Source of the DNA: Oncomelania hupensis
Taxonomy: Eukaryota; Mollusca; Gastropoda; Littorinimorpha; Pomatiopsidae
Direction: 5' to 3'
DNA: 64,000 nt
Assembly (NCBI GenBank): GCA_036898135.1
Contig: CM072513.1
Span: forward strand, 87,119,502-87,183,501
Every line of letters starts with the position of its first letter. Positions within the stretch are counted from its first letter, which is position 1. Below, piece after piece: positions 1 to 64,000 of this stretch. Under the pieces are notes generated by a model. It was not told where the DNA came from, made no database searches, and saw nothing but the letters and a program-made list of their open reading frames with translations. The position numbers and the translations under genes were made by a program.

Positions 1-119
1 AAAACTCCTTATTTGTGTATGAGGTCTATTGGATCAGCTTGGGAATATTGGACGCTTTCTGCCAAATGGTCACTGGGGCTTCCTATGACATTATTATTTA
101 GGAGTGTAGGCATTTTATA

Positions 120-365
120 TGTATGATTGTCTTTTGTTGATATTTTATAATTATGTTTATATTCCATTTTGTTTATGTAAACGGAGGTTCGATAAATTAG
201 AGTATATCCTCAGCGTCCCCTGCGTGTAATGCCATTATTGTAAAGTGACCGGCTGGTGGAATGCCTTCAGTATTACCACTGGGGTTGTTTCAACAGATCT
301 TTTATACGGATCAGGAGTGAGTCCTCTTTCAACAAAGTTGTGGTCCTGAGCTGATTCGGCTCTTT
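120..365 (-). repeat. Interspersed repeat R1, copy 1
   Basis: Reverse complement closely resembles 49550-49815: shared blocks around the ggatcag...agatcttttatac, taaagtgaccggc and gcgtcccctgc motifs. Related fragments occur at 7868-7968 and 26690-26825. The family has a (TCTAA)n-like 3' tail (seen at 7945-7962), suggesting a retroelement. Confidence 0.6.
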
Positions 366-520
366 GCAGCAGTCATGATCAACTTGACCATGTAAGCAAT
401 GAATCACTAACTTCTCCTCCTCCTCCTCATCGTCATCCTTAATAGCGTGTATGTTGGTATAGATCACCGCGCTTTGAGCCTTGGGGAAAGGCGCGTAAAT
501 AGCATCCTGTATTACTGTAT

Positions 521-660
521 TATTATCAATATTATCATTATCATCATCATTATCATCATCATCATAATCATCTTCATCATCATCATCACCGCCATTACCA
601 TCCTCATCCTCACCATCATCATCATCATCATCATTATCATCATCATCATCATCATCATCC
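521..660. repeat. (ATC)n/(TCA)n microsatellite
   Basis: Interrupted trinucleotide array rich in TCA. Open frames over it on both strands (Asp-rich and Ile-rich) are repeat artefacts. Confidence 0.9.
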
Positions 661-1726
661 ACAGCCCCGCCCCTCTCCATCCTTATCTTCCCCCCCTCCC
701 CACCCCCTCCACACCCCCCCCCCCCCCCGAAAATCCAAACAGCGTCTGTGTCAATTCTTGAGTTCACAGTGGAGTATCCTTTGCCCCGTGGCCACAGCGC
801 ATTGTCAAGCCTGAGCAAGTTGTCTGAGTAAATATTGGCAGAAATTACAAAGTGCTTGCTTACACCCTTCACCACTCGTCTCCGACTTAGCGAGTCCCTG
901 CCACAAGCACACACCACCTCCTTTCCCTGACGCTGTTCTTTTTTATTTCTTTTTTTTTTCTTAACAAAGTTTTTTTTTCTCTATGTCTTTTAGCATATTT
1001 ATATACTCGTCACATAAATTTTTTCTTACAACTGTTTATTGTCTACTCTTTTAACGTTAGCTGTCCAGCAACCTAGAACCTTTAACTACTAGAACATTCC
1101 CTCATTCCTCCCGTAGGATACCGTCTAATCAGGAATATAATATGGAAGTTGCATCACTAAACTGCCTTACCGTCTCTTGAGTACCTACTTGGGTTTTGCA
1201 CAAACATTTTTGTCTCCCTTTAACTTCTACTTCTAAAAAGTGACTACTTTGTTTTAAAAAAAAAATCAATATAAATAATCAAGCAGTGAAGGCGATTTAA
1301 AACGGATACCTCGATGTCTTTTCAGTTGCTTGGTGCGTTGTAAACTATTCACAACTTTCCGGCACCTCTCATAAAAACTCGTGGGTATCGCCATTATAAA
1401 TTAAAACGAGGTTATATGAAACCAAGTTCCGGTTTGGCTTGTTTTGCTTTTATCAAAGCTTGATGCGTGACTTTTAAATATGGCAAATTGCCGAAAACGA
1501 CGATTGTTAGAGCCAGAAAACGAGTGGGATAAGTATAAAAACGGTGGAGGAAGTACATGCTCAGTGAAAGAATGCAAAAAACAATCGTAGAGGCCTGTAT
1601 TTGTGGCGACTTCGGAGGTGCGTCGATCATCGACAGAAAGTGAAACAGGACCTGAAAACTCTTGTAGTTTTCCATAGCTTCGCCGTCGCAACCTTCACAA
1701 AACACGAAGTAACTGACAATGTTAGG

Positions 1727-1866
1727 CTAGCGTTGTGGCCAAGTGGGCTAAGGCGGGACTAACTTGCCTTGTCCGCAAGCCAGAAACCAATGCCGCCTGA
1801 CAGGTGTGGGTTCGAGCCAGCATCTGGGCGTTATGTTTTCCTAATATTTTTCAAAAATTCACAAAT
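1727..1866 (+). mobile_element. Short tRNA-derived SINE (SINE-3) with 9-bp TSD
   Basis: Pol III box A-like GTGGCCAAGTGGGCT (1736-1750) and box B-like GGTTCGAGCC (1809-1818) are about 60 bp apart. The unit is flanked by the direct repeat AATGTTAGG at 1718-1726 and 1867-1875. The tRNA-like part resembles class II (Leu/Ser) tRNAs in length but does not fold as an intact gene. Confidence 0.7.
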
Positions 1867-2488
1867 AATGTTAGGTATGTAGGGTTTAGGCGCGCCACTG
1901 GCGATAGAAAGGGATAATAAACTGCAGCAAAAAAAAAATATGTGAGGGTACGATACAGGTGGCCAGTAACACATGTTATTATTCTTGACTATTTGGAAAT
2001 AACTCACTAAAACACGCGGAGAAAAAAAACCGGAAGTATTTTTCATAGAGGGGATTCCCGTTGGTGCATAGGATAGCAGAAAAGTGTGAATAATTGAAAA
2101 AAAATTAACTGTTGATAGCTTTATTAATTACCAGTAAACAGTTTTACGCTAGCTCAGTGTCAGAGATCTATCAAGCGAAGGCTGCGTAAGCGTATGTCCT
2201 CAACAGCCCCTGACGCTCAGATTGAGGTCAGCGTCGCTTTTGGGCTACCTGCCGCTGTCAGTTTACTAGCAGCCCAATAGCAGCCAAGAAGTAATTGGTT
2301 TTAACACGACTAGTGAATTGGGACGAACCACTGGCTATACTCCGAGCTCATACATGAGAAAGATGCCGTGGATTTTTCCTTTAATCTGCATGCGCAGCCC
2401 AAATCGCCTGGAACGCGCGGACCGCTCATCTCTCCGTTTGCACTTTAAATTAACGGATTAGGATACAATTAGGTTTTTACCTGCAGCC

Positions 2489-2601
2489 CAGATGAGGAAG
2501 AAGAAGGGAAAAAAGAAGGGGAAGAAGAAGGGGAAGAAGAAGAGGAGGAAGAAGAAGAAGAGGCAGAAGAAGAAGAGGAAGAAGAAGAGGAATAAGAAGG
2601 G

Positions 2602-2632
<31 letters not shown>

Positions 2633-3285
2633 CAGAAGAAGAGGAGGAAGAAGAAGAGGAAGAAAAAGGGCAAGAAGAAGAGGAAGAAGAAGGGGAAGAA
2701 GAAGGGGAAGAAGGGGAAGAAGAAGGGGAAGAAGAAGAGGAAGAAGCAGGAGAAGAAGGGGAAGAAGAAGAAGGGGAAGAAGAAGAGGAAGAAGCAGGGG
2801 AAGAAGAAGAGGAAGAAGAAGGGGAAGAAGAAGAAGAGGAAGAAAAAGGGCAAGAAGAAGAGGAAGAAGAAGGGGAAGAAGAAGGGGAAGAAGAAGAGGA
2901 AGAAGGGGAAGAAGAAGAAGGGAAAGAAGAAGAGGAAGAAGAAGAAGAAGGGGAAGAAGAAGGGGAAGAAGAAGAGGAAGAAGCAGGGGAAGAAGGGGAA
3001 GAAGAAGAAGGGGAAGAAGAAGAAGGGGAAGAAGAAGAAGGGAAAGAAGAAGAGGAAGAAGAAGAAGAAGGGGAAGAAGAAGAAGGGGAAGAAGAAGGGG
3101 AAAGAGGAAGAAGAAGGGGAAAGAGGAAGAAGAAGAAGAGAAAGAAGAAGAAGAAGAAGTAGAAGAAGGGGAAGAAGAAGAAGGGGAAGAAGAAGGGGAA
3201 AGAGGAAGAAGAAGAAGAGAAAGAAGAAGAAGAAGAAGAAGTAGAAGAAGGGGAAGAAGAAGAAGGGGAAAGAGGAAGAGGAAGG

Positions 3286-3318
<33 letters not shown>

Positions 3319-3396
3319 GTAAGAAGAAGAAGAAGAAGAAGGGGATGAAGAAGAGGAAGGAGGAAGGGAAAGAGGATAAAGGGTTTGGGAAAAAAA
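2489..3396. repeat. ~900-bp homopurine (GGGGAAGAAGAA)-type satellite-like tract
   Basis: Nearly all purine on the + strand, with sparse C or T interruptions (gcagg, gtag). Units alternate GAA and GGGGAA. Long Ser/Phe/Pro or Lys/Arg frames here are artefacts. It lies just upstream of the first PAS-A exon. Confidence 0.95.
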
Positions 3397-3580
3397 AAAC
3401 GTTTCCGCATCCTGAACCTGTTGCTTAAACAACTGTTCCCAAATAATTGAAAATCGGTTGATTGATCGATTTGGTTGGTTGATTGATTGATTGACTGGCT
3501 AGCTACATACACAGCTTCATTACTAATTGCCAGGTTGACATAACTGTAACTAACCGTGGTTTTTTGTTGTTTGATTTCAG

Positions 3581-3670
3581 TCTCTAGACGGGTTTGCCTT
3601 CATCCTAGGCAACGATGGTCGCTTCTTGTACATATCGGAAACTGTCTCCATCTACCTCGGCCTCTCGCAG
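3581..3670 (+). CDS. NPAS3/trh: NPAS3/trh-like exon: PAS-A core
   Basis: Thirty complete codons in phase 0 between acceptor ttgatttcag and donor gtgagc. Encodes the SLDGFAF...[14 protein letters not shown] part of PAS-A. It follows the homopurine tract by about 185 bp and is followed at once by a (GAT)n microsatellite in the intron. It is the most 5' coding exon I can identify in the window. Confidence 0.93.
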
Positions 3671-3685
3671 GTGAGCAATAACGAT

Positions 3686-3754
<69 letters not shown>

Positions 3755-3872
3755 CGATGATTATAATAGCACTGCTACTACTATTAGTACTACTACCACT
3801 ACTACTACTATTACTACTAGTATTACTAACTACTACTAGCACTACTACTACTACTACTGCTGCTACTACTAC

Positions 3873-3925
<53 letters not shown>

Positions 3926-4802
3926 ATAGTAGGTCGTCGTCATTGTCGTTATCATCATCATCATCATTATCATCATCATTATCATAATCATCATCATGAA
4001 CAACAACAGAGCGTTCAACGCTCCTGTTGGTGTTTGTCGTTCATCGTTATTCATAACCATTGAAAGCCCTTCAACGCTTGGTCTTTGATTTTTAAAATTC
4101 AACCATTAGTAACAGGTTGTGTTGAAATGTGTCGTAATATTTATTAATGATGAAAACGAAAAAACTACTCCTAACCTTTTTTCTGGCCTTCGTCCCCGCC
4201 CTTCTGTACACACCCCTCCTCACCCGCCCTCTCCTTTCCCCCTCTCACAAATCTTCTTCTTCTTCTTCTTCTTCTTCTTCTTCTTCTTCTTCTTCTTCTA
4301 TCCTTGCTTCCTTCAATCTGTCTTTCAGTTCTCGTAACACAATTTGTCATCAGCTTTTCTGTGCACCAAGGCAGTTTTGCCCCCTTGTGACGGAGAAGGG
4401 GGTGGACACATCATTAAATGACATTTGTCTTTTTTAGCGGCTCTCTGTATGTACGCCACATGAAATAATGAGGAGGAGGAGGAGGAGGAAGAAGAAGGAA
4501 TAGGGGAAGAGTCTTCAAGCCACGTGACTAGACTTTACGGCGGAAAAATGGGATTCGTGGGATGATGTCCCGAAGAAAATGCAGATGGTTTTAAAAAGAA
4601 AGAAAAGGCGAATGTCCCAAATGAAGAAGATGAAAGATGAAAGAGAAAAGACAAGAGGCAAAAAGAAGGAAAATGAGAAGGAAGAAGAAGAAGAAGAAGA
4701 AGAAGAAGAAGAAGAAGAAGAAGAAGAAGAAGAAGAAGAAGAAGAAGAAGAAGAAGAAGAAGAAGAAGAAGAAGAAGAAAGAAAGAAAGAAGAAGAAGTG
4801 AT

Positions 4803-4847
<45 letters not shown>

Positions 4848-5310
4848 GATGAGAGAGAGCGAGCGAGACACACACGCACACACAGAGATTAGAGAGAGAG
4901 AGAAGAGAAGACAGAGACTGACAGAGAGAGTAGCAGAAGCAGCAGGAGGAGAAAAAAAAAACTGTTAGCAGAAAGAAGTCCAAACACAAACAGTGGCACG
5001 TGGCAGCCACGCCGGCCATTGCTAGGTTGCGGTGTCCCCAGAGTGTTGGAGGCGCTGGCTGCGGAATTTGATTAACTTGTATTCAAATGACTCCAACCCG
5101 GCCTAATCCCATTTTACCGCCAAGCTGGAGTGTGGCAGTGACGAACACGCAGCACAGCTGAGACTCGCCCAATACTTCTCACAAGGAAAAGAAGAACGTA
5201 GGCCTCGGCTAAGTCTCAGCTACGTTGCGTGAGTGGCTGCAGGACACAGCGCCGACTATCAGGTGCTGAAACAAAAATAATCGCACTGAGCATGATCAAA
5301 TAGCGTGGAT

Positions 5311-5382
<72 letters not shown>

Positions 5383-5647
5383 TGTTTACTACAAAATGAC
5401 ATTAGACTGCTGAAAACTTAAAGGAATCAAATACAAACATTCAATGAAGATCAGAACAAGTCCGTTTTGATAATACTAGACTACTAACAATGTCAACTAA
5501 TAACATGACTATACAAAATGTGTCTAAGGTCATCGTCGTTTCCTGAAATGAAAAGTCCTGTATCCTTGTACATTGCTGTTAAAATTGTACAATGGAAAAT
5601 TATGCGATGAACTAAAATATTTTCTGAGCAAAATAATGCAGGTGACG

Positions 5648-5725
<78 letters not shown>

Positions 5726-8700
5726 TATTTTTTTTAATTTTATTTTTTTTAATTTTTTTTTTAAAAATTATTATTATTTTTAATATACTTTGTGTTCAAC
5801 GAATTCCACCTGTGTCTTCGATAATCCGTGCGAAAGTGTACACGTATTAGGCCTACATCAGTTAGCCCACAGCTTTATTTATAGCTTTATATTGGTTTTA
5901 TTAAAAAAAAAGTTAAAGGTAGTCCCATAGCCTTGTGGCCGTAGGGGAGCGTGATGTTGGAGATCACACTTATCTTGGGCCAGCGTAATGAGGGTGATGC
6001 CCATCTCTCTCCCTCGCTGCTTTATCTTCCCCACCCTTAAGAGAGTAGGTACTCAGTCACAGTTGAGTCAACTGGGGGCGTTGTTATTTGTCGCTTCACG
6101 TTTTGCGGTCACCCACCCAAGTGCTAACCGCACTGGACGGTGCTTAACTTGCGACACAGTAGCGAGTGCTCCAACCACTTGCGCTCGTCCAGCTCAAGAA
6201 TTTTGGTGGAAACAGGCTCTAGAACTTAATCCGCTCCAGTCGCACACTTGCTGCCTTAAGGGCATCCCTTGGCGCCCCACACAACTGAGCACAATCTTAT
6301 GGTGTCCGGGGATAAGGGGTTGAAAGGAAGGGAACTAGAGCTTGTTGGGTGCGTTTACGTAACTGGCACTCTCTCGCCCCTCTACAACTTGAGCGGCAAA
6401 ATCTTTAAAGTTAGCGCGATGGAACGCGTGCGTGCACAGACCAGACCTCGGCTTATACTGTCATCGGAAGGTGTGTAGTGTGAAGAAAAGTCTAGGTGTG
6501 TCTGTCGCAGTGCGCGTAACATGACAAAGAGTCCCAACCTTGGTTCCAATACCATTTTACAAGCGTTTGATGGACTGTGTTCCATCAAAGTGTACAGTAC
6601 CACACACTGCCTTATACATTGAAGGTCAGGTGACAGTGTGTATGGACTACTGTCCTCCACTCTATATGGGGGGACCATTGTTGTGTGACAACAAAGTGTG
6701 TGACAGCTGTTTCCACCTTTGAAGGTAAGGTGACAGTGTGTGTGGACTACTGACCTCCATTCTACATAGGAGGACCCCCGTGGTGTGAGAGCACAGAGTG
6801 TGGCAGCTGTTTCAACGTAAAAGCAGTGTGATACTGGACCCTGTGACGGGAAATGTTCATGGGGAGCACAGAGTTATTCTAGTTCCTTTTCTTCATGATC
6901 ATTCAGTATCCGGAAATGTTCTCCCTGTCTTTCTGTCATAGTTTTTTATTTATTTATTTATTTTATTTTATCCCTTTTTATAGCGCTTTTCCAGCTCAAG
7001 AGCTGCTCAAGGCGGTGGTCGAAACAGGATCCAACTCAAGCTGCCCGAAGCGCCCACCTGCAATCTTTGGGTGCATAGTCTGACGCCCAGACGTCTGACC
7101 ACAACCCGAGGCGACCGGAACTGTAGAGAATGGATCTAGTGGGCGTTGGGTGTAGGCCTAGTACTATTTAATAACATAATTATGGATTAGGCTTACGCCA
7201 TGTCATCAATCAGGTCTACGCTGAATCGGGATGGACAAAGCGACCGTCAGCAGTTCTTGTGCATCGAGTGACTGTTTGACTAGTGCGATTATTTCTGTCC
7301 GTGATGGTTAAATAGACTACTCTCTCTTCTACTAACGCTCGTCACGGTATATTGTTTACAAGTCGATGAAGGCACCTCTATTTTCTTCACGCCGTTTTAC
7401 CCACAGGCGTCGTATCAGGATACGGTAGTATCCTCTCTATAGAACACCGCCCTCTCAATACTTTATTATAGTCATCAGATACCAAGGCCTGTGGTTTTAC
7501 CACATAACAACTTTGTTTTTAAGGTACCAGTTTTATTCCTACACAGTGGAATACGTTTCACTTGAACTGTTTTCGCTCGCCTTCATATTGGGCATACTTT
7601 TGTCACCCATAGTTTCCTTTTGAAAGAAGAAGAAGAACCACCATGGTGCTTTGCATGTGGCAAATCCTTTTCTTTCCGCCATTTTATGTTTGAATGTGCT
7701 TATTTGATTGATGAGAGAGAAAGAGTTTTGGTTCGATATCTCTTAATAAGATTTTTTTAACATACTGTTGGTTTGTTTTATAGCTAATAGGTCATGTCAT
7801 ATTGTTTGTGTGCTTGTTTGAATTTCAGTAGTAAAGCCACTTTTATATACTTATTTTTTCATATTTTAATTTTAGCGGTTTAATCTGATTTGGAATAGTT
7901 TTGAGTGGTCCTGATTCGGCTCTGGACCCAATAAACATTGACTATCTAATCTAATCTAATCAAACCTTTTGCTGAATCTTTGAGCACTGTCATGTAAAAG
8001 GAAAGAAAAAATAAGTAAGGTAGACAAAAAAGCGAACAGGTAGGAAAGACACAGGGTCGAGAAAGCGAGAAGCAACAAAAAAAAAGAAGAAGGAAAGAAA
8101 AAAAGAAAGAAATTAAAAAGAAAAGTAAAGAAAAGAAAAAGGAAGAAAAAAAAGAAAGAAAGCGAGCAATAAAACGAAAAGAAAAGAAAGAAGGAGAAAA
8201 CTGTACGGAGGGGTAGAAGATAGAAAATAAAAGAAAGAAAAACGATACCGAAGGAAAAAAAAAGCTGAATGTCGATGAGGGTAAATTGACAGCGCACAGT
8301 TTAAGGTCCCCCAGGGAAGGGTCCAAATGAAGCTGAAGGAGAAGGAAAGGGGCCGAGCAGGAGCCGCCTCCAGACCTCTTCATTGCAGCCGATGACAAGG
8401 AGGGATTAATTGGCCGCGGGGACCTGCCCCACCCCCTGGGGCGCTAGGAGCAGGGACGGAGCGGAGTCCCGGGCCTGCCCTTGACAGAGCAGTAATTGTG
8501 GCCGTGGACCTTTGGGGTGAGAGTCGATTGCCGTGTCACTCACCGCGCTGCTGGACGTCTGCCGTACTAGACTGCCCCCTCCAGCTCCAGCTCTTGCTCT
8601 GGCTATAGTGATGCCGGACCCACTCCGTTCTGCGAAGCTAGATACCGTTGTTATATTGACTGATACCTTGCCCGCAGTAACTAGCGATCGATACAGCGAC

Positions 8701-9162
8701 AGTGTATGTTACCCATATTACACACATACATTTCACTTTCTTTTTCTTATTTACCCTCCATCTTCCACCCCCAGCCCAAATGTAGTTTAGGGTGGGGCGG
8801 TGTGATTATTTAATGTCAGCTTTACCATAATACATTTTAAGGTGTGTGAGGGGAGTTGAGCGTACAGAGTGTTTATGTGTGCATAATGCATTTTTACATT
8901 TTATACCTTTGTGTATCAAGTTAACACTTCTGATTCTTATTTGATCAATGTTTAACGCCTGTCATAAGTCATTGTAAGAGGTAATAAAGATTTGTTACAT
9001 TGAATTGAATTAAGTGTGGGTGGAGGGGTTGTGGATATTTTGTGTACAGTAGAGAAACAACGATGGATTAACACAGTCTTGACTTTTAGCTTTAAGAAAA
9101 TATTCCTTCTTATGTGAACATGCACATCTCATTAATTGCTGTTTTTTTTATCCCCTTTGCTG

Positions 9163-9233
<71 letters not shown>

Positions 9234-11451
9234 CTCTCTCTTCCTCTCTCTCTTTCTTTCTCTCTCCCTATCTCTCCCCATCTCTCTCTCTCTCCTGAGC
9301 GCCCTGAGGATGTTGCTAATATGGACGATGCTGCGCCTTACGAAGTAGACAACATTATCATTATCATCATTATCGTCGTCGTTGAAATCGTCATCAGCAT
9401 CGTCGTCATCATCATCATAATCATCGTCATCATAATCATCATCATTATCATCATAATCATCATTATTGAAATAAGAGTTGACTGCCATGATGAAGACGAT
9501 AGCGTTTTGATCGGCAATCCCTAAAATACAATACAAAAACATATTATAACGGCGAAATGTCCTGACTCTCCAGGCTATGAGCGATGCTAACTTGACGCTC
9601 TTGTGTTGTGTGCAGGTGGAGATGGCGGGCAGCAGCGTGTTTGACTACGTTCATCAACAGGACCACGCTGAACTCGCCGAACAGCTTGGCCTGGGGCTAC
9701 CACAGGGTCAGATACCAATATTTTAATTTATTTAACTAGATTTCAGTTTATTTATTTATTTATTTAGATTTCAGTTAATTTATGTATTATTTAAATAGAT
9801 TTTAAATTATTTATTAATTAATTATTTTTTTTAAAAGATTTCGTGTTATTTATTTAGAAAACTGTTTTTTTAGTTCCTTATGTAAAATAAAATAGAGGAC
9901 AAACATTGCCTGGTTTTAAACGATTTATTAATTTTAGAAAAACAGCTGTGTAAAAACTAAATTCCCATATCAGTTGATTTTAACTTGAAGCCATAATTAA
10001 CAATTGAAATGAAGCAATCATTAGCTATGAAAATAAAGCCAGCATAACCTATTGAAATGAAGCAAGCATAATCTATTGAAATGAGGCGAGCATGACGTAT
10101 TCTATCATACGGACTTTAAAGATCCTGACGCCCATGTGCTAGATAGTTGTGTCGGCTACACAAAATACACCCAGCACGCTCTAGGTCACTTCTTACCCAC
10201 ATCCGGTCGCCTCAGTCGTCGCGCCGTAAGACGATGCGCCCAAAGGCAACAAGTGCGCCCCTCGGGCGGCTTGAGTTGGACCCTGTATTGGCCAGCGCCT
10301 TGAGCAGCTCTTGAGCTGGAAAATGGCGCTATCATAAGAGCGATTAAATTAAATTATTGACATGAAGCACTCGTTCCTCGATAAAGCAAGTTGTGTTATG
10401 TAATACAACAAGCGATTGTTGCAATGTTGATTCCCCCTGAGGGAGTGGGTTAACCAGTCCCAAAATTAGTGTTGCAAATAACATTTAAAAAAAAACATAA
10501 TGCTTTAGGGTAGAGCTTTTTGTGAGAAAAAGCAAAACCCGTTGTCACAGGACATAGAAAGCCGAGAAGTGGCACGTTTACAATATATGTGCAAATCCTG
10601 GCCTCAGGATACTAACTCGCGCGCATGCGCAAAATAAGCTGAGTATGAGCCACAGGAAAAACAGCGCACATGCATCCACTATAAGCGAGCAGACGCACAC
10701 ACTGATGTATGCATACGGGACTTACAAGCGTAAACACACACACACACACACGCACACACACACACACACACGCACACACACGCACAGCCGAGGTTACACA
10801 GTATTATCATGACTTTCCCGAAACGCCACCTACGTTGTGCTGACAATGGGTCATATTTCGTCCCCATTTTTAAGTACTTTGAAGTGTTCGAACCCTAACC
10901 CAAATCCTAACCCTAACCCAGCCCTAACCCTAACGGATCATTGTTCTGACGTCAAAACAAATAGGCATGTCAATACAAGTTATGTAGATATTCACTGATA
11001 TGTCCAGATAACACTGTGTAAACAAGGACGCATGCGTGTACAAATACACAAACACACAAACACGCATGCATGTACAAATACATTCACACACACAAATACA
11101 CACAAACATTCGCATGCACACACACAAACAAACATTCACACACGCACACACATACTCAAACACAAGTACTCACAAGCACACAAATCTATGCACACGATAT
11201 CTGCAAGCGACCACACGCGCACACACACAGACACAAACACACCCATGAACGCGCGCACACGCACACACACTCGCTTACGTACTCAGGGGAAGTGAATGCG
11301 ATATTAAATTATGGGTCCGGTTTTTAATGCGAAGATTATCTTATTTGATCTATGTGTTTTCTATTGCCATTTAATTTCTTGAATAATTTTACTCCAATTG
11401 TCATTTTTATCTTGACTCTTACGCTGTCAAACATATTGAATGTGTTATCTG

Positions 11452-11513
<62 letters not shown>

Positions 11514-14500
11514 TGACTGTCTCTGTGGTTTGTATGTCAAGTCAAGTCAAAGTCAAAGTGTTTGCATAAATCGAAGTGTTTGTGAGAGACAGAGACGCCT
11601 AGGTACTGATGCTATCTGTTGACATTTGTGTAGGCTGATCATCGCGTGAGATCTTGACAACATAATTTTGTACTGAATGCAGCAAACTGTACATTTATGA
11701 TATTTATAATACTAATTAGTATATCACAGTGCAACAGCAACACGTTGTGATGTCATGACACGAATGACTGTAGGGCTTCATAAATATCTATACCAGTCAT
11801 TTGTTAGGCTTACTCATATAGACACGAACAGAGATGAAGAGAAAGAATTGCAGAACTTAAGATCGACCAGCGAAACTTGGTTTGCGGCTGACGGGGCCGG
11901 GTAGCTCAGTTGGTAAGAGCGTCTTGCTAGTAACCGAAAGGTCGCTGGTTCGAATCCCGGATTGGTCAACGTGTGATCATATTATTTTCCCCTTTACCAA
12001 CAACTGGCCCGCTGGTGTCAGTATAAATTGGTCCAGTAGTCACCTATATGCGAAAGTGTCGTGTGACTATAATCTACAAACAACAACACAACATGGTTTG
12101 CGGTGATCCCTTTGGTTTCCGGTTATGCAATCGGAAAATCCTTGCGTAATTTTCTTCGTGTCTGCGGTTCTGAAGCGTCCTTATCAAGGGGAGGTAAATG
12201 CCATCGTAACTTTCTAATTTGCGGAGGTTGTTTTCATTGAAAACGCACGAGTCTTTAGATTTGGTTCATCACGAGCTAAAACAGACACATTTCCCAACGA
12301 AAGTTTAGTTGAAGTTTAGGTTAGAGCATTAATAATTTGTTCTTCTCCTTTTTGTTTAAAAAAAAAGAGAGAGAGAGCTTCTATAGCCGCAACTTGTGTT
12401 CATTGCCTACGCTAGCCTATTAACTGGCCCGTTTAGGCCTACGAACCTAGTAGTATAGGGCTCATCCAAACCAAGGACTGTTCGTGCAGATTCATAAGAA
12501 TATACCAGAAAAGTGATTTTACATCTTTACCATGCCCATAGGAGACACTTGAAACCTAGACATAATGCAAAACTTTTTTTGAGAATCTCAATCGGAACCA
12601 CAAACTCCTCCGCCATTTTACATCTGAAAGCAAAAGCAGCCCAAGAACAGCACCCTTTTTTGAGAGCAAAGTACACCTATTTTAATGAATCAACAACAAC
12701 AACAAATGGTGAGAAAATAAAGTCAAAGCATTTATTCAAGCTGACCGGATATATGCACACAAAAAAAATAAAAAATTAAAAGAAAACAAAAAGAACAGAA
12801 ATTAATCTGAGAATCACGATTTGTCAAAAATGATGAAAATTCCACATTTTCACTCGGAGAAGTTTTTTGCGTCGTGCAAATGAGGAGGTCGTGATCTTCC
12901 GGAAGCGCAAAAGTTATGACGTAGACTGGGGGTTTTCCTACGATAAAGAACTACGAACAAAGTTTCTGTGCATTCTAAAGCTCTTTAATAACAACGACAA
13001 CAACTACGACGACAACAACAACGACGTCGACAACAATGACAATCACAGCGACAACAACAACGACGACGACAACAACAACAAAACAACAACAACAACAACA
13101 ACAACAACAAAGGAAAAAAAGGAAAAGAAGTTGAAGAAAACAATGAGTAAAAAAAAAAAGATAATTTGATGATGATGATGATGACGATGTTGATGATGAT
13201 GTTGATGAGGATGATGATAATGATGATGATGATGGTGAGAGGAAGTTGAAAAAGGATGAGAAATATAATAACTGCAGGTAGCAGTCCGTCCATGTTGTAA
13301 TAAAGAGATCTCAGTTTGAATCTTTCAATCGTATCGTGTTATTGGCTTCCTTTCTTTCTTTCCTCTTTTTTTTTATTTTTAATTTTTTTTTGTGGGCAGT
13401 GGAAATAATTAGTTCTGAATTGTTGCAGGTTTATCAGGATCAGTACCGTCTCCTGGCTCCTCAGATGAAGGATCTCCGGGCAACCCTCGCTGCTCTTCTC
13501 CTTCCGGTCCGGAGAGTCGAGGTGGGTGACATCCCGTGCTTATCAAACCACATCGACAGAAGAAAACAAATAACAGGGTGTGGTGTCGATGGGGATGGGT
13601 TGGCTTGGGGCAGGGTGGAGGAGGAAGGTAGGGGAGGGTGAGGATGGTAGCTAACTCACCCTCGAAAGAGGGTATAAACCGAGGTCTAGTCCATCGCGCT
13701 GACTTTGAAAAGCCTGAGGCTCCTGTCCTAGACAGGTTATAGTGCGGCTACATAAAACCATACACCCAGCAAGTACTACTAGGTCCCGGGTCCCCCATTC
13801 CTTGTTGCCCAGGATTGTGCTTAGTTGTCTGGGACGAAGCACCTACGGCAGCTACTGGCGCCTCTTGAGCGGCTTGAGTTAGATCCCGTATCGTTTAACG
13901 CTCTGAGCAGCACAAAACGAGAAAAGAAAAAACAATAAATTTGAAAACAAAAAACTTATATAAGAACGACACAGTACCATTTATTTATTTCATTTTACGT
14001 CTCTACAACAATTGTGATTTTAGACGAAAACAATGAATATAAATAAAAAGAAATAACATTTCTTTCTTTCTTTTTAAATATATATTTTAATTATTCTTAT
14101 ACAAGAAGTCACGGGGAGTCACGGTGGCCTAATGGTAGAGCTTTGGCTTGCGGATCTGAAGGTACCGGGTTCGAGCCCAGGCCGGGGCATTGTGTTGTGT
14201 CCTTGGGAAAGACACTTTACTCCCGTTTCCTACTCCTTCGGATGAGAGTATAAACCGAGGTCTAGTCTGTGCCGCATACATTCCATCATAACGGACTTTA
14301 AAGATCCTGACGCTCATGTCCTAGACGGGTGCATGCCGGTGACAAGAACACACCCAGCATGCACATAGCTTCTCCCCCATTCCTGGCTGCCCAGGATTGT
14401 GCTCAGTCGTCCGGGCGTCAGACCATGCGCCCAAAGACTGCGGGTGGGCGTCTCGGGCGGCTTGAGTTAGATCCTGTATCGGCCAGCGCCTTGAGCAGCT

Positions 14501-17500
14501 CTTGAGCTGGAAAAGCGCTATATAAGAACGATTAAATAAAAATAAATACAATAAAAAATAAATACAGCAGTTTTGATAAATGTGTGCCCAGCTGCAGTGT
14601 ATGTATACATCGATTCCAGTGTTGTTGTTTTTTAATAATTGTTTCTTTTATGTTTGCGCAGGCTACGTGATGAACCCCAATCCTAAGCACGGCTGTGATC
14701 GGTCTTTCTGTATACGGATGAAGTCCACGCTGACCAAACGAGGGGTGCACGTCAAAAGTTCCGGTTACAGGGTAGGTATCATCAAATGTTGGCAATTATT
14801 ATTACTCTGTTGGTAGGGATAATTCATATGAGCAATTAGATAGACTGATAGATCTTAGTTGAGGAACTATTTGAACGGGTAAGAACACTATATCAAACAT
14901 TTGTGTGATGTTATTTGCTTGTAATCCGGTATTAAGCTACCGGAACTAACTTCCGGTTCGAGTTATGTCGTCATCAATGACGTAAACAGCAATAGTCAGT
15001 TCAAGAGCTGAACACCCTCGCACTGCCTTCACGTATTCCTGGAGTGATCAAGGGTCGAGCTGTCCGTCAAATAACATGGAGGGTTGCCCATTTTTTTCTG
15101 TCTTCACGCTATCACTCACCACTGGGCATGCATTATGTTACTGCAGGTCGTTCACATATTGGGCCAGCTTCGCCCCCAGTTGTCAGCTGCCGCCTTGTCC
15201 GCCGCCGGCATACGGAGCTCCTCCACCAGCGCCTCCACAACGACCAGCAGCAGCAGCAACAACAACAGCAGCGGCAAGGGCGGAGGGTGCCCGGTGTTAG
15301 GGCTGGTGGCCGTGGCGATGGCGCTTCCCCCTCCCACCATCACTGAACTGCGATTGGAGAAAGACTGTTTTATCACCCGCATGACGCCCGACTTTACGCT
15401 GTCTTATTGCGAACCTGTGTAAGTGGTAGTGGCAGTGGCAGTTGTGTGTGTAGCATAGATGGCGGTGGTGCTATTGATGGCGGTGGGAAGGAGAGTGCTT
15501 GGGAATAATAATAATAATAATAATCCTATCCTATCCTATCCTGTCCCGTAAGCCTGAGGTCGTAGGGGTACCACAGATGATCGTTTAACCAGCGTACTCC
15601 ATCTTTCTCTGTCCTCAGCAGCCCTGATGGCTTCGCTCAGTGTCAAACCAGTCCATTCTCGAATGTTGTCATCCCACCTCTTTTTCGGTCTCCCTCTTCT
15701 TATAATAAGAGTTGTTACTGTATATAGTGCTTTTTACTAATCACATCCGTTTTAAGTAAAGTTCTCACTGAAACAAAAACAAGACACTGTTAAAGTATGC
15801 AAAGACATAATACAAACATAAAAAAGAATATTTACAAGTAAAATAGAAAAGACGAGGGAGGGAGGGAGGGGAAGGATGAGAGAGCTAAGGAGTGAGAGGG
15901 TGTTGTATTGATTTCAGGATCTCGGAGCACATGGACCTAACTGCCGAAGACATCACCAACCGATCTTTGTACGACCTGTGCCACGCTGGCGACTTGAAGC
16001 ATCTCAGACAAGCACATGTAGACGGTACGCAATTGTTTTTCCATTTTAAAATATAATAATAATTAATTTAATTTATTTTTAGCGCATCTTGACAGCCGGA
16101 CGCCGTACCACGATGAAGGCGCTTGAGAGCGGCTGCACGTCTTCACCTTTCCTTGACACCCTGTTCGGCCCTGGGACTGATGAGCCATGTTCTCAGAATG
16201 AAATAATGAAAGAATGAATAATAAATGCATTACTGCATATATGAATGCAGGTTACTAACCCAGATAATATGCCTGTGACGTTTAGTCAAAATCCATTCAG
16301 CTGGCTTGTTCTGACCCCCCCTGCCCTCTGCCCCCACCTTCACCCCCTCCCCCACCCCGACTATTCCAAAGTATTTTGTGATCATACACAAATTTCCAGT
16401 ACCATTTTAATATAAAACAGAATGAACGATCCGCCGACTCGTATAATCCAATCACATTCCAAACTAATATTCTATCCATACATTTCATAATATAAACACA
16501 ATTCTGAACATTAGGAATGTTCTATACATAATATTATTAAATTAATATACATATTTTAGCAGACTTGTCAGCATTACACTGCTACATAATATTATTAAAT
16601 TCAAACTGATTGTTTTGGGATTTTTGGCCGATTAATCAACTTACTAATATTACATATTATTATTAAACTAAAATGAATTTTTTTAGCAGATTAATCAACA
16701 CACTATTGTTACTTAACTAAAATTATTATTAAATTAAAATTGATTTATTTTTAGCAGATTAATCAACATACTTACACTACATATTATTACACTAAAAGTG
16801 GATTTTTTTGCAGAATAATGGACATGCTACGTACTGCATACTATTATTACATTGACGTGGATTTTGAGCATATGAATAAAGTTGTTCCTTTATTCCGTGT
16901 GAGCAGTGCTGGGCAAAGGCCAGGTGATGACGGGTTACTACAGACTACTGACACGTGGCGGTGGCTACGTGTGGATACAGACATGCGCCACCACGCTTCT
17001 CAACGGCAAGAACGCTGAGGAACAGAACGTCCTCGCCATCAACTACGTCCTCAGGTAAGGCAGCGACCACAGCAGCTCTTTGAGCTGGAATATGCGTGTT
17101 GCTCGGCAACGGTCTTTCCACCCAGAATCAGGCGTCATTCTTGCGTAGTAATTGGAATTGGTTAGCCAGGCTGCTCGTCCACTCGGCAACAAGTCAGGAA
17201 TCGTCGTTATGAAGTTTTCCAAGGTTATTCCTATCCTATCCTATCCAATCCCGTAACTCGAAGGTCGTAGGAGCATCACATATGATCGTTTAACCAGCGT
17301 ACTCCATCTTTGTCTGTCCTCAGCAACCCTCATGGCTTCGCTCAGGGTCAAACCAGTCCATTCTCGAACGTTGTCCTCCCACCTCTTTTTCGGTCTCCCT
17401 CGTCTTCTGCCTCCTTGCACCGTGCCTTGCAGGATGGTCTTTGCAAGGTCTGATGCTCTGCTGACGTAGCCATACCATCGAAATTTCCGTTTCTTCACCA

Positions 17501-18191
17501 CTGTGAGCATGTCATCGTGTTGTCCAATGGCTTGTGTCGTGGTCTGTCGGACTTCGTCGTTGGTGATGTGCTGGGTATAGGAAATGCCCAGAAGTCTTCT
17601 GTAGCACCTCATCTCCATACTTTGTATTCTTCAGTGTAGATCTGCTTTGATGGTCCATGTTTCACAAGCGTATAGGACGATGGGGATGACAAGGGAGCGC
17701 AGCAGTAACAATGCAAACAATAGCAAAGGCTCAATGCTTAGTATCTGAGAAGAAGAGAAGGGGAAGACCAAGGAGGAGAAATGAATGCACATTGAGGTTG
17801 AACGTCTACACCCGCCATGGGCGATACGGCAGAAGGGGATAACCCTCTGAGGGAACAGAGGGTAGGGACCTACATCAACACTGAACTACCAGAGCAATCA
17901 TGCTGCTACGATAGACAGTATACAATAGCCATTTTTAGCTTTTCCCGCCACGGGATTCCAAGAAGAAGAAGATGGTGATGCTGCTGCTGATGCTGGTCAT
18001 ACTGTTTTTGATGACAATGATCATGATGATGATGATGTATTTATGATGATGATGTATTCATGATGATGATGCCGATGATGTATTCATGATGATGATGTAT
18101 TCATGAAGATGATGGTGAGGATGTATTCATGACAATGATGATGTATTCATGATGATGATGATGTATTCATGATGATGATAGTGATGCTTTC

Positions 18192-18256
<65 letters not shown>

Positions 18257-18444
18257 ATTTGTTGTTTAGTGGCGTGGAAGGAGGACGCTCTGTGATGAAC
18301 ATGTGGCAGATGTGTGGCGTCGATCACCCCAAGCCTACGCCAACTTCCGGTTCCGGGTTCTCCGGGCATGCGCAAAGGAGGAGCACGTCTGAAAATATCG
18401 GTACGCGTTTAGTTGTGTTGAGACTTTATAACAACAACAACAAC

Positions 18445-18507
<63 letters not shown>

Positions 18508-20580
18508 CCTATCCTAACCTGTAACTCGAAAATCGTGAGGGCACCACAGATGATCGTATAACTAGCGTACTCCATCTTTCTCTGTCCTCAGCAACTCTCA
18601 TGGCTTCGCTCAATGTCAAGCCAGTCCTTCCTCGAATGTTGTCCCCCTCATCTTTTTCTGTCTTCCTCTTCTTCTGCCCCCTTGCAACGTGCCTTGCGGG
18701 ATGGTCTTTGCAAGGCCTGATGCTCTGGTGGCGTGGCCATAACATCGGATTTTTCGTTACTTTACCACTATGAGCATGTCATCGTGTTGTCCAATGGCTT
18801 GTGTGAAGGTCTGTTGGACTTCGTCGTTGTTGATGTACTGGGTATAGGAACTGGCCAGAAGTCTTCTGTAGTACCTTATCTCCATGCTTTGTATTCTTCG
18901 TTGTAAGTCTGCAATGAGGGTCCATGTTTCGCAAGCGTATGGGAACATGGAGATCACAAGGGAGAGCAGCAGCCTTATCTTGGAGTGTAGTCTGATGCTC
19001 CTGTCTTTCCAAATGGGCTTCAACCATGTCAGGGCAACAGTTGTTTGTGCGATCTTGGAGAGGACTTCCTGTCGTGACCCATTGTCTGATTTAATGGCTG
19101 CTAACTATTTGAAGCTATGCACCGTGTTGAGGGATTGGCCTTGGACTTTGATGTCCGTGTTGATGCCATTGGTCTTGTTGGTCGTCATTTTGGTCTTCTC
19201 TGCACTTATTTCAATTCCAAAGGCTCTGGAGTGGGTGTCAGACCTCTGTACCAGCTGTTTAAGTTCTTGTTCCTCTCCAGCCAATCCATCAATGTCATCC
19301 GCAAAACAGAGGTTGGAGTTTGCTCTACCACCTATGCTGATTGTGCCTTCGTGATCTGCAAAGGCATCTGACATGATGCGCTCTACGAAGATGTTGAAGA
19401 GTGTTGGAGAGAGTAGGCATCCTTGACGCACGCCGATTGTTGTTCTGAATCAGTTCCCGATTGCGCTGTTGTGGAGGACTGCACTGGTAACCTTGTCATA
19501 CAGGCTTTTGATGACTTCAATAATGTTAGGACAGATGTTGTACACTCTCATGGTTGCCCACAGAGCTGCATTGCAGACTCGGTCAAACGCCTTCTTGAAG
19601 TCTACAAACACATGATATAAATGTTTTTCGTGCTTTAGGTATTTCTCGCAGATTATTCTGAGATTAAAAATCTGCTCAGTGGTACTTTGTCCTGCCCTGA
19701 ATCCTGCTTGTTCTTCAGATATGATTTGTTCAGCTTGGGGTTTCAACCTGTTAAGTATTATTTTCAGGAGGACTTTGCTGGCACGGCTGATGAGGTTGAT
19801 GGTGCGGTAATTGTGTCACTCCTGAAGATAACTTGTTTGGAAGAATAATGACAAGCGACTGGGTCCATGGTGCATGCCACTCACCACTCTGTCAGATCTT
19901 GTTACAGATAATGGTAAGGGTGTCAATCATCGCTCCGCCTCCTGTTTGAAGCAATCCTGCAGGTATGTTGTCCACTCCCGCTGACGTCCCATTCTTCAGC
20001 GATTGTACTGCTGCCTCAACGTCTTCTCGGAGAATTGGGAAGATTTCTTCTTTTTCTCTGTTTTATTGACATGCTAGAATTGATGTGTCTCTGTTTGGTG
20101 TGTGGTTGTAAAGGTCAGAGCAGTATTCTGTCCATCTATCCAAGACTTCTTGTTCTTCTGTAAGGCATATGTCGGACTTGCTTTGGGTCGTGGAACCCTT
20201 GGGCTGTTTAATACTTGTCAGCCGCTTCACAGTCTTGTAGGCCTTCATGCTGTTGTTCTTGTTAAGGCTGCAAGACCCGGAGGAAATATTCCAAGCCACA
20301 ATTGGAGGGAAATTTTTACCACTGCTCCTTTTGGGATATGGTAAAATAGATTTCAACACCATGACCACCACCTTCAACTCAGCCGTGACAGGTGCCGCCA
20401 CTGAAATCCTTGGCAAGCACCGCCCAAAGAAGAAACCGTGGATCACACCTGAACTTTTAGACCTGTGTGACAAACGAAGAGAGATGAAAACGAAACAGAA
20501 CACCTCACAGGGAGCTGATGCCTACCGAAAAATCAACATCCTAAAAGGCATGCGCACCGCAAAGGAGAACTGGATAGATC

Positions 20581-20638
<58 letters not shown>

Positions 20639-23529
20639 GATGCTGTTCACGCCTTATGTTTAGTAAGGCTCAAAGCGCGGCTTTCTGTTGTTGTTGTTGT
20701 TTGTAGATTATAGTCACACGACACTTTCGCATATAGGTGAAAACTGGACCGATTTATACTGACACCAGCGGGCCAGTTGTTGGTAAAGGGGAAAATAATA
20801 TGATCACACGTTGACCAATCCGGGATTCGAACCAGCGACTCTTCGGTTACTAGCAAGACGCTCTTACCAACTGAGCTACCCGGCCCCTCGCGGCTTTCTG
20901 TAACCAACACACGCGCTTTTATTCTGCAGACACTTCTACATGCACGACAAATAAACATTCATCACTTAATCATGTGGTGTAAAGCAGTAATACGATGGTT
21001 GTTTATCGTTAGTATTCATCCATTAGATGTCTATAATGGCGGATGTACAAGAATTAACATTCAAGATACACATCCCTATTTTGCCAAAAAAGGTGTATTA
21101 ACCCCACAGAATGGAGGATGGACCCCACAGGAGGATGTGTGGAGGATATAAAAATATTTTCAGCTTCAGAAAATAATACTAATGTAGCCGAGCAAAGTAA
21201 TTGACTCCCGTTTCTCGGCCACCACCTTGAGGACACGAGCCAACCTCAGCTGTTATTTTCATTTTTATCCTTCGTAAGAGGGACATAAAAATATTTGCCC
21301 TGCAGGGCGGTAAAGCGTGTTGGTAGTAAACCGGGTTGCCGGCTACTAGTGCCACGACACTTCACACAAGTCGCTGCCACTGACCTGCATAAAATGCCTG
21401 CCGACAATGTAGTCCCACTCACCACCAAAAGAAGAAAACGAATGGTCAGCCGGGGAGAACAAATATCGTGTCGCTAATCCAATAGCATCCCCAAAGGATT
21501 CTGCACAGCAGGAGCCACCCAAGTCTAGTCTACCCCAAAAATGTAAGGTAGACAACTTCTCTCCCAAGCTTGAACCAGTCGCCTCCCATTCCGCCACACT
21601 AACATTACTAGCTGTGCAAACTATATCGTTCAATATGAATTTGCTATTAAAACTGTTCATATTATTTAATGTAAGGATTGTTATTAGCTGTGTGTTGTGT
21701 AATAATTTATATAATAAGTAAAGAGAAGTCCTTTTTGAAACAGTTTGGAAGCCATTCGTCTGATGTTGTGTCTTTCCATTGTCCAACCAGGAGCAGATAT
21801 GACCACACCATCTACAGAAGCCTCTCACCCCATCAAGGGGAACAGGGGGGACGACCACCGTCTGCAACATCTCAGCAGCCGCGTTACTTCCCCTTCCGCC
21901 GCCTCTCGCCATTCTCTGCCGTCCGAGACGGATGCAGCTTCGGATGACGACAGCGGTGACGTCACGAAGGGCGGGGAGGGCGCGTCACTGCAGGACGGCA
22001 AGAACAGCCGACGGAAGATGGAGAGGCCGCGGAAGCGACGCCGGGAAGAGATGGAGGCGGAGGGTGACAGTAGCACGTTGCCCGACTCGCCGCTCTCCGA
22101 CCTCGAGGCCGTCGCGAAAGACGGGGTGGAGAAAGAAGGGGAAGAAGGCACGGACAGCAGACCTGTCAGATCACTCTCCCCAGACGCCGTGGCCACCCCT
22201 GAAGACCTGTCTATCAAATCGTCGTCGTCATCGTCGCCGTTATCAGGGGGAGAAAGGGGAGAGAGAGGAAGAGAGGCGCCTCCCCTCAAGCTTTCCTCGT
22301 CTTCCAGCAGCAGCGGGCAGGGCCTGTTGTCGTCGCCTGGTCTTCATTCAGCGGATAGAGACACGCCTGGCGGACCTTGGACCACGCCGTCCTCCACCGT
22401 GCCCGCCATCCACAGCTGCCAGACTTCCGCCAGTCACGGCTACGTCAGCACTGTCACGCCCAGCGCCGTCAAAGAACTAGAAGCCGTGATGAACCGGCAC
22501 CTGCCCTACATAGAACCCGCTCACGTGCACCACCACCACCCGGCCGACTCGCGGCAGGGGAGAATATCAGGAAGCAGCACCAACAACAACTACCCCGCGC
22601 ACTCCGGTAAAAAGTCCACCATTCAGTGGGTGGGGTCGGGGTCTCAGTCCCACTCTGCCGTGTCCAGTCAGTCCTCCACAGACGCCATGGCGGCCTCCAG
22701 CTTCCTGCGCTCGCTGTACGAGAGTCGGGAGTCCGTCATCAGGTCCTGCAACTCCTCCAGCGCTATGATAGCATCATCCGACAAGAGCAGCCACGCGTGT
22801 GTTGCTGACATGCGCAACGGACAAATGTACGGCGACAACGTCAACGGTACCTTACTGACGCCGCCTGGCGCTGGCGACCTCCACCACCAACAACACCAAC
22901 AACAGCACCATCATCATCACCATCATCAACCCCAACAACAACAGCAGCAACAACAACAACAACACGTCATGTTCAAAGACCACGGCCCTCCCCCTTTCTC
23001 CATCCCCAGCATCGTCATCTCGTCCACCTCCTCCCACCAACCCTCCTCCTCCCCGTCCTCCTTAACCACTCAGTCCTCCTCCAAGGCCGTGCTGGGCTAC
23101 AGCAGTCGTGGCTACTCCAGCGGCGCCCTGTCCCTGGCTCTGCCCTGCAGTGGACTGGGGGACGCCTATAGCATGACGCCGCCGTCCTCCGTCTCTCCGC
23201 AAGACAAGATGGCGTCACCATTTGCTGCCGCCGCCGCCGCGCTGCACGCTTATAACGAATCCTCCTCCGTCAGTTTCGCGCGGACTTCTATGCACAGTGG
23301 AGGTGGTAGTGGTGGTGGTGGTCATTCCTCCTCCTCCATCCCCTCTGGCAGTGGTCAAGGCTCGGACTACGCTACGGCCAAAGCGGCGTATTACGCCATG
23401 TCCGCTCTCAGTCAGGGGGTGGGGATGGGAATGGGCCATCACGCCAGCCACGGCGGCTACGGCGACATCAACCACAACACTACCGCCGCCTACGACCAGT
23501 GTGCCAGACCCGTTATTCCTTGGTACTGA
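3581..23529 (+). CDS. NPAS3/trh: trachealess/NPAS1/NPAS3-family bHLH-PAS transcription factor, 3' nine coding exons (partial)
   Basis: Joined exons: 3581-3670, 9616-9706, 13429-13521, 14662-14771, 15147-15418, 15918-16024, 16907-17054, 18270-18400, 21791-23529. Every junction is GT-AG and phase-compatible; the total is 2781 nt, 926 residues plus TGA. Approximate residues: PAS-A core 1-60 ([33 protein letters not shown]), linker 61-91, PAS-B 92-260 ([40 protein letters not shown]), PAC-like 255-303 ([17 protein letters not shown]), then a low-complexity C-terminus with basic PRKRRR, PEDLSIK and Q/H runs. The [14 protein letters not shown] signature and the ALPPPTI stretch are characteristic of the NPAS1/NPAS3/trachealess branch rather than SIM or HIF. 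Family members are nuclear, dimerise with ARNT/tango through bHLH-PAS and regulate tubular-organ or neural genes. The bHLH and first PAS-A exons are absent from the window and presumably lie upstream. Which vertebrate paralogue is closest cannot be resolved here. Confidence 0.93.
3685..3755. repeat. (GAT)n microsatellite
   Basis: More than 20 GAT units starting 15 bp after the exon donor. Confidence 0.95.
3840..3926. repeat. (TAC)n/(TAG)n microsatellite
   Basis: CTA units switch to TAG units, giving a self-complementary trinucleotide tract. Confidence 0.9.
4252..4300. repeat. (TTC)n microsatellite
   Basis: Uninterrupted TTC array. Confidence 0.95.
4672..4845. repeat. Compound (GAA)n-(CA)n microsatellite
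   Basis: About 110 bp of GAA followed by about 40 bp of CA, then GA-rich sequence to 4930. Confidence 0.95.
5311..5382. repeat. (ATC)n microsatellite
   Basis: Uninterrupted ATC array of about 24 units. Confidence 0.95.
5650..5724. repeat. (ATT)n microsatellite
   Basis: Uninterrupted ATT array followed by T-rich low-complexity DNA to 5770. Confidence 0.95.
5926..6187. repeat. Interspersed repeat R3, copy 1
   Basis: Shares spaced blocks with 27655-27895 (aatga-gg-g-t-cc-atctct-cccctcg; gtgctc-a-ccact). The class is unknown. It abuts a SINE-1 fragment. Confidence 0.45.
6188..6475 (-). mobile_element. SINE-1 fragment (minus)
   Basis: Reverse complement matches the body of the full SINE-1 at 14112-14545, including the tataaaccgaggtctggtct block and the ctttaaagat block. 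Confidence 0.75.
6945..7150 (-). mobile_element. SINE-1 3' fragment (minus)
   Basis: Contains the reverse complement of the SINE-1 tail (agctcttgagctggaaaagcgctat) and body, preceded by the (TTTA)n complement of its A-rich tail. Confidence 0.8.
7868..7968 (+). repeat. R1 repeat 3' end with (TCTAA)n tail
   Basis: Block gtggtcctgattcggctctgg matches R1. It ends caataaacattgactatc followed by TCTAA repeats. Confidence 0.5.
8296..8535. other. GC-rich unique stretch in intron; candidate regulatory element
   Basis: Not microsatellite and not matching any repeat family found in the window. Contains TAAT-core motifs (ggattaattggcc, cagtaattgtgg) in GC-rich DNA, unlike the surrounding AT-rich intron. 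A conserved enhancer is possible but unproven. Confidence 0.3.
9166..9472. repeat. (TC)n and (ATC)n microsatellites
   Basis: Long TC array (9166-9231, with degenerate extension to 9297) and a degenerate ATC/GTC array (9352-9472), about 140 bp upstream of a PAS-A exon. Confidence 0.95.
9616..9706 (+). CDS. NPAS3/trh: NPAS3/trh-like exon: end of PAS-A
   Basis: Begins in phase 0 after acceptor tgtgtgcag and ends in phase 1 before donor gtcaga. Encodes [19 protein letters not shown] and the following helix, the conserved distal half of PAS-A. The preceding intron is 5.9 kb. Confidence 0.93.
10094..10360 (+). mobile_element. SINE-1 fragment (plus)
   Basis: Matches the SINE-1 body from the ctttaaagatcctgacgc block through the ccttgagcagctcttgagc tail; ends gcgctatcataagagcgatt. 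It lacks the tRNA head. Confidence 0.8.
10889..10934. repeat. Interstitial telomere-like (CCCTAA)n
   Basis: Degenerate CCCTAA/CCTAACCC units: five or more CCTAACCC-type hexamers. TTAGGG is the usual animal and mollusc telomere unit. Confidence 0.85.
11888..12093 (+). mobile_element. SINE-2, complete copy with TSD
   Basis: Starts ggggccgggtagctcagt with box A (TAGCTCAGTTGG) and box B (GGTTCGAATCC), has a roughly 130-bp body and an (ACA)n tail. Flanked by TGGTTTGCGG at 11878-11887 and 12094-12103. The anticodon-loop equivalent CTAGTAA would read AGT (Thr), but the anticodon stem is mismatched, so this is a SINE and not a tRNA gene. Confidence 0.88.
13429..13521 (+). CDS. NPAS3/trh: NPAS3/trh-like exon: Ser/Pro-rich inter-PAS linker
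   Basis: 93 bp, entering and leaving in phase 1, between acceptor attgttgcag and donor gtgggt. Encodes a Ser/Pro/Gly-rich linker ([17 protein letters not shown]...) like the low-complexity linker between the PAS domains of NPAS3. Support rests on phase continuity with both neighbours and composition, since the linker is poorly conserved. Confidence 0.8.
13660..13935 (+). mobile_element. SINE-1 fragment (plus)
   Basis: Begins at the agtataaaccgaggtctag-like block and runs into a degenerate tail (gctctgagcagc). Located 140 bp after the linker exon. Confidence 0.7.
14112..14545 (+). mobile_element. SINE-1, full-length reference copy
   Basis: Head with box A (TGGCCTAATGGTAGAGC, from 14125) and box B (GGTTCGAGCCC, about 14168). 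Central body is about 300 bp. The 3' end is ttgagctggaaaagcgctat followed by ataagaacgattaaataaa, a tail reminiscent of L2-type LINE partners. All other SINE-1 fragments in the window align to parts of this copy. It sits 120 bp before an exon. Confidence 0.85.
14662..14771 (+). CDS. NPAS3/trh: NPAS3/trh-like exon: start of PAS-B region
   Basis: Enters in phase 1 after acceptor gtttgcgcag and ends on a complete AGG codon before donor gtaggt. Encodes [17 protein letters not shown] and VHVKSSGYR, a block almost invariant in NPAS1/3 and trachealess. Confidence 0.93.
15147..15418 (+). CDS. NPAS3/trh: NPAS3/trh-like exon: PAS-B beta strands with Ser/Asn-rich insert
   Basis: 272 bp, phase 0 in and phase 2 out (donor gtaagt). 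Starts with [11 protein letters not shown], continues through an Ala/Ser/Thr/Asn/Gly-rich insert (about residues 140-172 of the partial protein), then [36 protein letters not shown]. The insert sits where vertebrate NPAS3 has a shorter loop, so it is probably a lineage-specific, microsatellite-derived expansion (CAG/CAA codons). Confidence 0.9.
15524..15702 (-). mobile_element. 5'-truncated RTE LINE fragment in an (AAT)n tract
   Basis: Begins with the (TCCTA)n complement of the LINE tail, followed by the conserved 3' ORF end (GYGTG stop, LTLSEA...). AAT-type sequence flanks both sides, suggesting insertion into the microsatellite. Confidence 0.85.
15918..16024 (+). CDS. NPAS3/trh: NPAS3/trh-like exon: PAS-B helices
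   Basis: 107 bp, phase 2 in and phase 1 out (donor gtacgc). Encodes [20 protein letters not shown] and then [13 protein letters not shown], matching the conserved MDLTP-DI-G...YHF-HAEDVE...RHSH region of NPAS3 PAS-B. Confidence 0.92.
16907..17054 (+). CDS. NPAS3/trh: NPAS3/trh-like exon: PAC-type C-terminal motif of PAS-B
   Basis: 148 bp, phase 1 in and phase 2 out (donor gtaagg). Encodes [37 protein letters not shown] and [10 protein letters not shown], the classic PAS-B/PAC strand pair (vertebrate GQ-VTKYYRW...GGYIWIQS). Confidence 0.93.
17229..17706 (-). mobile_element. 5'-truncated RTE LINE fragment
   Basis: (TCCTA)n followed by the 3' part of the RT ORF (reverse: [38 protein letters not shown]). 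Truncated about 480 bp from the 3' end. Confidence 0.9.
18003..18258. repeat. GAT-rich minisatellite ending next to an exon acceptor
   Basis: Units of (GAT)n alternate with GTATTCAT (18027-18190), then pure (GAT)n to 18255, 15 bp before exon 18270. Confidence 0.9.
18270..18400 (+). CDS. NPAS3/trh: NPAS3/trh-like exon: post-PAS junction
   Basis: 131 bp, phase 2 in and phase 1 out. Completes [20 protein letters not shown] and runs into a Pro/Ser/Gly-rich stretch. The acceptor is preceded almost directly by a (GAT)n tract, with only a short ttgttgtttag pyrimidine stretch. Confidence 0.88.
18507..20580 (-). mobile_element. RTE LINE copy with inverted 5' segment
   Basis: 18507-20262 is minus-strand LINE 3' sequence (RT motifs [34 protein letters not shown] on the reverse strand, with frameshifts). 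20263-20580 is the adjoining upstream LINE segment on the plus strand ([15 protein letters not shown] to AKENWIDQ). The two meet near LNKNNS with about 25 bp of LINE sequence missing. (AAT)n flanks both ends (18447-18506, 20583-20638). Confidence 0.85.
20689..20888 (-). mobile_element. SINE-2, complete copy with TSD
   Basis: Reverse-complement SINE-2 (ends tgagctacccggcccc) with (TTG)n as the tail complement. Flanked by CGCGGCTTTCTGT at 20676-20688 and 20889-20901. Confidence 0.9.
21791..23529 (+). CDS. NPAS3/trh: NPAS3/trh-like terminal coding exon: transactivation/low-complexity C-terminus
   Basis: 1739 bp, entering in phase 1 after acceptor gtccaaccag and ending at TGA 23527-23529. It encodes 578 residues. 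Visible features: acidic and Ser-rich start; basic cluster [10 protein letters not shown] (nt about 22024-22053) as a likely NLS; PEDLSIK at 22198-22218, fitting the PxDLS CtBP-binding consensus; Ser runs; His/Gln-rich HQQHQQQ...QQQ (22882-22962); Ala and Gly runs; terminus ARPVIPWY. A single large terminal exon is typical of this gene family. Codon use is GC-rich relative to the introns. Confidence 0.9.
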
Positions 23530-23530
23530 G

Positions 23531-23532
<2 letters not shown>

Positions 23533-23592
<60 letters not shown>

Positions 23593-23613
23593 CAGAGAGA
23601 GAGACAGAGAGAG
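23533..23613. repeat. (GA)n microsatellite at start of 3' UTR
   Basis: GA array starting a few bases after the stop codon, with GACAGA interruptions. Confidence 0.95.
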
Positions 23614-26350
23614 AGACAGATTAAAAAAATACTGACAGACTGATCCTGCACGGTGTTGCGGATTTTTGTTTGATACTGACAATGAAGTCCTCTGAAACTA
23701 TAATAGTAGGTGCGATAGGTCTAGGACCCACTTTACCTAAACTCACTCAAATCGCTAAGTTGAAACCAGTCCCCTTCATAGACACGTGGAGGCATGCTTT
23801 TGAATATGGAGTCTCGTTCAGGACGCATTATGGTGGTGTGTGGAACTGCAAGAAAATGTTGGCTATCAAATGTGAATACTTTGTGTCAAGAACTATACGT
23901 GCACGCTGACTATGCATGTTGAATTTCTGGATGTCTAGGCCTACTCTTTTAAAGTATGAAACTGACAGAAATAGCCAAGTTGAACGTCTGAACAACAAAC
24001 AAGACTAGACTTCTCAATGTGAATGCATACATTGGTGTATGGACCTGAAAAACATAATGCTGCTAATTGGCAGCGCGTTGTCAAAATCATTCCCAAAGGA
24101 ATGTGGCAGGACTGCACAAGTCTTTTCAGACTCTGTGGACTCTTGATTCTGAATGTCTGGGTATGTGAACTGAAAGTAACAGACATTTTGAGGTGTCCGC
24201 AATTGAAAAGATCTATATTGTCAGTTTGAACGCTTATTTGGAGCTGTGTACGAAAACCAGCTTGCACTACAGAGGTTGGGTCATTATGGACTTGGCTTCG
24301 CCCACGGCGCATTAGACTGGACTGGCCTTGCCGTACATGTTCACAGCAGCTGCCAAACTCTTGTTGGAAGGCTGCAAAGACATTGATTATTGGTTTGGTT
24401 TGAGGACAGAGGTTCACGAAATTGATGTCGACTACGACTAAGACGACGACGACGATGATGGTGATGATGATAATGACTGATAATCGATTACGATGATGAC
24501 GACGACGATGATGATGACGATGATGATGATGATGACGATGACCAGAACCATGACGACATGATGCTGCTGCTGATGATGACGATAATAATTAATAATAATG
24601 AGTTTGGCTCGCTGGTACTTTCTGCATTTAAATCATCGTTTGCCATACGTGGCCAGTCACCATTATATTGCAATATTGTTTTATTTATTCAAAATTAGTC
24701 GCTGTTAAACACTGCCAAAGAACTGTAGATTGTCAATGAAAACTTAAATAGCGCGAAACACGAGCACAGCAAAGGCGAGCTTAAAGGCACATCAAGCTAA
24801 AGGATTCCACGCACTAGTCATCAGTCTAGTCTCCAGTTTGGATCAATGTTTGGTGGAATAACTTTAATATTATAATTAATATGCCTATAATGAACCGTGG
24901 TGAAGTTATACCTATAATGATTGAAGATATATCAATTTACATCTGCCATAATAATCGGACTGTGTTACCGCCTAGCGTATGCCCATAGGGTAAGGTTAGG
25001 TATCCCCAATTGCGGACAGTTTTGTTGACCTCTTAGTTTGTAGTCTACGTTACTCCATTACCATAGGAACCTCACACAGGACTGGCATGTTTGTATCTAG
25101 TCATTCCTCAGATTTTTTTTTTTTTTAACATATCCAGATGTGTTTCAGTTAGTGACGGTTCGCTGACTAAACACACTACTATACATGGGCCTGTATGAAC
25201 AAAGAATGGGTTGTTGGCAATTGTGGTCAGATTTTTCTTTCCTTGCGGGGAAGTCAAGAAAAAAACAATCTATCCTTTCCTTCTAAAGTAAAATTTCGGA
25301 TTTATTGACCACAAAGTGGTGAGCACGAGTTTAAAATATTGAAAGCTAAAATATATTGAAATGTATCTTTAAAAAATACAACACACAAAACAAAACAAAC
25401 AAACAATAAAAAAAAAAAAAGATAAATAACTAAATAAATAAAAAAAGTAGATCGATCACAAAGACGTTGGTAGAAAAATGGTTTTGTTATCAATTTATAA
25501 AAAGTATCATGACGTTGGGGTCCGCAAATGGGAGCTGACCACAAATGGGGATACTTAACCCTACTGTGTATCTTAGACCAGTCAGTTCTACGATTGATAT
25601 TTCATGCATACACCGCCGCAACATGATTGTCTATTGTCACAGACGCGCGTATCGAACATCAGCTAGTAGTCAATACAATCGGCTGACATTCCGATAACGG
25701 CACCTGTGGTTTGTGTGTGCATTAGGCCTAGTACAACTCCCTATAAAATGTTTTTTATTGAAAATTACCGTGTCATAACCATTGATTACTATTTTGATTT
25801 TTATAAATAATTGCTAGTCCATTGTTGCGATTATTTTATGTGAATACCTAATAATATAAATTATATTATTTATTTTTATATAAATTATTGTTATTAAAAT
25901 TTATTTTAAAATGTAAATGCTATTATTAAATATATTAAAAATAATACTGTTATTATTTATATTAATTAAATGCTATTGTTATTTATATGATTAAATGCTA
26001 TTATTATTTATATGAATTATTATTATTTATATGAATAAATGCTATGATGATTAATTATACAGATTATTGTTATTTGCTGTTATAATTTCTATAACTTGTT
26101 AATGTAATTCTGTGTTATGTGTTTGAGTCTAGACTGTGGATATAACTTGATTCAAACAGAGGAATATGCTGCATTAACATTATTATTATTATTATCTATG
26201 GTCATGATGTATAAACAATATCGTGATTACCGTTAGCTCTGGTCATTTTTGTACAAAACAAGATGGTAATACTGTTCGATCATGTTGTGTTTATGTTTTT
26301 GCATTGAAATACAGTCCCTGTCCCATGAAATGTTTTATTATGTATGTATG

Positions 26351-26356
26351 AATAAA
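26351..26356 (+). promoter_or_regulatory. Candidate poly(A) signal AATAAA
   Basis: AATAAA followed about 24 bp later by a GU-rich stretch (gtgtttgtggtgcatgtgtg), the arrangement expected around a cleavage site. It is placed 2.8 kb after the NPAS3/trh-like stop codon. Confidence 0.45.
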
Positions 26357-26557
26357 TTTGTCTTTTGAAACTCATAGCACGTGTTTGTGGTGCATGTGTG
26401 TTTTGTATGGAGTGAATAATAATTATTATTATTATTATTATTTATTTATATAATTATTTAAAATTTATTTTGGTTATACTTTTAAAAATTATTTCTTTAT
26501 CTTACATCATACATCAAAAATGGAAAATTGTTTTCACAATCTCAGTCATTGGCATAT

Positions 26558-26604
<47 letters not shown>

Positions 26605-26689
26605 GGTGATGATGATGATGTCGTAGTTCTCATTTTATCGGTATAATTCTAAGTATTCCTTATTAACTCGAGCCACTAAGCTAGTGAGA

Positions 26690-26825
26690 AATGAGTTAGT
26701 TAGTTAGTCAATGTTTACATGGGCCAGCGGACTGCAAATAGCCGAATAAGGACTACAACTCGGTTGAAAGAGGGTTCACCTCCGATCCGTATAAAAGACC
26801 TGCTGAAACAACCCTAATGGTAACA
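26690..26825 (+). repeat. R1 repeat fragment
   Basis: Matches 49570-49700 (ccagcggactgcaaa, gatccgtataaaaga, tgctgaaacaaccctaatgg) with divergence. Confidence 0.6.
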
Positions 26826-26970
26826 TATTTATTACACTGAAGGCCAGTAGAAAGGAGGAGGTATAAGAGAGAGAGATTATTGTTTTAAACGTTATTCGTT
26901 TATTTGTATATATATATATATATTCGTAATCGTTCACTCTCACAAGCTTCTCTGTCTGTCTGTCTCTCTC

Positions 26971-27352
26971 TCTCCTATCCCGTAACTCGACGGTCGTTGG
27001 GCATGGGGCCGGGCACCACAAGCCAGTCCATTTTCGAATGTTGTCCTCCCATCTCTTTTTCTGTCTCCCTCTTCTTCTGCCTCCTTGCACCGTACCTTGC
27101 AGAATGGTCTTTGCAAGACCTGATGATCTGGTGAAGTGGCCATACCATCGGAGTTTCCGTTTCTTCACCAGTGTGAGCATGTCATCGTGTTGTCCAAAGC
27201 ACAGGCGCTTGTATCAGGACACGCGAGCGCCTATGCCTGTGACGACGCGTCACAGGAATAGGCACTCGCGTGTCCTGATACAAGCGCCTGTGGTCCAAAG
27301 GCTTGTGTGATGGTCTGTCGGACTTCGTTGTTGGTGATGTGCTCTATCTCTA
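26971..27352 (-). mobile_element. RTE LINE 3' fragment split by a MITE
   Basis: Reverse strand reads LTLVKKRKLRWYGHFTRSSG and [16 protein letters not shown]. The homology resumes after the 27200-27292 insertion (cggacttcgttgttggtgatgtgct). Confidence 0.85.
27200..27292. mobile_element. 93-bp palindromic MITE with 8-bp TSD
   Basis: Terminal inverted repeats of at least 27 bp are perfect (27200-27226 against 27266-27292), beginning CACAGGCGCTTG. The interior is also nearly self-complementary (cctatgcctgtgacg/cgtcacaggaatagg). Flanked by GTCCAAAG at 27192-27199 and 27293-27300. An 8-bp TSD points to hAT- or P-type mobilisation. Confidence 0.88.
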
Positions 27353-27654
27353 TATCTCTCTCTCTCTCTGTGACATATTCTACTACCTTCATTAAATAAA
27401 GAATTCTCTGCTCTGTCTGTCTGTCTCTCTCGCAGAGCCGTTGCATGCATCATGGAAGAATACATGTAGAAAGCATTAATTGGCGGCTCAAACATGCATG
27501 CCAACCGCCGAGGTTTTTTCAATGCCAATGCAAGGGAAATAACCGCGTAAGTTATAAAAACAAATTTATTGCGTTTCTATTACTTCCCTTGGTAACCGGA
27601 ATCGGTAAAAGTTTGGTACAGTTTTCTCGTAACCTTTATAGAGGCGTTTGGGAA

Positions 27655-27895
27655 TTTCCTTTCCTCTAGGGCAGCTTAATGAAGGCGGTTCCTATCTCTG
27701 CCCCTCGGCTTTTTTTTCTAAATAGATCCAGCTACCCATTCACAGCGGGGAGGACTAGGGTGTCTCGTTCGCTTGTTCCAGTCTTTGTTTCTCTTTTTTT
27801 TTTGTCCTTCGGTGGTTGCCTTCCATGTATCCAAATACTAACCCGACGTTGCTTAACATGAGACATTGCTATCGTGTGCTCAATCCACTACATTA
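27655..27895. repeat. Interspersed repeat R3, copy 2
   Basis: Diverged match to 5926-6187; class unknown. Confidence 0.4.
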
Positions 27896-28394
27896 AAGCA
27901 CCATCCAAGCGTAAAAGGCTTCAAAGTCAACATACATTGCTACGCAATGAATTTCAAATACATAGGATTTTGCTTTGTTGAAAAGGTAAAACATAAAATC
28001 GACAGACTATTTTAAAAGCATTATAAAACATGATTCGGTCTTATAATGATTATTCGTTCGTACAATAATTTATTTAGTTATTAAATGCAGTTTTAGGAAA
28101 AGTAAGTGAAATCATATTCCTATAAATTAATGTTTGAACATAATTGTAATAACTGTTATAAACTTTGAGATTGAGTTAAATAGTATCACAGTTATTACAT
28201 AGGTGCTATTCAGCATAAAGACTATCAGCAATTCGTTTCATCTGCATTCCAAATTAGCACCGTATTGTGCGGACAGACTTGCTTTGTTGGATTACAATGA
28301 AGTTAGCTTATCACCTGTTACACCGCACGAATGTCATAGCTGTGAACACAGCGACAAACACCCAAATATTAAACACGTCAACAACAAGGTCACA

Positions 28395-28760
28395 AAGATC
28401 CCCTCCCCCAACCCCGCCACTCTACAACACCTCCCCCAACCCCGCTACTCTACAACACCTCCACCAACCCCGCCACTCTACAACACCTCCCCCAACCCCG
28501 CTACTCTACAACACCTCCACCAACCCCGCCACTCTACAACACCTCCCCCAACCCCGCTACTCTACAACACCTCCACCAACCCCGCCACTCTACAACACCT
28601 CCCCCAACCCCGCCACTCTACAACACCTCCCCCAACCCCGCCACTCTACAACACCTCCACCAACCCCGCCACTCTACAACATCTCCCCCAACCCCGCCAC
28701 TCTACAACACCTCCCCCAGACCCGCCACTCTACAACACCTCCCCCAACCTCTCCCCAACC
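28395..28760. repeat. 27-bp minisatellite
   Basis: About 13 units of a 27-bp sequence (core ccccgccactctacaacac). Because 27 is divisible by 3 it keeps two frames open (PPLYNTSP, TLQHLPQPRHS), which look like proteins but are repeat artefacts. A (TTA)n array follows (28783-28832). Confidence 0.92.
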
Positions 28761-28785
28761 ACTTTCCTCATTTTTAAAAATAAAA

Positions 28786-28832
<47 letters not shown>

Positions 28833-28914
28833 AATTTCTGTTTCATTTAGAGGGGTAGTGGGGCATCGCCTACAGGAGCTATAGTTCGGCTGGAAAATGC
28901 GTAATATAAGAGCA

Positions 28915-29472
28915 ATTTATTTATTTATTTATTTATTTTATCGATCATATATATATATATAGCGCTTTTCCAGTTCAAGAGCTGCTCAAGGCGCTGGCCG
29001 ATACAGGATCTCACTCAAGCCGTCCGAGATGCACACTTGCTGCTTTAGGCGCCTCGTGTGACACCTTAGACAACTGGACACAAACCTGGGCGACCGGCGA
29101 TTAGGTTTGGAAAGAAGGGAGCTCTAGTTGTTGTTTGCAGATTGTAGTCACACGACACTTTCGCATATAGGTGACTACTGGACCGATTTATACTGAACCC
29201 AGCGGGCCAGTTGTTGGTAAAGGGGAAAATAATATGATCACACGTTGACCAATCCGGGATTCGAACCAGCGACCTTTCGGTTACTAGCAAGACGCTCTTA
29301 CCAACTGAGCTACCCGGCCCCTCAGGAGCTCTAGTGGTTGCTGGGTGCATTTATATAGTTCAGCACTCACCCGTCTAGGACATGAGCGTCGAGATCTTTA
29401 CAGTCCGTGCGATGAAAAAAACGCGCGCGTGTGTACAGACCAGACCTCGGTTTATACTCTCGTGCGAAGATA
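28915..29472 (-). mobile_element. SINE-1 (minus) interrupted by SINE-2
   Basis: Tail complement (agcgcttttccagttcaag) through the body to the agacctcggtttatactctc block. Split at 29129-29324 by SINE-2. Confidence 0.85.
29129..29324 (-). mobile_element. SINE-2 nested in SINE-1, with TSD
   Basis: Reverse-complement SINE-2 flanked by GGAGCTCTAGT at 29118-29128 and 29325-29335. The duplicated target is SINE-1 sequence. Confidence 0.9.
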
Positions 29473-30386
29473 AACATGCTTTGACGATGGCATTGCTAAA
29501 CCAGAAAGAGACTCGCCAACTGTACAAGACAATGCACACCTTCGCCCGCTTCAGCGCCCCGCAGTATCAATGGCCTGAAGGTCACTAAATACTTCATAGA
29601 GGCCTTCCTCAGGTCAGCATGCACTTGTGAGCTTATGTTTGCCCAAAACCGCCCAAATATTGCAACAATGAGAAACATGATCTCCATGCTTCTTATGGCT
29701 TCAGTAGATAGTATTTTTGTTAAGACCAATACCAAGCATGAACTAAAATTAGACAAGATAAATCTAAAGTAAACACTTGATTAAGGTAAAACGACCGATA
29801 TAAATAAAACCATTTTATATTGAAACATTCAACATACAAATGAACATCTTCCCCTTTTCTCTTACACTAAGATCCGCCACTGATAAAAAGTGCACATTAA
29901 CTTACAACAAAAAGCAACCATAACTCACTCTCTCTCTCTTTCTCTCTCTGTCTCTCTCTCTCATGGAAACTTCCACAGAAAACGATGTAAGCATACGTAC
30001 TTGGACTCGCACACACAAGCAGAAATTTACACCTTACACTTTGGAGACCAGGGGGGCTAAACCACTCTCACTCACTCTCGCTCTCTCTCTCCCTCCTTCT
30101 CTCCCTTTCATCTGGGAAACACGTCAGTAAATGACAAACAGTCTGACATTTAAAGACTACAGCAAGGATAATACATTAGTTTTATATTTACATGCACAAT
30201 AATTTTATATTAAAACGCACAGAATAAAGTACTCCATTGACTACAGGGACATTGAATTGACCACGCACATGAAAGGGACTACATGGACAAAGAGACTAAA
30301 TGGAGCATCAAAACGCCTCGACTCAATGCAAACAGTGTGTACAAGATGCAGTTGTATTTCTTCAATTGCAAATTTCTAACAAAGAT

Positions 30387-30778
30387 TCCTATCCTATCCT
30401 ATCCCGTAACTCGGAGGTGGTAGGGGCTCCACAGATGGTCGTTTAACCAGCGTACTCCACCTTTCCCTGTCCTCAGCAACCCTGATTGTTTTGCTCAGTG
30501 TCAAAAAAGTCCATTCTCGAATGTTGTCCTACCACCTCTTTTTCGGTCTCCCTCTTCTTTTATCTCCTTGCACTATGCCTTGCAGGATGGTCTTCACAAG
30601 ACCTGATGATCTGGTAACGTGGCCATACCGGAGTTACCGTTTTTTTCACCACTGAGAGCAGGTCATCGTGTTGTCCAATGGCTTGTGTGATGGTCTGTCG
30701 GACTTTGTTGTTGGTGATGTGCTGGGTATAGGAAATGCCCAGAAGACTTCTATAGCACCTCATCTCCATGCTTTGTAG
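30387..30778 (-). mobile_element. 5'-truncated RTE LINE fragment (unit A)
   Basis: (TCCTA)n plus the 3' end of the RT ORF on the reverse strand ([20 protein letters not shown]). Present at 50624-51017 in unit B, so older than the A/B split. Confidence 0.88.
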
Positions 30779-31118
30779 ATTACAGGAGGCCAATCAAATT
30801 AACCCTTGCAAAAGTCAGTTCATTGCAATGTAAACACTGGACTGAAAAAGTATGAAAAATTATATATATTGATTTCAACACTTATTTATCCAGCAATAAA
30901 TTAACAATGGCTTAATCAATAAAAATGTTCTAAAGTATCCAAACTACTTTCACACAAAGAACACACCATATATTGTTTCTGTAAACATTCATATGAAACA
31001 ATTTCCAGCAACTTGTTCTGTGCCCAACTTTTGGCAGGGTGTCTTACTAAAAAAAATGAGTAAATTTTAAAATAAGACTATCTTGAAGTCAGAAATTGAA
31101 ACATCGGTAAAAATGTAA

Positions 31119-32832
31119 CAAGAGGCCAGATTTATACAGCACATTTTAAGCTTTTGCATTGTTTAGTCAGTTGTAACACTAAGGCTAATGTTACGCTGAA
31201 GCAGACGACAGAAGTTACTGATGTGTGCTACACTCTGCTATACGGACGGTAGCGCAGTAGGCCATGACATCATCGCAGCTTACGGATAGAGCAGAGTTAC
31301 AGCCAATCCGAACCCAGAGAGTTTAGGCATACCGGTTCTACCTGGTTCAGACAGACAGCTAGGGGAGTCATTCGTGTTGAAAGCTGCGAGCAGTACACAG
31401 CTACGCTCTAGAGAATCTCTCCACTGAAAGACTAGGGAAGCTGGACTTGTTGAAAACTCTATTCAATCAAGTTAGCCACGGCCTGACATAGTCAAAAAGG
31501 TAAATGAACATACTTGTGTTTCATCGTGATGCATTGATATTACTGTTGAATTATGTTTGTGAAATTTGCTATGCTTAGAATGGAATTGTTAGTCCAACGT
31601 TGCTTGGCGCGGCCACGTGGCGAACACGACCGGGTTTGACGCCATGTTGAACCCAACCAGGGGAAAGACAAGAACAAGTCGTCGCTGAACGTTGGCCTGC
31701 TGAGGCATCTCAAGCAATGCGCGACGAGAGCCCACCAGTCTAGCAACAAGGAGAAGAAGCCACAACAACACAGCTCATCAAGGAAGCAACCACAATACAG
31801 TTCTTCGAACACTCAGATAAGTGTATATCGAATCCGTGCACCAAACCTGTATCAAAGGACCACAGTAATCCACTCTTCCAGAACTCTGACCATTAGGGCA
31901 GAAAGTATCCAGTGCCCGATGATGATAAAGTAGCTGCCTAGAACTATCAAGAAACGAACCATTCGAAATGACAAGTTAGTATCGTACTTCGCAGATTGTG
32001 TATAGAGTAGAGGAAATAAATGTGTGATATTTACTGTTATCAAGTGGCTGGACTACCTATGTTTCATAGCCGTGTGATAGCTAGTGTGACAGTGATCTTT
32101 TATCATTTTTCTATCTATCTCTGTACCCCAGCCTAAACACAGACCGAGCTAAACATATAAATGTATTAGGTTAAGTCACAGGGAGATTACTAGAATCAGA
32201 ATCAGAATCAGAACCTTTATTGTCCCCATGAAAACACAAGGAAATGTGTGTGCGGCGTACACTTCATCAACACAACGGCACAAAAGCAATGCGTGGTTAA
32301 GATATTGAAGCTGTTTAAATTTTTTGTGACGGTGGGTCTATTGTTGCTAGTGATCCTTATCGACAATAGATGAGTGGGTAATAGCATTCCATTGTGCAGA
32401 GCCCAGCAACAATAGACCCACCGTCACAGCTTAATTGGCGAGCCTTGCCAGGATCTGTGTATAATAGGAACTGGGGATAACCGGATCTAGGTACAATAGA
32501 ATAGGATAACAGTAATAGCAGTAGAATAACTTAGAATAGTTTTAAGTGTAGGAAGCAGAAAGTTTTGGTGCACTATTCTTTTGTTTAAAAACTTTTTTGC
32601 TTCAATTCTTTTTGTGCCTGTATGTTGCATTGTTCTTTTGCAGGTTTTGTTTAAATAACTGTTGTATGCCATTTGACTCTTGTTTTATTGTACTATTGAT
32701 TACGAATTTTATTGTTTATAAATATATTAAGTTAAGTCACAGGGAGATTACTAGCGATCCCAATCGACAATAGACGAGTGGGTAATAGCATTCCATTGTG
32801 CAGAGCCCACCAACAATAGACCCACCGTCACA
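31119..32832. mobile_element. 1.7-kb insertion specific to unit A
   Basis: Flanked by AAAAATGTAA at 31109-31118 and 32833-32842; unit B has one copy of that site (51348-51357) and no insertion. No long ORF. Contains a foldback (32326-32428) with inverted ends TGTGACGGTGGGTC, and a second copy of the same terminal sequence at the right end (to 32832). 32286-32325 is an inverted copy of the right flank (about 32836-32875). Class unresolved; may be composite. Confidence 0.7.
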
Positions 32833-33044
32833 AAAAATGTAAACAGCTTCAATATCTTAACCACGCATTTGTGATGAAAAATTATCTCGCTTTATTGTAT
32901 TTTATCATTCGCATTCGGGGCCAGTAAAAAGTAATATAATTATTTGTACAACTCAGGTATAGTTCATTAATAATAAATGTACAATACATTATGGTGAGTG
33001 GAAGTTGTCACCCGAGATGGAATAATATTTACCAGGGAGCTTTG

Positions 33045-35289
33045 AAACGCTTCAGATCAAGCATCAACATTGGCAGGACACGCACTTTTCCAGGAGCAGA
33101 AATCGGAAGTGACCACGATCTCGTGATGATGTCTTTCCGGCTCCACTTGAAGAGAGTAAATACAGCAAAGTGCACTAGACTGAAGTTCGACCTGGACAAA
33201 CTGCATGCAAGACCCGGAGGTGGCAGAACTATTTCAGGCCACAATTGGAGGGAAATTTGCACCACTGCTCATTTTGGGGGCTGGTGAAGTAGATGTCAAC
33301 ACCATGACCACCACCTTCAACTCAGCTGTGACAGATGCTGCCACTGAGATCCTTGGCAAGCACCGACCAAAGAAGAAGCCGTGGATCACACATGAACTTT
33401 TGGATCTGTGTGATAAACGAAGAGAGATGAAAAAGAAAAAGAACACCTCACAGGGAGCTGATGTCTACCGAAAAATCAACAATGACATCCGAAAAGGCAT
33501 GCGCACAGCAAAGGAGAACTGCATAGAAGATCAATGCCAGGAAATAGAGAACAGTCTGAACAAGAACAACAGCAAGAAGGCCTACCAGACTGTGAAGCGG
33601 CTGACAAGTGTCAAACAGCCCAAAGTCTCCACTATCCAAAGCAAGTCTGGCATATGCCTTACAGAAGAACAAGAAGTCTTGGACAGATGGATAGAGTACT
33701 GCTCTGACCTTTACAACCATACATGTCCCGAGAACAGAGAAGAAGAAGAAATCCTCCCAATTCTCCTGGAAGAAGTTGAGGCAGCAGTGCAAGCGCTAAA
33801 GAAAGGGAAGTCAGCGGGAGTGGACAACATACCCGCGGAACTGCTACAAACAGGAGGAGAAGCGATGATTGATGCCCTCACCATTATCTGTAACAAGATC
33901 TGGCAGAGTGGGGAGTGGCCTATACCATGGACCCAGTCGCTTGTCATCACTCTTCCCAAAAAAGGTAACCTTCAGGAGTGTGAAAATTACCGCACCATCA
34001 GCCTCATCAGCCATCCCAGCAAGGTTCTCCAGAAAATAATACTCAACAGGTTGAAACCCCAAGCTGAACAAATCATAGCTGAAGAACAAGCAGGATTCAG
34101 GGCAGGGCGAAGTACCACTGAACAGATTTTCAACCTCAGAATAATCTGTGAGAAATACCTACAGCACCAACAACATCTATATCATGTGTTCATAGACTTC
34201 AAGAAGGCGTTTGACCGAGTCTGGCATGCAGCTCTATGGGCAACAATGAAAGTGTACAACATCAGCCCTAAAATTATTGAAGTTATCAAAAGCCTGTATG
34301 ACAAGGCTACCAGTGCAGTCCTCCACAACAGCGCCATCAGGAACTGGTTCAGAACAACAATCGGTGTGCGTCAAGGATGCCTACTCTCTCCAACACTCTT
34401 CAACATTTTTCTAGAGCGCATCATGTCAGATGCTCTTGCAGACCATGAAGGCACAGTCAGCATAGGGGGTAGAGCAATCTCCAATCTTCGTTTTGCAGAT
34501 GACATTGATGGATTGGCTGGAGAGGAACAAGAACTTGAACAGCTGGTACAGAGGCTTGACACCACCTCCAGAGCCTATGGAATGGAAATAAGTGCAGAGA
34601 AGACCAAAATGATGACCAACAACACCAATGGCATCAATACGGACATCAAAGTCCAAGGCCAATCCCTCAACACAGTGCATAGCTTCAAATATTTAGGAGC
34701 CATTGTATCAGACAATGGGTCCCGACAGGAAGTCCTCTCCAGGATCTCACAAACAACTGCTGCCCTGACAAGGTTGAAGCCCATTTGGAAAGACAGGACC
34801 ATCAGTCTACATTCCAAAGTAAGACTGCTGCGCTCCCTTGTCATCTCTATCTTCCTATATGCTTGCGAAGCATGGACCCTCACAGCAGATCTCCAACGAA
34901 GAATACAAAGCATGGAGATGAGGTGCTACAGAAGACTTCTGGGCATTTCCTATACCCAACACATCACCAACGACGAAGTCCGACAGACCATCGCACAAGC
35001 CATTGGACAACACGATGACCTGCTAACAGTGGTGAAGAAACGGAAACACCGATGGTATGGCCACATCACCAGATCATCAGGCCTTGCAAAGACTATTCTG
35101 CAAGGCACAGTGCAAGGAGGTAGAAGATGAGGGAGACCGAAAAAGAGGTGGGAGGACAACATTCAAGAATGGACTGGTTTGACACTGAGCGAAGCCATCA
35201 GGGCTGCTGAGGACAGAGAAAGATGGAGTATGCTGGTTAAACGATCATCTGTGGTGCCGCTACGACCTTCGGGTTACGGGACAGGATAG
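33045..35289 (+). pseudogene. RTE-clade LINE ORF2 (reverse transcriptase), partial, two lesions
   Basis: Reverse transcriptase of a CFDP2/Bov-B-like RTE retrotransposon, which would copy its RNA at a nicked target. The main open frame is 33205-35130. Visible RT blocks: [52 protein letters not shown] (motif A, catalytic D), [19 protein letters not shown] (motif B), [10 protein letters not shown] (motif C with the DD pair), FKYLGAIVSD. The C-terminal region has [15 protein letters not shown] and RWYGHITRSSGLAK. Lesions: a 4-bp tgca duplication near 33204 shifts the frame against the upstream endonuclease end, and an AGA-to-TGA change stops it at 35128-35130; beyond that [10 protein letters not shown] continues in frame to TAG 35287-35289. 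Catalytic residues look intact, so the copy is young but probably inactive. Confidence 0.9.
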
Positions 35290-35303
35290 GATAGGATAGG
35301 ATA
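33045..35303 (+). mobile_element. 5'-truncated RTE LINE specific to unit A
   Basis: Begins inside the endonuclease C-terminus (KRFRSSINIGRTRTF) and runs to the (GGATA)n tail at 35283-35303. Flanked by GGGAGCTTTG at 33035-33044 and 35304-35313. Unit B has an unoccupied site (ccaaagagctttgtgtac, about 51548). It is the best-preserved LINE in the window. Confidence 0.92.
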
Positions 35304-35692
35304 GGGAGCTTTGTGTACTAGTGCAATGTTATTCAATCGAGATGTGACCATTCCCATCTTCCACTCCTAAAATGGGAAAGAAAAATATCATTAATTTATC
35401 AATTTCATCAATTTATTTTTTACAATACAAGAAGAACAGAAATGGCACTAGAAAAGAAAACAGAAACCACTTTACATATTTCTTTCCAATATTGTCATGC
35501 ATGTACATAATAACAGATAGAAGCATTTGTTCGTATTTATTCCGTACTCACACACGAAGAAAACTTCTGTGCCAATGAGGTAAACAGAAAGTGATCAATC
35601 TTCCTGCAAAACCATTCATTTTATTTAACATTGTTAGTATTACAACAAGGAAATACCAATTCAGTGGTCAACTTATTTTTCGATCACAAAGA

Positions 35693-36344
35693 AAAACTAG
35701 AAGGGCAAAGCCCAAACAACTCACATGATTCTTATGAAACTTTATATTTAACGTGAAAATGAGTGCCCAGTAAAAAACAAAATTAAACGGTTGCATTAAA
35801 ATGTAAAGCAATAAAACTTTGATTTTTCTATGCTCTTGACATTGAGCTGGCATTGATCTCCAGTTCCAAATACACTCATGTACGATGAAATAAAGTACAG
35901 CAAAAGCTGTATTATACCTCCCCAAAAGGGGATCTTAGGATAACTTGACCTTCAGTAACCTTGACCTTGGGATGCCCTTGACCCTCACACTTAATCTCTC
36001 ATGCACGTCTGATGAAACAACCCAATTTTCTTACATACTATGGGTTAAATTTAGTCCTTCGGATAAGAATATAAACTGAGGTCGTCTGTGCACGCACGCA
36101 CGCTTTCCATCGCATGGGCTTTAAAAATCCTGACGCTCAAGTCCTAGACGGGCGAGAGCCGGCTACACAAATACACTGTGCACGCACTGGGTCAGCCCTG
36201 GTCACACAGGGCAGTGCTCAGTCGTCTTGGTATCTCGCTATGCGCCCAAAACGCTGCAAGTGGGCGCCTCAGGTGGCTGTAGTTAGATCCTGTGTTGGCC
36301 AGACCACTGAGCATTCCACAATGGATTTAGACGCTATCAATGGA

Positions 36345-36388
<44 letters not shown>

Positions 36389-36890
36389 AGGAAACCATTC
36401 CATTGTACGATGACCTATTTTTTGTTATGATTTTGCAAGGCCTAATATGACCTTGACCAACGCAAAAATTGAACTTATTTGAAAGATCAATCTATCATCT
36501 TTAACAGGTCAAGGTCACTTCAAAGTACCTAAACAAATCGACTTTAGACTGCCGCAGTGATCTTGACCTAGGAGTGAGGTTGACAAAATGTGCATAGTAT
36601 GTGTGTCTCGTTAATATCTATCATGCACCAAAGAATCATAAGTTCAATAGTAATAACCTAGAAAAAAATTTAAACTTTGTGAAAAAATTGTCATTTTTTT
36701 GACTAACATTTGATGACCCTACCTTGGTTGTGATAGTTGAAATAGGCTCTGAGAACTTAACCACTTTAAAGTTTTTGCACAGACAGATCATGGACAGTGG
36801 AAATACAGATCGACGGAAAGATATTTTTTTCCCCGATATAATCTTCTGGACTATTTAGGACTCATCTCGCAGATTTGCAAAAATCTGGAA
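35693..36890. repeat. Repeat R2, copy 1 of unit A
   Basis: About 0.9 kb family also present at 40057-41095 and, in unit B, at 51995-53175 and 56335-57375. Shared blocks: ccaaatacactcatgtac-atga, tgaccttgacc, cttgactaacatttg, gttttgcacaga, and the end atttaggactc-tctc--agatttgca-aaatct. It is interrupted by a SINE-1 fragment. Confidence 0.65.
36053..36386 (+). mobile_element. SINE-1 fragment with (ATC)n tail, unit A
   Basis: Body match from the tccttcggataagaatataaac block to gatcctgtgttggccagacc, then an (ATC)n array (about 13 units). The unit B copy (52352-52666) has about 7 ATC units. Confidence 0.75.
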
Positions 36891-36897
36891 TGAAAAA

Positions 36898-36985
36898 AAA
36901 ATTGGGGTGGGGTGGTGTTGGGGGTGGAGATGGGGTGAGAGTGGGGTGGGGGGATGGGGTCGGGGGTGGAGGGAGGGGGGAGTAC
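36898..36985 (+). repeat. G-rich tract (unit A)
   Basis: Many GGGG/GGGGG runs on the + strand within about 85 bp; conserved in unit B at 53179-53265. Lies about 340 bp past the stop codon of the minus-strand zinc-finger gene. Confidence 0.8.
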
Positions 36986-37026
36986 ACAGACTCACACTGC
37001 TATGCATGTCATCACTGGAAAGTAGT

Positions 37027-37032
37027 TTATTT
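37027..37032 (-). promoter_or_regulatory. Candidate poly(A) signal for gene A
   Basis: TTTATT on the + strand (AATAAA on the minus strand), about 295 bp past the stop; conserved in copy B near 53307. The call rests on the hexamer alone. Confidence 0.3.
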
Positions 37033-37323
37033 CGCTTTTGTACAGAAATCAACTGAATATTTCTTGGACAAAAACACACACACACACAATAATTATTGAT
37101 CTAAGCCTTCAGCAAAAGAATGTGTGAGGTCAGTTCTTCACTCATGACGTCATTTCTTACAAAGGTCGTTTTAGCCACAAAGCGAATTTGATTCCCCAAA
37201 AAATCCCAGCTGAACTAACAATGCCATAACTTGATGCATACTTTATAAAATTTATGCGTGATTTTGTGCGTGTCCCCTACAATTTTTCGAATTACTAAAA
37301 ACTGCCAGACAATGAGGCCACTT

Positions 37324-39171
37324 CTAAGGTTTATCGCCTCTGTGTGTACTTTGATGTTTCTTCACACTGTTTAACTGTGTGAATGCTTTGCCACAGTCAA
37401 TGCACTTGTAAGGTTTATCACCTGTGTGTGTACGTTGATGTATCTGCAGATTGCTTAAAAGTGTGAATGTTTTGCCACAGTCAGTGCACTTGTAAGGTTT
37501 AGCACCTGTGTGTATACGTTGATGTCTCTTCAGATCGCCTAACTGTCTAAATGCTTTGCCACAGTCAGTGCACTTGTAAGTTTTATCAACTGTGTGTGTA
37601 CGTTGATGTGTCTTCAGTTGACGTGACATTGTGAATGTTTTGCCACAGTCAGTGCACTTGTAAGGTTTATCTCCTGTGTGTGTACCATGATGTCTCTTCA
37701 GATTGTCTAACTGTGTGAATGCTTTGCTACCGTCAGTGCACTTGTAAGTTTTATCAACTGTGTGCGTACGTTGATGTCTCTTCAGATGACCTGACTCTGT
37801 GAATGCTTTGCCACAGTCAGTGCACTTGTACGGTTTATCACCTGTGTGTGTACGTTGATGATTCTGCAGATTGCCTAACAGTGTGAACGCTTTGCCACAG
37901 TCAGTGCATTTGTAAGGTCTATCACCTGTGTGTGTACGTTGATGTCTCTTCAGACCACCTAAGTCTGTGAATGCTTTGTCACAATCAGTGCACTTGTAAG
38001 GTTTATCTCCTGTGTGTGTAAGTTGATGTCTCTTCAGATGATTTGACTCTGTGAATGCTTTGCCACAGTCAATGCATTTGTAAAGTTCATTACCTGAGTG
38101 TGTACGTTGATGTTTCTTCAGACGACCTGACTCTGTGTATGCTCTGCCACAGTCAGTGCACTTGTAAGGTTTAGCACCTGTGTGTGTACGTTGATGTGTC
38201 TTCAGATGACTTGACACTGTGAATGCTTTGCCACAAACAGTGCACTTGTAAGGTTTATCACCTGTGTGTATACGATGATGTGTCTTCAGATGACCTGACT
38301 CTGTGAATGCTTTACCACAATCAGTGCACTTGTAAGGTTTATCACCTGTGTGAGTACGTTGATGCTTCTTCAGATCGCTTAACTGTATGAATGCTTTGAC
38401 ACAGTCAGTGCACTTGTAAGGTTTATCACCTGTGTGAGTACGTTGATGCTTCTTCAGATCGCTTAACTGTATGAATGCTTTGACACAGTCAGTGCACTTA
38501 TAAGGTTTATCACCTGTGTGAGTACGTTGATGCTTCTTCAGATCGCTTAACCATGTGAATGCTTTGACACAGTCAGTGCACTTGTAAGGTTTATCACCTG
38601 TGTGTGTATGTTGATGAGTCTTCAGACGACCTGAAATTGTGAATGCTTTGCCACAGGCAGTGCGCTTGTAAGGTTTATTACCAGTGTGTGTACGTTGATG
38701 TATCTTCAGATCGCTTAACTGTGTGAATGCTTTGCCACACTTGTAAGATTTATCACCGGTGTGTATACGTTGATGTGTCTTCAGATGACCTGACTGTGTG
38801 AGAGCCTTGCTACAGTTAGTACGCTTAGTTGTGTTACTTATCGAGGTGCTGTCAGAGTGTACTAGCTTGTGTGAGTTCAAGTACTGTGCTGTTGTAAAAA
38901 CCTTGTCACATACCTCACAAATAAAACGTTTTACTTTCAGGTCCTCTTCCCTCTTTCCTAGCATATCACTAACTCCACCAACTGAATTCATGCTGACGTT
39001 TGAGAGTTTCTGTTTGTGGTAGGACATCATGTGAGTCCTGAGACTCGTGAACTGTACAAAAGCTGAGGAACATTGCTGGCATTTGTATTTCCTCTCCAGC
39101 GAAAGTAGCTTGGATGTTTTGGGGTTACTCGATGCCAATTGGTGCTTTTCGGCGATAGCGGATGTATTCTG
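37324..39171 (-). CDS. C2H2 zinc-finger exon of PRDM9-like gene A
   Basis: Begins at acceptor gtgttttag followed by CAG, so the frame enters from an upstream exon (QNTSAIAEKHQL...); no ATG is needed at the left end of the open frame. Finger 1 (KCQQCSSAFVQF...H..SYH) and finger 2 (CEVCDKVFTTAQY) are isolated. A degenerate finger 3 follows, then 17 more 28-residue fingers of consensus KPYKCTDCGKAFT-x7-HQRTHTGD. Defects: finger 4 lacks the CTDC part (9-bp in-frame deletion relative to copy B), finger 5 has Arg for the first Cys, finger 16 has Gly for the second Cys. It ends GDKP then TAG (37324-37326), right after the array, as in PRDM9. Confidence 0.93.
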   Translation of the reverse strand, partial: QNTSAIAEKHQLASSNPKTSKLLSLERKYKCQQCSSAFVQFTSLRTHMMSYHKQKLSNVSMNSVGGVSDMLGKREEDLKVKRFICEVCDKVFTTAQYLNSHKLVHSDSTSISNTTKRTNCSKALTQSGHLKTHQRIHTGDKSYKCGKAFTQLSDLKIHQRTHTGNKPYKRTACGKAFTISGRLKTHQHTHTGDKPYKCTDCVKAFTWLSDLKKHQRTHTGDKPYKCTDCVKAFIQLSDLKKHQRTHTGDKPYKCTDCVKAFIQLSDLKKHQRTHTGDKPYKCTDCGKAFTESGHLKTHHRIHTGDKPYKCTVCGKAFTVSSHLKTHQRTHTGAKPYKCTDCGRAYTESGRLKKHQRTHSGNELYKCIDCGKAFTESNHLKRHQLTHTGDKPYKCTDCDKAFTDLGGLKRHQRTHTGDRPYKCTDCGKAFTLLGNLQNHQRTHTGDKPYKCTDCGKAFTESGHLKRHQRTHTVDKTYKCTDGSKAFTQLDNLKRHHGTHTGDKPYKCTDCGKTFTMSRQLKTHQRTHTVDKTYKCTDCGKAFRQLGDLKRHQRIHTGAKPYKCTDCGKTFTLLSNLQIHQRTHTGDKPYKCIDCGKAFTQLNSVKKHQSTHRGDKP

Positions 39172-41521
39172 CTAAAACACACAAAGAAGAGAACAAGATC
39201 TTAATCGATACGGTCGGAAACAATTCGAAATAAGCAAACTCAAATATTACTTAACATCATTTACAAAACTTTATTTGAATTTGTTTTATTTTTTAAAACC
39301 AACAACGTACTCCCATGACCTCTATGGAGAAAATGGATTTCTAGTATAATCGTAACTATAATCTATATATTTCACGATGATTTAGTATACAATGACCCTG
39401 CTGAATTATCAAGCAATCATCAATATACTATATGAATATCGAATACATGCACAGCTACACAGTGAGAACAAATTGCGCTGCATTTTAAAAACAATACCTT
39501 AGTATCTGTTTTCTTGTCTTCATCACTGTCGCCAAACTAACAGGGTACAAAGTGTGTCACCAAGGTAATAGCTCTTGTAAATGTCACAAGTCACTATTAT
39601 CTAATACTTACTGGTGTATCTTCAACAACAAGCAGAGGACCATGTTCTGGACAGTCATTTTCATGTTCCAAGTTACATTCTTCACAATCTGAAATGTACA
39701 CTAAAATTAGTTTTGCTGCAGATAAGACACAGACAGCTAATGTGTTTCCTTGCCTCACAGAAGAAATGCAATACGACATGAAACAACATGACCAATTGTT
39801 CTCTGGTCTACCATTTTGCATTTAAACATATAGAAAAAAGAAGAAACTCGCCTAATGGTGAGAACTGTCTCTCTGGCACAGCTCCATGGTAAGTACTGTC
39901 GGTAAGAAACATTTAATAAACCTAGATGGGCAGGCTTGACAACAAAGACGTTTACTCATTTATAAAAGGAGTGCAGCAACAAAACTTACTGGTCAACAGG
40001 AAATTGTTGAGAGGCTTTCGGGTAGTCCTTCTTTAACCCTAATTAAACTTTGAACTAGACGGGAAAAGCCCATATGACCCACATGCTCTTTATGGAATAA
40101 GTCCCCTCCCCCCTCCCTCTCTTCACCCCACCCCACTTCCCTCCCACCAAAAAAAAAATGTATGGAAACAGTATTAAACTGTAAAGTAATGCAGACTTTG
40201 ATAATTTTTCGATGCTCCTACCTTCAAATGACCTTGACCCCCAGCTCCAAATACACTCATGTACAATGACATACTTAAACTACAACAAAAGTTTTGTTAT
40301 GCCAATAAATAGTGACCTTGGTATGACCTTGATCTTCAGCGACTTTGACATGAACTTGACCTTCGTGTGATCTCTCATGCTCGTGTGTAATCAAATAACC
40401 CAATGTTGTTGCATATACGTGGGGGGGGGGGGGGGGTCTAATATAGAGACATTCTACTGTACGATGACCCATTTTTTATTGTTTTAGTAAGACCTAAAAT
40501 GACCTTGACCTTCACAATCAACTAAAAAACAACACTTATATGAAAGATCTATCTGTTACCTCTAAATACAACAAGTTTTAGCATAAATATCTCTCATATT
40601 TTTGGCTCGTCACTTCCAAGTACCCATACGAACCAACTATGGACAGAGCTAGTGACCATGACGCGAGGATGACCAAATGTGCATAATATAATATATTATG
40701 CTAAAATAATCTTAAGTTCGATAGTATTAATGTAAATAAAAAGTGAACTTTTGCAAAAACTTGTAATTTCTTGACTAACATTTTGCAAAAAATTTTCATT
40801 TCTTGACTAACATTTGCTGACTATGTGACATTAACCTTGAAGTGAAGTCATTAATTCACTGATAAGGTCTTGTGGGTATACCCCATCCTACGAAGTTCAG
40901 TTGTGATACATGAAAAAGATTCAGAGTACTCAGCCATTCTTACAGTTTTGCACAGATGGTCAGCGGACGGAGGACTAACAAACTGATGGACGACGAATGG
41001 ACAGACAAAAACTTGTTTGTGGATATCATTTTTCGACTAGTATTTAGGACTCGTCTCACCTAGATTTGCACAAATCTGGACAAGTTTGATTTTGGGATGA
41101 AGTACATAGAGTTCTATTCAATCATATCCCGTAAATCAAAAAGCAATATATTCAATTTTCACACCCACAAAATTAAATTTCCTACAATGTATTCTTTCCT
41201 ACACAACATTAAATTTCCTACAATGTATTACTTCCTACATGTGGTGTCTTTTCAAATACAAAATTGCAAAAATCCACACGATTACAACATTAATTTTTTT
41301 TAAGCATACTCAATGCAGCTAAATTACTCTTTAATGTTATCAAGTCTCAAAACAAACAAAAACAACGGAAAATAGAATGGAATATCCTACTCACAAATGA
41401 ATCTGTCATCATTAGGCACCTCAAGTTCCATGTAGTTAATGGATGGTCGTTTTCTAAAGCTGTACACATGTGGCTCTTCATCACTCTTGTGGGATTTCGT
41501 CTGTTTTAAGTGTCTTTTTGG
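37324..41521 (-). CDS. PRDM9-like zinc-finger protein lacking the SET domain, copy A (four exons, 5' end not found)
   Basis: Joined minus-strand exons: 41395-41521, 39612-39688, 39498-39536, 37324-39171; all introns GT-AG and all phases agree. The product starts with a Lys-rich stretch and an SSXRD-like YSFRKRPSINYMELEVP, then DDRFIYCEEC and DCPEHGPLLVVED, which align with the SSXRD end and pre-SET zinc knuckle of PRDM9 (DDDYLYCEEC, C..HGP). Next is a 13-residue exon FGDSDEDKKTDTK, then one isolated C2H2 finger like PRDM9's post-SET finger, another isolated finger, and a C-terminal tandem C2H2 array. PRDM9 binds DNA through its array and trimethylates H3K4/K36 through SET. Here the introns between knuckle and fingers are 75 and 326 bp and AT-rich, leaving no room for a SET domain. 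No KRAB exon was found. Expected nuclear; function unknown. The frame is fully open, arguing against simple decay. Confidence 0.78.
39498..39536 (-). CDS. 13-codon linker exon of PRDM9-like gene A
   Basis: FGDSDEDKKTDTK, phase 0 on both sides, with acceptor ending gttag and donor gtattg. Identical position in copy B. FGD could be a relic of the YGDEY end of a SET domain, but this is speculative. Confidence 0.6.
39612..39688 (-). CDS. Pre-SET zinc-knuckle exon of PRDM9-like gene A
   Basis: Enters in phase 1 (completing Tyr) and ends in phase 0 at donor gtaagt. Encodes CEECNLEHENDCPEHGP followed by LLVVEDTP. The C-x2-C-x8-C-x3-H spacing matches the PRDM9 knuckle. Confidence 0.82.
40057..41095. 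repeat. Repeat R2, copy 2 of unit A (intron)
   Basis: Within the intron between the SSXRD-like and knuckle exons. Includes a 15-G run (about 40421-40436; longer in unit B, about 56693-56711) and several TGACCTTGACC motifs. Confidence 0.65.
41395..41521 (-). CDS. SSXRD-like exon of PRDM9-like gene A
   Basis: 127 bp; acceptor gtttag, donor gtgagt; phase 0 in, 1 out. Encodes PKRHLKQTKSHKSDEEPH, then VYSFRKRPSINYMELEVP and NDDRFI. This resembles the PRDM9 MYSLRERK--Y-E--EP-DDDYL segment. Upstream exons are not identified; 250 bp further upstream the dead LINE begins. Confidence 0.75.
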
Positions 41522-42173
41522 CTAAACAATAAAACAAGCCATAGTTTAGCAAGCAATATTAGAGGAACCAGGAGGACCTGAGAGAATATTGATCACCTAA
41601 ATAAAATGTATGACGTTGATAGGGATGAAAAAAGTTTTTAAAGTTCTTGCATTTTCTTCATCAATTGAACAACTGCAAATTTATAACAATTACTAGGCAT
41701 TTACAAGAAATCAGAAGATTGTGCACTTGTAATTTTTTAAAATTTATTTACATTTTTTTTAGCCATGTGGGTTTGGGCACTGAATAGAATAGACCCAACG
41801 TTTTCCAACGTGTCATAAGAGGTGACTAACAGGGGTGATGTTAGCATGGCATCATTGGGCGACAGTCTTCTACACAGAAGTCACCGGCCAGGATGGAGAA
41901 ACCTCATGTTACTACAGGTTCAACGACCACGTGCTCGGCGCCAAGGAGAGCCACACTGTATTCATGGATATCGGCTATGGCCAACAGCATGGAGAGGATT
42001 GGGCCCTGCCAGGTCTTTCTTGTCCAAGACACACTGCATGATGAAAAGAACCATTTACTCCATACCGGATCGGTCGTCGCCCAGATCACCAAGGACCGCA
42101 CCTTCCGTTGGCAACCAGGATGGAGGCGATAATCGTGCTACTGATGGACAACTTAGCAAGATCCGCACCAAAG

Positions 42174-43010
42174 ACAACATCGTCATAGGAACCTGGAATG
42201 TCAGGACCATAAATGCGGAGGGAAAATGAGAAGAACTGGCCCACGAGCTGGACCACTATCGATGGAAGGTTTTAGGGATCAGCGAACTGCGCTGGAAAGG
42301 CCTAGGTGAAACAACGACCGACAAAGGTCACAAGCTCTATTTCAGCGGTAGAGATGATAGGCATGAACACGGCGTTGGATTCATGGTCCACATGAACATT
42401 CTAGCCACTGTCATGGGTTGCCGCCCAGTCTCCAGTAGGCTCATTACCATCCGCCTGAGAGCAGCCCCTTTCAACATCACCGTCATCCAGGCCTATGCCC
42501 CAACATCAGACTATGACGACAGCGAAATGGAGGATTTCTATTAAAATCTACAGGCGGTCCTTGACCAAGTGCCGAAGAAGGACATAGTCATAATGCAAGG
42601 CGACTGGAATGCCAAGGTTGGCCAAGATGCGCACCACAACTGGGGAGAAACACGTGGACCCCACTGCAACAACGAGACAAATGACAGGGGTCTGAGACTC
42701 TTGGAGTTTGCCAGATACAACAATCTGATACTGGCAAACACGCTTGGTCTCCACAAAAAATCCAGATGATGGACATGGCACAGTCCCGGCGGGGAGCATC
42801 ACAACCAGATCGACTACATCATGGTCAAGAAACGCTTCAGATCAAGCATCAACATTGGCAGGACACGCACTTTTCTAAGAGCATACATCGGAAGTGACCA
42901 CGATCTCATTATGATGTCTTTCCGGCTCCACTTGAAGAGAGTAAACACAGCAAAGTGCACTAGATTGAAGTTTGACCTGGACAAACTGCAAGACCCGGAG
43001 GTGACAGAAA
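42174..43010 (+). pseudogene. RTE LINE APE endonuclease region (broken)
   Basis: Endonuclease/exonuclease/phosphatase-type nickase domain of the LINE, resembling CFDP2/Bov-B proteins. GTWNVRT, SELRWKG, QAYAP, GDWNAKVG and SDHDL catalytic motifs are visible in one frame, interrupted by in-frame stops (after AEGK, after DFY, after KKSR). Copy B (58453-59290) has the same stops plus a CAG-to-TAG change in FQA (about 59295). Confidence 0.88.
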
Positions 43011-44274
43011 TATTTCAGGCCACAATTGGGGGGAAATTTGCACCACTGCTCATTTTGGGAGCTGGTGAAGTAGATGTCAACACCATGATAACCACCTTCA
43101 ACTCAGCTGTGACAGATGCCACCACGGAGATCATTGGAAAGCACCAGCCAAAGAAGAAGCTGTGGATTACACCTGAACTTTTGGACTTGTGTAATGAAGA
43201 GAGATGAAAAAGAAAAAGAACACCTAACAGGGAGCTGATGCTTACCAAAAAATCAACAATGACATCCAAATAGGCATGCGCACAGCAAAGGAGAACTGGA
43301 CAAAAGATCAATGCCAGAAAATAGAGAACCGTCTGAACAAGAACAACAGCAAGAAGGCCTACCAGACTGTGAAGTGGCTGACAAGTGTTAATCAGCTCAA
43401 GGTCTCCACGATCCAAAGCAAGTCTGGCATATTCCTTACAGAAGAACAAGAAGTCTTGGACTGATGGACAAGGTACTGCTCAGACCTTTACAACCATACA
43501 CCAAACGGAGACCCATCAGTTCTAGCATATCCTGAGAACAGAGAAGAAGAAATCCTCCCAATTCTCCAAGAAGAAGTTGAGGCAGCAGTGCAATCGCTGA
43601 AGAAGGGGAAGTCAGTGGACGTGGACAACATACCCACGGAACTGCTTCAAGCAGGAGGAGAAGCGATGATTGACGCACTCACCATTATCTGTAACAAGAT
43701 CTGGCAGAGTGGGGAGTGGCCTACACCAGGACCCAGTCGCTTGTCATCACTTTTCCCAAAAAAGGTAACCTTCAGGAATGTGAAAATTACCGCACATCTA
43801 CCTCATCAGCCATCCCAACAAGGTCCTCCTGAAAATAATACTCAACAGGTTTAACCCCAAGCTGAACATATCATAGCTGAAGAACAAGCAGGATTCAGGC
43901 AAGGATGGGCAAGTAGCGAGAGTAGCGACTACATTTTGTAGTTTCGCTACTATTTGGAGTAGTTTGTAACGATCCAAACTACATATTGTAAAAATGTAGT
44001 TGTAAAGCAGCGAACTACAAATTTGTCAGTAGCGAAGTAGCGAAAATGTGTTTTTCGCTACGCTACTTCCCTTGCCGTGTGACTTGCACTTTCAGTCAAG
44101 CCGAAGCGAGTGCTGTCTCGCGCGAGATTGATCGCTCGCTCAGCGAACGGAAGCCTGATTGTGATAGGCTGAAAGCAAAAGCCAGCCACGTGACTTTCAA
44201 AAGCGCGCGTCAGTCATCTCAGTCTTTGTTCCGGCAAATCAAGCACAGAACGCACAAATTTTAGACCGCAGAAG

Positions 44275-44490
44275 ATGGAGAAACTTCCAACTTTGTTTAA
44301 ACCATATGTAGAATTTTTTCATTTCAAAGAAGAAACGGACAATGCATTTATATTTAAATGCAAGTACAGATGCAATGAGTATTCAACGAGCAAGACGACA
44401 GCATCCAATCTAAGGCTTAATTTCAAGTCTGCGTATACAACCTTATGGCTGTATTTATGTTTTGTATCAGACATAACTGAGTACATATAA
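44275..44490 (+). pseudogene. Relic BED-finger start of a hAT transposase
   Basis: Begins ATGGAGAAACTTCC; protein MEKLPTLFKPYVEFFHF then FIFKCKYRCNEYSTSK and ASNLRLNFKSAY. The aromatic-rich start, Cys pair, STSK and ASNLR resemble the BED zinc finger at hAT transposase N-termini, but the Cys spacing is altered and the His ligands are missing. 71 residues only; a relic at best. Confidence 0.45.
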
Positions 44491-44783
44491 CTTTTTTTTT
44501 TTCTATTTTTGACTTTGATTATTAATTTATTATTAATAATATTTTTTGTATTTTGCAAATGGTACATAATGTATTAAGTGTGCTCCTATATAATGATCTT
44601 GACTTGCAATGTTATCAATAACAAATTTTGTAGTCTAAGGAAATATTTTGTATCTTTTTTTTTCTTTTTTTTTTGTAATCTGATAAAAAGCATATATTAT
44701 TAAAAGTATTCACTTTTTTTTTCTTGTCTTTTTAAAAAAATTTACTTACATTTAAAAAATACTTAGCAGTCCCATTGTGATTA

Positions 44784-45591
44784 TCCTATCCTATCTCATC
44801 CTGTCCCGTAACCCGGAGGTCGTAGGGGCACCACATATGATCGTTTAACCAGCATACTCCATCTTTCTCTGTCCTCAGCAGCCCTGATGGCTTCGCTCAG
44901 TGTCAAACCAGTCCATTCTCGAATGTTGTCCTCCCACCTCTTTTTTGGTCTCCCTCTTCTTCTACCTCCTTGCACTGTGACTTGCAGAATAGTCTTTGCA
45001 GCAAGGCCTGATGATCTGGTGACGTGGCCATACCATCGGAGTTTCCGTTTCTTCACCATTGTGAGCAGGTCATCGTGTTGTCCAATGGCTTGTGTGATGG
45101 TCTGTCGGACTTCGTCGTTGGTGATGTGTTGGGTATAGGAAATGCCCAGAAGTCTTCTGTAGCACCTCATCTCCATGCTTTGTATTCTTCGTTGGAGATC
45201 TGCTGTGAGGGTCCATGTTTCGCAAGCATATAGGAAGATGGAGATGACAAGGGAGCGCAGCAGTCTTACTTTGGAATGTAGACTGATGGTCCTGTCTTTC
45301 CAAATGGGCTTCAACCTTGTCAGGGCAGCAGTTGTTTGTGCGATCCTGGAGAGGACTTCCTGTTGGGACCCATTGTCTGATACAATGGCTCCTAAATATT
45401 TGAAGCTATGCACTGTGTTGAGGGATTGGCCTTGGACTTCGATGTCCGTGTTGATGCCATTGGTGTTGTTGGTCATCATTTTGGTTTTCTCTGCACTTAT
45501 TTCCATTCCATAAGCTCTGGAGGTGGTGTCAAGCCTCTGTACCAGCTGTTCAAGTTCTTGTTCCTCTCCAGCCAATCCATCAATGTCAAAA
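44784..45591 (-). mobile_element. RTE LINE inside the hAT element, unit A
   Basis: Minus-strand LINE 3' part (from [15 protein letters not shown] to GYGTG) with (TCCTA)n. TSD ATTGTGATTA at 44774-44783 and 45592-45601. Also in unit B (61064-61876), so older than the split; the tail has one more TCCTA unit in B. Confidence 0.92.
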
Positions 45592-45735
45592 ATTGTGATT
45601 ACAGTTTTTTTTTAAAGTAGTTTGAAAAGTAGTTAGCTACTTTTTTAAAAGTAGCGTAAAAGTAGCGAACTACATTCCTTCAAAATGTAACTGTAAAGTA
45701 GCGAACTACTTTTTTAGACTAATGTAACTGTAGTG

Positions 45736-46010
45736 TCCTATCCTATCCTATCCTGTCCCATAACCCGAAGGTCGTAGGGGCACCACAGATGATCGCTTAA
45801 CCAGCATACTCCATCTTTCTCTGTCCTCAGCAGCCCTCATGGCTTCGCTCAGTGTCAAACCAGTCCATTCTCGAATGTTGTCCTCCCACCTCTTTTTCGG
45901 TCTCCCCCTTCTTCTACCTCCTTGCACTGTGCCTTGCAGAATGGTCTTTGCAAGGCCTGATGATCTGGTGACGTGGCCATACCATCGGAGTTTCCGTTTC
46001 AACAACACAC
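45736..46010 (-). mobile_element. Second RTE LINE inside the hAT element, unit A only
   Basis: 275 bp, (TCCTA)n plus LINE 3' end, with 10 bp of non-LINE sequence (aacaacacac) at its truncated 5' end. TSD AACTGTAGTG at 45726-45735 and 46011-46020. Unit B shows the single, empty site at about 62010-62019. Confidence 0.95.
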
Positions 46011-47700
46011 AACTGTAGTGTAGCGGACTACTTTTCAAAAGTAGTTTGCCCATCCTTGGATTCAGGGCAGGGCAAAGTACCACTGAACAGATTTTCAACC
46101 ACAGAATAATCTGCGAGAAATACCTACAGCACCAACAACATCTATATTTTATGTGTTTGTAGCCTTCAAGAAAGCATTTGACCGAGTCTGGCATGCAGCT
46201 CTGTGGGCAACAATGAAAGTGTACAACATCAGCCCTAAAATTATTGAAGTCATCAAAAGCCTGTATGACAAGGCTACCAGTGCAGTCCTCCACAACAGCG
46301 CCCTCGGAAACTGGTTCAGAACAACAATTGGTGTGCGTCAGGGATGCCTACTCTCTCCAACACTCTTCAACATCTTCCTAGAGCGCATCATGTCAGATGC
46401 CCTTGCAGATCAAGAAGGTACAGTCAGCATAGGGAAAGAGCAATCTCCAACCTTCGTTTTGCGGATGACATTGATGGATTGGCTGGAGAGGAACAAGAAC
46501 TTGAACAGCTGGTAAAGAGGCTTGACACCACCTCCAGAGCCTATGGAATAGAAATAAGTGCAGAGAAGACCAAAATGATGACCAACAACACCAATGGCAT
46601 CAATACGGACATCAAAGTCCAAGGCCAATCCCTCAACACAGTGCATAGCTTCAAATATTTAAGAGCCATTGTATCAGACAATGAGTCCCGACAGGAAGTC
46701 CTCTCCAGGATTGCACAAACAATTGCTGCCCTAGCGAGGTTGAAGCCAATTTGGAAAGACAGGACCATCAGCCTACATTCCAAGGTAAGACAGCTGCACT
46801 AAATTGTCATCACCATCTTCCTATACGTTTGCAAAAAATGGACCCTCACAGCATAGATCTACAACGAAGAATACCAAGCATGGAAGTGGGGATGCTACAG
46901 AAGACTTCTTGGCATTTTCTTAACCCAGCACATCACCAATGACGAAGACCATCACACAAGCCATTGGACAACACGATGACCTGCTCACAGTGGTGAAAAA
47001 ACTAAAACTCCGATGGTATGACCACGTCACCAGATCATCAGGTCTTGCAAAGACCATCCTGCAAGGCACAGTGCATTAAGGTAGAAGAAGAGGGAGACCG
47101 AAAAAGAGGTGGGAGGACAACATTCGAGAATGGACTGGTTTGACACTGAGCGAAACCATCAGGGTTGCCGAGGACAGGGAAAGATGGAATATGCTGGTTA
47201 AACGATCATCTGTGGTGCCCCTATGACCTCCGAGTTACAGGATAGAATAGGATAGGATTTAGGGGGTGAGGGGGGGGGAGGTAGGGGTGTTGATGAGGAG
47301 GATCTTTGACACTTTATTGTCCATTTTTATTGGGAAATTCTGGGCCGCCTCCCCTTAGGAAGGCGTGCAGTAGTCACAGCCTGTGGCGCGCCCAAACCCA
47401 ACTTATCTAATATTAGTTGTGTTTTTGAAATTTTGTTGTGGGAGCAAAACCGGAGAAAACACAGGCATGTTCATTTTGTTCTCCAGTCCTCTGTTGCTGT
47501 TCTATCTTTGTTTTTCTCTCTCAATCTCTGACACTGAAATTCCAAGCATTTAAAGAAAAGGAAAACTGCCATGATCAGTTAATAATAATAATAACTAATA
47601 ATAATAATAATAATAAATAATAATACTAATAAATAATAATAAAACTGGATCTATATATGCCTCATTCCTAAATCAGACTCAAAGAGCAGCAATCTGTATC

Positions 47701-47870
47701 CTACATACACACTCACATGTTACAGATGCTCTTACATACACACTCACATGTTACAGATGCTCTTACATACACACTCACATGTTACAGATGCTCTTACGTA
47801 CACACTCACATGTTACAGATGCTCTTACGTACACACTCACATGTTGCAGATGCTCTTACATACACACCAA
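47701..47870. repeat. 31-bp minisatellite, unit A
   Basis: About five units of tacatacacactcacatgt plus tacagatgctct. The unit B copy is 63708-63846 and marks the end of the duplication. Confidence 0.92.
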
Positions 47871-48296
47871 TCACCAATTCATCACTCAAACATGGGGTGT
47901 AAAGGCAAGTCACTATTAGAAGACAGAAAGGAAATCAAATCTTATTTTTTAATTTTAGACAGACTGCATCCAATACCATTATTGAAGGGAGGGAGGAAAC
48001 CAGAGTACCCAGAGAATACCCTTGGTGATCTGAAATTCTTGTACCTAAGTCACGTAAGTTCGTCCCCTGTGAGGTTAGAACCCGCGACTTGTGGCAAAGG
48101 AAATCAGCTCTCTCTCTCTCTCACATGGACACTTCCACAGAAAACGATATAAGCATACATACTTGGACTCGCACACACAAGCAGAATCTTACACCTTACA
48201 CTTTGAAGACCAGTGGGGGTGGGGGGGGGGGGACTAAACCACTCCCACTCACTCTCGCTCTCTCTCTCCCTCCCTCTCTCTCTTTCATCTGGGAAA

Positions 48297-50356
48297 AATC
48301 TAAAATCTACCTCTTTTGAAATAACATGAGGAAAACACAGTCTGAGGTGTTCGGGGCTGTAAATCTAACATCAAAGACTCATTTTAGAAACAAAATGGAT
48401 ACAACGAATACAAAAACACAATTGGTCACTAACCGTCGACTAAGGGTACAACAAACTTCGGGTATAACGAAGAGAAAACACTTTCCTCTGGACTTCGTTG
48501 TAAGCGCGTTCGATTGTATTTAGGACTCATCTCCTATCCTATCCTCGCACAGATTTGCTAAAATCTGGAATTCTTTTTTTTGTGGGTGAATACATAGACT
48601 CACATTGCTATGCATGTGAGTAACAAAAACCTCAAGCATTAATTTTTGCATTAAAAAGTAAAAAGGAAATCAACATTGAGAACGAACCACACCGACACAG
48701 CCCAATAGCTCATGAAGACCAATGACAAGACAGTAAGAGTAGTCAAATGTAAAGAATACACAAAAAACTTCAGAACTTCATTTTCATTAGGTCTTTTCGC
48801 CTACAGTTTTGTTTCCATTGATCATATCTGGATGACATAAAAATAAAATAATAATAAACACAATGCATCTGCTTTCACACAAAAAGTATATACTTTCTTA
48901 TACTCCTGAAACATTCCAGTTTTCCAACTCTGAAATGAACAAGTTCTGGACCACAACGCGTGCAGAGTTCCTTTGCGTGCACTTTTGTTGTTCTGTTCTA
49001 TTCAGTTCCGTTATTTAAAGTGACATCATCGTCATTACGTAACTCGATTTGCACAAGTTTGGTTTTACGTTGGAGGCATAGGTAAAGTCTAAATATATAT
49101 ACCAAACTTGAACCAAATCTCTCCAGTAGTTTGGGAGAAAATAGGATTAGAAACTGGAGGACCAAAACCCATATGACTCACATGCACCTTATGGAACTTT
49201 GATGTGAAGGCGTACCAACAGACATACACATAATAATAATTACTGAATATTCCTTCAGCTGTTTGACAAGCAATACAGGAAGTTCTATCCTACTGTTTTG
49301 AAACTTAAGACTCCATGCCTTAGTCATATATGTATTCAGTATTCTTGAACTTGAAGTACTATATTCTCAAGAAATAAATAGGAAATTAAATAAAAAAATT
49401 TATTAGCTGAACTTTAAACTAAATTATGCCTATCTGGACTAACGTTAATAATAATTATAGTAGTAATACTTTCCCATGATCCATTCTTTTAGGTTAGGTG
49501 TCTGTGGCCTGTCATTGTGAAGTTTATTTTAAATTTGCTTCGTTGCAAAATAAGATAAGATAGTTATTCATTGCTTACAGGGTCCAGCGGACTGCAAAAG
49601 ACCCGAATCAGGACCATAAAATCAGGACCATAACTTCGTTGAAAGAAGACTCACCCCTGATCCGTATAAAAGATCTGCTGAAACAACCCTAGTGGTAACA
49701 CTGACGGCACTACACCGGCCGGTCACTTTACAATAAAGGCATCCCATGCAAGGGACGCTGAGGCTATACTTTTAATTTATCGAACCCCCGTTTACAAAAA
49801 CAAAATAGAATCTAAACATCATTACAAAATAGTAAAAAACGTCAATAACAGTACTAAACACAAAAACGACTACATCAATGCTAAATCATCTGATAAATTG
49901 GCATAACAACATAAGTGAATTACAAAGGTCTCAACACTAGCGTCAAATAACAAAAAAACAAGTTAAGATTGCAATCGCGGTGAAAAACTGTAGTTTTTTA
50001 GTTTACTTTTTACAATACTTGAACACAAACGAGCCGAATACAGTGTAACTCCAATGCGTTATCGCTAAATACTACAACACTGAACTGCATTAAGAAAAAA
50101 CTACATCGTTAACAATACTCCTTCTAACATCGATGGCAGATGTCTGCTCACAAGGTGTAATTTTACCAAAAAATAAAGCAAAAATCTACAAAACAAAGAA
50201 ATGCTAGACAACACAATTATGCTTTTGTTTTAATTTAAATCCAGCATCAACAACACCCTCTCCCCAAATTCGAAGATTACAAAACATTGGTATGACAAAA
50301 GCAACAGCATCAATCCTGAACTAGGAACACTACGAAAAGACAACACGAGTTAAATA
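48297..50356. other. 2-kb segment in unit B absent from unit A
   Basis: No gene recognised. Contains an R2 fragment (about 49070-49235), R1 copy (49550-49815) and AT-rich DNA. Either inserted in B or deleted from A; I see no clear flanking duplication. Confidence 0.6.
49550..49815 (+). repeat. R1 repeat, longest copy
   Basis: Includes taaagtgaccggc complement blocks and gatccgtataaaagatctg; opposite orientation to the copy at 120-365. Confidence 0.65.
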
Positions 50357-50623
50357 CGTCAGTAAATGACAAACAGTCCGACATTTAAAGACTATAGCAA
50401 GGATAATACATTAGTTTTATATTTACATGCACAATAATTTTATATTTAAACGCACGAAATAAAGAACTCCATTGACTACAGGGACATTGAATTGACCATG
50501 CACACGAAAGGGGGACTACATGGACAAAGAGACTAAATGGAGCATCAAAAAGCCTCGACTCAATGCAAACAGTGTGTACAAGATGCAGTTTTATTTCTTC
50601 AATTGCAAATTTTTTACAAAGAT

Positions 50624-51017
50624 TCCTATCCTATCCTATCCCGTAACTCTGAGGTCATAGGGGCACCACAGGTGATCGTTTAACCAGCGTACTCCATCTT
50701 TCCCTGTCCTCAGCAACACTGATGGCTTCGCTCAGTGTCAAACCAGTCCATTCTCGAATGTTGTCCTCCCACCTCTTTTTCGGTCTCCCTCTTCTTCTAC
50801 CTCCTTGCACTGTGCCTTGCAGGATGGTCTTTGCAAGACCTGATGATCTGGTGACGTGGCCACACCATCGGAGTTTCTGTTTTTTTCACCACTGTGAGCA
50901 GGTCATCGTGTTGTCCAATGGCTTGAGTGATGGTCTGTCGGACTTTGTTGTTGGTGATGTGCTGGGCATAGGAAATGCCCAGAGGACTTCTGTAGCACCT
51001 CATCTCCATGCTTTGTA
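50624..51017 (-). mobile_element. 5'-truncated RTE LINE fragment (unit B)
   Basis: Orthologous to the unit A copy at 30387-30778, with the same truncation point (ctttgtag then attacagg). Confidence 0.88.
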
Positions 51018-51994
51018 GATTACAGGAGGCCAATCAAATTAACCCTTGCAAAAGTCAGTTCATTGCAATGTAAACACTGGACTGAAAAAGTATGAAAAAT
51101 TATATATATTGATATCAACACTTATTTATCCAGCGACAAATTAACAATGGCTTAATCAATAAAAATGTTCTAAAGTATCCAAACTACTTTCACACATAGA
51201 ACACACCATATATTGTTTCTGTAAACGTTCATATGAAACAATTTCCAGAAACTTGTTCTGTGCTCAACTTTTGGCAGGGTGTCTTACTAAAAAAATGAGT
51301 AAATTTTAAAATAAGACTATCTTGAAGTCAGAAATTGAAACATCGGTAAAAATGTAAACAGCTTCAATATCTTAACCACGCATTTGTGATGAAAAATTAT
51401 CTCGCTTTATTGTATTTTATCATTCGCATTCGGGGCCAGTAAAAAGTAATTTAATTATTTGTACAACTCAGGCATAGTTCATTAATAATAAATGTACAAT
51501 ACAATATGGTGAGTGGAAGTTGTCACGCAAGATGGAATAATATTTACCAAAGAGCTTTGTGTACTAGTGCAATGATATTCAATTGAGATGTGACAATTCC
51601 CATATCCCACTCCTAAAATGGGAAAGAAAAAAATCATTAATGTATCAGTTTGATCAATTTATTTTTTACAATACAAGAAGAACAGAAATGACACTAGAAA
51701 AAAAACCACAGAAACGTGTCCATGGCCACTTTACACATTTCTTTCCAATATTGTCATGCACGTACATAATAACAAATAGAAGCATTTGTTCGTACTTATT
51801 CTGTACACAAACACGAAGAAAACTTCTGCGCCAATGAGGTAAACAGAAAGTGATCAATCTTGCTGCAAAACCATTCATCTTATTTAATATTGTTAGAGTT
51901 ACAACAAGGAAATACCAGTTCAGCAATAACACAATAACCATGTAATGTAATGTAATGTTCAGTGGTCAACTTATTTTTTGATCACAAAGAAAAA

Positions 51995-53175
51995 CTAGAA
52001 GGGTAAAGCCCGAACAACTCACATGATTCTTATGAAACTCAATATTTAACATGAAAATTAGTGCCCAGTAAAAAAACAAAATTAAACGGTTGCATTAAAA
52101 TGTAAAGCAATAGGACTTTGATTTTTCTATGCTCTTGACATTGAGCTGGCATTGATCTCCGGTTCCAAATACACTCATGTACGATCAAATAAAGTACAGC
52201 AAAAGCTGTATTATACCTCCCCAAAAGGGGATCTTAGGATAACTTGACCTTCAGTAACCTTGACCTTGGGATGCCCTTGACCCTCACACTTAATCTCTCA
52301 TGCACCTCTGATGAAATAACCCAATTTTGTTGCCTACTATGGGTTAAATTTAGTCCTTCGGATAAGAATATAAACTGAGGACGTCTGTGCACGCACGCAC
52401 GCATTCCATCGCATGGGCTTTAAAAATCCTGACGCTCAAGTCCTAGACGGGCGAGAGCCGGCTACACAAATACACTGTGCACGCACTGGGTCAGCCCTGG
52501 TCACACAGGGCAGTGCTCAGTCGTCTTGGTATCTCGCTATGCGCCCAAAACGCTGCAAGTGGGCGCCTCAGGTGGCTGTAGTTAGATCCTGTGTCGGCCA
52601 GACCACTGAGCATTCCACAATGGATTTAGACGCTATCAATGGACATCATCATCATCATCATCATCAAAAAGGAAACCATTCCATTGTACGATGACCTATT
52701 TTTTGTTATGATTTTGCAAGGCCTAATATGACCTTGACCAACGCAAAAATTGAACTTATTTGAAAGATCAATCTATCATCTTTAACAGGTCAAGGTCACT
52801 TCAAAGTACCTAAACAAATCGACTTTAGACTGCCGCAGTGATCTTGACCTAGGAGTGAGGTTGACAAAATGTGCATAGTATGTGTGTCTCGTTAATATCT
52901 ATCATGCACCAAAGAATCATTAGTTCAATAGTAATAACCTAGAAAAAAATTGAAACTTTGTGAAAAATTGTCATTTTTTTGACTAACATTTGATGACCCT
53001 ACCTTGGTTGTGATAGTTGAAATAGGCTCTGAGAACTTAACCACTTTAAAGTTTTTGCACAGACAGATCATGGACAGTGGAAATACAGATCGACGGAAAG
53101 ATATTTTTTTCCCCGATATAATCTTCTGGACTATTTAGGACTCATCTCGCAGATTTGCAAAAATCTGGAATGAAA
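51995..53175. repeat. Repeat R2, copy 1 of unit B
   Basis: Counterpart of 35693-36890, with the SINE-1 fragment at 52352-52666. Confidence 0.65.
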
Positions 53176-53598
53176 AAAAAATTGGGGTGGGGTGGTGTTG
53201 GGGGTGGAGATGGGGTGAGAGTGGGGTGGGGGGATGGGGTTGGGGGTGGAGGGAGGGGGGAGTACACAGACTCACACTGCTATGCATGTCATCACTGGAA
53301 AGTAGTTTATTTCGCTTTTGTACAGAAATCAACTGAATATTTCTTGGACAAAAACACACACACACACAAATTATTGATGTAAGCCTTCAGCAAAAGAATG
53401 TGTGAGGTCAATTCTTCACTCATGTCATTTCTTACAAAGGTCGTTTTAGCCACAAAACTAATGTGATTCCCGAAAAAATCCCGGCTGAACTAACAATGCC
53501 ATAACTTGATGCATACTTTATAAAACTTATGCGTGATTTTGTGCGTGTCCCCTACAATTTTTCGAAGTACTAAAAACTGCCTGACAATGAGGACACTT

Positions 53599-55455
53599 CT
53601 AAGGTTTATCGCCTCTGTGTGTACGTTGATGTTTGTTCACACTGTTTAACTGTGTGAATGCTTTGCCACAGTCAATGCACTTGTAAGGTTTATCACCTGT
53701 GTGTGTACGTTGATGTATCTGCAGATTGCTTAAAAGTGTGAATGTTTTGCCACAGTCAGTGCACTTGTAAGGTTTATCACCTGTGTGTGTACGTTGATGT
53801 CTCTTCAGATCGCCTAACTGTCTAAATGCTTTGCCACAGTCAGTGCACTTGTAAGTTTTATCAACTGTGTGTGTACGTTGATGTGTCTTCAGTTGACGTG
53901 ACATTGTGAATGTTTTGCCACAGTCAGTGCACTTGTAAGGTTTATCTCCTGTGTGTGTACGATGATGTCTCTTCAGATCGTCTAACTGTGTGAATGCTTT
54001 GCTACAGTCAGTGCACTTGTAAGTTTTTTCAACTGTGTGCGTACGTTGATGTCTCTTCAGATGACCTGACTCTGTGAATGCTTTGCCACAGTCAGTGCAC
54101 TTGTACGGTTTATCACCTGTGTGTGTACGTTGATGATTCTGCAGATTGCCTAACAGTGTGAACGCTTTGCCACAGTCAGTGCATTTGTAAGGTCTATCAC
54201 CTGTGTGTGTACGTTGATGTCTCTTCAGACCACCTAAGTCTGTGAATGCTTTGCCACAATCAGTGCACTTGTAAGGTTTATCTCCTGTGTGTGTAAGTTG
54301 ATGTCTCTTCAGATGATTTGACTCATTGAATACTTTGCCACAGTCAATGCATTTGTAAAGTTCATTACCTGTGTGTTTACGTTGATGTTTCTTCAGACGA
54401 CCTGACTCTGTGTATGCTTTGCCACAGTCAGTGCACTTGTAAGGTTTAGCACCTGTGTGTGTACGTTGATGTGTCTTCAGATGACTTAACACTGTGAATG
54501 CTTTGCCACAATCAGTGCACTTGTAAGGTTTATCACCTGTGTGTATACGATGATGTGTCTTCAGATGACCTGACTCTGTGAATGCTTTACCACAATCAGG
54601 GCACTTGTAAGGTTTATCACCTGTGTGAGTACGTTGATGCTTCTTCAGATCGCTTAACTGTATGAATGCTTTGACACAGTCAGTGCACTTGTAAGGTTTA
54701 TGACCTGTGTGAGTACGTTGATGCTTCTTCAGATCGCTTAACTGTATGAATGCTTTGACACAGTCAGTGCACTTATAAGGTTTATCACCTGTGTGAGTAC
54801 GTTGATGCTTCTTCAGATCGCTTAACCATGTGAATGCTTTGACACAGTCAGTGCACTTGTAAGGTTTATCACCTGTGTGTGTATGTTGATGAGTCTTCAG
54901 ACGACCTGAAATTGTGAATGCTTTGCCACAGGCAGTGCGTTTGTAAGGTTTATTACCAGTGTGTGTACGTTGATGTATCTTCAGATCGCTTAACTGTGTG
55001 AATGCTTTGCCACAGTCAGTGCACTTGTAAGATTTATCACCTGTGTGTATACGTTGAGGTGTCTTCAGATGACCTGACTGTGTGAGAGCCTTGCTACAGT
55101 TAGTACGCTTAGTTGTGTTACTTATCGAGGTGCTGTCAGAGTGTACTAGCTTGTGTGAGTTCAAGTACTGTGCTGTTGTAAAAACCTTGTCACATACCTC
55201 ACAAATAAAACGTTTTACTTTCAGGTCCTCTTCCCTCTTTCCTAGCATATCACTAACTCCACCAACTGAATTCATGCTGACGTTTGAGAGTTTCTGTTTG
55301 TGGTAGGACATCATGTGAGTCCTGAGACTCGTGAACTGTACAAAAGCTGAGGAACATTGCTGGCATTTGTATTTCCTCTCCAGCGAAAGTAGCTTGGATG
55401 TTTTGGGGTTACTCGATGCCAATTGGTGCTTTTCGGCGATAGCGGATGTATTCTG
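53599..55455 (-). CDS. C2H2 zinc-finger exon of PRDM9-like gene B
   Basis: Two isolated fingers then an 18-finger array with KCTDCGKAFT framework, ending HRGDKP and TAG. The best preserved of the two arrays; only fingers 3 and 5 lack a zinc ligand. Confidence 0.93.
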   Translation of the reverse strand, partial: QNTSAIAEKHQLASSNPKTSKLLSLERKYKCQQCSSAFVQFTSLRTHMMSYHKQKLSNVSMNSVGGVSDMLGKREEDLKVKRFICEVCDKVFTTAQYLNSHKLVHSDSTSISNTTKRTNCSKALTQSGHLKTPQRIHTGDKSYKCTDCGKAFTQLSDLKIHQRTHTGNKPYKRTACGKAFTISGRLKTHQHTHTGDKPYKCTDCVKAFTWLSDLKKHQRTHTGDKPYKCTDCVKAFIQLSDLKKHQRTHTGHKPYKCTDCVKAFIQLSDLKKHQRTHTGDKPYKCPDCGKAFTESGHLKTHHRIHTGDKPYKCTDCGKAFTVLSHLKTHQRTHTGAKPYKCTDCGKAYTESGRLKKHQRKHTGNELYKCIDCGKVFNESNHLKRHQLTHTGDKPYKCTDCGKAFTDLGGLKRHQRTHTGDRPYKCTDCGKAFTLLGNLQNHQRTHTGDKPYKCTDCGKAFTESGHLKRHQRTHTVEKTYKCTDCSKAFTQLDDLKRHHRTHTGDKPYKCTDCGKTFTMSRQLKTHQRTHTVDKTYKCTDCGKAFRQLGDLKRHQRTHTGDKPYKCTDCGKTFTLLSNLQIHQRTHTGDKPYKCIDCGKAFTQLNSVNKHQRTHRGDKP

Positions 55456-57800
55456 CTAAAACACACAAAGAAGAGAACAAGATCTTAATCGATACGGTCG
55501 GAAACAATTCGAAATAAGCAAACTGAAATATTACTTAACATCATTTACAAAACTTTATTTGAATTTGTTTTATATTTTTAAACCAACAATGTACTCCCAT
55601 GACCTCTATGGAGAAAATGGATTTCTAGTATAATTGTAACTATAATCTATATATTTCACGATGATTTAGTATACAATGACCCTGCTGAATTATCAAGCAA
55701 TCATCAATATACTATATGAATATCGAATACATGCACACCTACACAGTGAGAACAAATTGCGCTGCATTTTAAAAGCAATACCTTAGTATCTGTTTTCTTG
55801 TCTTCATCACTGTCGCCAAACTAACAGGGTACAAAGTGAGTCACCAAGGTAATAGCTCTTGTAAATGTCACAAGTCACTATTATCTAATACTTACTGGTG
55901 TATCTTCAACAACAAGCAGAGGACCATGTTCTGGACAGTCACCTTCATGTTCCAAGTTACATTCTTCACAATCTGAAATGTACACTAAAATTAGTTTTGC
56001 TGCAGATAAGACACAGACAGCTAATGTGTTTCCTTGCCTTACAGAAGAAATACGACATGAAACAACATGACCAATTGTTCTCTGGTCTACCATTTTGCAT
56101 TTAAACATATAGAAAACAGAAGAAACTCGCCTAATGGTGAGAACTGTCTCTCTGGCACAGCTCCATGGTAAGTACTGTCGGTAAGAAACATTTAATAAAC
56201 CTAGATGGGCAGGCTTGACAACAAAGACGTTTACTCATTTATAAAAGGAGTGCAGCAACAAAACTTACTGGTCAACAGGAAATTGTTGAGAGGCTTTCGG
56301 GTAGTCCTTCTTTAACCCTAATTAAACTTTGAACTAGAAGGGAAAAGCCCATATGACCCACATGCTCTTTATGGAATAAGTCCCCTCCCTCTCTTCACCC
56401 CACCCCACTTCCCTCCCACCCAAAAAAAAAATGTATGGAAACAGTATTAAACTGTAAAGTAATACAGACTTTGATAATTTTTCGATGCTCCTACCCTCAG
56501 ATGACCTTGACCCCCAGCTCCAAATACACTCATGTACAATGACATACTTAAACTACAACAAAAGTTTTGTTATGCCAATAAACAGTGACCTTGGTATGAC
56601 CTTGATCTTCAGCGACTTTGACATGAACTTGACCTTCGTGTGATCTCTCATGCTCGTGTGTAATCAAAAACCCCAATGTTGTTGCATATACGTGGGGGGG
56701 GGGGGGGGGGGTGGTGTCTAATATAGAGACATTCTACTGTACGATGACCCATTTTTTATTGTTTTAGTAAGACCTAAAATGACCTTGACCTTCACAATCA
56801 ACTCAAAAACAACATTTATATGAAAGATCTATCTGTTACCTCTAAATACAACAAGTTTTAGCATAATATCTCTCATATTTTTGGCTCGTCACTTCCAAGT
56901 ACCCATACGAACCAACTATGGACAGAGCTAGTGACCATGACGCGAGGATGACCAAATGTGCATAATATAATATATTATGCTAAAATAATCTTAAGTTCAA
57001 TAGTATTAATGTAAATAAAAAGTAAACTTTTGCAAAAACTTGTCATTTCTTGACTAACATTTTGCAAAAAATTTTCATTTCTTGACTAACATTTGCTGAC
57101 TATGTGACATTAACCTTGAAGTGAAGTCATTAATTCACTGATAAGGTCTTGTGGGTATACCCCATCCTACGAAGTTCAGTTGTGATACATGAAAAAGATT
57201 CAGAGTACTTAGCCATTCTTACAGTTTTGCACAGATGGTCAGCGGACGGAGGACTAACAAACTGATGGACGACGAATGGACAGACAAAAACTTGTTTGTG
57301 GATATCATTTTTCGACTAGTATTTAGGACTCGTCTCACCTAGATTTGCACAAATCTGGACAAGTTTGATTTTGGGATGAAGTACAAAGAGTTCTATTCAA
57401 TCATATCCCGTAAATCAAAAAGCAATATATTCAATTTTCACACCCACAAAATTAAATTTCCTACAATGTATTCTTTCCTACACAACATTAAATTTCCTAC
57501 AATGTATTACTTCCTACATGTGGTGTCTTTTCAAATACAAAATTGCAAAAATCCACACGATTACAACATTAATTTTTTTTAAGCATACTCAATGCAGCTA
57601 AATTACTCTTTAATGTTATCAAGTCTCAAAACAAACAAAAACAACGGAAAATAGAATGGAATATCCTACTCACAAATGAATCTGTCATCATTAGGCACCT
57701 CAAGTTCCATGTAGTTAATGGATGGTCGTTTTCTAAAGCTGTACACATGTGGCTCTTCATCACTCTCGTGGGATTTCGTCTGTTTTAAGTGTCTTTTTGG
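53599..57800 (-). CDS. PRDM9-like zinc-finger protein lacking the SET domain, copy B (four exons, 5' end not found)
   Basis: Joined minus-strand exons: 57674-57800, 55896-55972, 55782-55820, 53599-55455. Splice sites, phases and exon lengths equal copy A except the finger exon, which is 9 bp longer. Knuckle reads CEECNLEHEGDCPEHGP. Finger 4 is intact (YKCTDCGKAFTQLSD) and finger 16 has both Cys, so B is closer to the presumed ancestral array; finger 3 has His-to-Pro in HLKTPQRIH. Finger 16 helix position 3 is Asp in B and Asn in A. The SET domain is absent in the same place. The frame is open throughout. It may be a true paralogue of A or the other haplotype. Confidence 0.78.
55782..55820 (-). 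CDS. 13-codon linker exon of PRDM9-like gene B
   Basis: FGDSDEDKKTDTK, identical to copy A, phase 0 on both sides. Confidence 0.6.
55896..55972 (-). CDS. Pre-SET zinc-knuckle exon of PRDM9-like gene B
   Basis: Same length and phases as in A; one residue differs (E-G-D against E-N-D). All Cys/His are kept. Confidence 0.82.
56335..57375. repeat. Repeat R2, copy 2 of unit B
   Basis: Counterpart of 40057-41095, in the same intron. Confidence 0.65.
57674..57800 (-). CDS. SSXRD-like exon of PRDM9-like gene B
   Basis: Same as in A (YSFRKRPSINYMELEVP), one silent difference seen (gagagt against aagagt region of the Ser-His-Lys/Glu stretch is the only variable part). Upstream exons not identified. 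Confidence 0.74.
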
Positions 57801-60181
57801 CTAAACAATAAAACAAGCCATAGTTTAGCAAGCAATATTAGAGGAACCAGGAGGACCTGAGAGAATATTGATCACCTAAATAAAATGTATGACGTTGATA
57901 GGGGTGAAAAAAGTTTTTAAAGTTCTTGCATTTTCTTCATCAATTGAACAACTGCAAATTTATAACAATTACTAGGCATTTACAAGAAATCAGAAGATTG
58001 TGCACTTGTAATTTTTTAAAATTTATTTACATTTTTTTTAGCCATGTGGGTTTGGGCACTGAATAGAATAGACCCAACGTTTTCCAACGTGTCATAAGAG
58101 GTGACTAACAGGGGTGATGTTAGCATGGCATCATTGGGCGACAGTCTTCTACACAGAAGTCACCGGCCAGGATGGAGAAACCTCATGTTACTACAGGTTC
58201 AACGACCACGTGCTCGGCGCCAAGGAGAGCCACACTGTATTCATGGATATCGGCTATGGCCAACAGCATGGAGAGGATTGGGCCCTGCCAGGTCTTTCTT
58301 GTCCAAGACACACTGCATGATGAAAAGAACCATTTACTCCATACCGGATCGGTCGTCGCCCAGATCACCAAGGACCGCACCTTCCGTTGGCAACCAGGAT
58401 GGAGGCGATAATCGTGCTACTGATAGACAACTTAGCAAGATCCGCACCAAAGACAACATCGTCATAGGAACCTGGAATGTCAGGACCATAAATGCGGAGG
58501 GAAAATGAGAAGAACTGCCCCACGAGCTGGACCACTATCGATGGAAGGTTTTAGGGATCAGCGAACTGCGCTGGAAAGGCCTAGGTGAAACAACGACCGA
58601 CAAAGGTCACAAGCTCTATTTCAGCGGTAGAGATGATAGGCATGAACACGGCGTTGGATTCATGGTCCACATGAACATTCTAGCCACTGTCATGGGTTGC
58701 CGCCCAGTCTCCAGTAGGCTCATTACCATCCGCCTGAGAGCAGCCCCTTTCAACATCACCGTCATCCAGGCCTATGCCCCAACATCAGACTATGACGACA
58801 GCGAAATGGAGGATTTCTATTAAAATCTACAGGCGGTCCTTGACCAAGTGCCGAAGAAGGACATAGTCATAATGCAAGGCGACTGGAATGCCAAGGTTGG
58901 CCAAGATGCGCACCACAACTGGGGAGAAACACGTGGACCCCACTGCAACAACGAGACAAATGACAGGGGTCTGAGACTCTTGGAGTTTGCCAGATACAAC
59001 AATCTGATACTGGCAAACACGCTTGGTCTCCACAAAAAATCCAGATGATGGACATGGCACAGTCCCGGCGGGGAGCATCACAACCAGATCGACTACATCA
59101 TGGTCAAGAAACGCTTCAGATCAAGCATCAACATTGGCAGGACACGCACTTTTTTAAGAGCATACATCGGAAGTGACCACGATCTCATTATGATGTCTTT
59201 CCGGCTCCACTTGAAGAGAGTAAACACAGCAAAGTGCACTAGATTGAAGTTTGACCTGGACAAACTGCAAGACCCGGAGGTGACAGAAATATTTTAGGCC
59301 ACAATTGGGGGGAAATTTGCACCACTGCTCATTTTGGGAGCTAGTGAAGTAGATGTCAACACCATGATAACCACCTTCAACTCAGCTGTGACAGATTCCA
59401 CCACGGAGATCATTGGAAAGCACCAGCCAAAGAAGAAGCTGTGGATTACACCTGAACTTTTGGACTTGTGTAATGAAGAGAGATGAAAAAGAAAAAGAAC
59501 ACCTAACAGGGAGCTGATGCTTACCAAAAAATCAACAATGACATCCAAATAGGCATGCGCACAGCAAAGGAGAACTGGACAAAAGATCAATGCCAGAAAA
59601 TAGAGAACCGTCTGAACAAGAACAACAGCAAGAAGGCCTACCAGACTGTGAAGTGGCTGACAAGTGTTAATCAGCTCAAGGTCTCCACGATCCAAAGCAA
59701 GTCTGGCATATTCCTTACAAAAGAACAAGAAGTCTTGGACTGATGGACAGAGTACTGCTCTGACCTTTACAACCACACACCAAACAGAGACCCATCAGTT
59801 CTAGCATATCCTGAGAACAGAGAAGAAGAAGAAATCCTCCCAATTCTCCAAGAAGAAGTTGAGGCAGCAGTGCAATCGCTGAAGAAGGGGAAGTCAGCGG
59901 ACGTGGACAACATACCCACGGAACTGCTTCAAGCAGGAGGAGAAGCGATGATTGACGCACTCACCATTATCTGTAACAAGATCTGGCAGAGTGGGGAGTG
60001 GCCTACACCAGGACCCAGTCGCTTGTCATCACTTTTCCCAAAAAAGGTAACCTTCAGGAATGTGAAAATTACCGCACATCAACCTCATCAGCCATCCCAA
60101 CAAGGTCCTCCTGAAAATAATACTCAACAGGTTTAACCCCAAGCTGAACATATCATAGCTGAAGAACAAGCAGGATTCAGG

Positions 60182-62058
60182 CAAGGATGGGCAAGTAGCG
60201 AGAGTAGCGACTACATTTTGTAGTTTCGCTACTATTTGGAGTAGTTTGTAACGATCCAAACTACATATTGTAAAAATGTAGTTGTAAAGCAGCGAACTAC
60301 AAATTTGTCAGTAGCGAAGTAGCGAAAATGTGTTTTTCGCTACGCTACTTCCCTTGCCGTGTGACTTGCACTTTCAGTCAAGCCGAAGCGAGTGCTGTCT
60401 CGCGCGAGATTGATCGCTCGCTCAGCGAACGGAAGCCTGATTGTGATAGGCTGAAAGCAAAAGCCAGCCACGTGACTTTCAAAAGCGCGCGTCAGTCATC
60501 TCAGTCTTTGTTCCGGCAAATCAAGCACAGAACGCACAAATTTTAGACCGCAGAAGATGGAGAAACTTCCAACTTTGTTTAAACCATATGTAGAATTTTT
60601 TCATTTCAAAGAAGAAACGGACAATGCATTTATATTTAAATGCAAGTACAGATGCAATGAGTATTCAACGAGCAAGACGACAGCATCCAATCTAAGGCTT
60701 AATTTCAAGTCTGCGTATACAACCTTATGGCTGTATTTATGTTTTGTATCAGACATAACTGAGTACATATAACTTTTTTTTTTCTATTTTTGACTTTGAT
60801 TATTAATTTATTATTAATAATATTTTTTGTATTTTGCAAATGGTACATAATGTATTAAGTGTGCTCCTATATAATGATCTTGACTTGCAATGTTATCAAT
60901 AACAAATTTTGTAGTCTAAGGAAATATTTTGTATCTTTTTTTTTCTTTTTTTTTTGTAATCTGATAAAAAGCATATATTATTAAAAGTATTCACTTTTTT
61001 TTCTTGTCTTTTTTAAAAAATTTACTTACATTTAAAAAATACTTAGCAGTCCCATTGTGATTATCCTATCCTATCCTATCTCATCCTGTCCCGTAACCCG
61101 GAGGTCGTAGGGGCACCACATATGATCGTTTAACCAGCATACTCCATCTTTCTCTGTTCTCAGCAGCCCTGATGGCTTCGCTCAGTGTCAAACCAGTCCA
61201 TTCTCGAATGTTGTCCTCCCACCTCTTTTTTGGTCTCCCTCTTCTTCTACCTCCTTGCACTGTGACTTGCAGAATAGTCTTTGCAGCAAGGCCTGATGAT
61301 CTGGTGACGTGGCCATACCATCGGAGTTTCCGTTTCTTCACCATTGTGAGCAGGTCATCGTGTTGTCCAATGGCTTGTGTGATGGTCTGTCGGACTTCGT
61401 CGTTGGTGATGTGTTGGGTATAGGAAATGCCCAGAAGTCTTCTGTAGCACCTCATCTCCATGCTTTGTATTCTTCGTTGGAGATCTGCTGTGAGGGTCCA
61501 TGTTTCGCAAGCATATAGGAAGATGGAGATGACAAGGGAGCGCAGCAGTCTTACTTTGGAATGTAGACTGATGGTCCTGTCTTTCCAAATGGGCTTCAAC
61601 CTTGTCAGGGCAGCAGTTGTTTGTGCGATCCTGGAGAGGACTTCCTGTTGGGACCCATTGTCTGATACAATGGCTCCTAAATATTTGAAGCTATGCACTG
61701 TGTTGAGGGATTGGCCTTGGACTTCGATGTCCGTGTTGATGCCATTGGTGTTGTTGGTCATCATTTTGGTTTTCTCTGCACTTATTTCCATTCCATAAGC
61801 TCTGGAGGTGGTGTCAAGCCTCTGTACCAGCTGTTCAAGTTCTTGTTCCTCTCCAGCCAATCCATCAATGTCAAAAATTGTGATTACAGTTGTTTTTTTA
61901 AGTAGTTTGAAAAGTAGTTAGCTACTTTTTTAAAAGTAGCGTAAAAGTAGCGAACTACATTCCTTCAAAATGTAACTGTAAAGTAGCGAACTACTTTTTT
62001 AGACTAATGTAACTGTAGTGTAGCGGACTACTTTTCAAAAGTAGTTTGCCCATCCTTG
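60182..62058. mobile_element. hAT-type DNA transposon, unit B
   Basis: Same 13-bp TIRs and TSD GATTCAGG (60174-60181, 62059-62066). Contains only the older nested LINE. The BED-like relic ORF is at 60557-60772. Confidence 0.92.
61064..61876 (-). mobile_element. RTE LINE inside the hAT element, unit B
   Basis: TSD ATTGTGATTA at 61054-61063 and 61877-61886; counterpart of 44784-45591. Confidence 0.92.
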
Positions 62059-63595
62059 GATTCAGGGCAGGGCAAAGTACCACTGAACAGATTTTCAACC
62101 ACAGAATAATCTGCGAGAAATACCTACAGCACCAACAACATCTATATTTTATGTGTTTGTAGCCTTCAAGAAAGCATTTGACCGAGTCTGGCATGCAGCT
62201 CTGTGGGCAACAATGAAAGTGTACAACATCAGCCCTAAAATTATTGAAGTCATCAAAAGCCTGTATGACAAGGCTACCAGTGCAGTCCTCCACAACAGCG
62301 CCCTCGGAAACTGGTTCAGAACAACAATTGGTGTGCGTCAGGGATGCCTACTCTCTCCAACACTCTTCAACATCTTCCTAGAGCGCATCATGTCAGATGC
62401 CCTTGCAGATCAAGAAGGTACAGTCAGCATAGGGAAAGAGCAATCTCCAACCTTCGTTTTGCGGATGACATTGATGGATTGGCTGGAGAGGAACAAGAAC
62501 TTGAACAGCTGGTAAAGAGGCTTGACACCACCTCCAGAGCCTATGGAATAGAAATAAGTGCAGAGAAGACCAAAATGATGACCAACAACACCAATGGCAT
62601 CAATACGGACATCAAAGTCCAAGGCCAATCCCTCAACACAGTGCATAGCTTCAAATATTTAAGAGCCATTGTATCAGACAATGAGTCCCGACAGGAAGTC
62701 CTCTCCAGGATTGCACAAACAATTGCTGCCCTAGCGAGGTTGAAGCCAATTTGGAAAGACAGGACCATCAGCCTACATTCCAAGGTAAGACAGCTGCACT
62801 AAATTGTCATCACCATCTTCCTATACGTTTGCAAAAAATGGACCCTCACAGCATAGATCTACAACGAAGAATACCAAGCATGGAAGTGGGGATGCTACAG
62901 AAGACTTCTTGGCATTTTCTTAACCCAGCACATCACCAATGACGAAGACCATCACACAAGCCAATGGACAACACGATGACCTGCTCACAGTGGTGAAAAA
63001 ACTAAAACTCCGATGGTATGGCCACGTCACCAGACCATCAGGCCTTGCAAAGACCATCCTGCAAGGCACAGTGCATTAAGGTAGAAGAACAGGGAGACCG
63101 AAAAAGAGGTGGGAGGACAACATTCGAGAATGGACTGGTTTGACACTGAGCGAAACCATCAGGGTTGCCGAGGACAGGGAAAGATGGAATATGCTGGTTA
63201 AACGATCATCTGTGGTGCCCCTATGACCTCCGAGTTACAGGATAGAATAGGATAGGATTTAGGGGGTGAGGGGGGGGGAGGTAGGGGTGTTGATGAGGAG
63301 GATCTTTGACACTTTATTGTCCATTTTTATTGGGAAATTCTGGGCCGCCTCCCCTTAGGAAGGCGTGCAGTAGTCACAGCCTGTGGCGCGCCCAAACCCA
63401 ACTTATCTAATATTAGTTGTGTTTTTGAAATTTTGTTGTGGGAGCAAACCCGGAGAAAACACAGGCATGTTCATTTTGTTCTCCAGTCCTCTGTTGCTGT
63501 TCTATCTTTGTTTTTCTCTCTCAATCTCTGACACTGAAATTCCAAGCATTTAAAGAAAAGGAAAACTGCCATGATCAGTTAATAATAATAATAAC

Positions 63596-63626
<31 letters not shown>

Positions 63627-63707
63627 TAATACTAATAAATAATAATAAAACTGGATCTATATATGCCTCATTCCTAAATCAGACTCAAAGAGCAGCAATC
63701 TGTATCC

Positions 63708-63846
63708 TACATACACACTCACATGTTACAGATGCTCTTACATACACACTCACATGTTACAGATGCTCTTACATACACACTCACATGTTACAGATGCTCT
63801 TACGTACACACTCACATGTTACAGATGCTCTTACGTACACACTCAC
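63708..63846. repeat. 31-bp minisatellite, unit B
   Basis: About four and a half units, then unrelated sequence 63847-64000 in which I see no feature. Confidence 0.92.
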
Positions 63847-64000
63847 TGTTACACTCCGTTTGATGTTGGTGTTTTCTATCAGTATCTGATTCAGCCCCGA
63901 TGCTTGAATTCCTGATAGTTGTGTAACTCAGATTCGTTTATTCACACAGCCCGTCCAAACAGCATACAAGTCACAAAGTCGGCGTATGAAGTTTTCCACT

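Follow-up and report, generated by a model that had tools for sequence, protein, structure and literature searches.

Tandem PRDM9-like genes without a SET domain in the snail Oncomelania hupensis

Can a PRDM9 gene shed its SET domain, keep its reading frame, and remain in service? Two neighboring genes, copies A and B, raise this question in the window, by which we mean the whole 64-kb stretch of Oncomelania hupensis DNA analyzed here. Our analyses indicate that the two genes are probably a SET-deleted paralog of caenogastropod-type PRDM9 that was duplicated in tandem and is most likely decaying or under relaxed or absent constraint.

Gene models of the two copies

Each copy consists, as the earlier note on this DNA had described, of four minus-strand exons that fuse in phase. 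The introns are all of the GT..AG type, and the fused frame is stop-free over 696 codons in A and 699 codons in B. The features of the two genes are as follows.

37324-41521, minus strand: copy A as a whole, a four-exon gene
41395..41521, minus strand: copy A exon 1, SSXRD-like region (tblastn identity of 67-70% to Littorina P0005 and Babylonia P0001; profile E 1.8e-13)
39612..39688, minus strand: copy A exon 2, PR zinc knuckle (PF18445 at cut-off; profile E 2.5e-12)
39537..39611, minus strand: copy A intron 2, 75 bp, the expected site of the SET exons of relatives (alignment gap; SET match absent; no N)
39498..39536, minus strand: copy A exon 3, 13 codons (aligns to the post-SET segment of snail PRDM9; short, and weak taken alone)
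37324..39171, minus strand: copy A exon 4, with linker, isolated PRDM9 finger, second finger, 18-finger array, and stop TAG (14 of 18 array fingers with four zinc ligands)
37255..37323, minus strand: relic finger past the stop of copy A (in-frame translation; Trp replaces the first Cys of copy B)
53599-57800, minus strand: copy B as a whole, a four-exon gene
57674..57800, minus strand: copy B exon 1, SSXRD-like region (profile E 2.7e-13)
55896..55972, minus strand: copy B exon 2, PR zinc knuckle (profile E 1.6e-12)
55782..55820, minus strand: copy B exon 3 (identical to A exon 3 across 39 bases)
53599..55455, minus strand: copy B exon 4, with linker, isolated finger, second finger, 18-finger array, and stop TAG (16 of 18 array fingers with four zinc ligands)
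53530..53598, minus strand: relic finger past the stop of copy B (in-frame translation)

By their coordinates, introns of 75 and 326 bp flank exon 3, and these two introns, with the 13 codons of exon 3 between them, make up the interval 39172-39611 of copy A, as had been claimed. The window shows no start exon, and exon 1 is immediately preceded by an in-frame stop, so that a transcript would need an unseen 5′ exon or would have to start at a methionine within exon 1. At the other end, the stop TAG is common to A and B and is followed in frame by one further finger-like stretch.

Homology of the retained parts to snail PRDM9

Exons 1-2 are 70% identical to a Babylonia PRDM7-like protein across 60 residues, 65% identical to Littorina P0006 over 65 residues, and 64% identical to Nucella P0003 over 59 residues. 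A profile of the SSXRD-like region and knuckle, built from 14 molluscan PRDM9 proteins and one from an annelid, matches exactly the four expected exons among 2700 six-frame segments (E ≤ 2.5e-12; next best 0.5). When copy A was scanned with PF18445, the Pfam PR zinc knuckle, a 225-residue piece scored 25.8 bits, equal to the cut-off of 25.8, and a 68-residue piece scored 24.8. Pfam SSXRD (PF09514) gave no match to copy A up to E 10, which says little because, at E ≤ 0.01, this family also goes unreported in three snail PRDM9 proteins that carry SET (P0003, P0005, and P0006). The two domains named by the earlier note are thus upheld by the molluscan and annelid profile and, in one of two pieces of A, by PF18445 at its cut-off, but not by the Pfam SSXRD family; assignment to SSXRD comes through homology to snail PRDM9. 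One piece of A, compared with NCBIfam, had no match there. Zinc fingers and PRDM knuckles make up the best 60 of 100 matches in a PDB sequence search, in which the knuckles of PRDM4, PRDM9, and PRDM11 occur.

The finger that stands apart from the array is equally informative. A profile of the isolated finger, made from four snail sequences, scores 46.6 bits in exon 4 and 12.4 bits for the best array finger, and by this measure the match to the isolated finger preceding the array is specific. Aligned with the Littorina PRDM9-like protein, the predicted product matches at the SSXRD-like region, the knuckle, the post-SET segment, the isolated finger, and the finger that follows it; exon 3 falls immediately after the Littorina SET domain.

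Searches of protein sequences lead to the same relatives. Residues 1-100 of A recovered one protein among 36 candidates, the PRDM7-like protein of Babylonia areolata, and residues 16-190 of B recovered four among 206 candidates, the best being a Littorina saxatilis PRDM9-like protein (matching at 79% across 30% of the query, E 2.2e-59). An artificial snail query yielded 198 proteins at E ≤ 1e-10, 120 of them among the matches listed and 12 retrieved as sequences. A tree computed from 60 columns and 17 rows, with 9 of 14 inner branches weak, pairs A with B (support 97/96), and the nearest sequence by path is Littorina A; the branch to the A-B pair measures 0.24, whereas those to Littorina A and Littorina B measure 0.085 and 0.081, with most forks weak. 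Overall, exons 1, 2, and 4 are homologous to snail PRDM9, which supports the derivation of A and B from PRDM9, and the descent proposed earlier is borne out by exons 1-2, the isolated finger, and the alignment to Littorina PRDM9.

Absence of the SET domain

The clean absence of SET from both copies, also claimed in the earlier note, is supported by searches and by alignment. In tblastn searches of the window with 13 molluscan PRDM9 proteins, none of the 223 rows at E ≤ 1 overlaps SET by more than 8 residues, and a looser search with P0001 alone gave scattered matches to the SET stretch in unrelated places, at E 1.7 and above. A profile built from 15 SET domains, which recovers all of the 122 relatives retrieved (15 of these belong to the profile), reaches a best E of 0.54 among the 2700 six-frame segments. 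The alignment to the Littorina PRDM9-like protein contains a single gap, which runs from the first residue past the knuckle exon to the first residue of exon 3.

It is very improbable that these genes are complete, with SET and KRAB exons of PRDM9 that were misassembled or are located beyond the window. The window does not contain the 5′ end of the gene, which could sit above 64000, and no KRAB-like exon was detected at positions up to 64000 (best E 0.43, with a KRAB-like profile that recovers just 60 of 122 relatives). SET, however, is expected between exons 2 and 3, which lie only 75 bp apart in A and in B in a window without a single N, and it is unmatched throughout the window. The SET-deleted paralog that we favor would instead have arisen from a caenogastropod-type PRDM9 paralog that lost its SET exons, the simplest route being a single deletion from one intron into another. 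Because the intron remaining at the SET site is in phase 0, the frame would have survived this event. The product, if transcribed, would bind DNA through ≈14-16 fingers without methylating histones, and it could conceivably act as a competitor or dominant-negative.

No SET-less relative appeared in the protein searches with A and B, as the one and four proteins found are each SET-annotated. This absence is weak evidence, since the search is lossy: the query of A residues 1-100 missed P0005, which the query of B residues 16-190 found at E 2.2e-59. A non-exhaustive literature search by title and start of abstract likewise found no report of a SET-less PRDM9.

Evolution of the zinc finger array

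In both A and B, diversity among the array fingers is highest at four positions, the contacts -1, 2, 3, and 6, and their share of diversity is 0.50 in A (13 strict-pattern fingers) and 0.51 in B (15). The same computation on 11 other molluscan arrays of 2 to 13 fingers gave higher values for 10 (0.57 to 1.0) and a lower one for P0006 (0.34), the frame of reference being these molluscan arrays rather than other finger genes of the same genome. The contact share of complete vertebrate PRDM9 spans at least 0.33 to 1.0 in a published table, whose measure may differ from ours (PMC5519329), and concerted evolution of fingers is described for Prdm9 of the snail Lottia (PMC2779102). When the fingers of a single copy are compared with one another, the contacts have a pN/pS of 0.99 and the remaining positions one of 0.87 (A) or 0.73 (B), so past constraint off the contacts looks weak.

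The 18 fingers of A and the 18 of B are collinear, with 17 of 18 best matched at the same index and no finger gained or lost between the copies. Amino acid-changing differences between A and B affect 19 array codons, of which 1 encodes a contact, 2 encode a ligand, and 16 encode other positions; selection for a new DNA specificity since the duplication, sought in these changes, was not seen (1/19 at a contact). We read the array as having been shaped in PRDM9 fashion at an earlier time, apparently without turnover after the duplication. Zinc ligands have been lost in both copies, the complete array fingers (14/18 in A, 16/18 in B) having been counted by eye.

The tandem duplication seen in the assembly

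Copies A and B are 98-99% identical duplicates that lie in two long units of the assembly.

35660..47845: duplicated segment, unit 1 (aligned with unit 2 at 98.36% identity across 10103 columns and at 99.29% across 1841)
51958..63850: duplicated segment, unit 2 (ends 150 bases short of the window end)

Under our favored reading, the reduced gene would have been duplicated in tandem as part of a segment measuring 12 kb or more, the arrangement seen in the assembly. An alternative that is compatible with the other readings, but unlikely in our judgment, is that A and B are two haplotypes of one SET-less locus, misplaced in tandem by the assembler. A divergence of ≈1% is usual between alleles of a diverse mollusc, so the distance between the units is allele-like, and it is patchy along the segment; the 4.1 kb without in-register match that separates units 1 and 2 argues against this alternative.

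Upstream of exon 1, both units contain retroelement-like sequence that matches pieces of the frame at 33184-35130. That frame is itself an open reverse transcriptase frame of 648 codons (PF00078/RVT_1, E 2.4e-43), and partial copies related to it occur at other places in the window. The stretches 30117-31118 and 50352-51357, which are not part of the main duplicated segment, form a pair that is 94.6% identical and may mark an older or larger duplication broken by insertion.

Retention or decay

The earlier note had taken an open frame in both copies as a sign of a retained role, and the divergence between the copies does not bear this out. Coding substitutions between A and B number 25/2091 (1.20%), compared with 24/2094 (1.15%) in introns (p 0.89) and 46/3494 (1.32%) in introns plus 3′ flank (p 0.81). 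All compared noncoding sequence differs at 74/9281 positions (0.80%), which is below the coding rate, although not significantly (p 0.09). The upstream flank and retroelement part are more alike between the units (28/5787, summed), so the choice of noncoding reference matters. A comparison of the exons by dN/dS, as had been proposed, gave 22.5 nonsynonymous to 2.5 synonymous changes, a ratio of 2.35 on few changes that is indistinguishable from neutral (binomial p 0.46), and the small number of differences leaves such tests with low power. The nonsynonymous share is thus not below the neutral one, and the ligand losses further oppose a retained role. The stop that both copies share ahead of a relic finger and the longer tree branch leading to the pair, on a tree with mostly weak forks, also fit relaxation or decay. 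Neither copy has an early stop in its coding sequence, which says little at 98-99% identity, because the frame was still open in 43% of simulations with 25 neutral substitutions.

The indels tell a somewhat different story. The sole coding indel is a 9-bp in-frame difference, and no frameshift separates A and B in 2091 coding bases, where 5.0 would be expected from the introns (P 0.007 for none), 4.2 when the 3′ flank is added to the introns (P 0.015), and 2.3 from all compared noncoding sequence (P 0.105), figures subject to the caveat that noncoding indels may favor simple repeats. On this comparison, the absence of frameshifts leans toward retention. The splice sites, intact in both copies, and the 70% identity that exons 1-2 still share with Babylonia also count against decay.

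We therefore weighed a second reading, in which the genes are a retained SET-less derivative of PRDM9 that serves as a DNA-binding factor, possibly a repressor acting by way of its SSXRD-like part or a competitor of intact PRDM9 at its sites. The open frame with intact splice sites in both copies, the lack of frameshifts against the 2.3 to 5.0 expected, and the high diversity of the contact positions all favor it, as does the statement in PMC8835667 that SSXRD carries most of the repression potential in SSX proteins. Coding divergence that equals intron divergence, the lack of any surplus of contact changes since the duplication, the ligands lost in both copies, and the lack of a visible start exon in the window weigh on the other side, and we consider retention unlikely. 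Coding change that matches the introns, ligand losses in both copies, and a static finger number together suggest that A and B are most likely a decaying or strongly relaxed partial paralog.

Comparison with known PRDM9-related genes

The closest counterparts are the Littorina saxatilis PRDM9-like proteins P0005 and P0006, in which an SSXRD-like region, knuckle, post-SET segment, isolated finger, further finger, and terminal array follow in the same order; unlike these proteins, the window genes have no SET block and no visible KRAB-like N terminus. Primate PRDM7 retains SET with most of its fingers gone, the opposite of the loss seen here. SSX genes are not known to encode zinc fingers, whereas the window genes combine an SSXRD-like region, a knuckle, and fingers. 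Like the window genes, PRDM7 and other relaxed PRDM9 paralogs are described as partial PRDM9 duplicates under relaxed selection (PMC5519329), and SSX and the coelacanth KRAB zinc finger genes as PRDM9-related families without SET, the former with aKRAB plus SSXRD and the latter with aKRAB plus fingers and no SSXRD (PMC8835667). Teleost PRDM9 beta is also a PRDM9 paralog with domain loss, but it keeps SET and has lost KRAB and SSXRD (PMC5519329).

In the cited passages of these sources, the partial PRDM9 genes are ones in which SET is retained and KRAB, SSXRD, or fingers are gone. One large survey, by its own account, predicted a gene in its whole-genome step only where SET matched (PMC5519329), so an architecture such as that of the window genes would be missed there. 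We regard it as quite unlikely that a mollusc lineage made a SET-less, SSXRD-bearing finger DNA binder from PRDM9 by one frame-keeping deletion and retained it as a repressor or competitor, which would parallel the origin of vertebrate SSX and KRAB zinc finger genes from PRDM9-like ancestors. A natural deletion of SET that spares the SSXRD-like region, knuckle, and fingers would reveal the role of these parts in their own right, if the gene is expressed and an intact PRDM9 is kept.

Among the relatives retrieved, the neogastropod PRDM9-like predictions P0001, P0003, and P0004 (Babylonia, Nucella) carry SET without an annotated C2H2 array, the reverse of the window genes, and may be gene-model artefacts.

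Other features of the window

Apart from the genes and the repeats around them, an open frame of 596 codons in which Ser, Gly, His, and Gln are abundant lies at 21739-23529, with no Pfam match at E ≤ 0.001. The stretch 2490-3380 is a long, imperfect, purine-rich tandem repeat that is open in several frames.
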